Source: Pseudomonadota bacterium
GTDB lineage: Bacteria; Pseudomonadota; Alphaproteobacteria; Caulobacterales; Caulobacteraceae
Direction: 5' to 3'
Length of the DNA: 59,001 nt
NCBI GenBank assembly: GCA_019348195.1
Contig: JAHWJX010000006.1
Span: 1 to 59,001 of the forward strand
The notes beneath the pieces were generated by a model. The model made no database searches. It was not told the origin of the DNA and saw only the letters and a list, made by a program, of their open reading frames with translations. Numbering within the stretch: position 1 is the first letter of the stretch; each line of letters starts with the position of its first letter. A program made the translations under genes and the position numbers. Of this stretch, positions 1-59,001 are shown piece by piece.

Positions 1-102
1 CCTCGCCGACCCGGTCGGCCCTGCACCCAAGCTGGGATCTCGGTGCCGCCACAGAGCTCGCAGCGGGCAGGTGTGGCACCGAGAACCGGGGGACCCACCC
101 GG

Positions 103-552
103 CTAGGCGTCCCGGCCCAGCCGCTCGCGCAGTGCGGCGATCTCGTCGGAGATCGCCTGCGGCAAGCGATCACCGAACTGGGCGAAGTACTCCGGCATCA
201 GCTCCGCCTCCTGCCGCCACACCTCGCGGTCGACGGACAGCAGCAGCTCGAGGTCCCGGGCGGGCAGGTCGAGCCCATCCAGATCGAGCGCGTCCGGCGT
301 CGGGACCACGCCGAGCAGCTGCACGTCGACCCCGGCGCTCGCGAAGCCCGCGGCGGCCGCCGCCTCCAGCATCGGCCCGGACGGCCGGGTGTCGCGGCCG
401 ATGACGGCCAGCGGACGACCGGCCCTGGTACGCAGAGCGAGCAGCTCGTGCGCGGCGCTGCGCGCCACCGCCATCGCCAGCTCAGGGGTGAGGACGTCGC
501 CGTTCGCGAGCCCGCGGACGCCGTCCGTGCCGAAGTAGGCGCGCTTGGTCAT
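103..552 (-). pseudogene. glmM: Chimeric reading frame: GlmM N-terminus joined to a GTP-type PEPCK C-terminus
   Basis: The first ~86 residues are the start of phosphoglucosamine mutase: KRAYFGTDGVRG near the N-terminus, then the IGRDTRPSG stretch and VVPTP. GlmM converts glucosamine-6-P to glucosamine-1-P for UDP-GlcNAc synthesis. From about residue 87 (near position 292) the protein changes to LDLDGLDLPARDLE...FAQFGDRLPQAISDE...RERLG, which I recognise as the extreme C-terminus of a GTP-dependent PEP carboxykinase of actinobacterial type. The catalytic phosphoserine loop and the rest of GlmM are missing, so this 149-aa product cannot be a working mutase. It is divergent from glmS, which acts in the same pathway, so the GlmM half is probably native. 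The PEPCK half is probably an assembly join or a recombination scar. The match to both families is from memory, not from a search. Confidence 0.7.
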
Positions 553-660
553 GGGATATCGGGTTCCGAAACAACGGCTCGTGCAGATTTACCCTTGCGG
601 GTCTTCACAACGGCTAAAGAAGACGATGTTAGCAAGCCGACCCTCCCGGGAGAAGTTTCC

Positions 661-2478
661 ATGTGCGGCATCATAGGGATCGTGGGCCAGACGCCCGTGG
701 CCCCGCGTTTGATCGAAAGCCTCAAGCGGCTCGAGTACCGAGGGTACGACTCCGCCGGGATCGCCGCCTTTGAGAACGGCCGCGTGGTGCGGCGTCGGGC
801 CGAAGGCAAGCTGCGCAATCTGGAGGCGGTGCTCCAGTCGGAGCCGGTCCAAGCCACCGTCGGCGTGGGCCACACCCGTTGGGCCACCCACGGCCGTCCC
901 TCGGAGCGCAACGCCCACCCGCATCAAGCCGGACGCGTCACCGTGGTCCACAACGGCATCATCGAGAACTTCGCCGAGCTGAAGGCGGAGCTGGCTGGCC
1001 AGGGGCGTTCGTTCGAAAGCGAAACGGACACGGAAGTGGTGGCCCACCTGATCGACTCGGAGCTGAAGGCCGGCAAGCCGCCCGTGGAGGCCTTCAAGGC
1101 CGCGCTTGATCGGCTGCGGGGCGCCTACGCCCTGGCCGTGATCATCGAGGGCGAGACGCAACTGGTGCTGGGCGCTCGCCACGGCCCCCCTCTGGTGGTG
1201 GGCTGGGGCCAGGGCGAGATGTTCCTGGGCTCCGATGCGCTGGCGGTAGGCCCCTTCACCAACCGTGTCAGCTATCTGCATGACGGGGACTATGTGGCGC
1301 TGGACGCCCAGGGCGCCCGGGTCTTCGACGGCACGGGCGCGGAGGTCTCCCGGCCGCCCAAGCAGGTGTCCTCGTCCGCGGCGGTGATGGAGAAGGGCAA
1401 CTACCGCCACTTCATGGAGAAGGAGATCCACGATCAGCCGGAGGCCGTGCAGCACACCCTGGCGGCCTATCTCGATCCGGTTCGGATGCGCGCGGAGGCG
1501 CCGGACGGCTTCGACTTCAGCACGATCGACCGCATCCAGATCGTGGCCTGCGGGACGGCCTATTACGCCGGGGTGATCGCGAAATACCTGTTCGAGCGCT
1601 ACGCCGGTCTGCCCACCGACGTCGAGGTGGCCTCCGAATTCCGCTACCGCTCCCCGGCCCTTTCCCCGCGAACCCTGGCGATCGCCATCTCGCAATCGGG
1701 CGAGACGGCCGACACTCTCGCGGCTCTCCGCCACGCCCGCGCCGAAGGGCAGAAGATCGCGGTCGTCGTCAACGTGCCGACCAGCTCGATGGCCCGCGAG
1801 GCCGACCGGCTATGGCCCACGCACGCCGGGCCGGAGATCGGCGTGGCCTCCACCAAGGCCTTCACCGCCCAGGTCTCCGCCCTCACCGCCCTGGTGATCG
1901 CCGCCGCTGGCAAGCGCAAGAAGGTGGACGGGAACGAACAGGCCCGCATGGTCCGGCTGCTGCTTGAAGCCCCCCGCCTGATCGCGGAAGCCTCCGAAGC
2001 GGAGGATGAGGTGCGCGCGATCGCCTACGACCTCTCCAAGGCGCGCGACGTCCTCTACCTGGGCCGCGGAGCCATGTCCGCCCTGGCCATGGAAGGGGCG
2101 CTGAAGCTCAAGGAGATCAGCTACATCCACGCGGAAGGTTACGCGGCGGGAGAGCTCAAGCACGGGCCGATCGCCTTGATCGACGAACAAACGCCGGTGA
2201 TCGCGCTGGCGCCCTACGACGAGCTCTTCGAGAAGACCCAGTCCAACCTGCAGGAGGTCGGCGCCCGGGGCGGCCCGGTGATCGCGGTGACCGACCGGCG
2301 GGGCGCGCCGCACCTGTCCTCCACCGCGCGCTTGATCATCGCGCCCGAAGCCGACCCGCTGATCGCGCCCCTGGTTTTCGCACCGGCGATCCAGCTGCTC
2401 GCCTACTACACGGCCGTGCACAAAGGGACGGACGTGGACCAGCCCCGCAACCTCGCCAAATCGGTCACGGTGGAGTGA
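661..2478 (+). CDS. glmS: Glutamine--fructose-6-phosphate aminotransferase (isomerizing)
   Basis: GlmS makes glucosamine-6-phosphate from fructose-6-phosphate and glutamine, the first committed step to UDP-GlcNAc for peptidoglycan and LPS. I start at the ATG at 661, because it gives the obligatory MCGIIGIVG N-terminus with the nucleophilic Cys directly after Met; a GGGAGAAG ribosome-binding site lies just upstream. The product is 605 aa, the normal length. The glutaminase domain (about 1-240) includes YRGYDSAG and GHTRWATHG. Two SIS isomerase domains follow, with ISQSGETADT and GVASTKAFTAQ, and the conserved C-terminus DQPRNLAKSVTVE is intact. It is transcribed away from the glmM fragment and convergent with a small membrane protein gene. 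Confidence 0.97.
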   Translation: MCGIIGIVGQTPVAPRLIESLKRLEYRGYDSAGIAAFENGRVVRRRAEGKLRNLEAVLQSEPVQATVGVGHTRWATHGRPSERNAHPHQAGRVTVVHNGIIENFAELKAELAGQGRSFESETDTEVVAHLIDSELKAGKPPVEAFKAALDRLRGAYALAVIIEGETQLVLGARHGPPLVVGWGQGEMFLGSDALAVGPFTNRVSYLHDGDYVALDAQGARVFDGTGAEVSRPPKQVSSSAAVMEKGNYRHFMEKEIHDQPEAVQHTLAAYLDPVRMRAEAPDGFDFSTIDRIQIVACGTAYYAGVIAKYLFERYAGLPTDVEVASEFRYRSPALSPRTLAIAISQSGETADTLAALRHARAEGQKIAVVVNVPTSSMAREADRLWPTHAGPEIGVASTKAFTAQVSALTALVIAAAGKRKKVDGNEQARMVRLLLEAPRLIAEASEAEDEVRAIAYDLSKARDVLYLGRGAMSALAMEGALKLKEISYIHAEGYAAGELKHGPIALIDEQTPVIALAPYDELFEKTQSNLQEVGARGGPVIAVTDRRGAPHLSSTARLIIAPEADPLIAPLVFAPAIQLLAYYTAVHKGTDVDQPRNLAKSVTVE

Positions 2479-2482
2479 GCCG

Positions 2483-2917
2483 TCAGGCTCCGGACGGCGG
2501 CGCGGGCTCGGGCGCCTCGTCAGCGCTGGGTCCGATCGCCCGATAGCTCGGCCGCAGAGGGGCGCTCTCCTGGCGGGGGCGCGCCGGCCGCCGCGCTCGG
2601 GCGGGCCGCCGCCCCTGGGCCGGCTGCGCCGCCGTCGCCGCTGAAGGCAGGGGCGGTCCTTCCACCACGGCGCTGCCCGGCCCTCCGGGCCCGCCGGCCG
2701 GCCCGGGATCCAGCGCCGGCACCAAGGCCACGGCCTGCACCGCGTTGGCCGTGGCCCTTCGGGCGGAGCCGCGGACCTGTGTGGCGTCGCGGCTTCCATC
2801 CCCCCGTCCACCCAGCGCCGCCCAGGCGAGCAGGGCCAGGGCCAGCAGCGCGGCCCCGCACGCCAGCCACAAGGTCCAGGGTCTCGAGCGCCGCGGCGCC
2901 CTTGCATCGAAAGTCAT
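2483..2917 (-). CDS. Hypothetical single-pass membrane protein, Pro/Arg/Ala-rich
   Basis: This predicted 144-aa protein has a basic N-terminus (residues 1-14), one clear membrane segment at about 15-34 (LWLACGAALLALALLAWAAL) and a low-complexity tail rich in Pro, Arg and Ala. The topology would be inside-out with the tail in the periplasm. I recognise no family. It ends 5 bp from the glmS stop on the opposite strand and starts 84 bp from galU, which is transcribed divergently. The amino-acid bias of the tail could also arise from a random high-GC frame, so the membrane segment is the main reason to keep it. Confidence 0.45.
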   Translation of the reverse strand: MTFDARAPRRSRPWTLWLACGAALLALALLAWAALGGRGDGSRDATQVRGSARRATANAVQAVALVPALDPGPAGGPGGPGSAVVEGPPLPSAATAAQPAQGRRPARARRPARPRQESAPLRPSYRAIGPSADEAPEPAPPSGA

Positions 2918-3001
2918 TCAACCCTCCGAAGGCTTGCACCGGGACCACGACCGGCTAAGCCCACACCCGCAACATCGTGCACGCGCAGCGGAGGCCAAGG
3001 C

Positions 3002-3889
3002 ATGGCGGCTCAGACCAAGGTTCGCAAGGCGGTTCTCCCCGTCGCCGGCTTCGGCACCCGCGTCCTGCCCGGCACCAAGGTCGTCGCCAAGGAGCTCCTC
3101 AACGTCGTGGACCGCCCGATCCTGAGCTACATCGTGGCCGAGGCGCGCGCAGCCGGCATCGAGCACTTCGTCTTCGTGACCGGCCGCGGCAAGGCCGCCA
3201 TCGAGGACTATTTCGACCACCACGTCGAGCTGGAAGCGGCGCTGGAGAGCAAGGGCAAGACCGCGCTGCTGAATGAGATCCGCACGGAGCTGCCTCGGCC
3301 CGGCGAGATGAGCTTCGTGCGGCAGATGCAGCCGCTGGGGCTGGGGCATGCGGTGTGGTGCGCCCGGGACATCGTTGGCGACGAGCCGTTCGCGGTCATG
3401 CTGCCCGACATGATCATGGCCGCGGCCCGGCCCGCGCTGGGGCAGCTGGTGGACGCGCACGCCCGAACAGGCGGCAACCTCATCCTAGTCGAGCCCGTGC
3501 CGGAGGCGGAGGTGCACAAGTACGGCGTGGTGGCGCCCGATCCGACCCGTCCTCGCCAGGGGGCTGTCATCCCGATCTCCGGGATGGTGGAGAAGCCGCC
3601 GGTGGGGACCGCCCCGTCCAACCTGTACGTCAACGGTCGCTACATCCTGCAGCCGGAGATCTTCGGCCTGCTGGCCGACCAGACCGCCGGCGCGGGGGGC
3701 GAGATCCAGCTCACGGACGCCATGGCCCGGCTGATGGCCTCCCAGCCCTTCCACGCCGTCGAACTCGACGGTCACACCCACGACTGCGGGGACAAGATCG
3801 GCCTGCTCCGCGCCAATGTAGCCATGGCGCTGGCCCGCCCGGATCTGGGCGCAGCGGCCCGCGAAGCGATCGAGGAGCTGCTGGGCTAG
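3002..3889 (+). CDS. galU: UTP--glucose-1-phosphate uridylyltransferase
   Basis: The enzyme makes UDP-glucose from UTP and glucose-1-P, feeding exopolysaccharide, LPS core and cell-envelope sugars. The 295-aa protein starts with the nucleotidyltransferase signature VLPVAGFGTRVLPGTKVVAKELL (G-x-G-T-R and the downstream TK...KE). It also has VDRPILSYIVAEA, the LGHAVWCARDIVGDEPFAVMLPD core with the metal-binding Asp, and the C-terminal GGEIQLTDAM and DCGDKIG segments typical of bacterial GalU. A GGAGG site precedes the ATG at 3002. The 3' end is convergent with recA, separated by 17 bp. Confidence 0.95.
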   Translation: MAAQTKVRKAVLPVAGFGTRVLPGTKVVAKELLNVVDRPILSYIVAEARAAGIEHFVFVTGRGKAAIEDYFDHHVELEAALESKGKTALLNEIRTELPRPGEMSFVRQMQPLGLGHAVWCARDIVGDEPFAVMLPDMIMAAARPALGQLVDAHARTGGNLILVEPVPEAEVHKYGVVAPDPTRPRQGAVIPISGMVEKPPVGTAPSNLYVNGRYILQPEIFGLLADQTAGAGGEIQLTDAMARLMASQPFHAVELDGHTHDCGDKIGLLRANVAMALARPDLGAAAREAIEELLG

Positions 3890-3906
3890 CCGCTCCTCGA
3901 TTTGGC

Positions 3907-4983
3907 TTAGATGTCGTCCCCCTCCTCGGGGCCGACCAGCAGCTTTTCTTCGATCACCCCGGCGTTGCCGCGCACAGCCGATTCGATGGCGTCGGCCATG
4001 TCGGGATTGGCCTTGAGGAACTCCTTGGCGTTGTCCCGGCCCTGGCCGATCCGGGTCGAGCTGTAGCTGAACCAGCTGCCGGACTTCTCGACGATGCCGG
4101 CCTTGACCCCCAGGTCGAGGATCTCGCCCACCTTGGAGATGCCCTGGCCGTACATGATGTCGAACTCCACCTCCCGGAACGGCGGCGCGACCTTGTTCTT
4201 GACCACCTTCACCCGAGTGGAGTTGCCCACCACTTCGTCACGCTGCTTGATCGCGCCGATGCGTCGGATGTCCAGACGGACCGAGGCGTAGAATTTGAGC
4301 GCATTGCCGCCCGTGGTGGTCTCGGGCGAGCCGTACATCACGCCGATCTTCATGCGGATCTGGTTGATGAAGATGACGATGCACTTGCTCTTGCTGATCG
4401 AGCCGGTGAGCTTGCGCAGCGCCTGGCTCATGAGCCGCGCCTGCAGGCCCGGCAGGCTGTCGCCCATCTCGCCCTCGATCTCGGCCTTGGGCGTGAGCGC
4501 AGCGACCGAGTCGACCACCACGATGTCCACCGCGCCCGAGCGCACCAGGGTGTCGACGATCTCCAGCGCCTGCTCGCCCGTGTCGGGCTGCGACACCAGC
4601 AGATCGTCCAGGTTCACGCCCAGCTTCTGGGCGTAGACGGGATCCAGGGCGTGCTCGGCGTCCACAAAGGCCGCGGTGCCCCCGCTCTTCTGCACCTCGG
4701 CCACGGTGTGCAGCGCCAAGGTGGTCTTGCCGGACGACTCGGGCCCGAAGACCTCGATGACCCGCCCTCGCGGCAGGCCGCCGATGCCGAGCGCCATGTC
4801 CAGCGACAGCGACCCGGTGGAGACCGACTCCACCTCGGCCACCACGCCGCCCTTGCCCAGCTTCATCACCGAGCCTTTGCCGAACGCCCGGTCGATCTGC
4901 GAAAGCGCCGCTTCCAGCGCCTTTTGCTTGTCGCCGTCGTCCTTGCTGTCCTTGCCGCTAAGCCGCACCACCTGCCCCATCAT
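3907..4983 (-). CDS. recA: Recombinase RecA
   Basis: RecA forms ATP-dependent filaments on single-stranded DNA, drives strand exchange and activates LexA cleavage. An upstream in-frame start exists at 5052, but I choose the ATG at 4983 ([10 protein letters not shown]), because a GAGAAGGA ribosome-binding site sits just before it and the result, 358 aa, is the usual length. Visible motifs are [11 protein letters not shown] near residue 40, Walker A GPESSGKT, the [12 protein letters not shown] stretch, [37 protein letters not shown] (shown here in part) and an acidic C-terminus ending GPEEGDDI. I saw no clear LexA box upstream by eye. Confidence 0.97.
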
Positions 4984-5134
4984 CGTTCCTTCTCCCGCTC
5001 TAGCGGATTCCAGCCCCGGCCGGCAGCCCCGGTCGCGAGCCCATTTGGTCACCTTTTGTTCTGGTACGCAAGCCCTACGTCGGAACCGGTCGCAGGGCCC
5101 CGGCTTAGGCGGGGAGAGTCAGGGGGACGGCACG

Positions 5135-5343
5135 GTGGCGGAAGAATTCGAGCCCGGCGACAAGGTCGGCTGGGACAGCAGCGGCGGCCATTCCACCGGA
5201 GTGGTGGTCAAGAAGGAACGGGCACGGCGAAGGTCAAGGGCCACACGGCCAAGGCCTGGAAGGAAGAGCCTCAGTACCGGGTCAAGAGCGACAAGTCCGG
5301 CAAAGAGGCGATCCACAAGCCGGACGAGCTGAAGAAGAGCTAG
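5135..5343 (+). pseudogene. DUF2945 (Hva1/TUDOR-like) small protein, frameshifted
   Basis: From the GTG at 5135 one frame reads AEEFEPGDKVGWDSSGGHSTGVVVKKE. The family continues in the next frame from about 5219: TGTAKVKGHTAKAWKEEP, then [23 protein letters not shown] and a stop. The two halves join perfectly as one ~69-aa DUF2945 protein if a single base is restored near 5217-5220. The family is a small basic TUDOR-like fold of unknown role. This is either a real one-base deletion or a sequencing error. The stop codon overlaps the end of dxs on the other strand. Confidence 0.75.
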
Positions 5344-7253
5344 GCGCGGAGCCCGGCCGCGCTTCGCCCCGCCCCAAGGGCGCCCAGGGCGGCGCGGACG
5401 ATGCCATCGGCGTCGAGGCCGGCCTGGGCGTACATCACCTCGGGCTTGTCCTGGTCCTGGAAGACGTCCGGCAGGGTGAGGGTGCGGACCTTCAGCCCCC
5501 GGTCCAGAGCGCCCCGCTCGGCCAGCAGTTGAAGGACAAAGGCTCCAAACCCGCCGACCGCCCCCTCCTCCACCGTGATCAGCGCCTCGTGCTCGCGCGC
5601 GAGCCTGAGAATCAGGTCCTCGTCCAGCGGCTTGGCGAAGCGCGCGTCCGCCACCGTGGCCGACAGCCCTCGGGCGGCCAGCCGCTCGGCCGCCAGCAGC
5701 GATTCCTGCAACCGCGTGCCCAGTGACAGGATGGCGACGGCCGTGCCCTCCCGCACAATACGACCGTGGCCGATCTCGAGCGGCTGCGACGGATCCGGGA
5801 TCTCCAGCCCCCAGCCGTCGCCGCGCGGATAGCGAAAGGCGCTGGGCCGATCGTCGATCTGCGCCGCCGTGGCCACCATGCGGGACAGCTCGACCTCGTC
5901 GGCGGCGGCCATCAGCACCATGCCCGGCAGCGCCCCCAGGTAGCCGATATCGAAGGATCCTGCGTGGGTGGCCCCGTCCGCACCCACCAGTCCCGCCCGG
6001 TCCATGGCGAAGCGCACGGGCAGCTGCTGGATGGCCACGTCATGCACGACCTGGTCGTATCCCCGCTGGAGGAAGGTCGAATAGATGGCGCAGAACGGCT
6101 TCATGCCGTCGGCGGCCAGGCCCGCCGCGAAGGTCACAGCGTGCTGCTCGGCGATGCCCACGTCGAAGGTCCGCTCCGGAAAGCGCTCCCCGAAAAGGTC
6201 CAGCCCCGTGCCCGCCGGCATGGCGGCCGTGACCGCCACGATACGCTCGTCCCGCTCCGCCTGGCGTATCAGCTCGCTGGCGAAGACCTTGGTGTAGCTG
6301 GGCGCATTGGCCTTGGCCTTGGTCTGCTGGCCGGTGACCACGTCGAACTTCACCACGCCGTGGTACTTGTCGGCGCTGTCCTCGGCGGGCGCGTAGCCCT
6401 TGCCCTTTTGCGTGACAACATGGACCAGCACGGGGCGGTCGGTGATCTCCGAGGCGTTCTTCAGCACACCGTGCAGCGCCTCCATGTCGTGTCCGTCGAT
6501 CGGGCCGACGTAGTAGAAGCCCAGCTCCTCGAAGAAGGTCCCGCCCGTGACCATGCCGCGGGCGTATTCCTCCGCCTTGCGCGCCGCGTTCTCCAGCGGC
6601 CGCGGCAGGACGCCGGCCACCGACTTGCCCAGCTTGCGCAGCGCTTGATAGCCGCCGCCGCTGACCAGCCGCGCCATATAGGCGCTCATGCCGCCCACGG
6701 GCGGGGCGATGCTCATGTCGTTGTCGTTCAGCACCACCATCAGCTGCCGGGTGGTGTGCGCGGCGTTGTTCATGGCCTCATAGGCCATGCCCGCGCTGAT
6801 GGAGCCGTCGCCGATGACGGCGACCACCTTGTTGTCGCGGCCTTGCAGGTCGCGCGAAGCGGCGAAGCCCAGCGCCGCTGAGATGGAGGTGCCGGCGTGC
6901 GCCGCGCCGAACGGGTCGTATTGGCTTTCGCTCCGTTTGGTGAAGCCGGACAGCCCACCGCCCTGGCGTAGGGTGCGGATGCGGTCGCGGCGCCCTGTCA
7001 GGATCTTGTGCGGATAAGCCTGGTGGCCGACGTCCCAGATCAGGATGTCGCGCGGGGTGTCGAACACCGCGTGCAGCGCCACCGTCAACTCCACCACGCC
7101 CAGCGCCGAACCCAGGTGACCGCCTGTGGTGCTGACCGTGTCCACCGTCTCGGCCCGGAGCTCCTCGGCCACCTGCTTGAGCTGATCGGTGCTGAGCTGG
7201 CGCAGGTCGGCGGGGTCGGCGACCGTGTCGAGCAACGGCGTGGAAGGCGTCAT
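5340..7253 (-). CDS. dxs: 1-deoxy-D-xylulose-5-phosphate synthase
   Basis: Dxs condenses pyruvate and glyceraldehyde-3-P using thiamine diphosphate, the entry step of the MEP isoprenoid pathway. I start at the ATG at 7253 ([11 protein letters not shown]), giving 637 aa, the family norm; an upstream in-frame extension lacks family character. Motifs seen include the TPP-binding [45 protein letters not shown], the transketolase-like [18 protein letters not shown], and the C-terminal domain starting near [15 protein letters not shown]-type sequence ([14 protein letters not shown] here). It lies 26 bp downstream of ispA in an xseB-csaA-ispA-dxs run, consistent with one isoprenoid transcription unit. 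Confidence 0.96.
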
Positions 7254-7279
7254 GGCTGGTCTTTCATTCGCCGACGGAG

Positions 7280-8191
7280 TCAGGCCTTGCGCTCCAGCAC
7301 ATAGTCCACACTGGCGCGCAGCGCATCCGCCTTGGGTCCGAACACATCCAGATGACCCTTGCATTGCTCCGCCAGGAGCGCGATCCGGCCCTTCGCCGCA
7401 TCGACCCCCAGCAGGGTGACGAAGTTGGCCTTGCCCTTGGTCGCGTCCTTGCCGCCGGCGGTCTTGCCCAGCAGGTCCTCGTCGCCTTCGACGTCCAGCA
7501 CGTCGTCCACGATTTGATAGGCCAGGCCCAGGTCCTGGGCGAAGTGCATCAGCGCCGCCCGCTCGGGCTCAAGCGCCCGGGCGATCACCACCGGGATCTG
7601 AAAGGCGTAGGCGATCAGGGCGCCGGTCTTCATCCGCTGCATCCGGGCCGCGGCGCCCAGGTCTTCGCCGGCCCCCAGGAGGTCGATCATCTGACCGCCG
7701 GCCATGCCCTGCGCCCCGCTGGCCTGGGCCAGCCGCAGCACCAGCTCGGCCCGGACCCGACCGTCGGCGTGCGTGTCCGGGTCGGCCAACAGCTCAAAGG
7801 CGAAGCATTGCAGCGCGTCGCCCGCCAGGACGGCGGTGGCCTCGTCATACTGCCGGTGCACGGTGGGTCGCCCCCGCCGCAGGTCGTCGTCGTCCATACA
7901 GGGCAGGTCGTCGTGGATCAGCGAATAGGCGTGCACGCATTCCAGCGCGCAGGCGGCGCGGAGCACGCCGCGCTCGTCCAGCTGGAACATCCGCGCCGTC
8001 TCCAGCGCGAAGAAGGGGCGCAACCGCTTGCCCGGCCCGAGCGCCGCATAACGCATGGCTTCCAACAACCGGGCTTCCGGCCCCTCGCTGCGCGGCAGCA
8101 GCTCGTCCAGCGCCACCGTGACCAGGTCGGCCACCTCCGCCACCCGCTCCGCCACGCCCTGCCCGTCGTCGTTCATGGCGGACGGGGTCAA
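7280..8191 (-). CDS. ispA: Polyprenyl (farnesyl) diphosphate synthase
   Basis: The enzyme condenses isopentenyl and dimethylallyl diphosphates to geranyl and farnesyl diphosphate, precursors of undecaprenyl-P and quinones. The first aspartate-rich motif is [17 protein letters not shown], and the second is [25 protein letters not shown], which has the short insertion typical of bacterial IspA. The product is 303 aa from a TTG at 8191. That TTG has a GGGAGG site 5 bases upstream and overlaps the csaA stop; an ATG at 8176 would remove only 5 residues but lacks a good ribosome-binding site. Position between csaA and dxs supports a shared transcript. Confidence 0.93.
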
Positions 8192-8538
8192 TACAGCCTC
8201 CCGCCGTCCGGCGCGTCGCGATCAACCGTGATCAGCACCACCTGGCCGGCCCCGTCCGGAAAGCCCAGGCACAGAACCTCGCTCATCATCGGCCCGATCT
8301 GGCGCGGTGGGAAGTTCACCACGGCCGCCACGCGCCGCCCCACCAGTTGCTCGGGCGTATAGTTGACCGTGACCTGGGCCGAGGACCGCCTGGTCCCGAT
8401 CTCCGGGCCGAAGTCGACCGTCAGCTTGAACGCGGGCTTGCGGGCCTCCGGAAAGGGCTCAGCCGCGCGGATGGTGCCCAGCCGGATGTCCACCCTGGCG
8501 AAGTCGTCCCAAGTGATGGGCTCCTCCGGACCGGCCAT
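8188..8538 (-). CDS. csaA: CsaA-type tRNA-binding domain chaperone
   Basis: This 116-aa protein consists of a single OB-fold tRNA-binding domain: [28 protein letters not shown], then [42 protein letters not shown] (quoted in part). This matches CsaA, a small homodimeric export-related chaperone and tRNA-binding protein. It is inserted between xseB (3 bp gap) and ispA (stop overlapping the ispA TTG), so it is very likely co-transcribed with them. Function beyond the fold is not shown by the sequence. Confidence 0.9.
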
Positions 8539-8541
8539 GGC

Positions 8542-8811
8542 TCAGCCGAACTCCGCGGGCTCGACACGCGCCGCCTCGCCGTTCGGCCCGACCACGATCT
8601 TCTCCACGCGCAGGCGCGCCGCTTCCAGTTTGCCCTCGCAATGCGCCTTGAGGCGGGCGCCGCGTTCATAGCGTTCGATGGACTGCTCTAGCGGCGCCTG
8701 GCCGCTTTCCAGCTCCGCCACGATCCGTTCCAGCTCGGCCAGCGCCTGCTCGAAGCTAAGTCCGGAGATGTCGTCGGAGCCGCCGCGCACAGCAGGAGGA
8801 GAGTCCGTCAT
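8542..8811 (-). CDS. xseB: Exodeoxyribonuclease VII small subunit
   Basis: XseB wraps around the large subunit XseA to form the single-strand-specific exonuclease VII. The 89-aa protein has the family core: LSFEQALAELERIVAELESGQAPLEQSIERYERGARLKAHCEGKL (quoted as a contiguous helical region at about residues 19-65), followed by RLRVEKI. Length is typical. It is the first gene of the run with csaA, ispA and dxs; xseB-ispA-dxs linkage is common in Proteobacteria. xseA is not in the window. Confidence 0.93.
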   Translation of the reverse strand: MTDSPPAVRGGSDDISGLSFEQALAELERIVAELESGQAPLEQSIERYERGARLKAHCEGKLEAARLRVEKIVVGPNGEAARVEPAEFG

Positions 8812-8920
8812 GAGCGGACCCTAACGAGCCCCCCGGCCCCGCACAACGTCCGCTCACCAAGGAACGCACGAGCCGTGCCCGGCCAAAAACGTCGCCGCCG
8901 ACGTCCGCGGGATTCCCGGC

Positions 8921-9544
8921 TCACCCCTGCTCGAAGCGCTGGGCGCACCAATAACGGTAACCGCCCGTGGAGACCCGGCGCCAGCCCCGGGCCTTGAGCT
9001 CCCGCCCGATCATTGCGTTGAAGAATCCGTGCGCAAGCAGCAGCACGTCCTGCCCGCCTTCCGCAGCCTCGATCAGCCGTGACGCCGCCTCTCGAGCCCG
9101 CGCCGTCGCCCGAGTTCGCGTTTCCTGCCCGTCATGGTGCCCGAAGAACCACCAGGCGCTTCTCGCAATCACGCCCCAGGTCCGCGGCGAGAGCTTGAGC
9201 CAGCGCGGCAGGGAGGGCGGCGGCAGGGGCGCCTCCACGAAGACGGGATCGGAACGGAAGTGGTCCGGTCCCACCACCGCCCGCGCGGTCTCCACCGAGC
9301 GTCGCCGCACCGAACAGAACACGACCCCGGCCGCCCGCGCCGCCTGCACCAAGCCGGAGGGGGGCGTCTGCCCATGCAGAAGCCCGCCTTCCTCATAGCT
9401 GGCCCACCACCTGCGGTAGCCCGCAGCGTCCAGCCGAACCCGCCGGGACAGCGCCGGTTCTCCGTGACGCGCGAGCACGATCGCGCCCGGGGCTGCGGCC
9501 AGGTCGCGGGTCGGCAAGGGTTTCAGGGCGGCGGTCGCCGTCAT
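8921..9544 (-). CDS. Histidine phosphatase family protein
   Basis: The phosphohistidine signature VLARHGEP is at about residues 23-30 (catalytic His27), and a second conserved segment reads LLLAHGFFNAMIGRELKARGW near the C-terminus, with the second catalytic His. The conserved arginine/serine segment FCSVRRRSVETARAVVG lies between. The 207-aa size fits a short branch of the phosphoglycerate mutase-like superfamily. Substrate cannot be told from the sequence. A GTG three bases upstream (9547) is an alternative start. It is a lone gene between xseB and a histone deacetylase-like gene on the same strand. Confidence 0.85.
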   Translation of the reverse strand: MTATAALKPLPTRDLAAAPGAIVLARHGEPALSRRVRLDAAGYRRWWASYEEGGLLHGQTPPSGLVQAARAAGVVFCSVRRRSVETARAVVGPDHFRSDPVFVEAPLPPPSLPRWLKLSPRTWGVIARSAWWFFGHHDGQETRTRATARAREAASRLIEAAEGGQDVLLLAHGFFNAMIGRELKARGWRRVSTGGYRYWCAQRFEQG

Positions 9545-9584
9545 CACGCGCGCTTATAGGCCGCTTTGGTGACAGCGCCGACTC

Positions 9585-10499
9585 TCAAGCTCGGCCAAGC
9601 GCCGCTACATGGGCGGCCGCGCCTTCGCCGAGCGCCTGCAGGTCGTAGCCGCCCTCCAGCGAGGACACGACCCGGCCCCCGCACCGCCGCCGCGCGATCT
9701 CCAGCACGGCACGCGTCATGGCCGCGAAATCCTGCGCTTCCAGGTTCTGGTGCGCCAAGGGATCGCGCCGATGCGCGTCGAACCCCGCCGAGATCAGGAT
9801 CAGCTCGGGCGCGAACGCGTCCAGGCCCGGCAGGAGCCGTGTCTCAAAGGCGCGCATCCAAGCCTCGCGCGGCGCCTCCGGCTCCAGGGTGACGTTGACG
9901 ATGTTGCCCACGCCGGTCTCGCTCTCTGCACCCGTGCCCGGGTACAGCGGCCATTGGTGGATGGAGCCGAACCAGACGCTCGGGTCCGATTCGAAGGCGG
10001 CCTGGGTGCCGTTCCCGTGGTGCACGTCGAAGTCGACCACGCCCAGCCGAGCGGCGCCGGCCGCCTGGGCCGCCCGGACCGCCACCGCCACCGATGAAAA
10101 CAGGCAAAAGCCCATGGCCGTCTCCGGCTCGGCATGATGCCCCGGCGGGCGCACCGCCGCAAAGGCCCGGTCCGACTCGCCCGCCAGCACGGCCCGAACG
10201 GCGCCCACGGCCGCGCCGGCCGCCAGCCGCGCGGTGCGCACGCTGCCCGGCCCCAGCCAGGTGTCCGGGTCGAGCTGCCGTCGCCCCCGGGCCGGCTCCG
10301 CGGCCACCATGCGGCGCACATAGGCCGGCGGATGCACGGCGGTCAGCTCCGCCTCCGTCGCCTCCGCCGCTTCCCGTTGCTCCAGCCTGAGCGGCGCCAG
10401 GGCGTCCAGGACCGCCCCCAGCCGGGCGGGCCGCTCCGGATGCGTGGGCCCGTTGTCGTGGCGAACCATCTCGGGGTGTGTGAAAAGCAGGACGTCCAT
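9585..10499 (-). CDS. Histone deacetylase family protein (acetylpolyamine amidohydrolase-like)
   Basis: This zinc hydrolase of the arginase/deacetylase fold would remove acyl groups from an amine substrate such as an acetylpolyamine or acetyl-lysine. I start at the ATG at 10499 ([17 protein letters not shown]), giving 304 aa. Class II motifs are clear: [26 protein letters not shown] with the catalytic His pair, [13 protein letters not shown] with zinc Asp/His, [13 protein letters not shown] with zinc Asp, and EGGYD near the end. The gene starts 24 bp from a divergent GNAT acetyltransferase, so an acetylation/deacetylation pair is possible but unproved. Confidence 0.92.
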
Positions 10500-10523
10500 G
10501 GCCGGCTCTGTTAGCCCATCGGC

Positions 10524-11123
10524 ATGACCGCCGACCACCTTATCCGCCGCGCGGAGCCCGGCGACGCGCCCGCCCTGGCCCGCCTTGGCGAAGAAACCTT
10601 CCTCGAGACCTTCGTCGAGGGCTTCGCCATCCCCTACCCGGCTGAGGACCTGGCCGCCTATGTGGCCCGGGTTTATGCGCCGGAAGCCTACGCCGCCCGC
10701 ATCGCCGACCCGGCCCAGGCCGTGTGGCTGGCCGGCCCCGCCGAGCGTCCCGCAGCCTACGCCGCCGCCGGCGCCTGCGCCCTGCCCCACCCCGAGGCCC
10801 GGCCGAGCGACGGCGAACTGAAACTGCTCTACGTCCGTCGCGAAGCCCAAGGGCAGGGTCTGGGCCCCGCCCTGCTGGACACGGCCTTGGCCTGGCTGGA
10901 GCCGGCCGGTCCCCGGCCGTTGTGGATCGGCGTCTGGTCCGGCAACAGGCGCGCCCAGCGCCTTTACGCCGCCCGCGGCTTCACCAAGGCCGGCGAGTAC
11001 GACTTTCCCGTGGGCCGCTGGCTCGACCGGGAGTGGATCCTGCGACGCCCGGCCGCTTGGGCGCAGGCCGCCGATCCGGTTGGGTTGCAGGCGTCCTCGT
11101 CGGACAATTCGTTGTCGCGCTGA
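10524..11123 (+). CDS. GNAT family N-acetyltransferase
   Basis: The 199-aa protein carries a GNAT fold: [21 protein letters not shown] at the start, the acetyl-CoA loop [21 protein letters not shown] (residues about 110-130, the Q/RxxGxG/A motif being EAQGQGLG) and the terminal [24 protein letters not shown]. This resembles the branch often annotated as spermidine/spermine-like or ribosomal-type acetyltransferases; the acceptor is unknown. It is divergent from the histone deacetylase-like gene with only 24 bp between starts, so their promoters must overlap. Confidence 0.88.
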
Positions 11124-11507
11124 GCGTCGCGGCGTGGGCTGCTGGACCTTAACCCGGACGCACGGACCTCCAGCCGGGTACGCCAGCGCTCCGGCCGCGA
11201 AGAGTGGGCCCGGGATGCCGCCGTTCGCGACCCCCGCTCCGCCTGACCTGAGTTCCGGCCGGCGGCAGGGAAGGCGCCAGGTATGCGCGCGTCAGCGGCG
11301 CGGTTGCGGGCGACTGGTGGTGACCCGCACCTGCATCGGCCCGGCGGCGGACCGGCGGACGGCCGACCTGGTCAGCGGATCATCCTTCCTCCGGGTCCTG
11401 GGCGACCTCGCGCCTCGCTGATCGAAGCTGTGGACCGACGGCCCCGTCCGCTTGACTCCCGCGGGTGTGGAGCAGAACGTTCAGGGAACACGGAGAGGAG
11501 TACGACC
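11124..11507 (+). other. Intergenic stretch without a recognisable gene
   Basis: These 384 bases lie between the acetyltransferase and the VOC gene, both on the plus strand. Open frames here are short and show no family signature. The only functional element I can support is the GGAGAGGAG ribosome-binding site just before the VOC start at 11508. A promoter for the VOC gene is expected but none is obvious by eye. Confidence 0.5.
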
Positions 11508-11852
11508 ATGCGCAGAACCGGCTGCATCGATTACGTGGAGCTCCCGGGCGGCAAGCTGGAAGAGACCAAGCGTTTCTACGCGGGCGCCTTTGGCTGGCGT
11601 TTCATCGACTACGGACCCAGCTATGTGGCGGTGGAGGGCGCGGGGGTCGACGCGGGATTCCAGGGGGACCCCGCCGAGGCGCCGAGCAAGCCGCTCGTCA
11701 TCCTCTACGCCGAACACCTGGAGTCGCTCCGCGACGAGGTCACCGCGGCGGGCGGAGAGATCACCCGACCGATCTTCCCCTTCCCGGGCGGACGCCGTTT
11801 CCACTTCCGCGACCCGGCCGGCAACGAGCTGGCCGTCTGGTCCGAACTGTAG
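11508..11852 (+). CDS. VOC family (glyoxalase/bleomycin-resistance fold) protein
   Basis: This 114-aa protein has the two-module VOC fold. CIDYVELPGGKLEETKRFYAGAFGWRF is the first beta-alpha-beta unit, with the typical 'x-FY-x-x-x-FGW' helix end. The second ends at GGRRFHFRDPAGNELAVWSEL with the characteristic DPxGNxxxxW. I start at the ATG at 11508 because a strong GGAGAGGAG precedes it and the domain begins at once. Members bind metals and small electrophiles; no substrate can be assigned. Confidence 0.9.
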   Translation: MRRTGCIDYVELPGGKLEETKRFYAGAFGWRFIDYGPSYVAVEGAGVDAGFQGDPAEAPSKPLVILYAEHLESLRDEVTAAGGEITRPIFPFPGGRRFHFRDPAGNELAVWSEL

Positions 11853-11976
11853 CGCAAGCGCGCGCCGTACCGTCGAGGCCACCCAGTCGTGCGGGGTAGG
11901 CGGCCCTTTCCCGGCTCGTTCCCGCCGCGCAGCCAAGCCGTCCGGATCGCATGCCCGTCCCGGTCCCACGCCGCCC

Positions 11977-14547
11977 CTAGCCCGTGTTGCGCAGGCTGGC
12001 GGCCACGCCTCCGATCGTGAGCTGCACGCCCAGGCGCACCGCCTCGGCCCCATCGCCGCCGCGCCGGCGAGCCAGCAGTTCGAGCTGCAGATGATTGAGC
12101 GGCTCGGCGAAGCGGCGCCCGAGTTGGACCGAGTCCCGGAGGTCGGGCCGATCGTCGAGCAAGCATTCTCCGTCCCGGATGGCCAGAGCCAGGGCTACGG
12201 CGTCCGCATGCTCCGCCCGGATGCGTTCGAAGATGCGCTCGGCCGCGCTGCGGTCCGGCGACAAGGCTGCGTAGCGCTCCGCCAGCCCCATGTCGCTCTG
12301 CGCCAGAGCCAGTTCCATGCTGGCGGTGACCGAGCCGAACCAATCCCAGCGCCGGTGCATGTCGCGCAGACAGTCGAGCTCCACCCCGCCCTCCCGCGCG
12401 CCGGAGGCGATGCCGTACCAGGCCGGCAGCATGAACCGCGCCTGGGACCAGGCGAACACCCACGGAATGGCGCGCAGGTCTTCGATCCGGCGGCTCTGGG
12501 TTCGCGACGCCGGACGGGAGCCCACGTTCAGCTCCGCGATCTCCGCGACCGGCGTGGCCGCCCAGAAGAAGTCCTCGAAACCGGGATCGTCGTAGGCCAG
12601 GGCGCGAAAGGCGCGAAAGGCGGCCGCGGCCAGCCGGTCGGCCGCGGCTGCGTGCTCGAGTGCGGCGGGGTCGGTTTCCGTCTTGAGCGTGGCCAGCAAG
12701 GTGGCCGCCGCCAGACCGTCCAGATTGCGCCGGGCGGTGGAGCGGTCGCCGTAGCGACGGGCGATCATCTCGCCCTGCTCGGTGATGCGGTGGCCGCCCT
12801 GCACCGTGCCCGCGGGCTGGGCCAGCACCGCCTCCGCAGCGGGGCCGCCCCCTCTGCCCACCGAGCCGCCGCGGCCGTGGAACAGTTGCAACCGCACGCC
12901 GGCCGCGGCGCACACCTGCGCCAAACGCGAGGCGGCCAGCGCCGCCCCGCGCCGGGAAGCGAGAAAGCCGCCGTCTTTGTTGCTGTCGGAGTAGCCCAGC
13001 ATGACCTCCTGCCGGGGCGCGGCGCCCAGCAGGCTCCCCGCCAGGGGCAGCTCCAGCCAGGCGGCGATCACCCCTGGCCCGTTCTCCAGGTCGGCGATGG
13101 TCTCGAACAAGGGCGTGACGCGGATCTCGGCCGAAGGCGTCGGCCCACCGCGCGCGAGGCCCACCTGGGCCAGCAGCGCCAAGGGCTCCAGAAGGTCGGA
13201 CACCGTGGCCGATTTGGAGACCACGTAGGCCCCGATCGCGGCGGAACCGTAGGCGCGCACGGCCTCCGCCGCGGCGTCCAGGATGGCCAGTTCCCGCGTG
13301 GCCACCGCCGAATAGGTGATGAAGGGGGATCGAAGCGGGCGGTCGTGGGCGAACTCGCCCAGAAGCACGCGCACACGCGCGGGTTCGTCCAGGGCCAGGT
13401 AATCCGGCTCCACGCCCGCGCGGGCCAGCAGCTCGGCCACCACCACCTCGTGCACATCGGCGTTCTGGCGCAGGTCCACCGACAGCAGGTGGAAGCCGCA
13501 GGCGCGGATCACCTCCAGCAGGGTCTCCAGCCGGGCGCCGACCAGGGCCTCGCCGCCCCAGGCCGCCAGCGAGTCGGCGATGACCTGCAGGTCGGCGGCG
13601 AAAGCCTCGGGACCGGTGTAGGGTTCGGCCGTGGACGGGCCCAGCGCAAACGCCACGGGCCCGCCGGCCAGGCGCTGGGCGGAGGCGGACAGCCGGTTGA
13701 AGATGTGCTCCAGCGCCAGGCGATAAGGCTCGTCGGCGCGGTGGGGCGAGGGGTTCGGGTCGGCGGCGGCGAGCGCTCGGACCGCCTCGCCAACCTCCAG
13801 ATAGGCGGTGGAGAGCGCCAGGTCGGACCAAAGGGCGCGCAGCTCGCCGGCGTAGAAGTCCAGGATGACCCGGGACTGGGAGCGGAGCGCCAGCCGCAGG
13901 CTGTCCCCGTCCACGCCCGGATGGCCGTCCCGGTCGCCGCCCAGCCAGGAGCCCAGCTTGAGCACGGGCGGAAAGCGCCCCGCCTCGCCCAGGGTCGACC
14001 AGTCGCTGTAAAGATCGACCAAGGCGGGCAGCATCGACTGACGCACCGTGGACAGGGCGTTGCGAATCTCGTCGCGCACCGTGATCCGCTCGGGACGATG
14101 CAGGCGCGTACGCCAGAGCAGGGCCACCTCGCGCGCGAGCCCGGCCTCCTCCCCCGCCGCGAGCAGACGGCCGATCTCCAGTTCGCGATCCACCACGCAG
14201 CGACGGCGCACCTCGGTGGGATGGGCGGTGAGCACGGGAACGGTCTTTAGTCCGTCCACGGCTGCCCGGGCCGCAGGGTCCTCCAACACGGCCCTCAGGC
14301 TGAGTGCGGGAGCGTTGGCGTCCTCGAGGCGGCCGTGGGCGTCCTGGGCGATGTTGGCCAGAAGCGCGCGACAGCTGAACGCCCGCGCCAGCACCGCGGC
14401 GCTCTCGCCCGGGAGGTTGGACACCCAGTCCCTCCCCGCCCCAGGCCTGCTCCCGCGCCGGAGCAGGGCGGCGATCTCGGGCCCGTCGAACTGGGCCACC
14501 GCCTGGTCGAGCAGGCCGGTCAGATGATCAAGGCGGCAGGTGTCCAT
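11977..14547 (-). CDS. ppc: Phosphoenolpyruvate carboxylase
   Basis: Ppc carboxylates PEP to oxaloacetate, replenishing the TCA cycle. The 856-aa protein shows the active-site His in VLTAHPTEVRRR (His109), the LGGDRDGHPGVDGDSL segment, GYSDSNKDGGFLASR, the glycine-rich catalytic loop FHGRGGSVGRGGGP, and the invariant C-terminal RNTG tetrapeptide, where allosteric aspartate binding occurs in the family. It is slightly shorter than E. coli Ppc, as in other alphaproteobacteria. It stands alone, convergent with the VOC gene. Confidence 0.96.
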   Translation of the reverse strand: MDTCRLDHLTGLLDQAVAQFDGPEIAALLRRGSRPGAGRDWVSNLPGESAAVLARAFSCRALLANIAQDAHGRLEDANAPALSLRAVLEDPAARAAVDGLKTVPVLTAHPTEVRRRCVVDRELEIGRLLAAGEEAGLAREVALLWRTRLHRPERITVRDEIRNALSTVRQSMLPALVDLYSDWSTLGEAGRFPPVLKLGSWLGGDRDGHPGVDGDSLRLALRSQSRVILDFYAGELRALWSDLALSTAYLEVGEAVRALAAADPNPSPHRADEPYRLALEHIFNRLSASAQRLAGGPVAFALGPSTAEPYTGPEAFAADLQVIADSLAAWGGEALVGARLETLLEVIRACGFHLLSVDLRQNADVHEVVVAELLARAGVEPDYLALDEPARVRVLLGEFAHDRPLRSPFITYSAVATRELAILDAAAEAVRAYGSAAIGAYVVSKSATVSDLLEPLALLAQVGLARGGPTPSAEIRVTPLFETIADLENGPGVIAAWLELPLAGSLLGAAPRQEVMLGYSDSNKDGGFLASRRGAALAASRLAQVCAAAGVRLQLFHGRGGSVGRGGGPAAEAVLAQPAGTVQGGHRITEQGEMIARRYGDRSTARRNLDGLAAATLLATLKTETDPAALEHAAAADRLAAAAFRAFRALAYDDPGFEDFFWAATPVAEIAELNVGSRPASRTQSRRIEDLRAIPWVFAWSQARFMLPAWYGIASGAREGGVELDCLRDMHRRWDWFGSVTASMELALAQSDMGLAERYAALSPDRSAAERIFERIRAEHADAVALALAIRDGECLLDDRPDLRDSVQLGRRFAEPLNHLQLELLARRRGGDGAEAVRLGVQLTIGGVAASLRNTG

Positions 14548-14665
14548 GGATGCGCGCTCCGCCCAAAAATTCCCCGCGTTCCTAGGGCGGTGGGGCCAGG
14601 CGCGCCACCCTGGCGGGCCGGCTTGGGGGAGAAGAGCGGGACCGAGCGAGGGCGGCGTGCCTCCT

Positions 14666-15127
14666 TCAGCTGTTGGCGCGGAGCCAGACGGCGACGGCGT
14701 AGGCGTGGCTGGCGTGACGCAGACGACGGAGCGCGTATTCGGGGCGTAACCACACCAGCATGTGGTCGGGTTCGATCTGCAGGCCCGGGGCGCGACCGTT
14801 CACCTCGGTTTCGAAGAAGACGGAGCGGTTGTTCACGGCCTCGCCGCTCTGGAGCATGAACAATTGGTCGGCGCGGGCGAGAACCGGACCCGCGCTCACC
14901 ACCAAGCCGGTTTCCTCGCCGAATTCGCGGACCAGGGCGGCGGCCTCATCCTCCCCGGCGTCCAGTGCGCCGCCAGGAAGATCGTAATGGCGATGCTCGC
15001 CGGGCAGGCCCACGTGCACCACGGCCAAGCGGCCCCAGCGGACGGCGAGGCCGTAGGCGCAGGGACGGTCCCTGTGCTCCAGGCCGGGTTCAGGCGTGCC
15101 GAACTGAGGGTGTTCGATGGCGTCCAT
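14666..15127 (-). CDS. Nudix hydrolase
   Basis: The Nudix box is complete at about residues 52-76: GGALDAGEDEAAALVREF then GEETGLV, matching G-x5-E-x7-REUxEExGU, so the metal site should be functional. The 153-aa protein would hydrolyse a nucleoside diphosphate linked to another group; the substrate is unknown. The ATG at 15127 overlaps the stop of the upstream nuclease gene by one base (TGATG), indicating translational coupling to it. Conserved aromatic HYDLPGG precedes the box. Confidence 0.9.
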   Translation of the reverse strand: MDAIEHPQFGTPEPGLEHRDRPCAYGLAVRWGRLAVVHVGLPGEHRHYDLPGGALDAGEDEAAALVREFGEETGLVVSAGPVLARADQLFMLQSGEAVNNRSVFFETEVNGRAPGLQIEPDHMLVWLRPEYALRRLRHASHAYAVAVWLRANS

Positions 15128-16131
15128 CAATCCGTTCCGTAGAGGGCGTCCCAGGGATCGACCCGGCCCGCTTCGACATCGGCCACCTTGACCTCGGGAC
15201 GGCCGATGGAGCCCGCGGCGCTGGCGCGCCAGGCGTCGGCGGTCAGGTCCCGGAGCGCGGCCGCACCGGCCGTGACCCGTTCCGCTGCAAAGGCGCGCCC
15301 ACGCGCGTCGCCCTGGCGGAAACCGCCCGCCTTCTCCAGCTCGTAATAGGGAATGACCTTGGCGTAGGTCGCCTGCAGATAGGCCACCGTGCAGCCCTCG
15401 ATCGCGCCCATGCAGGGCTGGTAGGCAGGTAGAGCGCGCGCCACGGCCGCCCCTGTCAGATTGGCGCGCACGAAAGCGCCCTCGAACGGTCCGTGCACCT
15501 TCTCCTGCGTATAGCCCCGCGGGTTCGGGAAGGGTCCCCAGCCGTTGTAGTGGACCGACAGGTGATGGGGCTGGCTGGCGTCGCCCACATAGTGGGCCCA
15601 GACGCCCAGATTGTTGAGGATCAGGGCTTCGCGCCTGCGGCGATCCTGGGCCAGCCAGGCGCGGCGGCCGGGGTCGGTCGCACCCTGCTCCGCCGCGTTG
15701 AGGATCCGCCAATGGGTGAAGTCCTTCACCAGCTGCTGCCAGCCGTCCACGATGGCGTAGGGCAGGTAGCCGGCCTTGACCTCGTCCGTGCCCGCCGCGG
15801 CCAGCGCCTTTTGGAAGTCCAGCCGCGTGGGCGGAAGCGCCGTCAACGGCGGGCCGCCCAGGACCAGGCCGGCGTCGTCGACGTCGACGAAGTGGGCCGC
15901 GTCACGCCCATGGTCATGGATGCGCCCGGCGCCGCGCGAGCGGTCGGGTTCGCGCGCCAGCTCGCCGATCTCCGCCGCTGCGTCCGCAGAGCGAAGAAAG
16001 GCGGGCAGTTCCGGCGGCAGCGCCTGAACGGCGACCTCCCCGATCACCCGGTGGCCGGTGGCGCCCCACGCGAAGGCTTCGGTCGCCGCAGCCGACAGGA
16101 GCAAGGCGGCCAGCAGGCCCAGGCGTTTCAT
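15127..16131 (-). CDS. S1/P1-type zinc nuclease, secreted
   Basis: The 334-aa protein begins with a signal peptide (residues 1-21, ending AFA) and a predicted mature N-terminus WGATGHRVIGEVA. That is diagnostic of S1/P1 nucleases, whose N-terminal Trp and downstream His and Asp residues bind the trinuclear zinc centre. Further ligands are visible in AAHFVDVDD, GVWAHYVGDASQPHHLSVHYNG and KVHGPFEGAFV (each shown in part). It would degrade single-stranded DNA/RNA or 3'-nucleotides outside the cytoplasm. I use the ATG at 16131 because it gives the proper signal peptide. The coupled Nudix gene may process released nucleotides (inference). Confidence 0.92.
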   Translation of the reverse strand: MKRLGLLAALLLSAAATEAFAWGATGHRVIGEVAVQALPPELPAFLRSADAAAEIGELAREPDRSRGAGRIHDHGRDAAHFVDVDDAGLVLGGPPLTALPPTRLDFQKALAAAGTDEVKAGYLPYAIVDGWQQLVKDFTHWRILNAAEQGATDPGRRAWLAQDRRRREALILNNLGVWAHYVGDASQPHHLSVHYNGWGPFPNPRGYTQEKVHGPFEGAFVRANLTGAAVARALPAYQPCMGAIEGCTVAYLQATYAKVIPYYELEKAGGFRQGDARGRAFAAERVTAGAAALRDLTADAWRASAAGSIGRPEVKVADVEAGRVDPWDALYGTD

Positions 16132-16471
16132 CGGAACACTCGCGTCGAACATGGGGGATTGGCCCAGGCCGGAGCGCCTCCAACCACCGCGCCGACCCGC
16201 CGCCCTGACATAGCCGCCCGCAGGCGCAAAGGCCAAGTCCCGCAAGCTCAGCGGTTCCCGGCGCAGCTTAGAAATTCCCGGTGAAGTCCAGGGCGAGACG
16301 TGCTGAATCCCATGTAGATCAGGGCCGGATTCCCGGTGTTCAGGGCGAGATCTTCTTTGTTGCTGGGTGCGGCGATGTCGCACGCCGACGGCGGGAACCT
16401 TCGCCCGGGGTTGATTCGTTAACGGCGGTTGCTGTACGGGGGGCCATCTCCAACAGCACACGAGGCCGCTC
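16132..16471. other. Intergenic region between divergent genes, with a direct-repeat pair
   Basis: This stretch separates the nuclease gene (minus) from the 3D-domain gene (plus). No gene is evident. It holds two near-identical blocks: ATTCCCGGTG followed by CAGGGCGAGA at 16274-16298 (5-base spacer) and the same pair at 16329-16350 (2-base spacer). A shared regulatory role is possible but not shown. Confidence 0.5.
16274..16350 (+). repeat. Imperfect direct repeat pair in a divergent promoter region
   Basis: Copy 1 is at 16274-16298 and copy 2 at 16329-16350. Both contain the 10-mers ATTCCCGGTG and CAGGGCGAGA, differing only in the spacer length (5 versus 2 bases). The repeats are 55 bp apart, about five helical turns, which would suit cooperative binding of a regulator; a small duplication is the alternative. 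Confidence 0.6.
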
Positions 16472-16990
16472 TTGCGACCTGTTCTTACTGCGTCCCTCGC
16501 TCTGGCCGTCATCGCCGGAGCGTCGGGGGAAGCCCTCGCTGGATCCAAGACCGCCCCGGTGGGGCAGGTCGGGAGCCTGGTTTCACAAGCGAGGAACGCA
16601 GTAAGCGGCTGGAGGTTGCAAGCCCGGCTCTATCATGCGGGCGGCGGGGGCGCCTCGGGCCGCGACAGCCTCGGCTGCACGCCCGTGCCCCTGCGGACCG
16701 TTGCGGTTGATCCGCGCATCGTGCCCAAGCGCAGCAAGCTCTTCATCAAGGAGACGGTGGGCATGCGCCTGCCGGGCGGCGGCGTCCACGACGGAGTCTG
16801 GTACGCATCGGACACCGGCGGCGGCATCAAGGGCAGCAAGATCGACCTGTTCACCGGCACGGGCCGGGGATCGATGAAACCGGCCATGCCGCACAACCTC
16901 AAGCGCCTCACCGTGACCCGGGCCGGGAGCTTCAAGGGCTGCCCGCCGGCCGGCCGAACCTACGCCAAGGTCGATACGGCCAAGGGCTGA
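16472..16990 (+). CDS. Secreted 3D-domain protein (MltA C-terminal/YuiC-like)
   Basis: The 172-aa protein has a hydrophobic N-terminal segment (residues 5-20) that looks like a signal peptide and a C-terminal 3D domain. Its three conserved aspartates are visible: TVAVDPRIVPKRSKLFI (Asp80), YASDTGGGIKG (Asp114) and SKIDLFTG (Asp125). Such double-psi beta barrels occur in peptidoglycan lytic transglycosylases and stationary-phase lytic factors. The start is a TTG at 16472, with a weak GAGG upstream. The domain call is firm, but the enzymatic role is inferred. Confidence 0.82.
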   Translation: MRPVLTASLALAVIAGASGEALAGSKTAPVGQVGSLVSQARNAVSGWRLQARLYHAGGGGASGRDSLGCTPVPLRTVAVDPRIVPKRSKLFIKETVGMRLPGGGVHDGVWYASDTGGGIKGSKIDLFTGTGRGSMKPAMPHNLKRLTVTRAGSFKGCPPAGRTYAKVDTAKG

Positions 16991-16998
16991 GGTTGAAA

Positions 16999-17027
16999 GC
17001 CCCTCCCCCGCCCTGCGGGTGGGGGGC
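16999..17027. terminator. Hairpin between convergent genes, possible bidirectional terminator
   Basis: Arms 16999-17011 and 17015-17027 form an approximately 13-bp GC-rich stem with one wobble and one mismatch and a 3-base loop. It lies exactly between the stop of the 3D-domain gene and the stop of the ferredoxin reductase gene. There is no long T run. Confidence 0.5.
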
Positions 17028-17029
17028 GT

Positions 17030-17887
17030 CTAGCCCACGAAGGCGCGTTCCAGGACGAAGTCTCCGGGCTCGGCGTTGGAGCCTTCCACAAGTCCCTGAG
17101 CCTCGAGCAGGGCGGCGAACTCCTTGATCATGGCCATGGAGCCGCAGAGCATGATGCGGTCCTCGCCCGGGTGAAAGCGTGCACGCTCCAGGCCCAGGTC
17201 CGTGAAACAGGCGCCGGACTGGACGCGCTCCGTGATGCGGCCGGCGTGCCTGAACGGCTCGCGGGTGACGGTCGGGTAATAGGTCAGCTGCGCGCGCGCC
17301 TGCTCCCCTATGAGTTCGTCGTGGAGGATCTCCGCTTCCAGCAGGTCGCGGTAGGCGAGATCGGCCACATTACGCACGGTATGGGTGATGATGACGCGCT
17401 CGAACCGCTCATAGGCTTCCGGATCGCGCGCCACCGACAGCCAGGGCGCCAGCCCCGTACCCGTCCCGATCAGGAACAGGCGACGGCCGGGCTTGAGCGC
17501 GTCCAGCACCAGTGTGCCCGTGGGCTTGCGGCTCAAGAGCAGGGGATCACCCGGCTGGATGTGCTGAAGGCGGGAGGTGAGCGGGCCGTCCTCCACCACG
17601 ATGGACAGGAACTCCAGTTCCTCTGCGAAATGCGGGCTGGCGATGGAGTAGGCCCGGAGCACGGGTTTCTTCTCACCGGGGGCCGGCGGCAGACCGACCA
17701 TCACGAACTCGCCCGAGCGAAAGCGGAACGAGTCCGGCCGGGTCACGGCGAAGGAGAACAGCCGGTCCGTCCAGCGCCGCACCCAGAGCACGGTCTCCAC
17801 CGAATAGGCCGCGGTGGGCTCGGGACGGACAAGGGAGGACACCGCCGGCGCGATCCCGGCGGCGGTGCTGGCGGCCGTGTCTTGCAT
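17030..17887 (-). CDS. fpr: Ferredoxin--NADP reductase (FPR type)
   Basis: This FAD enzyme exchanges electrons between NADPH and ferredoxin or flavodoxin. The FAD-binding motif is RAYSIASPH (with KKPVL before it), the pyridine-nucleotide motif is GTGTGLAPWLSV, and the C-terminus ends FVLERAFVG as in short bacterial Fpr proteins (which end in Val-Gly or similar). I start at the ATG at 17887, giving 285 aa. The extra ~25 N-terminal residues before VETVLWVRRWTDRLFSF are longer than in typical Fpr, so a later start is possible. Confidence 0.9.
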   Translation of the reverse strand: MQDTAASTAAGIAPAVSSLVRPEPTAAYSVETVLWVRRWTDRLFSFAVTRPDSFRFRSGEFVMVGLPPAPGEKKPVLRAYSIASPHFAEELEFLSIVVEDGPLTSRLQHIQPGDPLLLSRKPTGTLVLDALKPGRRLFLIGTGTGLAPWLSVARDPEAYERFERVIITHTVRNVADLAYRDLLEAEILHDELIGEQARAQLTYYPTVTREPFRHAGRITERVQSGACFTDLGLERARFHPGEDRIMLCGSMAMIKEFAALLEAQGLVEGSNAEPGDFVLERAFVG

Positions 17888-17982
17888 GCGGCGCAAATAG
17901 GCCCGGGAAGGCGGCCAACCAAGGCCGCCCCCAAGGCGCCTCAAGCTGGCGGCGCCCGAGGCGGGTCGCTACACAGCCGCGC

Positions 17983-18324
17983 ATGAACGAGCTCAGCGAA
18001 CGTGTGCTGGCGGACCTGGAACGGCGCCCCGAGCCCGAGGCCTGCCGCGCCATGACCGAGGTCCGCGCCGGCGTGGACGCCTTGGACCGCGCCCTGGTGG
18101 CGGTCCTAGCCGAACGGGTGCGCTACATGGACGCCGCCGCGCGCATCAAGCCGGACCGCAGCGCGGTGCGTGACGAGGACCGCATCGAGGACGTGGTGAC
18201 CAAGGTCCTCGCCGCCGCCGCCCGGGACGGCCTGCCCGCCGACGTGGCCGAACCGGTGTGGCGCTTGCTGATCGACCGTTGCATCGCCTATGAGCTCCAG
18301 GCGCACGAACGCCTGCACGGCTAG
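17983..18324 (+). CDS. Chorismate mutase type II (AroQ class)
   Basis: The 113-aa all-helical protein shows the AroQ pattern: VRAGVDALDRALVAVLAERVRYMDAAARIK, with the catalytic Arg and the LVAVLAER-x-x-Y-x-x-x-x-AxxK helix, then VRDEDRIEDVVTKVLAAAARDGL and the terminal WRLLIDRCIAYELQ. It would convert chorismate to prephenate for Phe/Tyr synthesis. It overlaps the end of the convergent Hpt gene by 4 bp. Confidence 0.92.
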   Translation: MNELSERVLADLERRPEPEACRAMTEVRAGVDALDRALVAVLAERVRYMDAAARIKPDRSAVRDEDRIEDVVTKVLAAAARDGLPADVAEPVWRLLIDRCIAYELQAHERLHG

Positions 18325-18683
18325 GGCGTGCGCAAGCTCTGCAGCGCCCGCTCGTGGGCATAGGCCGCGATGTCGGCCAGAGCCGCATCCAGCGCGTCCC
18401 TGACCGCGGCCAGGCGCACGGCCAGCAGCGCCGGCTGCAGCTCCGGCGCTTCCGCCGCCTCGCACGCCGCCCCGAGCGCAAAGGCGCCCACCCCCCTGCC
18501 CGCGCCTTTCAGCGTGTGCACCGCGTCCGTCCACCCCTGGGCCTCGGCATCGATCAAGGGCCCCCAGAGCGCCGCCTGCTCCCGGAACAAGGTCAGGACC
18601 TCGTCGACCAGGCCCTGATCGCCGGCCGCGTAGTTTTCAAGATAGGCGAAATCCACCGCCCCGGTGATGTCGCGTCGAGCCAT
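18321..18683 (-). CDS. Hpt (histidine phosphotransfer) domain protein
   Basis: The 120-aa protein is a single Hpt domain: AVDFAYLENYAAGDQGLVDEVLTLF..., then the phosphorylatable His56 in AVHTLKGAGRGVGA and a helical C-terminal half. It could shuttle phosphate between a hybrid histidine kinase and a response regulator; partners are not in the window nearby. It starts about 70 bp from the tRNA-Lys gene on the other strand. Confidence 0.88.
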   Translation of the reverse strand: MARRDITGAVDFAYLENYAAGDQGLVDEVLTLFREQAALWGPLIDAEAQGWTDAVHTLKGAGRGVGAFALGAACEAAEAPELQPALLAVRLAAVRDALDAALADIAAYAHERALQSLRTP

Positions 18684-18751
18684 GCTTCACCTTGCCTTCA
18701 CCGCCGAAACCGCTATCTAGCCGCTTCCTCGCCCCGGCAGGGACGCGGTAC

Positions 18752-18827
<76 letters not shown>

Positions 18828-19039
18828 TTCTTTCCAATATCCTGTCTCCTGGCGGCCACTGGGCGGGCCTGTTGGGTTCCGCGAGGCCAGTCCCGAAGCG
18901 CTAGATGCCCGCCTGCGTGTGTACTTCGCCCGTTCCCCGACAGAAACGGCTGCGGTCGGCGCCCGTCCGAACGGAGTGGGACAGACCGCCAGCCGAAGGG
19001 CGATCGCGTCACGGTTTGGTCGCCCGTACCACCACAGCA

Positions 19040-20239
19040 TCAGCCCTCCGCTCCTCGTAAACCTCGCTCCAGCTCCAGGATGGCTGAGCAGATGTGGTAG
19101 AAGGAGCTGGCCGGCGCCGGCTCTGAGACGAAGCTTCCGTCGGCTTCCATCTTGTCCCGCCAGAGTTCGTGCCGGGGCGTGTGCAGATATCGGAGAAGCC
19201 CACGGGCGGCCGTCTCCACCTCTGCGCTGCTCCGTTGATCGTCCGCGAACAGGACAGCGGCTTTCAGCCATTCAGTCTGGGGCCAGAGGCGGGCGCGGTC
19301 TGACCGGACGGACAGATCGTCCCAGAGCTCGTTCACGGCCACGCCGCGCCGAGGGTCGACCCCGCGCAGCCCGATGTCGAAAAGCCGTCGCGCGGCCCGC
19401 TTCGCGTCTTCGGAGCCGCTCAGCCGGCCCCAGCGCTCCAGCAGCCAAGCCCATTCGAACTGGTGGCCGGGCTCCACCAGCCGGCCGAAGTCGTCAGGAC
19501 GGGGACTCCAGTCCGCTTGGAAGAACTCACGCAGAAAACCGCCCTCCCCATCGATGAAACGATTCAGGCACAGGCTGGCGAGCTCCTCGCAGAGGCCCGA
19601 CCAGACCGGAGAAGGGTCGATCTCCAGCCAGGCGAGCGCGGCTTCGAACAGGTGCATCTGCGGATTGGACTGAAACGCACGGGGAGCCTTTTCCGCAAAG
19701 CCGCCTTCCGGGTGACGATAGTTGGCCAAGACAGCTCGCAGCAGAGCTTGTGCGTCCTGCCGCACCGTCCCCCCGCCCACGCCGGCCTTGTGCATGGCGG
19801 CCATGGCGAGCAGGGCGAAAGCCTGATCGTAGAGCAGCGCCGTGTCGTCGAGCACGGATCCGTCTTGCGCGACGAGGCTCCGGAACAATCCATCCGGGCG
19901 GCGGTAACGCTCTTGGAGGCTGCGGCGCCCGTGCTCCACGGCCTCTCGCCAGGGCCCGTTCCAACCGGCTGCGCCAGCGGTGGCGAAACAGTAGATCTGT
20001 CGCGTCTGAACGCGAGCTCGCCGTGGCGCGTCCGAAACCGGCGCTCCCGCCGCATCGATGGCCTCGTGGAACCCCCCGTGCTGGTGATCGGCGCCTCGCT
20101 CCCACCAGAAAGGCCAGGCCGCCTCTTGGAGCCACCGGCTGAAGCCCTGCGCGATCTCCGCTGTGGTCCCTGCGGGCCCTAGGCGTGGCGCCACGGAGGC
20201 TGGCCCGGCATCTGCGGCTGTCACCTTCAAATCCTTCAT
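19040..20239 (-). CDS. AGE family epimerase/isomerase (mannose isomerase-like)
   Basis: The 399-aa protein has the (alpha/alpha)6-barrel repeats of the N-acylglucosamine 2-epimerase family: AAWPFWWERGADHQHGGFHEAID with the conserved GGF near the start, RRARVQTRQIYCFA, PNPQMHLFEA-like SNPQMHLFEAALAWLE, PGHQFEWAWLLERWG with catalytic-type His/Glu, and LWPQTEWLKAA near the end. Members interconvert mannose and fructose or glucose, or act on phosphorylated or N-acetylated sugars. It is downstream of a glucosyl/mannosylglycerate hydrolase and a TonB receptor on the same strand, so a role in routing released mannose is plausible (inference). Confidence 0.88.
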   Translation of the reverse strand: MKDLKVTAADAGPASVAPRLGPAGTTAEIAQGFSRWLQEAAWPFWWERGADHQHGGFHEAIDAAGAPVSDAPRRARVQTRQIYCFATAGAAGWNGPWREAVEHGRRSLQERYRRPDGLFRSLVAQDGSVLDDTALLYDQAFALLAMAAMHKAGVGGGTVRQDAQALLRAVLANYRHPEGGFAEKAPRAFQSNPQMHLFEAALAWLEIDPSPVWSGLCEELASLCLNRFIDGEGGFLREFFQADWSPRPDDFGRLVEPGHQFEWAWLLERWGRLSGSEDAKRAARRLFDIGLRGVDPRRGVAVNELWDDLSVRSDRARLWPQTEWLKAAVLFADDQRSSAEVETAARGLLRYLHTPRHELWRDKMEADGSFVSEPAPASSFYHICSAILELERGLRGAEG

Positions 20240-20422
20240 GCTGATCGCACAACAGCTTCAGCCGCGTGGAAGCTCCATCGTGGCGCTGCGCGGGTTGGCT
20301 TCCTGCACTCCGAATACCCCGCCCGGCCGGCATGGGCGCGACGGAAATCTCAGGGCCATTGTACAAGGCGCCGGCATCGACTTTGAACCGCCCGACCGGC
20401 TCACGAGAGTGGAGCCTTTGCG

Positions 20423-21715
20423 TTAGCCGCTGGACGCGGATCGCTCGCTCAGCCAGTGCAACCAGATGGCCGCCGTCCAGGAGAAGTCCCCGCCCCCGGT
20501 CCCTTGGGCCGTGACCGGACTAAAGGCCTCGTAGAATCCGGCCGTCTCGATCAGGCGCCGCGTGTCATCGCGAACGCGATCGGCCCAGACGGTGAGCCCG
20601 GCCTCCGCCAAGCCGGTCCCGATCATATAGTTGACCACGGCCCAGACCGGACCACGCCAGTAGCGGATCGCGTCGAAGCCTCCCTCGTCGGGATCGAGGC
20701 TGGGCATAAGGTAACGGGTGCTGCGGCCGAAGCGCTCCAAGTGCGCCAAGGTCCGGGCGTCCCGCGCTTCCGTCCGCAGGCCGGCGTAGAACCCCAGAAA
20801 GGAGGCGCTGGTCACGTAACCGGACGATCGGCCGGTGATGACATCGCGGGAGCAGTAGGCGCCCACCTCCTCGTTCCACAACCAGCCCACGCCGGCCTCG
20901 GCCAAAGCGATCCAGCCGCGGACCTCGGCCGCTTCCGCCTGAGACCCGAGCGCCTCGGCTAGCGCGAGCAGATCGCGGTTGGCGCGGAGCAGGATCATGG
21001 TCATGCCCACATCGGCCACCCGGAACGGGTTCTCGGCCGAGATACGCGCGTGGTCCCACCCCACTCGGGAGCCGAACTGCACCAAGGCCACATAGCGGTC
21101 GTACTCGAGCTTGGTGGGCCTCATGCTGGGGTCCAGGTGACCCGTGTCCTGCCGCTGGTAGTGACCCACCTGGGAGGTGTCGATCGCCAAGGCGGGCGCG
21201 TCCCATTCCGGGGAGTTGTCGCGCCCCGTCTCCCAAGGGTGCATGGCCACAACGACGCCCTTCCCTATCGGGTCGCGGAAGGTGTGAAACCAGTGGTGCC
21301 AAGCCATCAGCTTGGGAAAGAGGAGCTCCAGGCGAGGACGGAATGAGGGATCGCCCTCATCTTCCCAGAGGCTGCGCACAACGCTCGCCGCCACAGGCGG
21401 CTGGGTGATGCCCGATGTTCGTGGCGTCCTCTGAGTGCCCCATACCGACGGACCCGGGAAGTAGCCGGGGTCGTCCTTCCAGAAGATGATGTGGGGGACA
21501 AAGCCGTCCTCCCACTGCCCCTCGAAGAGGGTCTCGATCTCCCGCCAGGCGCGATCCTTGTCGAAGGTCGCGAAGCCCAGCGCCACAAAGGCCGAGTCCC
21601 AGTTCCACTGGAACGGATAGACCCGCCCGTTGGGCACGGTGTAGCCGCCCCGGTCATTGGCCGAGAGGATCTCACGCGCTCGCCGATCGAGCTCGGACGA
21701 CAGGTCGCCTGGCAT
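20423..21715 (-). CDS. GH63-type glucosylglycerate/mannosylglycerate hydrolase
   Basis: The 430-aa protein closely follows the glucosylglycerate hydrolase/MGH1 pattern: SANDRGGYTVPNGRVYPFQW then NWDSAFVALGFATFDKDRAW at residues 19-57, EGQWEDGFVPHIIFWKDDPG then YFPGPSVW at 65-92, MHPWETGRDNSPEWDAPA at 158-175, and FSPVTAQGTGGGDFSWTAA near the end. The family hydrolyses glucosyl- or mannosylglycerate to hexose and glycerate. No signal peptide is visible, so it should act in the cytoplasm after uptake. It sits 29 bp after the TonB receptor, and a glycerate kinase is encoded nearby, which fits this substrate. Gluco versus manno preference cannot be read from the sequence. Confidence 0.9.
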   Translation of the reverse strand: MPGDLSSELDRRAREILSANDRGGYTVPNGRVYPFQWNWDSAFVALGFATFDKDRAWREIETLFEGQWEDGFVPHIIFWKDDPGYFPGPSVWGTQRTPRTSGITQPPVAASVVRSLWEDEGDPSFRPRLELLFPKLMAWHHWFHTFRDPIGKGVVVAMHPWETGRDNSPEWDAPALAIDTSQVGHYQRQDTGHLDPSMRPTKLEYDRYVALVQFGSRVGWDHARISAENPFRVADVGMTMILLRANRDLLALAEALGSQAEAAEVRGWIALAEAGVGWLWNEEVGAYCSRDVITGRSSGYVTSASFLGFYAGLRTEARDARTLAHLERFGRSTRYLMPSLDPDEGGFDAIRYWRGPVWAVVNYMIGTGLAEAGLTVWADRVRDDTRRLIETAGFYEAFSPVTAQGTGGGDFSWTAAIWLHWLSERSASSG

Positions 21716-21744
21716 TTGTAAGCCCTCTCGCCGATCGGGACTGC

Positions 21745-24312
21745 TCAGAACCTCAAGGTCAGGCGCGCCGTCACCCGGCGCGGAAGCACCGGCCGCCCGA
21801 TGAAGAAGCTGCCGCTCCCGACCTGATTGGAGGCCTGCCGCGGCGAGCCTTCGGTGATGCCCTGGCTTTCGTTGAGGTTGAAGACGTGGAACCCGAACCG
21901 GGCCGTCTGCCCGCCCAGATCCATCGTATAGCCGAGATCGAGGTTGACGACGTTGAAGCCCTCCAGCTCGATGGCGTTGGAGAAGTCGGTGAAGGTTGAC
22001 CCCGTATAGTTGGTGAAGATCGCCGCATCGAAGCGATCGTCATCATAGTACAATCCGGCGTTGTAGAGCACATTCGGCTGACGCAGCAGCTCGTTGCCCA
22101 CGAAGGCCGGGTTCCTGTCGAAGGCCGTGAGCTCGTGTTCCTGCAGCGTGACGTTGCCGTCGAACACCAGATTGTCGAGCAAGCGAACCCGGACGGTGGA
22201 CTCCAGCCCGTAGGACTGGGTGGAGACCACGCTCACCCGCTCGACCACGCCGCCCTGCGGGTCGTTGACGAAGACCACGTCGCGGCGGTTTTCCAGCTCG
22301 GTGTAGAGACCCGCCACGGTCCCGGAGACGCGGCCGCCCGCATATTTCACACCCGCCTCACCCTGGCGGATGATCTCGGGCTGGTAGGTCTGAGCCCTGC
22401 CCAGCGCGTTGAAGGCCACGGAGCGGATTTCCGGGAAGAAGTAGCCTCGCGCGGCGTTGGCGTAGAGGCTGACGTCGCGGGTGAGCCGGTAAAGGACGCC
22501 AAAGGCGGCCGCATATTCGGTCGCCTCCACCTGATCCTGCAGGAAGGTCCCATTGCCATAGACGACGTCACGCAGCGGCTGGGCCAGGTTGGGCGTGGTG
22601 GCGTCGGTAACGACCGTGGAGGTGCGCTCGCGCCGGATGTCGCCTTCCAGGGTTTCGACACGCACTCCGATGTCGAAGACGAAGCGGTCGGCCTCGATCT
22701 GATCGGCCAGATAGACGGCGTAGCGGGTCGCTTCGTGGTGGTTGTTCACATAGCCCACGCCGGCGTTGAGCAGACCGTTGCGCGAGACCACCGTCCGTGT
22801 TCCGTCCGGATTGCGCACCACCAGGTCGACAAGGCGGGCCTGGTTGTTGAAGTCGGCTAGATAGGCCGTCGTGATGTTGAAGTCCTGAGCCTCCGCCCGT
22901 GCGAAGAAGCCTCCCAAGGTGAAGTTGTGGCTGAACGCTCCAGTGGTCAGCTCCTTGGTGAAGTTGAGCTCGCCGCTGAAGTCGTTCGCCGGCCGGTCCC
23001 GATCGATGAACCGGTTCGGAAACAGCAGGAAATTCTGCGGGACCGGCTGCCCCGTGTTGGTGAAGGTGAAGGTCGCGTTCTCCAGGCTCGGCAGCCTCCG
23101 GTTGACCAGGAACTCCGACAGGGACTCCGGACGGTTGATGATCCCGTCGCCGTCCAGGAAGAAATCGAACGCGTGATCATATCGGGCGTACTTCGCGCGC
23201 GCATTGACGCCGAAGCCGTTCCCCAGATCCTTGTCGAAGACGAGCGCAAGCGAGCCGCCGCGGGTGGCCACGCCGTTTTCGATGGAGGTGCGGAAGATCC
23301 CGTCGGGCGTCGGGTAGGAGAGCCCTGCCACCTGGTTCGTTTGCACGGAGAAGACGCGCTCCCCGTCGTTGCCGGCTATCCGCTCCCTGTTCGTCCCGCT
23401 CAGCGGGAAAGGCAGATAGAACTGCACCCGGTCGTCGATGAACTGGCCATAAAGGGTGACCGACCCCGATCCATCCTCGAAACGGCGGCGGATGTTGCCG
23501 CGAAGCTGAACGCCTTCGGTGTCGTTGCCCGTGCGGATCGGGCCTTCGTCGTACCGATAGTAGCCCGACACCGAGTAGAAGAGGTTGGAGCCCGGCGCCA
23601 CGGGACCGCTCAGGACGAAGTCGCCGCGCAACCGTCCCTTGTCGGCCGCCTCCAGCTGGAAGACTCCCCGCGGCTCGTCCGTTCCGGTGGTGGAGATGTA
23701 GTTGATCAGACCCGCCACCGAACCCGGACCGAACAGGTTGGAGACGCCGCCCCGGACAAACTCCAGCCGCTCCAGCCCGAGGTCGTTGCGGTAATAGACG
23801 TCGAAGGCCGAGGAGTTCAGGCCAAAGACGCTGAAGACGGGCACGCCGTCGTACAGGAGCGGGGTGAACTGATACTGGCCGCCGGACGGAAGGCCCTTGA
23901 CGAAGACGTTGGCCGCGACCTCGCCGCCGCCGCCCTCCGCCTTGATGGACGGCACCGTGTTGAGGATGTCGGCCTGGCTGCTCGAGGTCAGGCGTTCGAG
24001 ATCGTCCTGGTCCACGGTTGTAACGGAAAGCGGCGTAACCAGCGCGCGTCGGGCGCGGCTGGTCCCGGTGACGATCACCGCCTCGAGCTCGTTCTCCTCC
24101 TCCCCGGGGCCTTCGGCGGCAGCCTCGGCTCCAGCGGCAGGCGGCGCATCCGCAGCGGGCGGCGCATCCGCAGACGGCGCATCGGACGCGGGCGGTGAAG
24201 TGGTCGGCGGCGCAGTCTGGGCCTGCGCCACGGCCGGCAGGAAGCACAGGGCGGTCGCAGACAGGAGAAGCATCCGACCGCGGATGCGGTCTCGGCGCGC
24301 GGTGGTCAGCAT
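21745..24312 (-). CDS. TonB-dependent receptor (predicted glycosylglycerate receptor)
   Basis: The 855-aa outer-membrane protein has a signal peptide (about residues 1-30, ending VAQAQ), a Pro/Ala/Asp-rich linker, the TonB box/plug start EAVIVTGTSRARRALVTPLS, plug motifs (LERLEFVRGGVSNLFGPGSVAG, GLINYIS) and a beta-barrel ending ARLTLRF with the terminal Phe. The ATG at 24312 is chosen because GGGGGAAAAGG lies just upstream. As the first gene before the GH63 hydrolase it is the likely outer-membrane importer for that substrate. Its promoter faces the divergent LysR gene. Confidence 0.92.
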   Translation of the reverse strand: MLTTARRDRIRGRMLLLSATALCFLPAVAQAQTAPPTTSPPASDAPSADAPPAADAPPAAGAEAAAEGPGEEENELEAVIVTGTSRARRALVTPLSVTTVDQDDLERLTSSSQADILNTVPSIKAEGGGGEVAANVFVKGLPSGGQYQFTPLLYDGVPVFSVFGLNSSAFDVYYRNDLGLERLEFVRGGVSNLFGPGSVAGLINYISTTGTDEPRGVFQLEAADKGRLRGDFVLSGPVAPGSNLFYSVSGYYRYDEGPIRTGNDTEGVQLRGNIRRRFEDGSGSVTLYGQFIDDRVQFYLPFPLSGTNRERIAGNDGERVFSVQTNQVAGLSYPTPDGIFRTSIENGVATRGGSLALVFDKDLGNGFGVNARAKYARYDHAFDFFLDGDGIINRPESLSEFLVNRRLPSLENATFTFTNTGQPVPQNFLLFPNRFIDRDRPANDFSGELNFTKELTTGAFSHNFTLGGFFARAEAQDFNITTAYLADFNNQARLVDLVVRNPDGTRTVVSRNGLLNAGVGYVNNHHEATRYAVYLADQIEADRFVFDIGVRVETLEGDIRRERTSTVVTDATTPNLAQPLRDVVYGNGTFLQDQVEATEYAAAFGVLYRLTRDVSLYANAARGYFFPEIRSVAFNALGRAQTYQPEIIRQGEAGVKYAGGRVSGTVAGLYTELENRRDVVFVNDPQGGVVERVSVVSTQSYGLESTVRVRLLDNLVFDGNVTLQEHELTAFDRNPAFVGNELLRQPNVLYNAGLYYDDDRFDAAIFTNYTGSTFTDFSNAIELEGFNVVNLDLGYTMDLGGQTARFGFHVFNLNESQGITEGSPRQASNQVGSGSFFIGRPVLPRRVTARLTLRF

Positions 24313-24490
24313 GGTCCTTTTCCCCCTTGACGTTCCCGGCCACGTTGACCGCGGCTCTGTGCTCAAAGCCGACGGCTCTTTCAGGAATCGCCGCCTTCGC
24401 CGGTGGCGGGCCCTAGCGGCGGGTCGCGGCTTGGTGGGAGCGTGCGGCGCCGAGGCGAGCAGCCGCTAGACCATGGGGACGAAACAATCT

Positions 24491-24510
24491 GTTGTTCATT
24501 CTGCAACAAC
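24491..24510. promoter_or_regulatory. Inverted repeat in the TonB receptor/LysR divergent region
   Basis: GTTGTTCATTCTGCAACAAC has perfect 6-bp arms with an 8-base spacer, in a locally AT-richer patch between the receptor start (24312) and the LysR start (24572). LysR-type regulators typically bind such T-N11-A dyads in the divergent promoter they share, so this is the best candidate operator for the neighbouring LysR protein. Confidence 0.55.
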
Positions 24511-24571
24511 CGCCTAGCGGTCCAGAGCCGCCGCGCGCTTCGGACGCGTCGCCGCCGACAGTTGGAACATC

Positions 24572-25477
24572 ATGCTCGATCTCGGAGATCTGATGGTCTT
24601 CACCAAGGTGGTGGAGACCGAGAGCCTGACGCGGGCCGGCAAGCTGCTCGGCCTGCCGAAGTCGACGGTCAGCCGCCGCGTCTCGCGGCTCGAGGAGCAC
24701 CTTGGCTCCCAGCTTCTTCACCGAAGCACCCGGGCCGTGACGGTGACGCAGGACGGGGCTCTCTTCTTCGAGTACTGCCTCCGAAGCATCGGCGTGCTTC
24801 GGGACGGCGAGCGCGCGTTGCAGAACCAGCATGGCCGCCCACTGGGCGTGGTCCGGGTGGCGATCCCCTATGTGCTGGGTCACAGCTCGGTGGGTCGCCT
24901 GCTCGCGGAGTTCCTTGAGCTCTATCCCGACCTGAGGCTGGTCAGCGTCCTCAGCGACGATCCGGTGGGGCTTCTCCGCAGCGGTTTCGACCTCGCGCTC
25001 ACCGCCGGGCCGCTCGACGACTCCGGCCTGATCGGGGTCAAGCTCGGCGTCACGGAATGCGGCGCCTTCGGCTCGCCCGAATACTTCGAGCGCAAGGGCA
25101 GGCCCCAGAACCACATTGAACTGCCCCGCTTCGATCTCCTCGCCTCAGGAACCCTGGACCGCCGGCACCGATGGTCGCTGCACAACGGCGCTCAGGAGGT
25201 CACCGTGGAGTTCAGCCCCAAGCTGGTGTGCAACGATCTGATCCTGCTGCGGCACGCCACCCTGTCCGGTCTGGGGATCGCCAACCTGCCTGCCTTTCTC
25301 TGCAAGCACGACTTGGCGCAAGGCCGCATCGTTGAGGTGCTGCCAGGCTGGAAGACGGCGGACATGAGCTTCTTCGCTCTCTTCCCGGAACCCAAGGCCC
25401 TGCCCATGCGCGTTCGCACCTTGATCGACTTCCTGGTCGACAGGCTGCGCAGGACGCTGTCGTGGGAGATCCATTGA
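24572..25477 (+). CDS. LysR family transcriptional regulator
   Basis: The 301-aa protein has an N-terminal winged HTH (residues 1-60): LMVFTKVVETESLTRAGKLL and GLPKSTVSRRVSRLEEHLG, then QLLHRSTRAVTVTQDGALFFEY. The remainder is a periplasmic-binding-protein-like effector domain with RVAIPYVLGH and FDLALTAGPLDDSGL. It most resembles the CrgA/ArgP-like large LysR branch. It is divergent from the TonB receptor and followed by glycerate kinase and a transporter, so it probably controls the whole cluster, with glycerate or the glycoside as ligand (inference). Confidence 0.93.
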   Translation: MLDLGDLMVFTKVVETESLTRAGKLLGLPKSTVSRRVSRLEEHLGSQLLHRSTRAVTVTQDGALFFEYCLRSIGVLRDGERALQNQHGRPLGVVRVAIPYVLGHSSVGRLLAEFLELYPDLRLVSVLSDDPVGLLRSGFDLALTAGPLDDSGLIGVKLGVTECGAFGSPEYFERKGRPQNHIELPRFDLLASGTLDRRHRWSLHNGAQEVTVEFSPKLVCNDLILLRHATLSGLGIANLPAFLCKHDLAQGRIVEVLPGWKTADMSFFALFPEPKALPMRVRTLIDFLVDRLRRTLSWEIH

Positions 25478-25490
25478 TCATGCCGGATCA

Positions 25491-25507
25491 TGGAACACTG
25501 TGTTCCA
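25491..25507. promoter_or_regulatory. Perfect 17-nt palindrome upstream of glycerate kinase
   Basis: TGGAACACTGTGTTCCA has 8-bp perfect arms around a single central base. It lies 14 bp after the LysR stop and about 108 bp before the glycerate kinase start, a typical operator position. The TGGAA..TTCCA half-sites resemble IclR-family operators more than LysR ones, so a second regulator may act here. Confidence 0.6.
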
Positions 25508-25614
25508 GAAACACGCCCTATTGCGAGTTCCTCCAGGCAGGCAGCCTCCACGCGTGAGGAGCGCTCTTCCGGTCGTTGACCCACCGGGTGCGTTCCCCTG
25601 GCGGACGGTTGGGG

Positions 25615-26910
25615 ATGGTGGGCGAGAGTTTTCCTGAACAGCGCGCAACCTTGCGGGCCCTGCTGCAAGGCGCGGTGGACACCGTGTCGGCGCAGGCGGC
25701 CATGCCCCCGTCCCTGCCCGCCCCCCCTCATGGACGCCAGGTCGTCATCGCGGTCGGCAAGGCCGCAGCCGCCATGGCTAAGACCGCAGCGGAGCGAAGC
25801 CCGGGTCCCTTGTCCGGCCTCATCGTGACCCGCTACGGGCACCTGATGGATGGCGCGACCCCTCCCGGGTTCGAGGTGATCGAGGCCGGTCACCCTTTTC
25901 CGGACGCTGCAAGCGTCCATGCCGCCGACCGGGCCCTGGAGGTCGCGCGCAGTTTGGGCGCCCAAGACCAGTTGCTGCTGCTCTTGTCCGGGGGCGGCTC
26001 GGCCTTGCTGGCGGCCCCCGCTCCCGGCCTCACCCTGGCTGACAAGCAGGATGTCACCCGCGCCCTGCTGCGATCGGGCGCCACCATCGCCGAGATCAAT
26101 TGCGTGAGGAAGCACCTGTCCAGGATCAAGGGCGGTCGTCTGGCGGTCGCCGCGGGTCGGGCCAAGGTGGTGACCCTGATCATCTCCGACGTGCCGGGCG
26201 ACGACCCGTCCTTCGTGTCCTCGGGCCCGAGCGTTGCGGACCATACGACTCTTGAGACGGCGCGGGACATCCTGTCGAAGTACGGCATCACGCCATGCGC
26301 CGCCGTGGTCTCAGCTCTGAACGATCCATCCAACGAGACGCCGCCGGCCGACAGCCTGGGGTTGGCGGGCGGTGAGATCACGGTGATCGCGCGTGCGCGC
26401 GACGCCCTGGCCGGAGCCGGTGAGATCGCCGCCAAGGCGGGCTATGCGGTCACCCAGCTGGGGGACCAGCTGCAGGCGGAAGCCCGCCATCTGGGCGCCA
26501 GCCACGCCGCACTGGCCCGTCGCCTCGCCGCCGATGGAAGGCGCCGGGCCATCATCTCCGGCGGAGAGACCACGGTGACCGTGGTCAATCCCAAGGGACG
26601 CGGCGGCCGCAACCTCGAGTACCTGCTGGGCTTGGCCATCGCCCTGGACGGGGCGCCGGGCATCTGCGTGCTGGCCTGCGACACCGACGGGATCGACGGA
26701 ACGGAGAACGCCGCCGGCGCGATCGTGGTGCCCGACACCCTGGAGCGGGCCCGCCAACGGGGGCTGGATCCGCTCGAACATCTGCGGGGCAACAACGCCT
26801 TTCTCTTCTTCGAAGCGCTGGGCGATTTGGTGGTGACGGGACCCACCCTGACCAATGTCAATGACTTCCGCACCATCCTGATCGATGGGGCGGCGACCGG
26901 ATCAGGATGA
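25615..26910 (+). CDS. gckA: Glycerate 2-kinase (GckA/TtuD, DUF4147 family)
   Basis: The enzyme phosphorylates D-glycerate to 2-phosphoglycerate. The 431-aa protein shows VVIAVGKAAAAMAKTA, LLLLSGGGSALLAAPAPG with the phosphate-binding glycine loop, INCVRKHLSRIKGGRLA, LIISDVPGDDPSFVSSGP, IISGGETTVTVVNPKGRGGRNLE and VLACDTDGIDGTENAAGA, all family hallmarks. I use the ATG at 25615; a longer start at 25576 adds 13 unconserved residues. The gene is followed after 36 bp by an MFS transporter. It supplies the fate of glycerate released by the GH63 hydrolase. Confidence 0.94.
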   Translation: MVGESFPEQRATLRALLQGAVDTVSAQAAMPPSLPAPPHGRQVVIAVGKAAAAMAKTAAERSPGPLSGLIVTRYGHLMDGATPPGFEVIEAGHPFPDAASVHAADRALEVARSLGAQDQLLLLLSGGGSALLAAPAPGLTLADKQDVTRALLRSGATIAEINCVRKHLSRIKGGRLAVAAGRAKVVTLIISDVPGDDPSFVSSGPSVADHTTLETARDILSKYGITPCAAVVSALNDPSNETPPADSLGLAGGEITVIARARDALAGAGEIAAKAGYAVTQLGDQLQAEARHLGASHAALARRLAADGRRRAIISGGETTVTVVNPKGRGGRNLEYLLGLAIALDGAPGICVLACDTDGIDGTENAAGAIVVPDTLERARQRGLDPLEHLRGNNAFLFFEALGDLVVTGPTLTNVNDFRTILIDGAATGSG

Positions 26911-26946
26911 GCTCGGGTGCGGGCTCGTCAACAGAAAGGAACGGTG

Positions 26947-28242
26947 ATGCTGGGCAGGCGCGCGGGACCCCATGGGGCGGGTGAACATGCCTCCTATCCA
27001 TGGATCCTGGTCGGCCTGCTGTGGATGGTGTCCTTCCTGAACTATGCCGACCGCTCCATCCTGGTGGCCGTCATGCCCCAGCTGCGCGAGGAGTTCGGGC
27101 TGACCACGACCCAGCTCGCGCTCATCAACTCGGTTTTCTTCTGGATCTACGGGCTGGCGGCCTTCTTCACGGGGCGCCTCGGCGACGCCACGCGACGAAG
27201 CCGCGTGATCATCTACGGCTTGGCTTTCTGGAGCATCGCCACGGGGATGGTCTCGCTTTCCACCGGCTTCGCCATGCTGCTGGCCTTCCGGGGTACGGTG
27301 GCCTTGGGCGAGGCCACCTACTATCCTACCGGGACGGCCCTGATCAGCGACTGGCATCGTCCGGCGGTGCGCAGCCGCGCCCTGTCCATCCACCAGACCG
27401 GAGTTTTCGCTGGCGGCGGTCTTGGCGCCCTTGCGGCGGGATTGATGGCCGATCGCCTCGGCTGGCGAGCCCCCTTCCTCATCTTCGGCCTGATCGGGCT
27501 GGTGGCCTGCGCTTTTCTGTTCAAGACGCTCAAGGACGCGCCGCCCCGGAAACCCGCCGGTCCGACGCGGGGCAAGGCTCGGCCGCTGCGCACCGTGCTG
27601 CGCATCCGGCCCGCGCTGTATCTCTGCGCCGTCTTCTTCCTCAGCACCGGGGCCTCGACAGGGGTGACGGTCTGGGCGCCCACTTTCGTGCACGACGCTC
27701 TCGGGTTCGATCTCGCCGGCTCGGCGCTCTACGGTTCGGCGACCATCAACATCGCGGGATTTCTCTCCGTCCCGCTTGGAGGCTTACTGGCGGACACGCT
27801 CGCCGCCCGCACGCCCATTGGGCGGTTCTACACTCTCATGATCGGGGCCACGCTCGCGGGCCTGCTGTTGCTGCCGCTGATGTTGGCTGAATCGGGCCTG
27901 ACGGTGGCGCTGGTGCTGCTGGCCTCCAGCGCAGGCAAGGGCCTGTTCGACGGCTGCATTTATGCGGCTTTGCATGACGTCGTCCCCCCGCATGCCCGAG
28001 CGACGGCGGCCGGACTGATGACGGCGATCGGCTTCATGGGCGCCGGCCTGTCGCCCTTGTTCGTGGCGCAGGTGGCCGAAGGATTCAGCATGGCGGCCGG
28101 CATCTCCTCCCTGGCCTTCCTGTACTTCGCCGCCGTGCTGCTCCTGTTTGTCACCCGGGGCGATCAGCGACGGGCCGTACTTGCGGCCGCCGCGGAGAAT
28201 GAACGCGGCGCGGGCGACCCGGCCGTCGATGCCCAAACCTAG
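26947..28242 (+). CDS. MFS transporter, inner membrane
   Basis: The 431-aa protein has about 12 hydrophobic segments, starting with WILVGLLWMVSFLNYADRS. The A-motif equivalent GRLGDATRRSRVI lies in the loop after the second helix, and RATAAGLMTAIGFMGAGLSP falls in the C-terminal half. FLNYADRS at the first helix is common in anion:cation symporters for organic acids and sugar acids. The ATG at 26947 follows a good AGAAAGGAA site; GTG at 26917 is less likely. It follows glycerate kinase, so its cargo is predicted to be the glycosylglycerate or glycerate. Confidence 0.9.
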   Translation: MLGRRAGPHGAGEHASYPWILVGLLWMVSFLNYADRSILVAVMPQLREEFGLTTTQLALINSVFFWIYGLAAFFTGRLGDATRRSRVIIYGLAFWSIATGMVSLSTGFAMLLAFRGTVALGEATYYPTGTALISDWHRPAVRSRALSIHQTGVFAGGGLGALAAGLMADRLGWRAPFLIFGLIGLVACAFLFKTLKDAPPRKPAGPTRGKARPLRTVLRIRPALYLCAVFFLSTGASTGVTVWAPTFVHDALGFDLAGSALYGSATINIAGFLSVPLGGLLADTLAARTPIGRFYTLMIGATLAGLLLLPLMLAESGLTVALVLLASSAGKGLFDGCIYAALHDVVPPHARATAAGLMTAIGFMGAGLSPLFVAQVAEGFSMAAGISSLAFLYFAAVLLLFVTRGDQRRAVLAAAAENERGAGDPAVDAQT

Positions 28243-28407
28243 GCGACAGTAGAGCCAGCACCCGGCCCGAGACCAGCGCGGCCGGCCCGAGGCGCCGGGG
28301 GCGGCTTGCAGCTCGCCCGAGTTGTTGCGGCCAAGCAGCGAACCGGCTGATCCAAGCGGGGTTCTAGCAGCATCCAGGCCGTTGTGTGTCAGGGTTAGGA
28401 GGTCGGC

Positions 28408-28776
28408 GTGGCGTACCCGGGTGAGGAGAAGGCGGTGCTCGTGGTGGACGATGAGCCGCTTGTGCGAATGGTCGGGGCCGAGATGATGGCCGACCTCGGG
28501 TTCGAGGTTCTGGAAGCCGACAGCGGAGCGGCTGCCCTGCGCGTGCTCGAGGATAGGCGCGATGTGGTGCTGCTGCTTACCGACGTCCGCATGCCCGGCA
28601 TGGACGGCGTCGAACTCGCCCGCCGCGCCAAGGAACTCAGGCCGGAGATGAAGGTCATATTCGTCTCAGGCTATACGGCGCCCCACGGCCGCCTGCCCGC
28701 TCCGCTGTTGGACAAGCCTTTCGGCCCCGAGCAGCTCGAGCGGGTTGTCGAAGGTGAGCTCGGCTCCGCCGCCTGA
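28408..28776 (+). CDS. Single-domain response regulator
   Basis: A 122-aa CheY-like receiver: acidic pair Asp14-Asp15 in LVVDDEPLVR, phospho-acceptor Asp59 in LLLTDVRMPGMDG, the conserved Ser/Thr region VIFVSGYTAP and Lys in LLDKPFGPEQL. There is no output domain, so it acts through protein contacts or as a phosphate sink. The start is a GTG at 28408, six bases after a perfect AGGAGG. A cognate kinase is not adjacent. Confidence 0.92.
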   Translation: MAYPGEEKAVLVVDDEPLVRMVGAEMMADLGFEVLEADSGAAALRVLEDRRDVVLLLTDVRMPGMDGVELARRAKELRPEMKVIFVSGYTAPHGRLPAPLLDKPFGPEQLERVVEGELGSAA

Positions 28777-29023
28777 GGCCCGCCCCAGTCGCATGCGCCT
28801 GCGACCAGACTGGCGGCTCGGTCCATGGGCTCCTCGCAACGCCGGCCGGTGTGGAGTGGGAACATGATGGGCGCAGCCGCCACGCAGGCTCAAACCCCTC
28901 CGGAAGTTGGCTGAAGTCGAAGCACCCCGGCGCCGCCCTACCGGTGAACAGGTTCGCTTACCCCGAGACGCATGAAACCAAGCTCCCTGTCCGGGGTTTG
29001 CTCCCCCGAACGGGAGATCGGCG

Positions 29024-29518
29024 ATGAACCTTTTCAAAGGTCTGTTGGCGGGCGCGCTTGCGGGAGCGGCCGCCAGCTGGGTCATGGAGCGTTTCCAGGA
29101 GCAATGGCTCCTGCGGGAAGGCAACGCCGGCGAGACTCCGGGCAATATGGGCGCCCTGGGGACGGAGCCCGCCACCATAAAGGCCGCCGATGCGGTGGCC
29201 CAGGCTGTCACCGGCGCCCGGGTTCCGGCCCAGCAGCGCGAACTCGCCGGTGAGGCGATGCACTACGCCACGGGCGCCGGGGTGGGCGGCGTGTACGGCG
29301 TGCTGGCCGAAATCGCGCCGGGGCCGACCTTCGGCTTGGGCGCCGTCTACGGCGCGGCCGTGGCCCTGGGCGTGGACGAGCTGCTCGTCCCGGCGCTTGG
29401 GCTGTCCAAGCCGGCCCGGGATGTCCCTCCCTCGCAGCACGCCTACAATCTCGCCTCTCACCTGGTGTACGGCCTCACTCTGGAAGGCGCGCGGCGGGTC
29501 TTCCGCGTGCTGCTTTAG
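29024..29518 (+). CDS. DUF1440 family membrane protein
   Basis: The 164-aa protein has several glycine/alanine-rich hydrophobic segments: FKGLLAGALAGAAASWVM at the start, YATGAGVGGVYGVLAEIA and GLGAVYGAAVALGVDELLVPALGL, and a conserved HLVYGLTLEGARRV end. This matches DUF1440 (YagU-like) inner-membrane proteins of unknown function. A GGGAG site precedes the ATG. It stands alone between a response regulator and a LuxR-type regulator. Confidence 0.8.
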   Translation: MNLFKGLLAGALAGAAASWVMERFQEQWLLREGNAGETPGNMGALGTEPATIKAADAVAQAVTGARVPAQQRELAGEAMHYATGAGVGGVYGVLAEIAPGPTFGLGAVYGAAVALGVDELLVPALGLSKPARDVPPSQHAYNLASHLVYGLTLEGARRVFRVLL

Positions 29519-29785
29519 TTCCGTAGAGGAAGCCTTGGCCCAGCAAACTGCGGCCGACGCGCAATCGAGGATCAGCCCCCCTGGACGGTCGCCAGGCGCC
29601 GCGCCCCGTGACGCTGCGACCGCTTCGTCGAGGTATCGCTCCCGACGTGCCGCGCCTCAACCAGGCCTCCGTAGATGGACCCGCGACATGCTGGCGGACC
29701 GGACGCCCGCGCCCCCTCCGGCCTGAGGTTCAGCACCGACCGGCGGGGTCTGAACTCAGACGGGCCTCGACGTCTGCAACAAGGT

Positions 29786-30877
29786 CTAGGCCAGACCTTC
29801 AACCAATCGGACGAGCTTGCTCACTCGGGTTACCCCGGTCTTGCCGTAGATCGACCGGATCTGCGCACGTATGGTCTCGAGGGACACGCCGCGCGCCGCG
29901 GCGATGTCCTCCGGAGCCTGTCCAGCGGCCAGGGCCGCGGCCACGTCCGTTTCAGCGGCGGTGAGGCCGTAGGCCTTTCGCGCCGCCGCCGCGCCGCTGG
30001 AGGTGCGGCCGCCGATGGCGCGCGCCGTCACCAGCACGGCAGGCGAGAACGCCAGGGCGTAGGCGTCTGTTGGCAGCCGGCTCACATCTATGGTCATGGC
30101 GTCTGCGCCGTCGACGTCTGTGATGATCAGCGTCTGGCAGACCCGGCTCTGATCAACGACGGCGGCGCGGATGGCGCTCTGAAGCTGCGCCTCGTAGCCC
30201 GAAGCGGCGGCCGAGAGGCGGCCCTCGCGGAGGCACAAACGATCAGCCCTTCGCAGGAGCGCTTCGCCCTCCAGCGTCGTCCGGAGTACGTGTCCATCGT
30301 TCCTGCACAGGAAGGCGCCCAGTTTGAGCGCGTCCAGGCCGGTCGCCATGGCTTCCAGCCCGCGCTGCTCCAGGGCGATCTGGATCCGCATGGCGTCACG
30401 GATCAAGATCCCGCATCGCCTCAGCCGCTCGTGGTCGTGGGGACAACCATCGCGGCCGTGATGGGGGCTGCCGATCGCGATCCCGGCCAGGAAGCCGGGC
30501 TGGCGGTAAAGCACGAGCGCGGAAGCAAAGCCCGTGTCTCCTCGGTCGAAAACCTCGTAGAGATCATGACGCTCGCGTTGACCTGGCGAAAGGATCTCGT
30601 CGTCCGTGTAGGGATCCAGCAGGGGTCGCGTCAGGGCGGCGCGGACCCGAGGATTGTCGGCGGGATCACCGGCCCGCTGGCCCAACTCCACGACAAAATC
30701 CTGACTTACGTTGGAAAGGGTGTTCAGGGTGAGTCGGCCCCGCTCGTCGCCTGCGATGAGGTTGCCCACCCGCGCACCGCAGAAAGCCGTCACCCGCTCG
30801 GTCGCCTCCAACCAGGCCGCCGAGTCGAAGGCGGCCATCTGGACCGCCTTGACCACGTCTTCGTAGCTGGCTTGCAT
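29786..30877 (-). CDS. LuxR-type regulator with PAS-like N-terminal region, downstream of the curli operon
   Basis: The 363-aa protein ends with a LuxR/FixJ helix-turn-helix (about residues 300-363): YGLTAAETDVAAALAAGQAPEDIAAARGVS, then LETIRAQIRSIYGKTGVTRVSKLVRL. The central part (about 170-290) has the LEALMLGAFLCR-like ... LLRRADRLCLREGRLSAA pattern seen in PAS-like sensor/LuxR proteins. It has the same general plan as the interrupted regulator at 39989. It lies 254 bp downstream of csgH on the same strand, so a role in amyloid regulation is possible but not shown. The ATG at 30877 is used. Confidence 0.82.
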   Translation of the reverse strand: MQASYEDVVKAVQMAAFDSAAWLEATERVTAFCGARVGNLIAGDERGRLTLNTLSNVSQDFVVELGQRAGDPADNPRVRAALTRPLLDPYTDDEILSPGQRERHDLYEVFDRGDTGFASALVLYRQPGFLAGIAIGSPHHGRDGCPHDHERLRRCGILIRDAMRIQIALEQRGLEAMATGLDALKLGAFLCRNDGHVLRTTLEGEALLRRADRLCLREGRLSAAASGYEAQLQSAIRAAVVDQSRVCQTLIITDVDGADAMTIDVSRLPTDAYALAFSPAVLVTARAIGGRTSSGAAAARKAYGLTAAETDVAAALAAGQAPEDIAAARGVSLETIRAQIRSIYGKTGVTRVSKLVRLVEGLA

Positions 30878-31110
30878 GGCGCTTCCAGTCCCCGGCTTGC
30901 ATTAAGCCAAGCTTGACCATTGAGCAAGAAGCGGCGCGGCCGCCGTTGTCGGCTGAACGCGCCGGACGCCTAGAGCCGCTTGGCCAGGATTGGTCGCCAG
31001 ATTGCGTGTGAGCGAAGGCCGAACACGGTCGCCAATAGCGAACCGCCTCGCCAGAGGGGTGACAGGCCCGAGGCTCGGCCGTTCCATAAGGCCGGCCGTG
31101 AGCCGCGACT

Positions 31111-31133
31111 AGCCGCGACTTGGGCTCGCGGCT
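31111..31133 (-). terminator. Hairpin at the end of the curli operon
   Basis: Perfect 8-bp arms AGCCGCGA (31111-31118) and TCGCGGCT (31126-31133) with a 7-base loop overlap the csgH stop codon. A second copy of AGCCGCGA lies at 31101-31108 and could form an alternative pairing. No U tract follows, so factor-independent termination is uncertain. Confidence 0.45.
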
Positions 31134-31515
31134 ATCGACGCTTTTCGTCGCGAGCGACGAGTTCGTCGCCGCGGTAGATGCTGAGGACCACGCGGTAGCC
31201 GTCCCCGGCGCCAAGGGGGGAGAGAGCCGTGCGCGACAGCTGGACGGCGTCTCCGGCCTTTGCCTGGATCGAACCCGCCTGCCGACTCGTGCTCCGGCCC
31301 GCGGGGCCGTTCCGTTCGGCTGTGAGCTCATAACGGCCGTCAAACGGGGCCTCCGTTCGGACAAAGGCGGTGAACGCCTGACCCGAGCCGGCCGGCTCGG
31401 CCCGGACCCAGGCCTGGACACCTGACCCCCCCGGCTCATCGGGGGCGGCCAAGGCGGCGGCGCCGAGGAAAACGCCGGTCACTCCGAACAGGCGGGGCAT
31501 GCGCCGCGCCCTCAT
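31132..31515 (-). CDS. csgH: CsgH-like curli chaperone
   Basis: The 127-aa protein has a signal peptide (about residues 1-23, ending ALAA) followed by a beta-sandwich-like region: GVQAWVRAEPAGSGQAFTAF, VRTEAPFDGRYELTAERNG, STSRQAGSIQAKAGDAVQLS and GYRVVLSIYRGDELVARDE. This is the alternating pattern of CsgH, the alphaproteobacterial counterpart of CsgC, which holds curlin subunits unfolded in the periplasm. Its ATG overlaps the preceding stop (ATGA), placing it in the curli operon as the last gene. The family assignment is from pattern memory. Confidence 0.78.
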   Translation of the reverse strand: MRARRMPRLFGVTGVFLGAAALAAPDEPGGSGVQAWVRAEPAGSGQAFTAFVRTEAPFDGRYELTAERNGPAGRSTSRQAGSIQAKAGDAVQLSRTALSPLGAGDGYRVVLSIYRGDELVARDEKRR

Positions 31516-32216
31516 TGGGGCGGCGGATTGACGACCACACCAGCGCCCGAACCCCCACCCCCGGTGATCAGCTCAAGCAGGGCGGCAGGTAGGTCGGTCG
31601 GAGCGGCGCTGCCGGCGGGGTCTTCCTCTTTCTCCTCCTTGGTGGCGGCCAAGACGGAAGCGGCGACCGCCTGGCTGGCCAGATCGTCATCCTCAATCGC
31701 GCCGGAAGCCGCCCGTCTGGCTACGGCGCGCCCGTCCGCGATGTCGCTGGTCCTCGCTCGCCGCTCGGCCAGCAGACGCTGCTCCGGACTGAGGGGGGCC
31801 TCCGCGCGCTCGAACTCGGCGGAGCGTGTTTCCAGCACGCGCGCGCAGTCCGGAGCCGGTCGGCTTGGCGGCCCACCCCGCGGATCGCAGCGGTCGGCGC
31901 CGCCGATCGGGACGGCGGCGGTCGGCCTGCGACCCTGCGCGGGTGTGGACAAGGAGGCAGGGGCTTCCGCCGTGCGACCGCCCCGGTTGAGCTGGGGACC
32001 GGCCCGGAGCCCGCGTTCGGCGCTCAACTGACCTGAAGCGGTGACCCGCGTTCCGCCCGGGCTGATCTGGTCCACCGCTGTGTCCTGTCCGCGTGGCGCG
32101 GCGATCTGGGCGACGCCGCGGGCGGCCCCTGCCGGATCCATAGCCGCGGGCTGTGTCTGGGCCGCGGCTGCGCCGCTAGAGGCCATCAGCGCGGCGGCGA
32201 GGGCGAAGGATCTCAT
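31512..32216 (-). CDS. Uncharacterised secreted protein in the curli operon
   Basis: I do not recognise this family. The 234-aa product from the ATG at 32216 has a clear signal peptide (MRSFALAAALMASSGAAAAQ), then a low-complexity region rich in Gly, Arg, Pro and Ala with one curlin-like stretch, GGTRVTASGQLSAERG. Two cysteines follow (CDPRGGPPSRPAPDC). A predicted helix (LSPEQRLLAERRARTSD), a charged KEEKEED patch and a GGGGSGAG tail ending PPPQ complete it. The start overlaps the stop of the curlin gene before it and the stop overlaps csgH, so it is tightly coupled. It could be a minor fibre component, a periplasmic adaptor or a CsgE substitute, but none of these is supported by homology that I can see. 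Confidence 0.7.
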   Translation of the reverse strand: MRSFALAAALMASSGAAAAQTQPAAMDPAGAARGVAQIAAPRGQDTAVDQISPGGTRVTASGQLSAERGLRAGPQLNRGGRTAEAPASLSTPAQGRRPTAAVPIGGADRCDPRGGPPSRPAPDCARVLETRSAEFERAEAPLSPEQRLLAERRARTSDIADGRAVARRAASGAIEDDDLASQAVAASVLAATKEEKEEDPAGSAAPTDLPAALLELITGGGGSGAGVVVNPPPQ

Positions 32217-32932
32217 CAACGACCGTTGTGCTGGATTATGTTGATCATGCTGGCGCCGTACTGGGTGATCTGCAAGTCGCGCAGATAGGATCCCTGTTGC
32301 ACCCAGGAGGCTTTGTTGCCGTCGCCCAACTGAGTCAAACCCATGCGGTTGCCCGTCCCTGCCTGGGACAGGCGCGCGTCATTGTTTCCGCCATCCTGCA
32401 GCAACGACATTTCGTTGAAACCGCCATCCTGGGTGAGCTGGGCCGCGTTGCTCTGCAGCGCGGCGTATTGCTGAACCGCCATCCGATTTGCGTCCCCGGT
32501 CTGGCTCATGATCAGGGTGTTGTGCGCCGGGCCGTCCTGCCCGGCCTGGAGCGCGTTGCCGTTCCCGTCCTGACGCGCTTGGGCGTAGGCCGACCCCGCG
32601 CCGGACTGGTTGACCTCGGCCCGGTTGGCCTCGCCGATCTGTTCCACCGAGGCGAGCTGATCGCCGATGGCGGATTGGCGAACGATCGCCCGGTTCGCGG
32701 TCCCGGTCTGGACGACCAGGCTCCCCCGGCCATAGCGGTCGCCGACTTCGACCGGCGTGGCCGTCCGAACGTTGCCCACGCCTTTGCTGTTGCCGTTGTT
32801 GCCGTTGCATGGGTTGCCCGTGCCGCCGCTCAAGCACACGTCCGTTCCCTTCGCAGCGCCTTGCGCCCAAGCCGGAGCCGCCGCGAGCGCCAGCAGCAGG
32901 GCGGCCAAGCCCATCAAACGTTCAGACTGCAT
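32216..32932 (-). CDS. Curlin-repeat protein (CsgA/CsgB-like, possible nucleator)
   Basis: The 238-aa protein has a signal peptide (residues 1-23, ending AWAQ), an Asn/Gly-rich segment with two Cys (DVCLSGGTGNPCNGNNGN) and about eight canonical curlin units of the form S/A-x5-Q-x-G-x-x-N-x-A-x3-Q, for example RQSAIGDQLASVEQIGEANR and TQDGGFNEMSLLQDGGNN. These units stack as amyloid beta-arches. Its repeats are closer to classic CsgA/CsgB than those of the three large neighbours, and the divergent last unit (QITQYGASMINIIQHNGR) recalls the CsgB surface-anchoring end. That makes it a candidate nucleator (inference). An acceptable GGAG precedes the ATG at 32932. Confidence 0.85.
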   Translation of the reverse strand: MQSERLMGLAALLLALAAAPAWAQGAAKGTDVCLSGGTGNPCNGNNGNSKGVGNVRTATPVEVGDRYGRGSLVVQTGTANRAIVRQSAIGDQLASVEQIGEANRAEVNQSGAGSAYAQARQDGNGNALQAGQDGPAHNTLIMSQTGDANRMAVQQYAALQSNAAQLTQDGGFNEMSLLQDGGNNDARLSQAGTGNRMGLTQLGDGNKASWVQQGSYLRDLQITQYGASMINIIQHNGR

Positions 32933-33431
32933 TGATCTTGCTCCGAGAGAGATCTGTTCCTAGGGCGGCGAGCCCCTGACACGCCGCCCTCGCCTGCTGG
33001 CGGGAAAAGCGGCCGACGCCCGAAGGCGCCGGCCGAGTTGCTCCGACGCCGCCGGTCACGTACCCAGCTTGTCCGCGGCGGTATGGGCGAAAGCGGACGT
33101 CGCGCGTCGGAGCCTGTTGGGACGAGGCGGGCCGGCTCGGCCACTCGGCACCGCTGCGGCGCTCCTCAACCTCGTCCATGCTTGTCGGCGTCCTCCCCTT
33201 CACTTCAGTATGGCGCTTGCCCTGGCCCGCCCCCGTCGCCGGCCGGTGTCGCCAGCCGACTCCCCCCGCCGCGAAGCGGTCGGCGTCGGCCCCCGAACGA
33301 AAGGCGAGATTGAGGACCATCGTCATCCCTGCTTGGTGAAGTTCACCGCGAAAGCGCACGCCCTGCATGCGATTGCGTGGGGAACCTGAAGGAATGGCCC
33401 GGCGCCATCGAGGGACGCCGGGCCGAACCGG
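32933..33431 (-). other. 499-bp gap inside the curli locus
   Basis: No convincing gene is present; a 148-codon minus-strand frame here has no signal peptide, repeat or family feature. The left end should hold the promoter of the 238-aa curlin gene, and the right end holds a terminator-like hairpin (33396-33424) after the 480-aa curlin gene. The gap divides the locus into at least two transcription units. Confidence 0.5.
33396..33424 (-). terminator. Terminator-like hairpin after the 480-aa curlin gene
   Basis: Perfect 9-bp arms GGCCCGGCG (33396-33404) and CGCCGGGCC (33416-33424) with an 11-base loop start 8 bp past the stop codon. The stem is very similar to the hairpin at 34924-34950 after the other large curlin gene. 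Confidence 0.6.
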
Positions 33432-34874
33432 TTATTGCCCCACAGTCAGGACGTGCCCCGTTCCCGCCTGAGCCAGGTCGGCCGTATTTCCGGCGCTGGC
33501 TTGGGACAGAGTGATCAGGTTGTCGGCGCCCGACTGGAGGAGATCGGCCGTGTTGTTGGCCCCGCTCTGGTCGATGGCGACGCTCAGCAGAGAGCCTTCC
33601 AGCTCCTGCGTCACTGCGGCCGTGTTGCCCGCGGCCCCTTGCGAGAGGCCCACCACCCCGTCGTCACCCAGTTGGGCGACTGTGGCGGATGAGCCGGTCG
33701 ACGCCGCCAGCTGCATGATCCCGACCTGGTTGCCGGTTCCGACCTGGTCGATGAAGACCGAGGACGCGGAAGCCTGGTCCAGATCCGAGACGTTCGAGCC
33801 GCCGGACTGAAGGACGTCGGCCGTAGCCGCCGCCGTCTGGTTGATGACGGACTCGTTGAAGCTGGCGCCCGCTGCGACGGTCTGGTCGACGGTCGCCGAA
33901 GCGCCCGCCGCGGACTGGGTCACGAAGGAGTCGTTGCCGTCTCCTCCGGCGCCGCCGCCCGCCTGGGTCACATTGGCCATGGCCCCGGCGGTCTGGTTGA
34001 CCACGGAATACTGATAGCCGCTTCCCGACTGGGTGGTGGTCGCCGAAGCTCCGTCCGCGGTCTGCGTGATGAAGGAATCGGAGCCCTCGCCGTCGCCGGA
34101 CTGGTTGACGACTGCGGAAGCGCCTGCCGTTTGCGCGATGTCGGCGTAGTGCCACCCGGCCGTGGCTCCCGACTGGCTGACGGTCGCGGTGGCGTCATCA
34201 CCCGACTGGCTGATGTCGGCAACGTGGCCGCCATCGCCGGATTGTGTGACGCTGGCGACAGCCGCCCCGGTCTGGTTGATGAAGGCCTCATGGTAGGTGT
34301 CGTCACCCGACTGGTTCACGGTGGCCGAGCCGTTATCGGCCGTCTGGTCGATGGTGGCCTCGTGGCCGGCCGCGCCCGATTGCGTCACGGTGGCGTCAGC
34401 GTCGCCGTCCTGTTCGATGTCGGCGACATTGTACCAGTCCTCGCCGGACTGATCGACGCTGGCCGAGGCCCCGTCCGCCCGTTGCACGATGCTGGTTTCG
34501 TGACCGCCCCCACCGGATTGAACGACATTCGCCGTAGCCGCGGCGTGCTGGTCGATGGTGGCGTTGTGGAAGGCGCTGTCGCCGGCTTGGCTGAGCGTGG
34601 CCGAAGCGCCGTCCTTGGTCTGGTGCACGCCGGCCTTGTGACCGCCGGTTCCGGTCTGGGTGATGTCGGAAGTAGCTGCGCCTTTCTGTCGAACTCGGGC
34701 CAGATGGTCATCGCCCGTTTGGTTGATGCTCGAGACGCCGGCGGCGGTCTGTCGGACTTGAGCGGTGTTGGCCGTCCCGGCCTGGTTGATGCTGGACGTG
34801 CCCGTGTCGGCGAAGGCGGCGGTCGCTGCGAAGAGCGCCACCGTCGATACGCCGTTGATGATGAGCCGTTTCAT
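33432..34874 (-). CDS. Large curlin-repeat amyloid protein, 480 aa
   Basis: The protein has a signal peptide (MKRLIINGVSTVALFAATAAFA) followed by about 40 beta-strand segments by my count, nearly all ending in Gln, from SSINQ to VLTVGQ. In the centre, short arcs of about 10 residues (TAGASAVVNQ) alternate with longer arcs of 12-16 residues. The longer arcs carry His or aromatic residues: GGHKAGVHQ, SAFHNATIDQ, EDWYNVADIEQ, DTYHEAFINQ, GWHYADIAQ, GYQYSVVNQ. The C-terminal quarter reverts to plain curlin units with Asn. A typical CsgA has five repeats, so this is several times larger. A good AAGGAAG site precedes the ATG. It should be secreted through CsgG as an amyloid fibre subunit. Confidence 0.85.
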   Translation of the reverse strand: MKRLIINGVSTVALFAATAAFADTGTSSINQAGTANTAQVRQTAAGVSSINQTGDDHLARVRQKGAATSDITQTGTGGHKAGVHQTKDGASATLSQAGDSAFHNATIDQHAAATANVVQSGGGGHETSIVQRADGASASVDQSGEDWYNVADIEQDGDADATVTQSGAAGHEATIDQTADNGSATVNQSGDDTYHEAFINQTGAAVASVTQSGDGGHVADISQSGDDATATVSQSGATAGWHYADIAQTAGASAVVNQSGDGEGSDSFITQTADGASATTTQSGSGYQYSVVNQTAGAMANVTQAGGGAGGDGNDSFVTQSAAGASATVDQTVAAGASFNESVINQTAAATADVLQSGGSNVSDLDQASASSVFIDQVGTGNQVGIMQLAASTGSSATVAQLGDDGVVGLSQGAAGNTAAVTQELEGSLLSVAIDQSGANNTADLLQSGADNLITLSQASAGNTADLAQAGTGHVLTVGQ

Positions 34875-34923
34875 GGCTGTGGCTTCCTTGTGGAATGAGA
34901 TTGAGGGTCGAACCCCGGGGAAA

Positions 34924-34950
34924 GGACCGGCGCCCCAGGGACGCCGGTCC
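34924..34950 (-). terminator. Terminator-like hairpin after the 574-aa curlin gene
   Basis: Perfect 9-bp arms GGACCGGCG (34924-34932) and CGCCGGTCC (34942-34950) with a 9-base loop, in the 88-bp gap between two curlin genes. It is close in sequence to the hairpin at 33396-33424, as if the gene and its 3' hairpin were duplicated together. Confidence 0.6.
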
Positions 34951-34962
34951 GACTCCTAGGCC

Positions 34963-36687
34963 TCAGAGGCCGCCCTGGGTGACGGTGGCGACGTTGCCCG
35001 TGCCGTCCTGGGTGATGGAGGAGATGTTGCCGGCCGCCGACTGGGTGACGGTGGCGACGTTGTTGTCTCCACCCAGCTGGCTGATGGTCGACAGGTTGTC
35101 CTCGCTCGACTGAGTGACGCTGGCCAGGTTGAAGGCCCCCGTCGCCTCTTGCGTCACGCTGGAGGCGTTGCGGTCGCCGCTTTGGGCCACGGTGACCCCG
35201 CCGTTCGCCCCATCTTGAACGATGGTGGAGCTGGCCAGGGTGCTGCCCATAGCTTGGCTCACGCTCGCCGTGTTCGCGGCCCCACCCTGGTTGACGCTGG
35301 ACATGCCGGTATCGCCCAGTTGAGCGATGGTGATCGAAGACCCGGCCGAGTCCGCACCCTGGATCGCGCTGGAGCTGTTGCCTTCGCCGATCTGGTCGAT
35401 GGCGACCGAGGAGGCGGAGGCTTGATCCACGAACGAGAACTGGTCCCCGCCCGACTGAGCCACGTCGGCGGTGGCGGCCGCCGACTGAATGATCTCCGAT
35501 TCGCTGTAGCCGCCGCCGTCCGCGGCCATGGTCTGGGCGACAAGGGCGGTAGCCCCGGCCGCGGTCTGCGTCACGTAAGAGTCGCTGCCCACCGCGCCGT
35601 TACCGCCATCTTGGGTCACGGTGGCGGTGCTGTCGCCGGACTGGTTCACCTCCGAATACTGATAGCCGCTGCCCGATTGGGTGACGGCGGCCAGGGCGCC
35701 GGCCGCACTTTGCGTGATCAACGAGTCGCTGCCGGCGCCGTCGCCGCTCTGGGTCACCACTGCGTCAGCGTCGGCGGATTGCACGATGTCCGAGTAGTGG
35801 TAGCTCGCCGCGCCCGATTGGTTGACGGTCGAAACCGCGCCGGCCCCGGACTGATTGATGTAGGACTCGTGGTCGCCCGCACCCGCTTGGTTGACGGTGG
35901 CGTCGGCGTCGGCGCTCTGAGCGATGTCCGAGATCTTGTAATAGTCGGACTGGTTGACGCTGGCCACCGCCCCGTCGGCAGCCGCGTCCTGGACGATGTA
36001 GGACTCGTGCCATTCACCGGACTGGACGACCGTGGCGGCCGCATTGCCGGCGGCTTGAGTCACATAGGACTCGTTCAGCCGCAAGCCGTCGGCGTTCGTC
36101 TGGGTGACGTTGGCCGTCGCATTCGCGCCGCTTTGAGCGACCTCCGACAGGTTCTCGTCGCCGGTCTGGGTGACCATCGCCGAGGCGCCGTCGCCGGACT
36201 GGTTGATGGCGGAGCTGCTCGCGCCGCTCTGCAGCACGGAAGCGGTGGCGGCGGCCGTCTGAGTGACGCTGGAGCTCGCGCCGCCGGCCTGGTCCACGGA
36301 CGCTTCAGGCAGATCGCCGCCCAGCGCCGTTTGGGTGACGCTCGAGTCGTTGTCGTCGCCGCTCTGGTCGACGTTGGCGACGGCGCCGTCACCGTCCTGG
36401 GTGATGGACGAGAGCGAGTTTCCGTCCTGGGTGCTGTTGGCGAGGTTGCCGAGGCCGTCCTGGTCGATCCTGGAGTCGGCGCCCGTTCCGGTCTGCAGGA
36501 TTCCGGCGTTATTGCCCGATCCCGCTTGGCCCAGCAGCACATTGGCTCCGGAAGCCGCCGTCTGGTCGACCGCGGCGATTTGTTTCTCGCCGCTCTGGCT
36601 GACGGTGGCGACGTTGGTCTGGGCGAAAGCCATGGTGGCGGCGAGCAAGGCCGCGCTCGACACGCCCGTGAAGATGGTCTTTTTCAT
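34963..36687 (-). CDS. Large curlin-repeat amyloid protein, 574 aa
   Basis: The ATG at 36687 gives a signal peptide (MKKTIFTGVSSAALLAATMAFA) and then about 48 Gln-terminated strand segments by my count. Examples are VATVSQSGEKQIAAVDQ, SSITQDGDGAVANVDQSG and, at the end, NVATVTQSAAGNISSITQ. As in the 480-aa neighbour, the central part alternates short arcs with longer His/aromatic arcs: GEWHESYIVQ, DYYKISDIAQ, GDHESYINQ, SYHYSDIVQ, GYQYSEVNQ, GGGYSESEIIQ. The segment SGSGYQYS is shared exactly with the neighbour, so the two are paralogues. It is almost free of Cys and Pro and very rich in Ser, Ala, Gln, Asp and Gly. Export through CsgG/CsgF is expected. Confidence 0.85.
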   Translation of the reverse strand: MKKTIFTGVSSAALLAATMAFAQTNVATVSQSGEKQIAAVDQTAASGANVLLGQAGSGNNAGILQTGTGADSRIDQDGLGNLANSTQDGNSLSSITQDGDGAVANVDQSGDDNDSSVTQTALGGDLPEASVDQAGGASSSVTQTAAATASVLQSGASSSAINQSGDGASAMVTQTGDENLSEVAQSGANATANVTQTNADGLRLNESYVTQAAGNAAATVVQSGEWHESYIVQDAAADGAVASVNQSDYYKISDIAQSADADATVNQAGAGDHESYINQSGAGAVSTVNQSGAASYHYSDIVQSADADAVVTQSGDGAGSDSLITQSAAGALAAVTQSGSGYQYSEVNQSGDSTATVTQDGGNGAVGSDSYVTQTAAGATALVAQTMAADGGGYSESEIIQSAAATADVAQSGGDQFSFVDQASASSVAIDQIGEGNSSSAIQGADSAGSSITIAQLGDTGMSSVNQGGAANTASVSQAMGSTLASSTIVQDGANGGVTVAQSGDRNASSVTQEATGAFNLASVTQSSEDNLSTISQLGGDNNVATVTQSAAGNISSITQDGTGNVATVTQGGL

Positions 36688-36990
36688 AGCAGGTCTCGTC
36701 TCTCGATGATGCGCCGCGGCGCTGGTTGAAGATTTCGGCAAACCTCTCCCGTCTGCGGACGAAGCAACTTCGTTCGCAGTCGGCGGAGCTCCGCCGCAAG
36801 CTGATCAAGTGGACTCTTTCCGCCGGACGCCCCGTCCGGCGGTTACTTTCCGGCCGAAGCCGGCACATCCGCCCTCCCCTCAGGCGAGGACGAAACCGTT
36901 AAGGCGGACCTGGTCGCAGCCCTACGCCCTGCCGCCCTGAAACTTCGAGGGTTCAGGCCCTGAAGCCCGAAACCTGTAGACTCCTCCGGG
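36688..36990. repeat. Cluster of four hairpins between curlin genes
   Basis: This 303-bp gap contains, in order: arms 36754-36764 and 36768-36778 (11 bp with one wobble, 3-base loop); CGGCGGAGCTCCGCCG, a perfect 16-nt palindrome at 36781-36796; CCGCCGGACG/CGTCCGGCGG with a 3-base loop at 36820-36842; and CCGGC/GCCGG with a 4-base loop from about 36850 to 36863. No gene is visible. The cluster could terminate or stabilise the mRNA of the upstream 317-aa curlin gene or act as a leader for the 574-aa gene. Confidence 0.65.
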
Positions 36991-37944
36991 TCAGAGCCCC
37001 CCGCCCTGGTTCACGACCGCGGAATGGTTCGCCCCGTCTTGCGTGACCGTCGCACTGTTGTTGCCCGAACCCTGCGTAACCCTGGCGGTATTGCTCATCC
37101 CAAGCTGGGAAACGATCGTCTCATTGCCAAGTCCAGCCATCTGGCTCACATTCGAAGTGTTCGAGCTTCCTTCCTGGCTGACTTCTACCCGACCAACCGA
37201 GCTGCTCTGCAGTATCTCAGAAATGTTTTCCTCACCCGACTGGGTTAGCTCAGTTCCACTCTCACCGCCTGTTTGGATGCTTCTTGCGATGTTCGCATCA
37301 CCAATTTGGGCGATAAAAATGCTCGAAGCAAAAGAATCTTGTGCTTGCTCGCTTGTGGCGCGGTTGCCGAACCCGACTTGCTCGACTTCCACGACGGATT
37401 CCGACATCTGAGTCGTAGATACGACGTTGCCTGAGCCCTGCTGAGAGACGAGCGCGGAACTCGTCGCCTGATCCTGAAGCACAGAGGCCTGGTTCTCGTC
37501 CCCCTCTTGGATGACGGCCGCCTCGGCGCCATCGGCCCTTTGAACAAGAGTGGCCAGATTGGCGTCCCCGAGTTGGGAGAGGGTGGACAGCACGCCCCTG
37601 AGGCGATCCAGATGTTCCAACACCGCCCCGTTCCCGGCGCCTTCCTGCACGATGAGGGCGGCTGCACCGGACGCGGACGGTTCGCCGCCCTGGATCACGC
37701 TCGCGGCGTTGGCCTGCCCCGTCTGCAGCACGACGCTCGTCTGCAGGGTTCCCGTCTGGGCGACGCTTGCATTGTTTTCACCACCGCTCTGGACGACGAT
37801 GCTGACCCCGTCGGCGGTGGCGGGCCCGATCAGGGCGTAGCCGAGCTCGCTGCGCCGCACGGCGGATCCTTCGGTCTGCGCGTAGGCCGCTCCCGCGCTG
37901 AGGAGCGCCAGGGACGACACGGCGGACAGTAGAAGACGCTTCAT
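36991..37944 (-). CDS. Curlin-repeat amyloid protein, 317 aa
   Basis: The ATG at 37944 gives MKRLLLSAVSSLALLSAGAAYAQ as signal peptide. Repeats begin near residue 45 (VVQSGGENNASVAQTGTLQ) and run to the end (SGNNSATVTQDGANHSAVVN), about two dozen Gln-ending strands. Unlike the next two genes it lacks the His/aromatic long arcs and has more Glu and Val, with one non-repeat insertion around VLEHLDRLRGVLSTLSQLGD. It is the first subunit gene after csgG (164-bp gap), so it may be a minor subunit or nucleator. Base composition is slightly more AT-rich in its 3' half than in its neighbours. Confidence 0.83.
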   Translation of the reverse strand: MKRLLLSAVSSLALLSAGAAYAQTEGSAVRRSELGYALIGPATADGVSIVVQSGGENNASVAQTGTLQTSVVLQTGQANAASVIQGGEPSASGAAALIVQEGAGNGAVLEHLDRLRGVLSTLSQLGDANLATLVQRADGAEAAVIQEGDENQASVLQDQATSSALVSQQGSGNVVSTTQMSESVVEVEQVGFGNRATSEQAQDSFASSIFIAQIGDANIARSIQTGGESGTELTQSGEENISEILQSSSVGRVEVSQEGSSNTSNVSQMAGLGNETIVSQLGMSNTARVTQGSGNNSATVTQDGANHSAVVNQGGGL

Positions 37945-38108
37945 CGTTCCACACCCTGTCTGGGCCGGCGCTTCCGGGCGCCGGATGGCGGGCAAACGTT
38001 GGGCGGACGCGGACGAAGCTGTCGTCGTTCGCGCTGGCCGACGCTACCGCCGGTTGCTGGTCACGCTATTCTCGGGCCGCCGAGCGTCGGCCCCCGCAGG
38101 GGTTCAGG

Positions 38109-39110
38109 TCATGCCGGGCCCCTCGCCCGTTTCGAAGAAGACTCGGTTTCGGCCCGCGGGGTCGCCGCGGGCGGGCTCGCCTGGCTTCGTGACGGATCGC
38201 GCTCGCGAACGGCCCTCACACGCTGTCTACGATCATGGTTGGTCAGCGCTTCAGCCTGTTTGGCGCTGAGCACGCCATCCCGCTCCTGAGTATAGCGCCA
38301 CAGATGCGGCCAGCCGGCGACCCGGTCGGCGAAGTTCCAGATCTTGAGCTCGACGCCTTCCATGACTAGGGCGTAGACGGCTTTCTCTATCGCCTGCTGC
38401 AACGCCAGTTGGTCGGGCTCATTGGTGGTGAAACCAGCCTCGGCCTCCAGTATCTCTTTGAAGGAGACATAACGGAAGGCGTTGGCGCCAACCGCGATGG
38501 ATACGATGCTCTTGGAGGTCTGAACCGAAGTCAGCACCTCGCCCGTCCGAACAGAGACGGCGCGAAGATAGACCGTGACGGTATCCTGACGATATTCGGT
38601 GCTGGCTCCGACACCCAGGAAGCGCGCGCCCATCCCGCCGGTCACGGTGTTGGTGTCATAGCCCACGATGCCGCCTTCCAGCAGCACGCCGGCGAACAGG
38701 AGCGCCGGCAAGGCCTCGGCATTGACTTCTCGTTCTCCAAGATAGCGCTCACGCATCTCCCGGATGATCTGGCGTTCCTGCAGCAGGTTCTTCAGCTGCT
38801 CTCGCTCGACGATGGTGAACCAGCGGCGCTGGCCCGCGTCCGATAGCGACTTGACCAGCATGGAGGCGGCCCCCTGGGTCACGGCGCGCGACAGCGTCTG
38901 GCCCGATTCCGTGGGTTTGAACTGCCCGGTCTGATCGGTGAAGCCGTAGACCGCGATAGCGACGGGCCGCGGCGGCGGCGGGAGCTCCTGGAGCGTCCGC
39001 CCCGCGGCGGTCTTCTCGGGGATCACCGGCAGCGTCTTGCGTTCGACCGGTGCGTGCCCGCACGCCGTGGTCATTAGGAGGCAGGCCAGAAGGGCGTAAC
39101 GAACAGCCAT
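38109..39110 (-). CDS. csgG: Curli secretion channel lipoprotein CsgG
   Basis: CsgG forms the nonameric outer-membrane pore that exports curlin subunits. The 333-aa protein has a lipoprotein signal with lipobox LMTTAC (Cys17). It then follows the family closely: VAIAVYGFTDQTGQFKPTES, VTQGAASMLVKSLSDAGQRR, WFTIVEREQLKNLLQERQII, LLFAGVLLEGGIVGYDTNTV, GGMGARFLGVGASTEYRQDT, VTVYLRAVSVRTGEVLTSVQ and VSFKEILEAEAGFTTNEPDQ. A basic, Pro/Ser-rich C-terminal extension (about 285-333) is longer than in E. coli. Its ATG overlaps the csgF stop by one base. Confidence 0.95.
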   Translation of the reverse strand: MAVRYALLACLLMTTACGHAPVERKTLPVIPEKTAAGRTLQELPPPPRPVAIAVYGFTDQTGQFKPTESGQTLSRAVTQGAASMLVKSLSDAGQRRWFTIVEREQLKNLLQERQIIREMRERYLGEREVNAEALPALLFAGVLLEGGIVGYDTNTVTGGMGARFLGVGASTEYRQDTVTVYLRAVSVRTGEVLTSVQTSKSIVSIAVGANAFRYVSFKEILEAEAGFTTNEPDQLALQQAIEKAVYALVMEGVELKIWNFADRVAGWPHLWRYTQERDGVLSAKQAEALTNHDRRQRVRAVRERDPSRSQASPPAATPRAETESSSKRARGPA

Positions 39111-39610
39111 CAGCCGATGTCCACGAAGGTGGGGATTTCGATCACGGTGACCGTGCCGTCCGGGTCGGTGATGGTCAGGACGACGCTGTCCAGTCCGCGG
39201 ACGAACTCGACGATCTGACCGCCGAAAACGAAACGCCCGCGCTCCTGCGGATTCTCACCGAAGATCGCGTCCGTCACCTGGGAAGCCAGGGCTGAGAGCA
39301 GCCGGGACTGCAGTTGGCGCGAGAATTGGTTGGCTTGGGACTGAGTATTGACCCGCTTAGGATCCTCATAGGTGTTCTGCGCGTTCGCCAGCCCGAGCAG
39401 ATGGGCGGAATTGAACGGATTGCCCCCGAAGCTCGGGTTGATTGGAGTGTGCACAAGGTCCTGTGCGGCAGCTCCAGGGGCTCCAGCGAGTAGTCCCCCC
39501 CCACCCATGGCTAGGATGAGGGCGGACCATCCGGCTATTCTCTTGGCCGGCTCGCTTCGCGCAGGTTTTCTCTTACGCGCATACCGCGCGTCTTCGTATC
39601 TTGACCGCAT
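39110..39610 (-). CDS. csgF: Curli assembly factor CsgF
   Basis: CsgF caps the CsgG pore and couples export to nucleation. The 166-aa product shows the mature N-terminus QDLVHTPINPSFGGNPFNSA, which in the family inserts into CsgG (TPxNPxFGG motif), then LLGLANAQNTYEDPK and a beta-rich C-terminal half (GRFVFGGQIVEFVRGLD). The signal region is unusually long: about 27 basic residues precede the hydrophobic segment WSALILAMGGGGLLAGAP, so a downstream start is possible. It is the first gene of the minus-strand curli operon. Confidence 0.92.
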   Translation of the reverse strand: MRSRYEDARYARKRKPARSEPAKRIAGWSALILAMGGGGLLAGAPGAAAQDLVHTPINPSFGGNPFNSAHLLGLANAQNTYEDPKRVNTQSQANQFSRQLQSRLLSALASQVTDAIFGENPQERGRFVFGGQIVEFVRGLDSVVLTITDPDGTVTVIEIPTFVDIG

Positions 39611-39988
39611 GATCTACGCCCCATCTCCGACCGGCGCTGTTTTTTTTGCGCTCACTCGGACCCGTTGACGTTCTGTTAAGGCTGAGCTCCCGCAGAAGCA
39701 TCCCCAATCTTGGTGATCAGGAAAAAATTTCCTTCGCCTTCAGTTCGAGCACGCGACGACAGTCCATCACCAAGGCGCCGCGTTCGGGGCTGTCACTCCG
39801 CACAATCCATTATTCGCGCCCAAGTTGCGCAACGTCGGGACGCAGTCGCACGTCGCCCTCTGATCTTCCCACCCTCTTCAGAAGACCCAACTATGCTGGC
39901 GAAGGCTCCGCTCTGCGTTGGGGGCCATCGTAGTCAATTTTGGGGATGCGACCTGCGCGGAGCCGTTCATAGTGTTCGCGAGGGACAC
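39611..39988. promoter_or_regulatory. Divergent promoter region of the curli operon and its upstream regulator
   Basis: This 378-bp gap separates csgF (minus) from the LuxR-like gene (plus) and is the most AT-rich intergenic sequence of the window. It has an 8-T run at about 39641-39648 and AGGAAAAAATTTCCT at 39719-39733, whose 6-bp arms AGGAAA/TTTCCT flank three A residues, a plausible operator. No gene is evident. Confidence 0.6.
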
Positions 39989-40594
39989 ATGCTGTTAGCT
40001 GCGGACAGCCTTCCAAAGGGGCCCGTGCCGGACGTCGAGGTTTTCCAGGATTGGCTGGAGACGGAGGGCGGCGCTCGGTTGGTCGTTGAGCGCTCCGGAC
40101 GCATCATCTGGAGCAACGCCCGCGCTCGCCGGTTGCTGAGCGAGGGGTCGTGCCTGACCATGACCGCGGGGCAGCTCGCCGCCCCCCACCGGGCGAGACA
40201 TGCGGAGCTCCGGACTTTCCTGGACAATCTCAACGGCGGGCCCGAGGTCGCGGTCCTGACCAGCGGCGAGGAGACCAAGCCGCCGGTCGTGATCATCGGC
40301 TGCGCCCTACGGGTCGACTCCGGTGACTATCTCGGGTTGCGGATCCGGCAGGTTTCGGACGCGCCGCGGCTGCTGGTGGCCGACCTCACACCCGCTTACC
40401 GGCTGACAGGCTCAGAACGGCAGGTCGTGCGGTGGCTGGTCGAAGGTGAGACCGCCGAGGCGATCAGCAAGGCCAACGGGTAGTCGATCGACACCGTGCG
40501 AACGCACATCCGGAACATATACAACAAGATCGGGGTGTCCTCGCGCGAGGCCCTATTCGCACGGGTCTTCCAATATCTGTTCTGGCTGGACTGA
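39989..40594 (+). pseudogene. PAS-like/LuxR regulator interrupted by an in-frame amber codon
   Basis: From the ATG at 39989 the protein has a PAS-like region (RLVVERSGRIIWSNARARRL then LSEGSCLTMTAGQLAA) and a LuxR HTH that begins YRLTGSERQVVRWLVEGETAEAISKANG. A TAG follows at 40481-40483. The same frame then continues with a perfect HTH second half, SIDTVRTHIRNIYNKIGVSS and REALFARVFQYLFWLD, ending at TGA 40592-40594. A single C-to-T change (CAG to TAG) would explain it. Without read-through the 164-aa product lacks the recognition helix. It is divergent from csgF and so is the prime candidate regulator of the curli operon. Confidence 0.8.
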
Positions 40595-40791
40595 GCCGCA
40601 CCGCTCCTCCTCGAGAACGCCCGACATGCCGCTCGGTTGATCCCGCGTTCGGAAGGAGCCTCCCCCCTTCATCGGCCATGCTCAGCCCATTGCCTCCCCG
40701 GAACGGCCGGGGTCGAGGCGAAACTTCGCAACGGCTTGCATCACTTGCACGCCCGAACGACCTTGAAGCCGCCCAGGGTGGGAGAATCCAA

Positions 40792-40977
40792 ATGATGACA
40801 AAGCGGGGCTGGTCTCCAGACGATGGGGAGAACAAGGCGCGGGACGCGCGGGAAGCCGAAACGGATCGTCTGAACGCGACAAGCAATGCGCAGCAACAGC
40901 GGTCGTCGAACGCGCCCCAGGCCCCCCCGGCCGGTGAGGCGCCTGCGCCAGGCTCGGAAGCGCCGACGAAGCCATGA
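40792..40977 (+). CDS. Small hypothetical protein coupled to the FAD oxidase gene
   Basis: This predicted 61-aa hydrophilic protein (MMTKRGWSPDDGENKARDAR start, Pro/Ala-rich end) is preceded by GGGAG and overlaps the next ATG through ATGA, which argues for real translation and coupling. I recognise no family. The ATG at 40795 is an equally good start. Confidence 0.5.
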   Translation: MMTKRGWSPDDGENKARDAREAETDRLNATSNAQQQRSSNAPQAPPAGEAPAPGSEAPTKP

Positions 40978-42407
40978 CCACGCGAGCCACGAGGTCCGGC
41001 GTCCTCGCGGAGGACGAGGGGCGGGCGGCGGCGGTGGCCGCGGTGCTTGCGCCCGTGCTCGGCGAGCGACTGACGGACAACGCCAGCGTCCGGTTCGCAC
41101 ACGGGCGGGGCGAGGGCTTCCATGCGCCGATGCCCCCCGATCTTGTCGCCTTTCCGCAGTCCACCGTCGAGGTTTCGGCGGTGGTCGCGGCCTGTGCACA
41201 GCATAAACTGCCGATCATCGCCTGGGGCGCCGGCACCTCGCTGGAAGGCGGCGTGACGGCGCCCCGGGGCGGTCTGTGCCTCGACCTTTCGAACATGAAC
41301 CGCATTGTGGCGGTGAACCCGGAGGACCTGGACTGCACGGTGGAAGCGGGCGTCACGCGCGAGGATCTCAACACGCACCTGCGTGACACGGGGCTGTTCT
41401 TCCCGATCGACCCCGGCGCGAACGCCACCCTGGGCGGCATGGCCGCCACACGGGCCTCGGGCACCACGGCGGTGCGCTATGGCACGATGCGCGACAATGT
41501 GCTGTCGCTCCGGGTGGTCCTGGCGGACGGGCGCGTGGTGCGAACCACCGGCCGCGCCCGGAAGTCGTCCGCCGGCTACGACCTGACCCGCCTCTTCGTG
41601 GGCTCGGAAGGCACGCTGGGCGTCATCACCGAAGTGACGCTGCGCCTGAGCGGCCTGCCGGAAACCGTGGTGGCCGCCGTTTGCCCCTTTGACGACCTGG
41701 CCGGAGCGGTCGGCTGCGTCATCGAGACCATGCAGACGGGCGTGCCGCTGGCGCGCATCGAACTGCTCGACGCCGTGCAGATCGGCGCGTGCAACGCCTA
41801 CAGCCGCACCGAACTGCCGGAGACGCCGACGCTGTTCCTGGAGTTCCACGGCGCCCCGCGCGCGGTCGAGGAGCAGGTCGGGACTTTCGCGGAGATCGCC
41901 GCCCGTCACGGCGCCGGCGCCGTGTCCCGGGCCACCCGTCCCGAGGATCGCTCCAGGCTTTGGCGCGCGCGCCACAACGCCTACCATGCGGCGCAGGCGC
42001 TCCGGCCAGGGACCTCGCTGGTGGTGAGCGATGTGTGTGTCCCGATCTCCCGGCTGGCCGATTGCGTGCTGGCCACGCACGCGGACATCGCCGAGGCCGG
42101 CATGGTGGCCCCGATCGTGGGCCATGTGGGCGACGGCAACTTCCACGTGATGTTCACGGTGGACGGAAGCGATCCCGTGGAGGTGTCGCGCGTCCGGCTT
42201 CTGAACGATCGCCTGGTGGATCGCGCGCTCGCCATGGACGGCACCTGCACGGGCGAACATGGGATAGGCGCGGGCAAGCGCGAAAAGCTGATCGCCGAAC
42301 TCGGCGGCGAGGCCGTCGGCCTGATGCTGGCCGTCAAGCGGGCTTTCGATCCACAGGGCCTGCTCAACCCGGACAAGATCTTTCTACCGTCCGAGGACCC
42401 GCTCTGA
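40974..42407 (+). CDS. FAD-linked oxidase, D-lactate dehydrogenase/glycolate oxidase GlcD-like
   Basis: The 477-aa protein belongs to the vanillyl-alcohol oxidase fold family. The FAD/PCMH domain shows PIIAWGAGTSLEGGVTAPRG, FPIDPGANATLGGMAATRAS and LFVGSEGTLGVITEVTLRL. The cap and C-terminal part have VGHVGDGNFHVMF with the metal-binding His residues, TGEHGIGAGKREKL, and the closing FDPQGLLNPDKIF. It would oxidise D-lactate or a related 2-hydroxyacid to the keto acid, passing electrons to cytochrome c or quinone. D-lactate is also released from MurNAc-6-P by MurQ, encoded downstream, which makes D-lactate an attractive substrate (inference). Confidence 0.92.
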   Translation: MTTRATRSGVLAEDEGRAAAVAAVLAPVLGERLTDNASVRFAHGRGEGFHAPMPPDLVAFPQSTVEVSAVVAACAQHKLPIIAWGAGTSLEGGVTAPRGGLCLDLSNMNRIVAVNPEDLDCTVEAGVTREDLNTHLRDTGLFFPIDPGANATLGGMAATRASGTTAVRYGTMRDNVLSLRVVLADGRVVRTTGRARKSSAGYDLTRLFVGSEGTLGVITEVTLRLSGLPETVVAAVCPFDDLAGAVGCVIETMQTGVPLARIELLDAVQIGACNAYSRTELPETPTLFLEFHGAPRAVEEQVGTFAEIAARHGAGAVSRATRPEDRSRLWRARHNAYHAAQALRPGTSLVVSDVCVPISRLADCVLATHADIAEAGMVAPIVGHVGDGNFHVMFTVDGSDPVEVSRVRLLNDRLVDRALAMDGTCTGEHGIGAGKREKLIAELGGEAVGLMLAVKRAFDPQGLLNPDKIFLPSEDPL

Positions 42408-42442
42408 CGCTCGCGGGGCGCCGTTGAGGCCGGCCCAGGCGA

Positions 42443-42458
42443 CTGGTATCAAGGTGGC
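42443..42458 (+). promoter_or_regulatory. Candidate half-operator overlapping the deaminase ribosome-binding site
   Basis: CTGGTATCAAGGTGG just before the ATG at 42459 matches the left half and core of the palindrome at 45662-45677, but the right half is degenerate. A repressor bound here would block translation initiation or transcription of the amino-sugar genes. Evidence is a single partial match. Confidence 0.35.
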
Positions 42459-43532
42459 ATGGATAGCGGCGAACCGGACGGGCTCGGGGGCGGACCGGCC
42501 AGCGCGCAGGAGACCCTGCTTCATCGCGAGGGGCAGGAAGCGGCGGCGGTCGCCGAGCGCCACCGCGCGGAGCACCCGCCCCTCTTCGCCGAGCTCGGCC
42601 GCCGGCTCCGCGACCTGGATCCTCCGGTTGTGATCACCTGCGCGCGGGGGAGCTCCGATCACGCCGCCACCTTCGCGAAATACCTCATCGAGACGCGCGC
42701 GCTCACGCCCACGGCTTCGCATGCACCGTCCGTGACCTCGGTGTATTCGACGCCCTGGCGGAAGCTCCGCGGCGCCCTCTTCCTCGCGATCTCGCAATCG
42801 GGCCGCAGCCCCGATCTCGTGGTCTCCGCCGAGGCGGCCAGGGCGGCCGGCGCTTTTGTGGTGAGCCTGGTCAACGACATGGACTCACCGCTGGCGGCTA
42901 TGGCGGACATTGCCGTGCCCCTGCTGGCCGGGCCCGAGCGCAGCGTGGCCGCCACCAAGTCCTACATCGCCTCGCTGTTGGCGGTCATCCAGCTCGTAGC
43001 CGCCTGGGCGGAGGACGACGAACTCGCAGGCGCGGTCGCCGCCGCTCCAGCGGCCCTGACGGGCGCCTGGGACCAGGACTGGTCGGGAGCCGCCGCGCCT
43101 CTGCTCGGGGCCTCGGGGCTGTTCGTGATCGGACGGGGGCTGAGCCTGGCCGTGGCCCAGGAGGCGGCCCTCAAGCTGAAGGAGACCTGCGGCCTGCATG
43201 CCGAGGCCTACAGCGCCGCGGAGGTTCGCCACGGACCGATGGCGATCGTGGGTCCCGGGCTGCCGGTGCTGATGCTGGCCCCGAACGACGCGGCCAGCGA
43301 GGGCTTCCCGGCGCTGGCGGGTGAATTTCTCGACCGCGGCGCACCCGTGATCACCGCCGGCTTCGCCTGCCCCGGCGCGATCCAACTGCCGACGCTCCCC
43401 AATCTGCATCCGGCGCTGGCCCCGCTCGCGAGCATCCAAAGCTTCTACCGCTTCGTAGCCGAGCTCAGTCTGTCGCGGGGGCTGGACCCGGATCGCCCCC
43501 CCTACCTGCGCAAGGTCACGGAAACTCTGTGA
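42459..43532 (+). CDS. SIS-domain glucosamine-6-phosphate deaminase (NagB-II type)
   Basis: The 357-aa protein is a double SIS-domain isomerase resembling the C-terminal half of GlmS: VITCARGSSDHAATFAKYLI, LAISQSGRSPDLVVSAEAAR, ERSVAATKSYIASLLAVIQL, IGRGLSLAVAQEAALKLKET, CGLHAEAYSAAEVRHGPMAI and the DPDRPPYLRKVTETL end. It lacks the glutaminase domain, which together with the nagA neighbour identifies the alternative deaminase NagB-II. That enzyme converts GlcN-6-P to fructose-6-P and ammonia. It overlaps nagA by GTGA. Confidence 0.92.
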   Translation: MDSGEPDGLGGGPASAQETLLHREGQEAAAVAERHRAEHPPLFAELGRRLRDLDPPVVITCARGSSDHAATFAKYLIETRALTPTASHAPSVTSVYSTPWRKLRGALFLAISQSGRSPDLVVSAEAARAAGAFVVSLVNDMDSPLAAMADIAVPLLAGPERSVAATKSYIASLLAVIQLVAAWAEDDELAGAVAAAPAALTGAWDQDWSGAAAPLLGASGLFVIGRGLSLAVAQEAALKLKETCGLHAEAYSAAEVRHGPMAIVGPGLPVLMLAPNDAASEGFPALAGEFLDRGAPVITAGFACPGAIQLPTLPNLHPALAPLASIQSFYRFVAELSLSRGLDPDRPPYLRKVTETL

Positions 43533-44668
43533 ATCGGTCGGCCCTGCTTCCCACGCGGGTGCTCACGCCTCAGGGGTTTGAGGCGGACCGCTGCGTCTTG
43601 GTCGAGAACGGTGTGATCGCAGCGGTGATCGCGGCCACGGCCTGCCCGCCCGAGGTCCAACGCCGGGAGCTCGAGGGAGACCTGCTGCCCGGCTTCATCG
43701 ACCTGCAGGTGAACGGCGGAGGCGGTGTCCTTTTCAACGACGAACCCACCCTCGAGGGCGTCGCGGCCATCGGCCAGGCGCACCGCAGCTATGGAACGAC
43801 GGGCTACCTTCCCACTCTGATCAGCGATGACCTTTCCGTGCTGGAGGAGGCCATCGCTGCGGTGGACGCCGCGATTGAAGGCGGCCTCCCGGGCGTGTTG
43901 GGCATCCATCTGGAGGGCCCTTTTCTCAATCCCGAGCGCAAGGGCATCCACGACCCGTCCAAGTTCCGGATCCTGGACGAGGCGGCCATTGAACTGCTGA
44001 GCTCGCTGAAGCGGGGCAAGACCCTGGTGACCCTGGCCCCGGAGCTCGCGCCGCCCGGCGCCATCCGCGCGCTGGTCGGCCGCGGAGTCATCGTCTTCGC
44101 CGGCCATACCGCCGGCGCTTATGAGGACGCCTGCGCGGGCCTGGACGAAGGAACGCGCGGGTTCACCCACCTGTTCAACGCCATGACGCCGCTGGGCAGC
44201 CGCGCCCCGGGCGTGGTCGGCGCGGCGCTCGATGCGCCGGACGCCTGGTGCGGCCTGATCGTCGACGGACACCACGTCCACCCCGCCGCGCTGAGGCTGG
44301 CCCTGGCGGCGAAGGGGGCCGAGCGGCTGGCCCTGGTCAGTGACGCCATGCCCACGGTCGGCTCCGCGCGTAAGGAGTTCACCCTGGGCGGCCGGCGCAT
44401 CGTGGCCCGCGATGGCCGCTGCACGGCGGCGGATGGAACGCTTGCGGGCTCCGACCTCGACATGGCTCAGGCGGTCCGCAATGCTGTGACCATGATGGGC
44501 GTGAGCCTGGAGACTGCGGTGCGCATGGCGAGCGCGGTGCCTTCCGCCGTTTTGGGGCTGGGCCGCGTCACGGGCGCGATCGCCCCGGGCCTCCAAGCGG
44601 ACCTGGCCCTGATGGACGCGACGGGGTCGGTGCTCGAAACCTGGATCGCCGGCCGGCCGTCCAGGTGA
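43529..44668 (+). CDS. nagA: N-acetylglucosamine-6-phosphate deacetylase
   Basis: NagA removes acetate from GlcNAc-6-P. The 379-aa amidohydrolase shows DLLPGFIDLQVNGGGGVLFND, GIHLEGPFLNPERKGIHDPS (HLEGPF at 127-132, metal Glu), VIVFAGHTAGAYEDA, GFTHLFNAMTPLGSRAPGVV and LALVSDAMPTVG with the catalytic Asp. The GTG at 43529 overlaps the previous stop, so it is coupled to the deaminase. It converges on the kinase gene with a 7-bp gap. Confidence 0.95.
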   Translation: MNRSALLPTRVLTPQGFEADRCVLVENGVIAAVIAATACPPEVQRRELEGDLLPGFIDLQVNGGGGVLFNDEPTLEGVAAIGQAHRSYGTTGYLPTLISDDLSVLEEAIAAVDAAIEGGLPGVLGIHLEGPFLNPERKGIHDPSKFRILDEAAIELLSSLKRGKTLVTLAPELAPPGAIRALVGRGVIVFAGHTAGAYEDACAGLDEGTRGFTHLFNAMTPLGSRAPGVVGAALDAPDAWCGLIVDGHHVHPAALRLALAAKGAERLALVSDAMPTVGSARKEFTLGGRRIVARDGRCTAADGTLAGSDLDMAQAVRNAVTMMGVSLETAVRMASAVPSAVLGLGRVTGAIAPGLQADLALMDATGSVLETWIAGRPSR

Positions 44669-44675
44669 TGGGCGG

Positions 44676-45581
44676 CTAGGCCGGGGCCTTCCTCGCCCGC
44701 CGCTCCCGGGCGCCCTCCGCCTGGGCGCGAGTGCGGGCCAGCAACAGGGCGCCATCCACGGCGTCGCCCATGGGATCGCTCAACCGTTCGCGGATGCCGG
44801 CGGCCAGCCACTGCTGCATGCGTGGCGCCAGCCCCCCCATCAGACAGCACGACGGCGCCCCACGCTCCAGCAGCACCCGGATGAGGCGGTCGATGCGCAG
44901 GGCGGCTTCCTGGACGATGGGCTCGGCCACGGTGTCACCCTGGGCGGCGTGATCCATCACCAGGGGAGCAAAGGCGGCGTAGTCGGTAGCGGTGGCCTGA
45001 TCCATCCAGTAGACGATCTCGCCGGCCGAGCCCCCGAAACGGTCCAGCACCTCCTGCGTCATCCTGCTGTGGGGTATCCGGCCGTCGCGAGCCCAGAGCG
45101 ATCGCCGGATCGCGCGCAGGCCGAGATCGGCGCCGCTACCCTCGTCGGAGATGGGGAAGCCGTAGCCGCCCACGCTGAACGCCTGCCCGCGGACGCGCGC
45201 AAAGCCGATGCTGCCCGTCCCGACGATGCAGATGGCCCCGTCCCCGCCGGCATGGGCCCCGAGATTGGCGATGGAGGCGTCGCTGGCGAAGGCGATCGAT
45301 CGAAAGGGGAAGTTGTGGGCCTGCAGCCCCGCCAGCACGCCCCGCCGGTTCAGACCGGCGATGCCCAGGCCCGCGTAGATGGACCGCATCTCGGTCTTGC
45401 CGAGTTCGGCGCTCTGAATGGCTTCCGCATAGGCGTCGCGCACCGCCCGCAGCGCATTGCCGAGACCGATGCGGGTATTGGCGGGGCCGGCCTCGCCCGT
45501 GGCCAGGATCTCTCCCTCGCCCGAGATCAGCCGCGCCCGGGTGTGGGTGCCGCCCGCGTCGATGCCCAGGTAGAATTCCAT
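44676..45581 (-). CDS. BadF/BadG-type N-acetylglucosamine kinase
   Basis: The 301-aa ASKHA kinase starts LGIDAGGTHTRARL (phosphate-1 loop, Asp8), has AICIVGTGSIGF (phosphate-2) and GYGFPISDEGSGADLGLRAI, and ends with SCCLMGGLAP near the adenosine motif. It is like eukaryotic NAGK and the bacterial BadF kinases of GlcNAc loci. It would phosphorylate GlcNAc, or MurNAc/GlcN, after import. I start at the ATG at 45581, just ahead of the loop. It is divergent from the TonB receptor, with the candidate operator between them. Confidence 0.9.
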   Translation of the reverse strand: MEFYLGIDAGGTHTRARLISGEGEILATGEAGPANTRIGLGNALRAVRDAYAEAIQSAELGKTEMRSIYAGLGIAGLNRRGVLAGLQAHNFPFRSIAFASDASIANLGAHAGGDGAICIVGTGSIGFARVRGQAFSVGGYGFPISDEGSGADLGLRAIRRSLWARDGRIPHSRMTQEVLDRFGGSAGEIVYWMDQATATDYAAFAPLVMDHAAQGDTVAEPIVQEAALRIDRLIRVLLERGAPSCCLMGGLAPRMQQWLAAGIRERLSDPMGDAVDGALLLARTRAQAEGARERRARKAPA

Positions 45582-45661
45582 AGGGACGCCCGGTGTAGCG
45601 CCGCCCGCCCGACGGCGGCTGAGCCCCGGCACTAGCGGCCATCAGCCCTGGCTGCAAGCCT

Positions 45662-45677
45662 CTGGTATTAAGACCAG
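45662..45677. promoter_or_regulatory. Candidate GntR/NagR-type operator
   Basis: CTGGTATTAAGACCAG is a near-perfect 16-nt palindrome (CTGGT-N-TTAA-N-ACCAG) in the divergent promoter region of the GlcNAc kinase and TonB receptor genes. TGGT...ACCA half-sites are typical of GntR/UTRA regulators of amino-sugar genes (DasR, NagR/YvoA, NagQ). Such a regulator is encoded at 49694. The receptor start lies about 153 bp downstream. Confidence 0.6.
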
Positions 45678-45829
45678 TCAGCTCGTTGGCCTTCCCCAAG
45701 TTGCACGCCGGACACAGGCGGCTCCCCCCCCTGCAGCAACCTTGGCGGCGACCGGGCGATGATGTAGCTGCGAACAGGATGAGAATAAGACCACTCGGGG
45801 GACATCGAGGTGGTCGGGGGAGGTTAGGA

Positions 45830-48718
45830 ATGAAGGCTGGTTCAGTCACGACTCTGCTGTGCTCGGGGTCGATCTTGGCGCTGGTGGCGCTCGCGCCGGC
45901 GGCCGCCTCGGCGCAGGCCGGCTCCCCGGACCAACCCCAGACCACCGCCCCTCCGGCCCAGGCGTCGCCAGATCAGCCGCAGACCACCCCGGCCGTCGCG
46001 GAGGAGGAAGTGGAGCAGGTCGTCGTGACCGGATCGCGCATCGGGCGCACCAGCCTCACGGCCACCAGCCCCGTTGCGGTGCTGGGCCGCGAGGACATCG
46101 CGCTCGACCGGGCGCTGAACATCGAGGAGGTGCTCACCGAACTGCCGCAGTTCTCCAACGGCATCGGCGCGGTCAGTACGGGCTCCGACGCGCGCGGCGC
46201 GACCACCCTCGACCTCCGGGGTCTCGGACAAAACCGCACCCTGGTCCTGATCAACGGCACGCGGGCCGTCCCCTTCAGCTTCCGCAATTCGGTGGACGTC
46301 AACGCCATCCCGGCGCCCCTGATCGAGCGTGTGGAGGTGCTCACGGGCGGCGCTTCGGCGGTTTACGGAGCCGACGCCGTGGCCGGCGTGGTCAATTTCA
46401 TCCTGCGCGACGACTTCGAGGGTTTCGAGACAAGCGCGATCTACAACGTCTCGGACGAGGGCGACGCCGCCAACTACGGAGTGAACCTCACCGTCGGCGC
46501 CAACCTCCAGGACGGCCGCGGCAACGTCACCGGCTACCTGGGCTGGTCCAAGCGCGAAGGCCTGCTCAAGAGCGAGCGGGACTTCGCCGCCCCTGAAGTC
46601 AATGACGCCGGCGTGCCCAACAGCACCCGTCCGGCCGGCGGCCAGTTCACCCGCAGCGACAACGCCTCGGTGTTCAACGTGGGCGGCACGCGGCAGCCGC
46701 GCTTCGCCTTCACCGAGCAGGGCGCCTTGACCTCCGCCGTGCAGACCAGCGTGTTCAGCCCCTTCGAAGCCCTGGTGCAGCCGCTGGAGCGGCTGACCGG
46801 GGCGGTGTTCTTCAATTATGACCTGTTCGGCACGGTCGAGGCCTACGGCCGGGCCACGGCCACCTACACCGAGATCGAAGACCAGCTGCCGCCCGCCACC
46901 TCGGCCGTGAGCTTCCTGGTTCAGCGCGACAACCCCTTCCTCACGCCTGAGCTGAGGTCGGTGGTGGCCGGGGCGTTCAACCGCACACGCACGGGCGCGC
47001 TGGGCGGGACGGACGCCTTCCAGGCGAGCGCATCGCGCGCTTTCCCCGAGCTCGGCCTGATTCGATTCGAGACGGAGCGGACGACCTTCCAGGGCCAGTT
47101 CGGCCTGCGCGGTCGCTTCACCGACAACGTTGGCTGGGATGGCTACCTGCAGTACGGGCGCACCAGCGACATCGTCGACATCGGAGGCGAAGGCGTTGTG
47201 GCGCGAGCGGCCCAGGCCGCCAACGCCACGGTGGATGCCGCGGGTCGGCCGGTGTGCGTGGACCCGTCGGGCGGGTGCGTCCCGGTCAACCTGTTCGGGC
47301 CCGGATCGATCAGCCCCGCTGCGGCGGCCTTCATCGGGCAGCCGTTGCAGCAATCACGTGAACGCGACCAACTGGTCGCGGCGATCGCCATGACTGGCGA
47401 CAGCGGCGACATCTTCTCCCTGCCCGCGGGGCCCGTGGGCTTCGCTCTCGGCTATGAGTACCGGGAGGAGACGGGCGAGGTCGAGTTCGACAGCGCGATC
47501 CAGCAGGGTCAGACCTTCAACCAGGGCCGCCGGCCCAACTTCGGGGGCGGCTACGAGGTAAGCGAGCTGTTCGGCGAGGTGAGCGTCCCGCTCCTGCGCG
47601 ATCTGCCGCTGGTGCAACAGCTCAACTTCGAGGCCGCATACCGCCGCTCCGACTATTCCACCGCGGGCGAGGTCGACGCCTACAAGCTAGGCGGGAACTG
47701 GGCGCTCAACGAGAACCTGCGGTTTCGCGGCGCTTTCCAGACGGTTGTACGCGCTCCCAACATCGGAGAGCTGTTCGGGGCGCTGGGCAGCGTGGGCCTG
47801 CCGGGCTCCGTCACCGATCCGTGCGCCAACCCCGCGGTCTCCGGGGCCTCCGCCGAGGTCTGCCGGGCCACGGGCGCGCCGGCGGCGCCCTACACCCAGA
47901 ACACGGTGGGCGCGCTCTTCCTGTTCGGAGGCAACGTCAACCTGCAACCCGAGGAGGGGGAGACCTATACGGTGGGCGCGGTGTTCACCCCGACCTTCCT
48001 GCCGGGCTTCAGCGCCACCGTCGACTACTATGACATCCAGATCGACAACGCGATCAACGCCGTCCTGCCGCAGCCCACGCTGGACACCTGCTACGTCATC
48101 GTGCGCGACGCCTCCAACCCGTTCTGCGGGCGGGTGAGCCGCGGCGCCAATGGCCAGATCACCGCCGTGAACAGCACCGACGTCAATGTCCAGCTGCTCA
48201 CGGTCGAAGGCCTGGACGTGAGCACCCGCTACGCGTTCAACCTGCCCGCGAACCTGCCCGGGGATCGGGTGGTGCTCGACTACGCCGCCGATTTCCTGTT
48301 GAGCCAGACCTTCAAGAACGGCGCGGCGGCGGCGGAGGTGGACTGCACCGGACGCTTCGGCGCGGCCTGCGCGCTCGGCGGGGTCTCGCGGGTGCTCCCG
48401 GAGTACCGTCACCGCGTCAATGCGGCCTGGACAAGCGGCCCCTTGACGCTGCGCGGCACCTGGCGACGGATCGGCGAGGCGGACGACGCCTCGCGGGCGA
48501 CCATCTTCGCGGTCGAGGAGATCGAGGCTCAGAACTACTTCGACCTGGCCGCCGCTTACGACGTCAACCCGTCCGTGCGGGTGATCGCCGGGGTCGAGAA
48601 CCTGTTCGACGAGGAGCCGCCCATCCTCGGCAGCAACCAGGCGGACGCCAACACCTTCCCGGCCACTTACGACGTCATCGGGCGTCGGCTGGGCGTCTCC
48701 GTCACGCTGCGGCGGTGA
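45830..48718 (+). CDS. TonB-dependent receptor (predicted chitooligosaccharide/GlcNAc or muropeptide receptor)
   Basis: The 962-aa outer-membrane protein has a signal peptide (ending AAASAQ), a Gln/Pro repeat linker (SPDQPQTT twice), the TonB/plug start VEQVVVTGSRIGRTSLTATS, plug motifs (LDLRGLGQNRTLVLINGTRA, IERVEVLTGGASAVYGADAV, AGVVNFILRDDFEG) and a long barrel ending LGVSVTLRR. GGGGGAGGTTAGGA precedes the ATG at 45830, which fixes the start. Context with nagA, GlcNAc kinase, murQ and a GntR regulator suggests import of amino sugars. Confidence 0.93.
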   Translation: MKAGSVTTLLCSGSILALVALAPAAASAQAGSPDQPQTTAPPAQASPDQPQTTPAVAEEEVEQVVVTGSRIGRTSLTATSPVAVLGREDIALDRALNIEEVLTELPQFSNGIGAVSTGSDARGATTLDLRGLGQNRTLVLINGTRAVPFSFRNSVDVNAIPAPLIERVEVLTGGASAVYGADAVAGVVNFILRDDFEGFETSAIYNVSDEGDAANYGVNLTVGANLQDGRGNVTGYLGWSKREGLLKSERDFAAPEVNDAGVPNSTRPAGGQFTRSDNASVFNVGGTRQPRFAFTEQGALTSAVQTSVFSPFEALVQPLERLTGAVFFNYDLFGTVEAYGRATATYTEIEDQLPPATSAVSFLVQRDNPFLTPELRSVVAGAFNRTRTGALGGTDAFQASASRAFPELGLIRFETERTTFQGQFGLRGRFTDNVGWDGYLQYGRTSDIVDIGGEGVVARAAQAANATVDAAGRPVCVDPSGGCVPVNLFGPGSISPAAAAFIGQPLQQSRERDQLVAAIAMTGDSGDIFSLPAGPVGFALGYEYREETGEVEFDSAIQQGQTFNQGRRPNFGGGYEVSELFGEVSVPLLRDLPLVQQLNFEAAYRRSDYSTAGEVDAYKLGGNWALNENLRFRGAFQTVVRAPNIGELFGALGSVGLPGSVTDPCANPAVSGASAEVCRATGAPAAPYTQNTVGALFLFGGNVNLQPEEGETYTVGAVFTPTFLPGFSATVDYYDIQIDNAINAVLPQPTLDTCYVIVRDASNPFCGRVSRGANGQITAVNSTDVNVQLLTVEGLDVSTRYAFNLPANLPGDRVVLDYAADFLLSQTFKNGAAAAEVDCTGRFGAACALGGVSRVLPEYRHRVNAAWTSGPLTLRGTWRRIGEADDASRATIFAVEEIEAQNYFDLAAAYDVNPSVRVIAGVENLFDEEPPILGSNQADANTFPATYDVIGRRLGVSVTLRR

Positions 48719-48790
48719 TGGAGGCTGTGCAGGCGCAGGCGGCGCGAGCCGTCTGCGGTCGGCGGGCCTGAACCGGACAGGAGCCTAGCC

Positions 48791-49684
48791 TTGCCCACCG
48801 AGGGGATCAGCGCTCGATATGCGGACGTGGACCTGTGGCCCACCCGCGACGCGGTGGCTGCGATGCTGGAAGGCCAGCTCGCCGCCGCAGCCGCCGTGGC
48901 GGCCCAGGCGGACCCGCTCGCCGCCGCAGCCGAGGCCGCCGCCGCGCGGCTGGCCGATCCCGCCGGACGCCTGGTGTACGTGGGCGCGGGCGCCTCGGGT
49001 CGCATCGCGGTCCAGGACGGGGTGGAGCTCGGCCCCACCTACGATTGGCCGTCCGAGCGGCTGGTCTACGCCCTTGCGGGGGGCACGGGAGCGCTGAACT
49101 CCAGCGCCGAGGGCGCCGAGGACGACGCCCAGCAGGGCATGGCGGCCATGCGCCAGGCCGCGCTCGGCTCCGCCGACGTGGTGATCGGCGTGGCGGCCAG
49201 CGGGGCCACGCCCTACACCGTGGCCGCCGTTCGGGAAGCCGCAAGCGCCGGCGCGCTGACCGTGGGCCTGTCCAGCAACGCAGCCGCCGTGCTGCTCCAA
49301 GCCGCCGCTCACCCCATCCTTCTCGAGACCGGCCCCGAGATCGTCGCCGGCTCCACCCGCATGAAGGCGGGAACGGCGCAGAAGATCGCGCTCAACGTCC
49401 TGTCCACGGCGATCATGCTGCGTCTGGGCCGCGTCTACAAAGGGCTGATGGTCGACATGCGCGTGTCCAACCGCAAGCTCCGGGATCGGGCCGTGGGCAT
49501 GGTGGGCGAGATCAGCCGGATCGACCGGGCGGCCGCCGAAAACGCCCTGGAGCAGGCGGGCGGCGACATCAAGCTCGCCGCCCTGCTGGGTCTTGGCCTG
49601 GAGCCCCGGAGGGCGGCGGATCTTCTGCGCGAGGCGGGCCACAATCTCCGGGTCGCCATGAGCCGGATGGCGGGCGGGGACTGA
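48791..49684 (+). CDS. murQ: N-acetylmuramic acid-6-phosphate etherase
   Basis: MurQ cleaves the lactyl ether of MurNAc-6-P to give GlcNAc-6-P and D-lactate in cell-wall recycling. The 297-aa protein has LVYVGAGASGRIAVQDGVEL, VIGVAASGATPYTVAAVREA, HPILLETGPEIVAGSTRMKA, GTAQKIALNVLSTAIMLRLG and YKGLMVDMRVSNRKLRDRAV, all family signatures including the active-site Glu region. It starts with TTG at 48791 with AGGAG upstream. Its products feed NagA and the D-lactate-type oxidase of the same region. Confidence 0.95.
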   Translation: MPTEGISARYADVDLWPTRDAVAAMLEGQLAAAAAVAAQADPLAAAAEAAAARLADPAGRLVYVGAGASGRIAVQDGVELGPTYDWPSERLVYALAGGTGALNSSAEGAEDDAQQGMAAMRQAALGSADVVIGVAASGATPYTVAAVREAASAGALTVGLSSNAAAVLLQAAAHPILLETGPEIVAGSTRMKAGTAQKIALNVLSTAIMLRLGRVYKGLMVDMRVSNRKLRDRAVGMVGEISRIDRAAAENALEQAGGDIKLAALLGLGLEPRRAADLLREAGHNLRVAMSRMAGGD

Positions 49685-49693
49685 GCGGTCCCC

Positions 49694-50464
49694 ATGGTCG
49701 CCCGCAGGCTCGTCCCCGACCGCAACGACGCCACCCCGCTCTACATCCAGGTGGCCAACGGCATCCGCGAGATTATCCGCGACGGAAGCCTGGACGTCGG
49801 CGGCGCCCTGCCCTCCGAGCGCACGCTGAGCGAGCTCACCGGGGCGTCGCGGGTCACCATCCGCAAGGCCATTCACCAGCTGGCCGAAGAGGGGCTGCTG
49901 CTGCGCCGCCACGGCTCCGGCACCTATGTGGCCCCGCGCATCGAGCAACACAGCGGCGACCTCACGAGCTTCAGCGCCGATGCTGCGACCCGGGGCGAGG
50001 CACCAGGGTCGATCTGGATCGTCAAGGCGCTCTCGGCGCCCACGGAGGAGGGGGCCGCCATCCTCGCGGCGGCGCCGACCACCTTGGTGGCCCGGCTCGG
50101 CCGCGTGCGCCTGGCGGACGGGCAGCCGCTGGCGATCGAACACGCCGTTGTTCCCGCGGAGCTCCTGCCCGGGCTCGACCAGATCCAGGACTCCCTCTAC
50201 GCCGCCCTGGCGATGAAAGGGAACCGGCCCTTCCGGGGCGAGCAGCGACTGCGGGCTTCGACCGCCACCTCCGTGGAGGCGGGTCTGCTTTCCATGCAGG
50301 AAGGCGGGGAGATCCTGCGGATCGAGCGCCGCACCTTTCTGGAGGACGGCAGGCCCGTGGAGCTCACCCGTTCCGCCTACCGTGGCGACCGCTACACCTT
50401 TGTGACGGAGCTCCGGGAGCTGCGCCCAGGCGGCGGGCTCGCGAGGCGCCCACCCCAGACATGA
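49694..50464 (+). CDS. GntR family regulator with UTRA domain (NagQ/NagR-like)
   Basis: The 256-aa protein has an N-terminal GntR winged HTH (about 10-75): PLYIQVANGIREIIRDGSLD, GGALPSERTLSELTGASRVT, IRKAIHQLAEEGLLLRRHGS, GTYVAPRI. The C-terminal UTRA/chorismate-lyase-like effector domain includes LARLGRVRLADGQPLAIEHA, a helix LLPGLDQIQDSLYAAL and ILRIERRTFLEDGRPVELTR. HutC-subfamily members control amino-sugar genes with GlcN-6-P or GlcNAc-6-P as effector. It begins 10 bp after murQ, and the palindrome at 45662 is its likely target. Confidence 0.93.
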   Translation: MVARRLVPDRNDATPLYIQVANGIREIIRDGSLDVGGALPSERTLSELTGASRVTIRKAIHQLAEEGLLLRRHGSGTYVAPRIEQHSGDLTSFSADAATRGEAPGSIWIVKALSAPTEEGAAILAAAPTTLVARLGRVRLADGQPLAIEHAVVPAELLPGLDQIQDSLYAALAMKGNRPFRGEQRLRASTATSVEAGLLSMQEGGEILRIERRTFLEDGRPVELTRSAYRGDRYTFVTELRELRPGGGLARRPPQT

Positions 50465-50479
50465 GGAGCGGACGGGGTC

Positions 50480-51781
50480 ATGATCGATCGTCGTGAGGCG
50501 CTGCTGGGGGGAGCCATGGCGGTCACCCGCCCGTCCGCCGGCCCCGGCCGTGGGCTGCAGGCCTTGGTCGCCCCTTCCGCCGGCCCGGGGGTGCTCGGCG
50601 TTGCCGTGATCGCTCGAGGCGCAGACGGCCGGGTCCAGTTCGCCGAGGCTGCGGGCACTGCGGTCACAGGAGCTGGAGCCGTGCAGCAGGAGCGCCCCTT
50701 CACCCTCGAGGACCCTGTGCGGGTGGCCTCCATTTCCAAGCTCGTTCTCATGGCTGGGTTCATGAGCCTGGTCGAGCAGGGCGCAATAGGCATGGAGGAC
50801 GACGTCTCGGGTCCGCTCGACTTCCGGCTGCGGCATCCGGCGTTCCCGGAGGTGGAGATCACCCCCGCCATGCTGGCCTCCCACACCAGCGGCCTGCGGG
50901 ATTCGCCCAACTACCCTCTCCCCCTCGGACGCCGGCTCGTCGAGGCCTTCACGCCGGGATCGGCCGCCTATGAGAACGGGGCCTGGTTCGCGGCGGCCGT
51001 CCAGCCGCCCGGCCGCTTTTTCACCTATGCGAACACCAACTTCGCCGTACTGGCACAGCTGATCGAGCGGCTCTCCGGGGAGCGGTTCGACCGGTTCATG
51101 AGCCGGCACGTCTTCCAGCCGCTTGGGCTGGACTGCGGCTACAACTGGAGCGGGGTGAGCCAGGCGAAACGCAACCGGGCTTCGGCTGTCTGCCGCTGGG
51201 AGAACGGAGCCTGGACGCCGGGCGTGGACGCGGAGGTCCCCCCCGCCCCGGGCGTCCGCGTCCTGGCCGCGCCCGAGCGGCCGGAGCTCCAGGCGGATGA
51301 CTACGGATTGGGCGAGAACGGCTGGGTCTTTTCCCCGCAGGGCGGGCTCCGGGCCAGCGCGCGCGACCTGGACGCCCTGGCTCGCCTGTTCGCCGCCGGC
51401 GGCCGCCTCGGTCGCAAGCGCCTGCTCTCCCCTTCGACCGTCCGCCGCATGCAAACGCCGCTCTGGACCTATGATCCTCAGAGGGCGAACGGCGACACTG
51501 ACCGCGGGCTGATGCGCGCCTACGGCATGTCGGTTCACGCTCTGACGGGACGTGTCGCGCCGGACGGCGACGGCTTGTTCGGCCCGGACTCCCGGGACTG
51601 GCGCGGCCACCTGGGCCAGGCCTACGGTCTGCTGGCCGGCCTATGGTGGAACGTCCGGAACGGCCGCACCCTGGTCTACGTCATCAACGGCACGCCCGGC
51701 GAGGCGGCCTCGGCCCCCGGTCGCCACTCAGCTTTCACGGCTTGGGAGGAAGCCGCCGTAGCCGCCGCAGGGGTGGCTTAG
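50480..51781 (+). CDS. Serine hydrolase of the beta-lactamase class C/DD-peptidase family
   Basis: The 433-aa protein has the SxxK motif Ser84-Ile-Ser-Lys87 in DPVRVASISKLVLM and the YxN motif Tyr183-Ala-Asn185 in FFTYANTNFAVLAQLIERLS. A HTSGLRD loop follows the nucleophile region (residues 135-141) as in esterase/DD-peptidase relatives. The N-terminus (RREALLGGAMAV) looks like a weak twin-arginine or simple export signal with RRE. Position last in the murQ/GntR run suggests a role on muropeptides, for example as an amidase or peptidase that prepares anhydro-muropeptides, but substrate is unproved. Confidence 0.85.
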   Translation: MIDRREALLGGAMAVTRPSAGPGRGLQALVAPSAGPGVLGVAVIARGADGRVQFAEAAGTAVTGAGAVQQERPFTLEDPVRVASISKLVLMAGFMSLVEQGAIGMEDDVSGPLDFRLRHPAFPEVEITPAMLASHTSGLRDSPNYPLPLGRRLVEAFTPGSAAYENGAWFAAAVQPPGRFFTYANTNFAVLAQLIERLSGERFDRFMSRHVFQPLGLDCGYNWSGVSQAKRNRASAVCRWENGAWTPGVDAEVPPAPGVRVLAAPERPELQADDYGLGENGWVFSPQGGLRASARDLDALARLFAAGGRLGRKRLLSPSTVRRMQTPLWTYDPQRANGDTDRGLMRAYGMSVHALTGRVAPDGDGLFGPDSRDWRGHLGQAYGLLAGLWWNVRNGRTLVYVINGTPGEAASAPGRHSAFTAWEEAAVAAAGVA

Positions 51782-51841
51782 CCACGCGCGCCGCCTCTAG
51801 AAAAGGAGCGGCAAGGAGGCCTGCGAGGCTGACCCGGTAGG

Positions 51842-52351
51842 CTAGCGCCCCCCGGCCACCGGGATGATCCAGTGCCGAACCCGAGGGCGGCCCAAGGCTC
51901 GGTCACGAGCTGACGAGGGCTCGACCAGAATCCCTTTCACCGGGCCCGGTTCAAGCTTGGCCCGCGCGATTGAGCGGCCGGACGCGTTGGGGGCTGAACG
52001 GCGGGAGGTGCTGGCGACCTTTCGTTCCGGCGAAGTCGGTCCGAGCAGGCGGTAGGGCGCGCCCCCGGGCGCTGACGCCCGGTAGCCCATTTCGCGCTCC
52101 TCCGGATTGGGTATGGGGGCCATGGTGCCCCAGCCAGGGCGCCGAGCCTCCACCAGGACAGCCTGGGAGGGGGGAGACGCCACCGGTCTGTCTTCTTCCT
52201 CTGCAGGACCGCCGAGGAGTTCAGGCGCCGCCTCAGCCTGGATCGCCGCCCCGGCGGGCTCATGGACTTCAGGCATTCCGCAGCCGCTCAAGGCGACCAA
52301 CAGGAGAGAGCTTCCTAGAAGAAGAGCGGCCTTGGATGCGTCGGACTTCAT
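51842..52351 (-). CDS. Hypothetical lipoprotein, Pro/Arg-rich
   Basis: I start at the ATG at 52351 because it yields a clean lipoprotein signal: MKSDASKAALLLGSSLLLVA then LSGC, with the lipid-anchoring Cys near residue 24. The mature 146-aa part is acidic then basic and rich in Pro, with no family I recognise (segments PAEEEDRPVASPPSQAVLVE and ARDRALGRPRVRHWIIPVAG). It is convergent with the serine hydrolase gene. Confidence 0.6.
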   Translation of the reverse strand: MKSDASKAALLLGSSLLLVALSGCGMPEVHEPAGAAIQAEAAPELLGGPAEEEDRPVASPPSQAVLVEARRPGWGTMAPIPNPEEREMGYRASAPGGAPYRLLGPTSPERKVASTSRRSAPNASGRSIARAKLEPGPVKGILVEPSSARDRALGRPRVRHWIIPVAGGR

Positions 52352-52509
52352 CTCGCGTGTCCCTGGGCCTGCCCCGTCCGCGACGTTAACACTTTCGAGG
52401 GCTCGTAGGTAGAACATATCGGGCTGGTGCAGTCTCATGCGTTGACAGAGCTGGAAGTCCCGCCAGCCATCAACATCCAGCGCGCACGGCTACCCGTTGA
52501 GGCGTCGAC

Positions 52510-52917
52510 TCAGCGGCCGGGAGTCTCGCCTCGGGCGGCAGCCGCCTCCTCAGGCGAGAGCTTGCGAACGCTGCGCACCAGGCAACGCTGCAGCCCGCGC
52601 CCGCTCACAGGAGGGATCAGAAGCTCGGCATCCCGGCCCGAGCAGATCCGGCCGGAGCCGCCGCGCGAGACGATGCCGAGCCTTTGGGCGTAGTCGATGT
52701 CCGGGCACCCGGGGGACACGGCAAGCTCCCAGGTTTCATAAAGGCCAAGATTGACCAGGGCGAGATTGGGTCCGGCGTCGCTGAAGCCGGTCACCGACGA
52801 GCTCCAGAAGCACTGCCTGGGACTTTCGGCGGCCATCGGACCGACGGCGTCGCGGGCCGGCGCGGTGCATGCGGCCGCCCCCAACATCGAAGCCAGGACG
52901 AGGTCGACGGCGCGCAA
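52510..52917 (-). CDS. DUF6491 family lipoprotein
   Basis: The protein contains the DUF6491 pattern: RQCFWSSSVTGFSDAGPNLA, VNLGLYETWELAVSPGCPDI, DYAQRLGIVSRGGSGRICSG, RDAELLIPPVSGRGLQRCLV and SVRKLSPEE. The family is frequent in Caulobacterales and of unknown function. I choose a TTG at 52917, 8 bases after GGAGG, which gives a short lipoprotein signal ending GAAAC; the longer GTG start at 52953 spoils the signal. Length would be 135 aa, the usual size. Confidence 0.72.
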   Translation of the reverse strand: MRAVDLVLASMLGAAACTAPARDAVGPMAAESPRQCFWSSSVTGFSDAGPNLALVNLGLYETWELAVSPGCPDIDYAQRLGIVSRGGSGRICSGRDAELLIPPVSGRGLQRCLVRSVRKLSPEEAAAARGETPGR

Positions 52918-53125
52918 CTGGATGACCTCCAATTCGCAGAGATCAACGCACACCAGCCTGAGCGGTTCACCCCCTGCATAAGGCTCAGCCTTGGGCGCCT
53001 AACGGCAGCCGGCGGCCGTAGGGCCTGGACCAAAGCCTAGACGCGGACCTGCCCAGCGTCGGACCCAGGCGTCTCCCGCGGGAGCCCAGGCGCACGTCTC
53101 AGCCGCAACGAACACACGCGACCGA

Positions 53126-53497
53126 TCACAGTCCGGCCGACTTCGGCGGTCGCGCCGCAGCGGCCACAGGGGGATCGCCGTCCAGGTCGGTGCGTTGGCG
53201 CACGACCTCGAAGCGGTGGCCGGCGTCGCGCATCTCGTAGAGCTTGCCGCGCGCGTCCTTGAAGGGGCGGTGGACCACCATCATCAGCTGGCCGTCGAAG
53301 GCGCGGAACAGCATGCCGTGACCGCTGTCCCGCCGCACAAGCGCGCCGAGTTGGATCCAGGGGCCGTCGATCTCGCCGGAGGTGGATCGGGCTTGGGCCT
53401 GGACGTAGCCGTCGGCCGCCCAGGTGGACCAGAGCATGATCAGCTGACCCTTGCGGGTGCGGTGAAGTTGCGGCCCGTCGGTGACGAAGGCCGTCAC
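53126..53497 (-). pseudogene. 3' remnant of a GH43-family glycoside hydrolase
   Basis: The frame reads TAFVTDGPQLHRTRKGQLIM, LWSTWAADGYVQAQARSTSG, GPWIQLGALVRRDSGHGMLF, RAFDGQLMMVVHRPFKDARG and KLYEMRDAGHRFEVVRQRTD. That is the last blades of a five-bladed GH43 beta-propeller, with the conserved SGHGMLF segment. The N-terminal two thirds, with the catalytic Asp and Glu, are absent. Upstream (toward 53560) the frame stays open but reads unrelated sequence that belongs to the GH35 gene on the other strand. GH43 enzymes release arabinose, xylose or galactose from pectin and hemicellulose side chains. Confidence 0.75.
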
Positions 53498-53528
53498 GCC
53501 GGGTCGACGGCTTGGAACCTTCTGCAGT

Positions 53529-54341
53529 TGGCCGGCGGCCCAGGCGGACTCGCTCAGCCTGCACTATGGGGCCGGCGGCGCAGGCATGATCCAGGTCTGG
53601 CTGGGCGGACGGTTCCTGGGCCAGCACGAGCTGGCCACGCAGCTCACCTTTCCGCTGACGACGGGGACGGCCAACTTCACCGTGCCGCCTGAGCTTCGGA
53701 CGCCCGGAGAGCACGTCCTGGCGGTGATGGTCCGCAACAACGGCCACAACTGGGACTTGAACGCCGACGACGCCCACAAGGAGGGGCGCGGGCTGATCCA
53801 GGCCTCGCTCTCGAAGCAGGCGGGCAAGAGCTTCTCCGTACCCATCGCTTGGAAGATCCAGGGCGTGCAGGGCGGCGAAGACCTGGTCGACACCGTTCGC
53901 GGCCCGGTCAACAACGGAGGCCTCTTCGGCGAGCGGAACGGCTGGCACCTGCCCGAGCACCGTGACGGCGGCTGGTCTGTGGAGCCTCCTCCTCCGGCCC
54001 CTGGGACGCATTGGCGCCGGACCACCTTCGACCTCGATGTGCCGCAGGGCCATGACGCCTCGCTGGGGATCACCATCGGCGATCCCAACACGCCACGCTC
54101 GCCGGGAGCCTATCGGGTGCTGATCTTCGTGAACGGCTGGAACATGGGCCAGTTCATCTCCAACATCGGCCCGCAGCGCACCTTCGTGATCCCCACGGGC
54201 GTGCTGAACCCGAGGGGACGCAACACCCTGGCGCTGGCGGTGACGAGCAACGGTGATCCGGCGAACGCGCTGGAGGCGGTGCGGCTGGTGAACCTGCGAA
54301 CGGTGCGTGGCGGGCCCAGCTCCGTTGGCGCAGCTCCCTAG
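53529..54341 (+). pseudogene. 3' remnant of a GH35-family beta-galactosidase
   Basis: From about 53529 the frame reads WPAAQADSLSLHYGAGGAGM, IQVWLGGRFLGQHELATQLT, FTVPPELRTPGEHVLAVMVR, NNGHNWDLNADDAHKEGRGL, then a second jelly-roll with YRVLIFVNGWNMGQFISNIG, PQRTFVIPTGVLNPRGRNTL and ALAVTSNGDPANALEAVRLV. These are the C-terminal galactose-binding-like domains of GH35 enzymes. The catalytic TIM barrel is missing, so it cannot be active. It runs into the DUF6250 gene with a 2-bp gap. Confidence 0.75.
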
Positions 54342-54343
54342 AG

Positions 54344-55150
54344 ATGGAGCGCCGGCGGCTTCTGGTCCTGGCCGCCACCGTGCTGCTGCACGGATGCGCA
54401 AGTCGTCCCGCGGGAGAAGCTCCGGCCGGCGAAACCCGCTACCGCCTGGGCGGATTGATCCACCAGGACGACTTTCGCGGCGGGCTTGCTCAATGGGCGG
54501 TGGAGCTCGAGGCGGGCGGCCGCGTGGAGGCGCGCGACGGGCTGCTCGAGATCGATGTTCCACGCGGCGCCACCGTCTGGTTCCGGCCTGAGCTGCGCGG
54601 ACCGGTGCTGATCGAGTACGAAGTCCGTGCGGTGTCGGCGGGCGGGCCCAACGACCGCGTCAGCGACCTGAACAGCTTCTGGATGGCCACGGATCCCAGC
54701 AGCTCCGGCCGCAGGAGTCCCGGCGACGTCCTGAGCCGCCGCCGCAGCGGTCGGTTCGCGGACTACGAACCTCTGCACATGTACTATGTGGGCCTGGGCG
54801 GCAACACCAACACCACCAGCCGTTTCCGGCGTTACGGGGGCGCCGCGGGGCGCCCTCTCCTGCCCCAGCACGACCTGCGCTCGCCCGGAGCGCTGCTGCA
54901 GCCGAACCGGACCTACCGTGTCCGGCTGGTCGCCAGCGGAGGGCTCATCCAGTACTGGCGTGACGGTGAAAAGCTATTCGAGATGAACGATCCGGAGCCT
55001 TATACGCGCGGCTGGTTCGCCATCCGCACGACTCAGAACCGGATGCGCGTTGGGCGATTGCGGATATACCGGCTCCTCCCCGCCTCAGGACCGATCGCCC
55101 GCTCCAGACCAGGGCCACGAGCCTCGCCGCGCGTGGCGGCGGCGTGGTGA
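54344..55150 (+). CDS. DUF6250 family lipoprotein (YesU-like fold)
   Basis: The 268-aa protein has a lipoprotein signal (MERRRLLVLAATVLLHGCAS, Cys near 18) and a concanavalin-like region: LIHQDDFRGGLAQWAVELEA, IDVPRGATVWFRPELRGPVL, RVSDLNSFWMATDPSSSGRR, YEPLHMYYVGLGGNTNTTSR, YRVRLVASGGLIQYWRDGEK, GWFAIRTTQNRMRVGRLRIY. This matches DUF6250, found in pectin/rhamnogalacturonan loci and likely carbohydrate binding or lyase-related. The last ~25 residues look unrelated to the fold. Its end overlaps the GH28 start. Confidence 0.8.
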   Translation: MERRRLLVLAATVLLHGCASRPAGEAPAGETRYRLGGLIHQDDFRGGLAQWAVELEAGGRVEARDGLLEIDVPRGATVWFRPELRGPVLIEYEVRAVSAGGPNDRVSDLNSFWMATDPSSSGRRSPGDVLSRRRSGRFADYEPLHMYYVGLGGNTNTTSRFRRYGGAAGRPLLPQHDLRSPGALLQPNRTYRVRLVASGGLIQYWRDGEKLFEMNDPEPYTRGWFAIRTTQNRMRVGRLRIYRLLPASGPIARSRPGPRASPRVAAAW

Positions 55151-56676
55151 CGCCCGTCTCCGCCCAGCCGGTCGCGGGCGTGTACGACGTCCGCAGCTTC
55201 GGAGCCGTTGCAGGGGACAGCTGGCTCGACACCGGAGCCATCAACCGCGCCATCCAGGCCGCCTCGGAGGCGGGCGGGGGCGTGGTCCGCGTGCCTCCCG
55301 GGCGCTACCTCAGTTTCTCCATTCGGCTGCGCAGCCGCGTGACCCTGGAGCTGGCGCCCGGGGCCGTGCTCGAGGCGGCCGACCCGGGGCGCCACGGCGG
55401 CCGCTACGATGCGCCCGAACCCAATCCTCACGACCTGTACCAGGACTTCGGCCACAGCCATTGGCGCAACAGCCTGATCTGGGGCGAGGACGTGCACGAT
55501 GTCGCCATCGTCGGCGGGGGTCTGATCGACGGCGCCGGCCTCACCCGCGAAGGTCCCGGCGCGCGCTGGTCGCGCAACAAACTGGGCGACCGCCCGCTCA
55601 GCATGGGGGCGGCGGAGCCGACCTCCGCGGACCGCTATGAGGCCGAGGTCCGCGAGATGGACGGGCTGGGCAACAAGGCGATCGCGCTGAAGAACGCGCG
55701 CAACGTCACCTTTCGCGACTTTTCCGTCCTGAACGGCGGGCACTTCGCCTTTCTGCTCACGGGCGTCGACAATCTGGTGATGGATGGGCTGCGCATCGAC
55801 ACCAACCGCGACGGCATCGACCTGGACGTGGTGCGCAACGCGCGGCTGTCCAACCTTGCGGTGAACACCCCCAACGACGACGCCATCGTGCTCAAGAGTT
55901 CGCTCGCCCTGGGTGTCGCCCGTCCCACCGAGAACGTCACGGTCACCAATTGCCAGGTCTCAGGCTACGACCTCGGCGCCCTGCTGGACGGCTCCTTCCG
56001 CAAGACGCAGGAGCTGTCGCCCGACCTGGACCGGGTGACGGGCCGCGTTAAGCTCGGCACCGAGTCCAACGGGGGCTTCCGCAACGTCGCGATCAGCAAC
56101 TGCGTTTTCGACCGCTCGCGCGGGCTGGCGCTGGAAAGCGTGGATGGCGGCGTGCTCGAGGACGTAACGGTGAGCAACATCGTCATGCGGGACGTGACCA
56201 CGGCGCCGATCTTCATCTACCTCGGCGACCGCCGCCGCGCGCCCAAAGGGACCGGGGTCGCCTCTCTGCGACGCGTCAATATCAGCAACCTCACCGCCTA
56301 TGGCATCGACCCCCGCTACGCGGCCATCGTTGCGGGCCTGCCGGACCGGCCCGTGGAGGACGTGACCCTGAGCAACATTCGCCTGGTTTTCCGAGGCGGC
56401 GGCACGGCGGAGGACGCCGCTCGCGTGCTACCGGAGCTGGCCGAGGCCTATCCCGAGCCCAGCATGTTCGGAGTCACGCCGGCCTACGGCCTTTACGTCC
56501 GCCACGCCCGCAACCTGGTCCTGCGCGACATCCAGCTCAGCACGGAGCAGCCGGACGCACGGCCCGCGGTGCTGGTGGACGATGCGGAGGGCTTGCGCGC
56601 CCACGGGGTGACGGCGAACACGGGCGATTCGTCCCCCGCGGCCCTCGATCTCCCTAGCGCCTGTCCGAGGCTTTGA
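55144..56676 (+). CDS. GH28-family glycoside hydrolase (polygalacturonase/rhamnogalacturonase-like)
   Basis: The 510-aa protein is a right-handed beta-helix enzyme. It opens with YDVRSFGAVAGDSWLDTGAI and NRAIQAASEAGGGVVRVPPG, then has the GH28 active-site region RIDTNRDGIDLDVVRNARLS and NTPNDDAIVLKSSLALGV with paired Asp residues. Several repeating coils follow (VTVSNIVMRDVTTAPIFIYL). GH28 enzymes cleave galacturonan, rhamnogalacturonan or remove terminal residues. The GTG at 55144 (or 55147) overlaps the DUF6250 stop. The N-terminus lacks a proper signal peptide, so the real start may be different or export may be lost. Context with rhamnose genes favours a rhamnogalacturonan substrate. Confidence 0.88.
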   Translation: MVTPVSAQPVAGVYDVRSFGAVAGDSWLDTGAINRAIQAASEAGGGVVRVPPGRYLSFSIRLRSRVTLELAPGAVLEAADPGRHGGRYDAPEPNPHDLYQDFGHSHWRNSLIWGEDVHDVAIVGGGLIDGAGLTREGPGARWSRNKLGDRPLSMGAAEPTSADRYEAEVREMDGLGNKAIALKNARNVTFRDFSVLNGGHFAFLLTGVDNLVMDGLRIDTNRDGIDLDVVRNARLSNLAVNTPNDDAIVLKSSLALGVARPTENVTVTNCQVSGYDLGALLDGSFRKTQELSPDLDRVTGRVKLGTESNGGFRNVAISNCVFDRSRGLALESVDGGVLEDVTVSNIVMRDVTTAPIFIYLGDRRRAPKGTGVASLRRVNISNLTAYGIDPRYAAIVAGLPDRPVEDVTLSNIRLVFRGGGTAEDAARVLPELAEAYPEPSMFGVTPAYGLYVRHARNLVLRDIQLSTEQPDARPAVLVDDAEGLRAHGVTANTGDSSPAALDLPSACPRL

Positions 56677-56995
56677 GGTGGAAGACTGGTGCAAGGTCCA
56701 CCTGCACCGGGACGTTGTCCGGACCAGCCTCCATGATGTCAGCCATCATGGCCCACCAGCGCTTCATGACCTCCGTGTTCGGCAGCGCGGCCAGGGTATG
56801 ATCGCAGCGGCGCGTGAGCACGGCGAGCAGATGGTCGGTCCCGGGATCGAGGAAGACGCGGTAGTCCAGCACCCCCGCTGCGATCAGCGCCTCGGTCAGC
56901 TCGGGCCAGATTTCGTCATGGCGGCGCTTGTATTCGGCCGCCTGCCCCGGATGCATGTTCATCCGGAACGCCACGGTCTCGTGATCGGCGCTCAT
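56654..56995 (-). CDS. rhaM: L-rhamnose mutarotase
   Basis: RhaM interconverts alpha and beta anomers of L-rhamnose so that downstream enzymes get the right form. The 113-aa protein has [20 protein letters not shown] and [20 protein letters not shown] with the active-site His and the EIWPEL signature, then [20 protein letters not shown] near the end. Its ATG overlaps the stop of the upstream oxidase gene (ATGA), so it is the last gene of the run. Confidence 0.95.
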
Positions 56996-58149
56996 CGCCC
57001 CCTCTCTCCCGTAGCGAGGATGTTTCGGTCGATCTGCGCGATGGTGGTCGTCCCGGTCAGCGCCATGGCCACGCGCATCTCGGCGGCGAACAGCGCCAGG
57101 ATATGCGCCACCCCGGCTCGGCCGCGCGCGGCAAGGGCGTAGGCCCAAGCCCGGCCCACGAGCACGCCGTCCGCGCCAAGCGCCAGCATCCGCACCACGT
57201 CCAACCCGCTGCGGACACCGCCGTCGGCGAGCACCGTCAAACGCCCCTCCACCGCGTCGGCGACGGCTGGCAAGGCGCGTGCGGCGGAAAGCACGCCATC
57301 GAGTTGCCGTCCGCCGTGGTTGGAGACCACGATCCCGTCGGCGCCGAGGTCAACCGCCGCACGGGCGTCCTCCGCATCCAGGATCCCCTTGATGACCAGA
57401 GAGCCCTTCCAGTGCTCGCGCACCCAGGCGAGGTCTCCCCAGGTGACGCGAGGGTCGAAGTTGTTGCGCATCCAGGCGAAGAAGTCCTCCAGCCCCGTGT
57501 TCTTTCCGAGCACCGGGGCGACGTTGCCCAGGGTGTGCGGACGCCCGCGCACCCCCACGTCCCAGCTCCAGCCGGGGCGCAGCACCGCCTGCCCAAACCG
57601 TCGTAGGTCTCCCGCCAACCCCGGCGCGCCCGCCAAGCCCGACCGGTAGTCACGGTAGCGCGTACCCGGAACCGGCATGTCCACGGTAAAGACCAGCGTG
57701 GTGCATCCCGCCGCCGCGGCGCCCGCCAGCAAGTTCTGAAGAAAGCCGCGATCCCGGATCATGTAGAGCTGGAACCAGAAAGGGGTCGCATCCCCCTTCG
57801 CCACTTCGTCGATCGCGCAGGCGGACACTGTGGACAGGCAGAAGGGCACTCCAGCCGCAGCGGCGGCCTTGGCCGCCTGGACCTCGCCCCGCCGGGCGTT
57901 CATGCCGGCCAGTCCCACGGGCGCCAGCGCAAGCGGCATCGCCGAGCGGAGGCCGAACAGCTCCGTCGAAAGATCGATTTCGGAGACGTCGCGCAGCACG
58001 CGCTGGCGCAGGGCGACGTCCTCAAGATCCTGCACGTTTCGCCGAAGCGTTGTCTCCGCATAGGAGCCGCCGTCGATGTATTCGAACAGGAAGCGCGGGA
58101 GCCGGCGGCGCGCCAGCTCGCGATAGTCGGAGATCGACGCCGCCTGCAC
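56992..58149 (-). CDS. lldD: FMN-dependent alpha-hydroxy-acid dehydrogenase (L-lactate dehydrogenase LldD-like)
   Basis: The 385-aa TIM-barrel flavoprotein shows [79 protein letters not shown], the active-site segment [20 protein letters not shown] with the catalytic His and Arg, and [20 protein letters not shown] for phosphate binding. It would oxidise L-lactate to pyruvate. In the diketo branch of non-phosphorylating L-rhamnose breakdown the end products are pyruvate and L-lactate, so its presence here fits that route. The start is GTG at 58149, 2 bp after the SDR stop. Confidence 0.92.
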
Positions 58150-58151
58150 CG

Positions 58152-58917
58152 CTATTGCAGGTTCACGAAGGCGCCGCCGTCGACCAGCAGCGCGGCGCCG
58201 GTGACGTATCTGGCCAGGTCGGAGGCCAGGAAGACGATCGGTCCGGCCAGATCGTCCGGCTCGCCCAGCCGGCCCAGAGGGATGCGCGCCGCCATGTATT
58301 CGCGCTTCTTGGGATCGGCCAGGTCATCCCTGTTGATCGAGGTCTCGATGGTGCCTGGCAGAACCGAGTTGCAGCGGATTCCGTGCGGTCCCAGCGCGAT
58401 CGCCACCGACTGCATCAAGGAATGCACCCCCGCCTTTGTCGGCGTGTAGTGGGTCTGCATGCCCCCGCCCACCAGGGCGCTGATCGAGCTCACCGCCACG
58501 ATGGCTCCGCCGTTCCCCTGCTTGACCATCTGATTGGCCGCCGCCTGCACCATGTAGAAGGCCCCGTGCAGGTTCACCCGCATGGTCCGCTCCATGGTCT
58601 CCGCCGGCATGTCCAAAAAGGCGTGAAAGGGGCAGATGCCTGCATTGTTGACGAACACGTCCACCTTGCCGAACGCCTCGACGGCGGCCTCGATGAAGGC
58701 CGGCGCCGAAGCCGGATCGGAGACGTCTCCGCGCACCGCAATGGCCCGCCGGCCCATCGCTTCGATGGCGGCGACCGCCGCATCCGCGCCGGCCTGATCG
58801 TTCAGATAGTTGATGGCCACGTTCGCGCCGTGTCGCGCACAGCCTTCGGCGGCCGCCCGGCCTATGCCCTGCGACGCCGGTGACGACCGCCGTCTGACCT
58901 TCGAACCGTCCGTTCAC
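58152..58917 (-). pseudogene. SDR family dehydrogenase of L-rhamnose catabolism, frameshifted
   Basis: The main frame carries AINYLNDQAGADAAVAAIEA, VFVNNAGICPFHAFLDMPAE, AIVAVSSISALVGGGMQTHY, TPTKAGVHSLMQSVAIALGP and [15 protein letters not shown], with the catalytic Ser, Tyr and Lys (YTPTK). The N-terminus MNGRFEGQTAVVTG is in another frame from the GTG at 58917. The two halves join as TAVVTGASQGIGRAAAEGCA if two bases (one CG unit) are restored near 58875, inside the TGxxxGxG cofactor motif. The enzyme would be an L-rhamnose or 3-deoxyrhamnonate dehydrogenase. The GTG overlaps the end of the FAH gene by GTGA, so the operon arrangement is intact and the shift may be a sequencing error. Confidence 0.82.
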
Positions 58918-59001
58918 GCCGCCGCTCCCCGGCGGCGCCAGGGCACGACCGTTTGCTGTTGTTCGCCGAGCTTCTCGATGCCCAGCCGCATCACGTCCCC
59001 G
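58914..59001 (-). CDS. Fumarylacetoacetate hydrolase family protein, C-terminal fragment at the window edge
   Basis: Only the last 28 codons are inside the window: GDVMRLGIEKLGEQQQTVVP then WRRRGAAA and a stop. This is the usual end of FAH-fold hydrolases (GDVxxLxIExLGxQxQxVVP). Next to a rhamnose SDR, LldD and RhaM it is probably 2,4-diketo-3-deoxy-L-rhamnonate hydrolase (LRA6 type), which yields pyruvate and L-lactate. Its stop overlaps the SDR GTG. Confidence 0.75.
   Translation of the reverse strand, partial: GDVMRLGIEKLGEQQQTVVPWRRRGAAA

Follow-up and report, generated by a model that had tools for sequence, protein, structure and literature searches.

Gene content and conservation of a curli-type block

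The window, meaning the whole stretch of 59,001 nucleotides analysed here, carries a curli-type block on its minus strand between 39610 and 31132. Open reading frames and domain matches resolve this block into csgF, csgG, four genes for curlin-repeat proteins of 317, 574, 480 and 238 aa, a gene for a 235-aa protein, and csgH. The original prediction had named csgF, csgG, csgH and the four curlins, and the positions of the reading frames together with the domain matches bear out each of these genes; the 235-aa gene at 31512-32219, which lies inside the block, had been left out. Judged by sequence, the locus is almost certainly an alphaproteobacterial-type curli operon (type VIII secretion), and its genes and the neighbouring regulators are as follows.

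39110..39610, minus: csgF, 166 aa; probable outer-membrane assembly factor (PF10614, E 1.2e-30)
38109..39110, minus: csgG, 333-aa lipoprotein; probable secretion channel (PF03783, E 7.3e-62; solved CsgG structures, E 3.5e-58)
36991..37944, minus: long curlin 1, 317 aa; 24 strands, equal to 12 repeats (PF07012, six matches, E 1e-22)
34963..36687, minus: long curlin 2, 574 aa; 48 strands, equal to 24 repeats (PF07012, eleven matches, E 1.5e-23)
33432..34874, minus: long curlin 3, 480 aa; 40 strands, equal to 20 repeats (PF07012, nine matches, E 6.4e-21)
32216..32932, minus: short curlin, 238 aa; 15 strands, about 7.5 repeats (PF07012, E 5e-11); candidate nucleator or cap
31512..32219, minus: gene for a 235-aa protein, predicted to be secreted; between the short curlin and csgH; family found in about 60 related loci
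31132..31515, minus: csgH, 127 aa; probable periplasmic amyloid-inhibiting chaperone (NF041112, 66.8 bits against a cut-off of 35, E 1.3e-18; PF21112, 27.1 bits against a cut-off of 27)
39710..40483, plus: gene for a LuxR/GerE-type regulator, divergent from csgF; in-frame TAG inside the helix-turn-helix; weak GerE match (E 0.096)
29786..30877, minus: gene for a second LuxR-type regulator, 363 aa, downstream of csgH; GerE E 8.2e-05, below cut-off; candidate link to the operon

Each of the four curlins contains 4 to 11 separate matches to Curlin_rpt (PF07012), with E-values from 5e-11 to 1.5e-23, and each has an N-terminus that reads by eye like a signal peptide. The source genome is a metagenome-type assembly of 2.55 Mb. 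Its CsgG is 99% identical to that of the Caulobacteraceae metagenome assembly YX1bin14, a sister genome referred to below as L021, and on this basis the source genome is assigned to the Caulobacteraceae. It encodes one curli-type CsgG; beyond this, HfaB was the sole member of the CsgG family found. A search of the whole genome gave no match to CsgE (PF10627), an absence that is not absolute in an assembly of 153 contigs and 93.9% completeness. According to a 2012 survey, CsgE is absent from Alphaproteobacteria in general, so its absence is not a defining feature of alphaproteobacterial curli (Dueholm et al. 2012, PMC3521004). The order csgF, csgG, long curlins, short curlin, 235-aa gene, csgH is the same in dozens of related loci; culturable relatives with this arrangement include Brevundimonas variabilis DSM 4737, Asticcacaulis taihuensis and Sphingobium lactosutens.

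Within the block, the 480-aa curlin is a partial paralogue of the 574-aa curlin (53% identity), and their genes share two collinear DNA blocks of 71-73% identity, both 1648 nt apart. Approximately 500 bases with no assigned gene (32933-33431) separate the 480-aa curlin from the short curlin; this segment can be aligned in L021 and far exceeds the usual spacing at that place in related loci. No Rfam element was found at 29000-41000, this segment included, and no sigma-70 promoter was found at the locus, again including the segment. Terminators at the locus were not in excess over shuffled sequence.

Relative to L021, purifying selection acts on every gene of the block from csgF through csgH, with dN/dS values of 0.04 for csgG, 0.11 for csgF, 0.17 for the short curlin, 0.23 for the 235-aa gene, 0.30 for csgH and 0.31-0.40 for the long curlins. 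The repeat number of the long curlins is unchanged between the two genomes over the stretches that can be compared, the sequence of L021 being interrupted by Ns close to the end of its homologue of the 480-aa curlin. These values bear on the idea that the operon is decaying or silent, to which the divergent regulator gene gives some grounds: it is interrupted by a TAG in its helix-turn-helix, and its copy in L021 is intact (8694-9395, minus strand, 233 aa, GerE E 4.3e-10). The structural genes, however, are all open as well as under purifying selection, the stop could reflect strain variation or a fault in the assembly, and a further LuxR-type gene is present downstream of csgH; we regard decay as highly improbable. 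Expression of the operon could nonetheless be altered through the interrupted gene. The second LuxR-type gene occupies the same place in L021, with a dN/dS of 0.21. A divergent LuxR gene was also considered as a general feature of such operons and rejected, as a homologue diverges from csgF in only 3 of the 71 loci with room for one.

Repeat number and predicted fold of the long curlins

Strands were counted with a simple motif (psi-x-psi-x-Q at a spacing of 10-16 residues), and the resulting chains were compared with those in shuffled sequences. The 317-, 574-, 480- and 238-aa proteins contain chains of 24, 48, 40 and 15 strands, respectively, whereas the shuffles average about 3 and never exceed 9. 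The 24, 48 and 40 strand segments first reported for the three large curlins are exact by this count. Their contrast with a five-repeat CsgA holds in its strand numbers but mixes units, because E. coli CsgA itself, like CsgB, gives 10 strands with the same motif (sequences from NC_000913); the proper contrast is 12, 24 and 20 repeats against 5.

The three large subunits had also been described as giant and unusually long, a description that the comparison with known curlins does not support. Published curlins range from 4 to 62 repeats; their distribution peaks at 5 and 7-8, with secondary maxima close to 15 and 22, and a single genome can hold as many as 30 csgA copies (PMC10192328). The 12-24 repeats found here, which belong to the same repeat family, fall within that range and near the maxima at 15 and 22, and we found no structural difference from the curlins of that survey. 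The 2012 survey had already reported up to 22 repeats, 529 aa and six csgA/B copies (PMC3521004). To place the locus among its relatives, we used 80 related loci gathered by CsgG similarity, and hence an uneven sample, of which 60 carry the 235-aa gene; these 60 are mostly from Sphingomonadales and Caulobacterales. They typically hold 2-5 curlins each. Their 142 curlins other than the short one, most of them long, have a median length of 544 aa and reach 1110 aa at most, and 53 of the 142 measure at least 574 aa. Long curlins in themselves are thus already known, the subunit lengths in the window are typical of relatives and close to their median, and the locus is average among the 60. That a single channel serves a family of subunits is supported insofar as the genome has one curli-type CsgG and several long subunits, but this arrangement is the norm among relatives rather than something special. 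The further suggestion of fibres that differ in strength or composition stands as a hypothesis.

AlphaFold2 modelling, proposed at the same time, was run for the 574-aa curlin with a three-sequence alignment and gave a pLDDT of 74 and a pTM of 0.72, with all 48 of the 48 motifs placed in strands. The prediction supports a stacked beta-solenoid. Foldseek returned no PDB match to the model at E up to 0.001; a second aligner, applied to 11 chains only, superposed it on beta-helix proteins (4.0-4.2 A over 261-341 residues). By sequence, the same curlin matches the solved curlin-repeat protein 8c50 (3.5e-15).

A short curlin of constant length and the conserved gene beside it

The 238-aa curlin differs from the other three, a point missed in the original prediction: the four do not form one graded family, and this one belongs to a separate conserved class. 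Each locus has one such curlin, the last before the 235-aa gene. Over 58 loci, two outliers (L033 and L037) having been set aside, this class holds 14.5 +/- 0.9 strands, compared with 41.0 +/- 14.2 for the other curlins. A profile HMM of the C-terminal ~50 residues of short curlins, built without the window and its sister L021, scores 53 bits at the C-terminus of the 238-aa protein and at most 29.4 bits against other curlins; the exception is one L037 curlin, which is apparently a real short curlin that was mis-assigned. The short curlin is therefore separable as a distinct class of fixed length with a C-terminal signature of its own. A short, constant repeat number and a distinct C-terminal repeat are among the marks by which a CsgB nucleator would be recognised, and the short curlin has both.

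Profile scores give no clear choice between CsgB and CsgA for this class. The C-terminal HMM gives 18.1 bits for E. coli CsgB and 17.6 for CsgA, and so does not single CsgB out. Against the NCBIfam models, the 238-aa curlin scores 64.7 bits with CsgB and 48.9 bits with CsgA, neither of which reaches the cut-off, and of the three long curlins two likewise favour CsgB. According to the 2012 survey, CsgA and CsgB are distinguishable only in Gammaproteobacteria (PMC3521004). Constancy and position, not homology, are thus what suggest a CsgB-like role, and we put at about even odds the view that the short curlin is a minor subunit with a part in nucleating, anchoring or capping the fibres. Alternatively, all four curlins could be interchangeable fibre subunits, the short one being just the shortest and repeat number tuning stiffness or assembly rate. 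All four do match the same repeat family, and AlphaFold studies give one common solenoid at any length (PMC10192328). Interchangeable subunits would nevertheless have to be reconciled with the narrow strand number of the short class beside the 41 +/- 14 of the others, with its own C-terminal signature and fixed place in the operon, and with its lower dN/dS (0.17 compared with 0.31-0.40), and we regard interchangeability as unlikely.

The 235-aa gene is the next one after the short curlin, frequently overlapping it by 4 bases, and is itself followed by csgH; of ten downstream reading frames tested in this position, eight score above the NCBIfam CsgH cut-off. Its product has a start that by eye resembles a signal peptide, matches nothing in Pfam, NCBIfam or the PDB, and retains nine invariant residues across 37 aligned relatives (G107, D109, C111, C125, E130, R132, L143, E146 and L149). 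In its AlphaFold2 model (pLDDT 61, pTM 0.24), much of the sequence is of low confidence and five short segments are helical. Of 249 Caulobacterales genomes, CsgF is present in 29 and the 235-aa gene in 9, all 9 of them within the CsgF-positive 29. A class-wide sample returned the gene only from the window's own genome, which is uninformative given that CsgF itself was present in just 5 of the 289 genomes sampled. The consulted text of PMC3521004 contains no mention of this gene that we could find, and literature searches on curli in Sphingomonadales gave nothing on this gene layout. Comparison of about 60 loci has thus exposed a conserved accessory gene that is absent from Pfam and NCBIfam. 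It is possible, though somewhat doubtful, that its product acts with the short curlin on the same step, in the periplasm or at the surface.

Proposed assembly model, channel and relation to known systems

As a whole, the locus is best explained as a curli operon with long bulk subunits, a short minor subunit and a 235-aa helper, a reading to which we assign a probability of roughly 0.85. The parts of this reading that concern secretion, the formation of amyloid and the sharing of tasks are inferred from homology and comparative anatomy. The curlins would cross the inner membrane by means of their N-terminal signal peptides and be held from aggregating in the periplasm by CsgH, and would then exit, still unfolded, through a channel of nine CsgG subunits whose mouth carries CsgF. 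Outside the cell, they would polymerise into stacked beta-arch solenoids. The long curlins of 12, 24 and 20 repeats would form the bulk of the fibre, and the short curlin of fixed length would act like CsgB as a minor subunit, nucleating, anchoring or capping the fibres, with the 235-aa protein working on the short curlin's step in the periplasm or at the surface.

This organisation resembles the alphaproteobacterial csgH systems described in PMC3521004 in its single-operon layout, csgH beside the curlins, several csgA/B copies, repeat numbers reaching 22, and lack of CsgC, CsgD and CsgE. It differs in that the paper separates CsgA from CsgB only in Gammaproteobacteria, whereas here a short class of fixed length can be separated. 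With the csgBAC-csgDEFG curli of E. coli, the locus shares CsgG, CsgF, curlin repeats and a chaperone of the CsgC/CsgH kind; in contrast, no CsgE is found in the genome, the long curlins carry 12-24 repeats rather than 5 and have no obvious N22-type start, and the eyelet residues of CsgG are different. Tentatively, and at less than even odds, we suggest that Sphingomonadales and Caulobacterales make two-class curli, in which variable long curlins are combined with one fixed curlin of ~7 repeats that nucleates, anchors or caps and is aided by a dedicated, previously undescribed secreted 235-aa protein. If so, the fixed curlin and its helper would together fill the place of CsgB/CsgE, for which this lineage lacks a functional equivalent, and would be candidates for the start or anchoring of curli in Alphaproteobacteria with neither CsgE nor a recognised CsgB. 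The useful part of the ~60-locus comparison is that it sets one constant curlin apart from the variable ones.

A role in the holdfast or stalk, raised as an example in the original prediction, is weakened by the rest of the genome. Holdfasts are common in Caulobacteraceae, and this genome does encode HfaA, HfaB and HfaD. The complete hfaA-hfaB-hfaD set, however, lies on another contig (C65, locus L020), with all three proteins above their NCBIfam cut-offs and HfaB at 410 bits. The HfaABD anchor resembles curli in its CsgG-like HfaB and curlin-like HfaA (PMC6707917), and is here a separate group of genes with its own channel. The CsgG of the window scores 35.1 bits against the HfaB profile, for which the cut-off is 300, and is not an HfaB by this measure. 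Curli also have a scattered distribution in Caulobacterales, where 29 of 249 genomes carry CsgF, and are widespread in Sphingomonadales. Because of the separate hfaABD set, we consider service at the holdfast or stalk tip very unlikely.

The proposed curli channel retains much of its substrate pocket and departs from E. coli at its constriction. Of the pocket residues, L172 and W237 are kept, and I121 and L236 are conservatively replaced by V and I. Y51, N55 and F56, which form the eyelet in E. coli (pocket and eyelet sites from PMC6957492), correspond to T, T and L, and the constriction is accordingly not identical to that of E. coli CsgG. In a comparison of 89 CsgGs, S or T predominates at position 51, position 55 is T in 84 and position 56 is L in 87. 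By this comparison, the S/T, T, L eyelet is a lineage feature of these alphaproteobacterial CsgGs, and we draw no link to subunit length. The 127-aa protein is CsgH-like by profile, since it exceeds the cut-off of NF041112 although it has no cysteine and so lacks the distant cysteine pair by which the family has been defined (PMC4838910). Its pI is 8.4, against 4.05-6.1 for the curlins, and a charge contrast with curlins has been reported for the CsgC/CsgH family (PMC4838910).

In many long curlins, including those starting at 36687 and 34874 in the window and others among the relatives, a curlin strand such as NVATVSQSG or NNSTVTQSG directly follows the signal peptide. This strand appears to take the place of an N22-like segment and is a candidate recognition signal for CsgG.

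Follow-up and report, generated by a model that had tools for sequence, protein, structure and literature searches.

The point at which the ends of a GH43 gene and a GH35 gene meet, position 53543/53544, is probably a chimeric join in a draft assembly and not a fixed deletion. The DNA that was analyzed, here called the window, is the entire contig C120 (59,001 bp) of the draft genome G000, an assembly of 2.55 Mb in 153 contigs that is 93.9% complete. It was compared with G001 (about 3.0 Mb, 99% complete), which was the only same-genus genome among 59 others searched and the closest found; contig C6 of G001 matches JAUJMO010000004.1, from a Caulobacteraceae MAG, at 100%. That the join is absent from most cells, and what kind of chimera it represents, we infer from the structure of the contigs.

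Two Truncated Glycosidase Genes Meet at a Single Point

In the alignment to G001, window positions 39869–53544 correspond to C6 170144–156452 (95.5% identity) and positions 53543–54341 correspond to C6 142896–142098 (96.9% identity, 799 bp, gapless). The two templates overlap by 2 nt (GG), and 13,555 bases of C6 (142897–156451) are missing from the window at this junction. The original prediction described back-to-back 3' remnants of GH43 (minus strand) and GH35 (plus strand) at one breakpoint within 53480–53560; the junction falls inside that interval and both stumps end at 53543/53544. A common point for the two 5' losses was thus correctly recognized, with the correction that they are not spread over about 50 bp and lie at the same point within 2 bp. 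The features of this region are as follows.

53126–53544, minus strand: GH43 3' remnant, the last 138 of 368 codons plus stop, with no internal stop and no indel relative to G001
53543–53544, no strand: junction 1, from the GH43 3' part to the GH35 3' part, placed by alignment to G001
53545–54341, plus strand: GH35 3' remnant (BetaGal_ABD2 and C-terminus), 264 codons plus stop, open frame
54341, no strand: junction 2, located precisely between the stop of GH35 and the start that follows, with a 1-nt overlap; 2.12 kb of G001 is absent
54344–55150, plus strand: DUF6250 protein, an intact neighbor by Pfam and omega
55144–56676, plus strand: GH28-type pectinase, an intact neighbor by Pfam and omega

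The G001 counterpart of the minus-strand stump is a 368-aa protein with a match to Pfam GH43 (PF04616, E 4e-26). The counterpart of the plus-strand stump is a 1,290-aa ORF with a match to Pfam GH35 (PF01301, E 3.7e-84), which also contains BetaGal domains 2 and 3 and ABD2. The 123-aa GH43 ORF of the window has no Pfam match when searched alone, whereas the full-length G001 gene matches PF04616, and the GH43 identity of the stump therefore rests on its alignment to G001. In the GH35 part of the window, the Pfam search returned only BetaGal_ABD2 and a galactose-binding match below the curated cut-off; the GH35 catalytic domain (PF01301) was absent from this part.

GH43 and GH35 are both full length and divergent in G001, at approximately 95.5% identity to the window, and they lie 13.56 kb apart. 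A comparison with relatives had been proposed to reveal intact divergent genes; the genes are indeed full length and divergent, but they are not neighbors, given the 13.56 kb and four recognized genes between them. These genes encode a PcRGLX-type protein, a TonB-dependent receptor, a family 11 rhamnogalacturonan lyase, and a GDSL esterase, and all four would also have been lost if the deletion were real.

Two readings had been put forward for the breakpoint: a deletion between divergent genes, or an assembly fault in the form of a collapsed repeat or contig join. A contig join fits the data best and a deletion fits badly; a collapsed repeat was rejected, as only 2 nt are common to both sides of the join. 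The sole direct repeat found in 53300–53800 is a 16-nt near-repeat at 53530/53570, which lies off the breakpoint on the GH35 side. Recombination at this near-repeat was rejected because the ~25 nt of GH35 that separate the join from the second copy are still present. No promoter- or terminator-like sites were found in 53400–53700, and a literature search on this locus found nothing among the titles listed.

The Missing Front of GH35 Is Located on Another Contig

The missing part of GH35 is present on another contig of the same assembly, and the missing part of GH43 was not found in that assembly among the candidates scored. The contig in question, C37 (3,800 bp), carries the front of GH35 with its catalytic domain. 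C37:339–3800 aligns to G001 C6 146445–142983 (94.7% identity), upstream of the GH35 part in the window, and C37 stops 86 bp before the join at 53543/53544. Its open frame of 988 codons encodes GH43-like, GH35 (PF01301, E 2.1e-85), BetaGal_dom2, and BetaGal_dom3 domains, all of which are absent from the window part. In the corresponding gene of G001, the GH43-like front matches in two pieces that meet at locus position 7469 (match 6951–7936) in different frames; the G001 gene therefore has a frameshift (real or a sequencing error), unlike C37.

A search of G000 thus located 3,463 of the 13,555 bases missing from the window, namely the quarter adjoining the GH35 stump, on C37. The remaining 10,006 bases (C6 146446–156451), which include the GH43 front, were not found in G000 among the first-look candidates that were scored (40 of 232 and 40 of 224). 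Since G000 is 93.9% complete, this absence is weak evidence. The claim that the breakpoint removes two pectin side-chain enzymes from the locus is unsupported, because the GH35 front with its catalytic domain sits on C37.

These data bear directly on a fixed deletion, in which the species would have lost 13.56 kb of its rhamnogalacturonan-I locus and retained two 3' stumps. The stumps do abut at a single point, the candidates scored in the assembly did not yield the ~10 kb that contain the GH43 front, and the genome is smaller than that of G001 (2.55 Mb at 93.9% completeness versus about 3.0 Mb at 99%), all of which would be compatible with such a loss. The arrangement resembles a deletion scar with paired 3' stumps in that two divergent genes are cut at one point, but it differs from one in that the GH35 front is present in the assembly and the stumps are undecayed. 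A simple deletion is disfavored because C37 holds the GH35 front: 3,463 supposedly deleted bases occur in the same assembly, with the divergence expected for the species. Relative to G001, the dS of C37 is 0.15, compared to 0.09–0.17 for ten neighbor genes (with two ORFs left out, as described below). We therefore regard a fixed deletion as very unlikely.

The Gene Stumps Are Not Decayed

Selection was compared across the region in a table of omega values with 15 rows, 12 of which were neighbors of the two stumps. Two of these 12 were left out of the ranges, 43502–44755 on the minus strand (omega 1.43) and 51842–52438 on the minus strand (omega 1.25), where the values probably reflect a wrong frame and a small count. 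Compared to G001, the GH35 stump has an omega of 0.11 over 264 codons (19 synonymous and 6 non-synonymous differences), close to the 0.12 obtained for the GH35 part on C37. The GH43 stump has an omega of 0.32 over 138 codons (11.5 synonymous and 11.5 non-synonymous differences), near the upper end of the range for the ten neighbor genes (0.06–0.41). Decay in the form of an omega near 1, indels, or stops was not seen in either stump relative to G001. Judged by sequence, undecayed stumps would be expected if the cells carry the genes whole, or if the truncation happened very recently. Signs of decay would be expected only of an older loss, and a very recent one would look identical; purifying selection on the stumps says only that any truncation would be recent.

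GH35 Matches Extend to the Gene Front in Most Related Loci

The locus is of a type that we take to be the proteobacterial rhamnogalacturonan-I utilisation locus. Among 191 loci whose GH35 3' ends are related, the 80 best, G001 included, represented the relatives; they come from Caulobacter, Sphingomonas, Niveispirillum, Massilia, and others. As in rhamnogalacturonan-I loci, several of GH35, GH28, a family 11 lyase, a GDSL esterase, and a TonB receptor occur together in G001 and in many of the 80 loci, within the stretch covered around GH35; gene order differs among genera. Two loci that rank among the Sphingomonas ones come from records under the names Bacillus sp. 2B10 and Arthrobacter sp. 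TPD3018, which are possibly mislabeled or contaminated.

With a 990-aa GH35 query, the tblastn match, judged by its extent and not by frame integrity, starts within the first 80 residues in 77 of the 80 loci; in the other three, it is cut off by a contig end at the first bases of the locus. A GH43-like domain precedes GH35 in 38 of the 80 loci. Within the stretch covered, a separate GH43 gene occurs in five, in each case on the opposite strand and downstream of GH35. A divergent GH43 directly upstream of GH35 was found in none of the 80 loci, which reach approximately 7 kb upstream of GH35, so a GH43 gene located farther off, as in G001, would be missed.

These comparisons address the possibility that the window preserves the older arrangement and that G001 gained the 13.56 kb by insertion. 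As the sole same-genus genome among the 59 searched, G001 does not set the direction of change by its own state. However, in 77 of the 80 loci the GH35 match extends to the start of the query, the divergent arrangement with GH43 directly upstream of GH35 occurs in none of them, and an insertion in G001 could not have created the portions that the two stumps lack. Given the full-length GH35 matches in relatives outside the genus, an insertion in G001 was rejected as exceedingly improbable.

A Second Gene-Breaking Join at the Right Contig End

The right end of the contig contains a further join, inverted and located within a gene.

58152–59001, minus strand: short-chain dehydrogenase in which the start of a second short-chain dehydrogenase gene takes the place of its own 5' end; inverted join at 58875–58878 with a 4-nt CGCC overlap
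58875–59001, no strand: last 127 bases of the contig, identical to C102 11708–11834 and read as a k=127 de Bruijn graph end overlap

Both short-chain dehydrogenase genes are found in G001, approximately 3.2 kb apart and in opposite orientation. The second is uninterrupted on contig C102 of G000, as a 241-aa ORF, and C102 is collinear with G001 around this ORF for 4.3 kb. Identity between C120 and C102 covers exactly 127 bases, from the 4-nt overlap at the join to the last base of the contig. One study reports that metaSPAdes and MEGAHIT break contigs where several paths exist, leaving end sequences of length maxK, and gives 127 as the largest k in one metaSPAdes setting (PMC10914622). By this reading the graph presumably held two competing paths at 58875. 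No such end overlap was found in G000 for the left end of C120, and the 127-base signature therefore rests on one contig end.

The contigs resemble de Bruijn graph end-overlap branches, as outlined in that study, in that the last 127 bases of one contig occur inside another and one gene is spread over two contigs; they differ from simple end-overlap branches in that the 127 shared bases lie inside C102 and not at its end (PMC10914622). The GH35 break is not a simple k-overlap either, since 86 bp of the gene are in neither C37 nor C120. Elsewhere on C102, positions 1–10105 are a mosaic relative to G001, composed of pieces from C5, C1, and C6 together with several kilobases without a close match, and two pieces in this left 10 kb map to distant places in G001. 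The mosaic was considered as further proof of chimerism and set aside, since it is not clear that its joins interrupt genes.

The start of C37 is also unusual. Its first ~323 bases have a GC content of 77%, versus 68%, with the BLAST limit at 339, and have no G001 counterpart beyond 22 bp. The translation of C37 1–323 matched only itself among 60 genomes and had no Pfam match. This segment encodes a Gly/Pro-rich stretch and is joined to the 3' part of a GDSL esterase gene. By its composition and lack of matches, the start of C37 marks a third suspicious join of the chimera type. Together, the 127-base identity and the unmatched C37 start suggest chimera-type joins in this part of the assembly.

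Origin of the Join

In the proposed explanation, a single organism would have contributed both sides of the join from its pectin (rhamnogalacturonan-I) locus, in which they would be separated on the chromosome by 13.56 kb, the spacing found in G001. C120 would have incorporated a molecule or graph path lacking the intervening DNA, and the GH35 front would have been assembled separately as C37. Such a molecule could have formed as a chimera during library preparation or whole-genome amplification, and such a path through an error in traversing the graph.

Amplification chimeras offer a structural comparison. In those of one E. coli cell, 406 of 475 joins (85%) were inverted, joins spanning <10 kb mostly had short overlaps, and direct joins over >10 kb accounted for 58 of 475, with overlaps in only 27.6% of directly joined segments >10 kb apart (PMC1855051). 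Measured against these figures, the join at 58875 is like multiple displacement amplification chimeras in being inverted, between sequences ~3.2 kb apart, with the intervening sequence lost, and the overlaps at 53543 (2 nt) and 58875 (4 nt) are short, as in such chimeras (PMC1855051). The join at 53543 is unlike the commonest class described there: it is direct and spans 13.56 kb, which places it in the rarer class, where overlaps are exceptional (PMC1855051). Amplification of the sample is only one conceivable source; a library chimera or a wrong graph path would explain the join equally well.

Several points count against a chimera. A k=127 path through 53543/53544 needs reads containing the join; the 10,006 unfound bases with the GH43 front would also be expected from a true loss; two other gaps of C120 relative to G001, at 5248/5340 and at 54341, have no near-identical second copy in the assembly; and C37, which stops short of the join, might belong to a different strain or have been translocated. 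In a rival explanation, the join exists in some cells, which would carry a 13.56-kb deletion or a moved GH35 front, others keep the locus, and the assembly mixes both states. C37 shows the front and C120 the join within the same assembled sample, the 127-base identity at 58875 suggests that two arrangements coexist, C37 and C120 are similarly diverged from G001 (dS 0.15 versus 0.09–0.17), and the left end of C37 has other sequence, as a translocated piece would. However, three gene-breaking joins within ~24 kb of G001 coordinates are more than one event would account for, and one of the three is inverted and one leads into sequence unmatched in 59 relatives. The stumps are also undecayed, and overlaps of 2 and 4 nt are seen in chimeras as well. 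A mixed population is thus unlikely but deserves more weight than a fixed deletion, and a chimeric join is the reading that we favor.

Junction 2 and Other Differences from G001

At position 54341 the match jumps to G001 C6 139975–135417. In G001, GH35 and the DUF6250 gene are separated by a LysR regulator and a 163-aa ORF, whereas in the window 2 bp separate the GH35 stop from the next start. The LysR regulator and the 163-aa ORF were matched in none of the other 79 loci and not in G000, and the 2.1 kb absent at 54341 has no near-identical second copy in the assembly. Junction 2 may be a true gene gain or loss between species. Because the join lies between a stop and a start and the ORFs are unmatched, a real gain or loss here is as likely as a twin artifact. 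In a separate part of the window, at 5248–5340, 8.1 kb of G001 contig C1 is absent and ~92 unmatched bases occur instead; no near-identical copy of the 8.1 kb was found elsewhere in G000.

Implications

Were the rearrangements genuine, the rhamnogalacturonan-I locus would be structurally polymorphic, with the 13.56-kb deletion, the dehydrogenase inversion, and a moved GH35 front coexisting in one population. We consider this improbable; if true, it would place rhamnogalacturonan-I degraders and non-degraders side by side. The apparent deletion scar is most likely an ordinary false join and not a real feature. Apparent deletion scars in draft genomes can be checked cheaply by seeking the missing half of the gene on other contigs, and a second inexpensive check is whether a contig ends in a stretch of exactly k bases that also occurs in another contig. 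For this organism, the consequence is a corrected annotation: this contig is no sufficient ground for listing the GH35 and GH43 pectin enzymes as lost from the genome.
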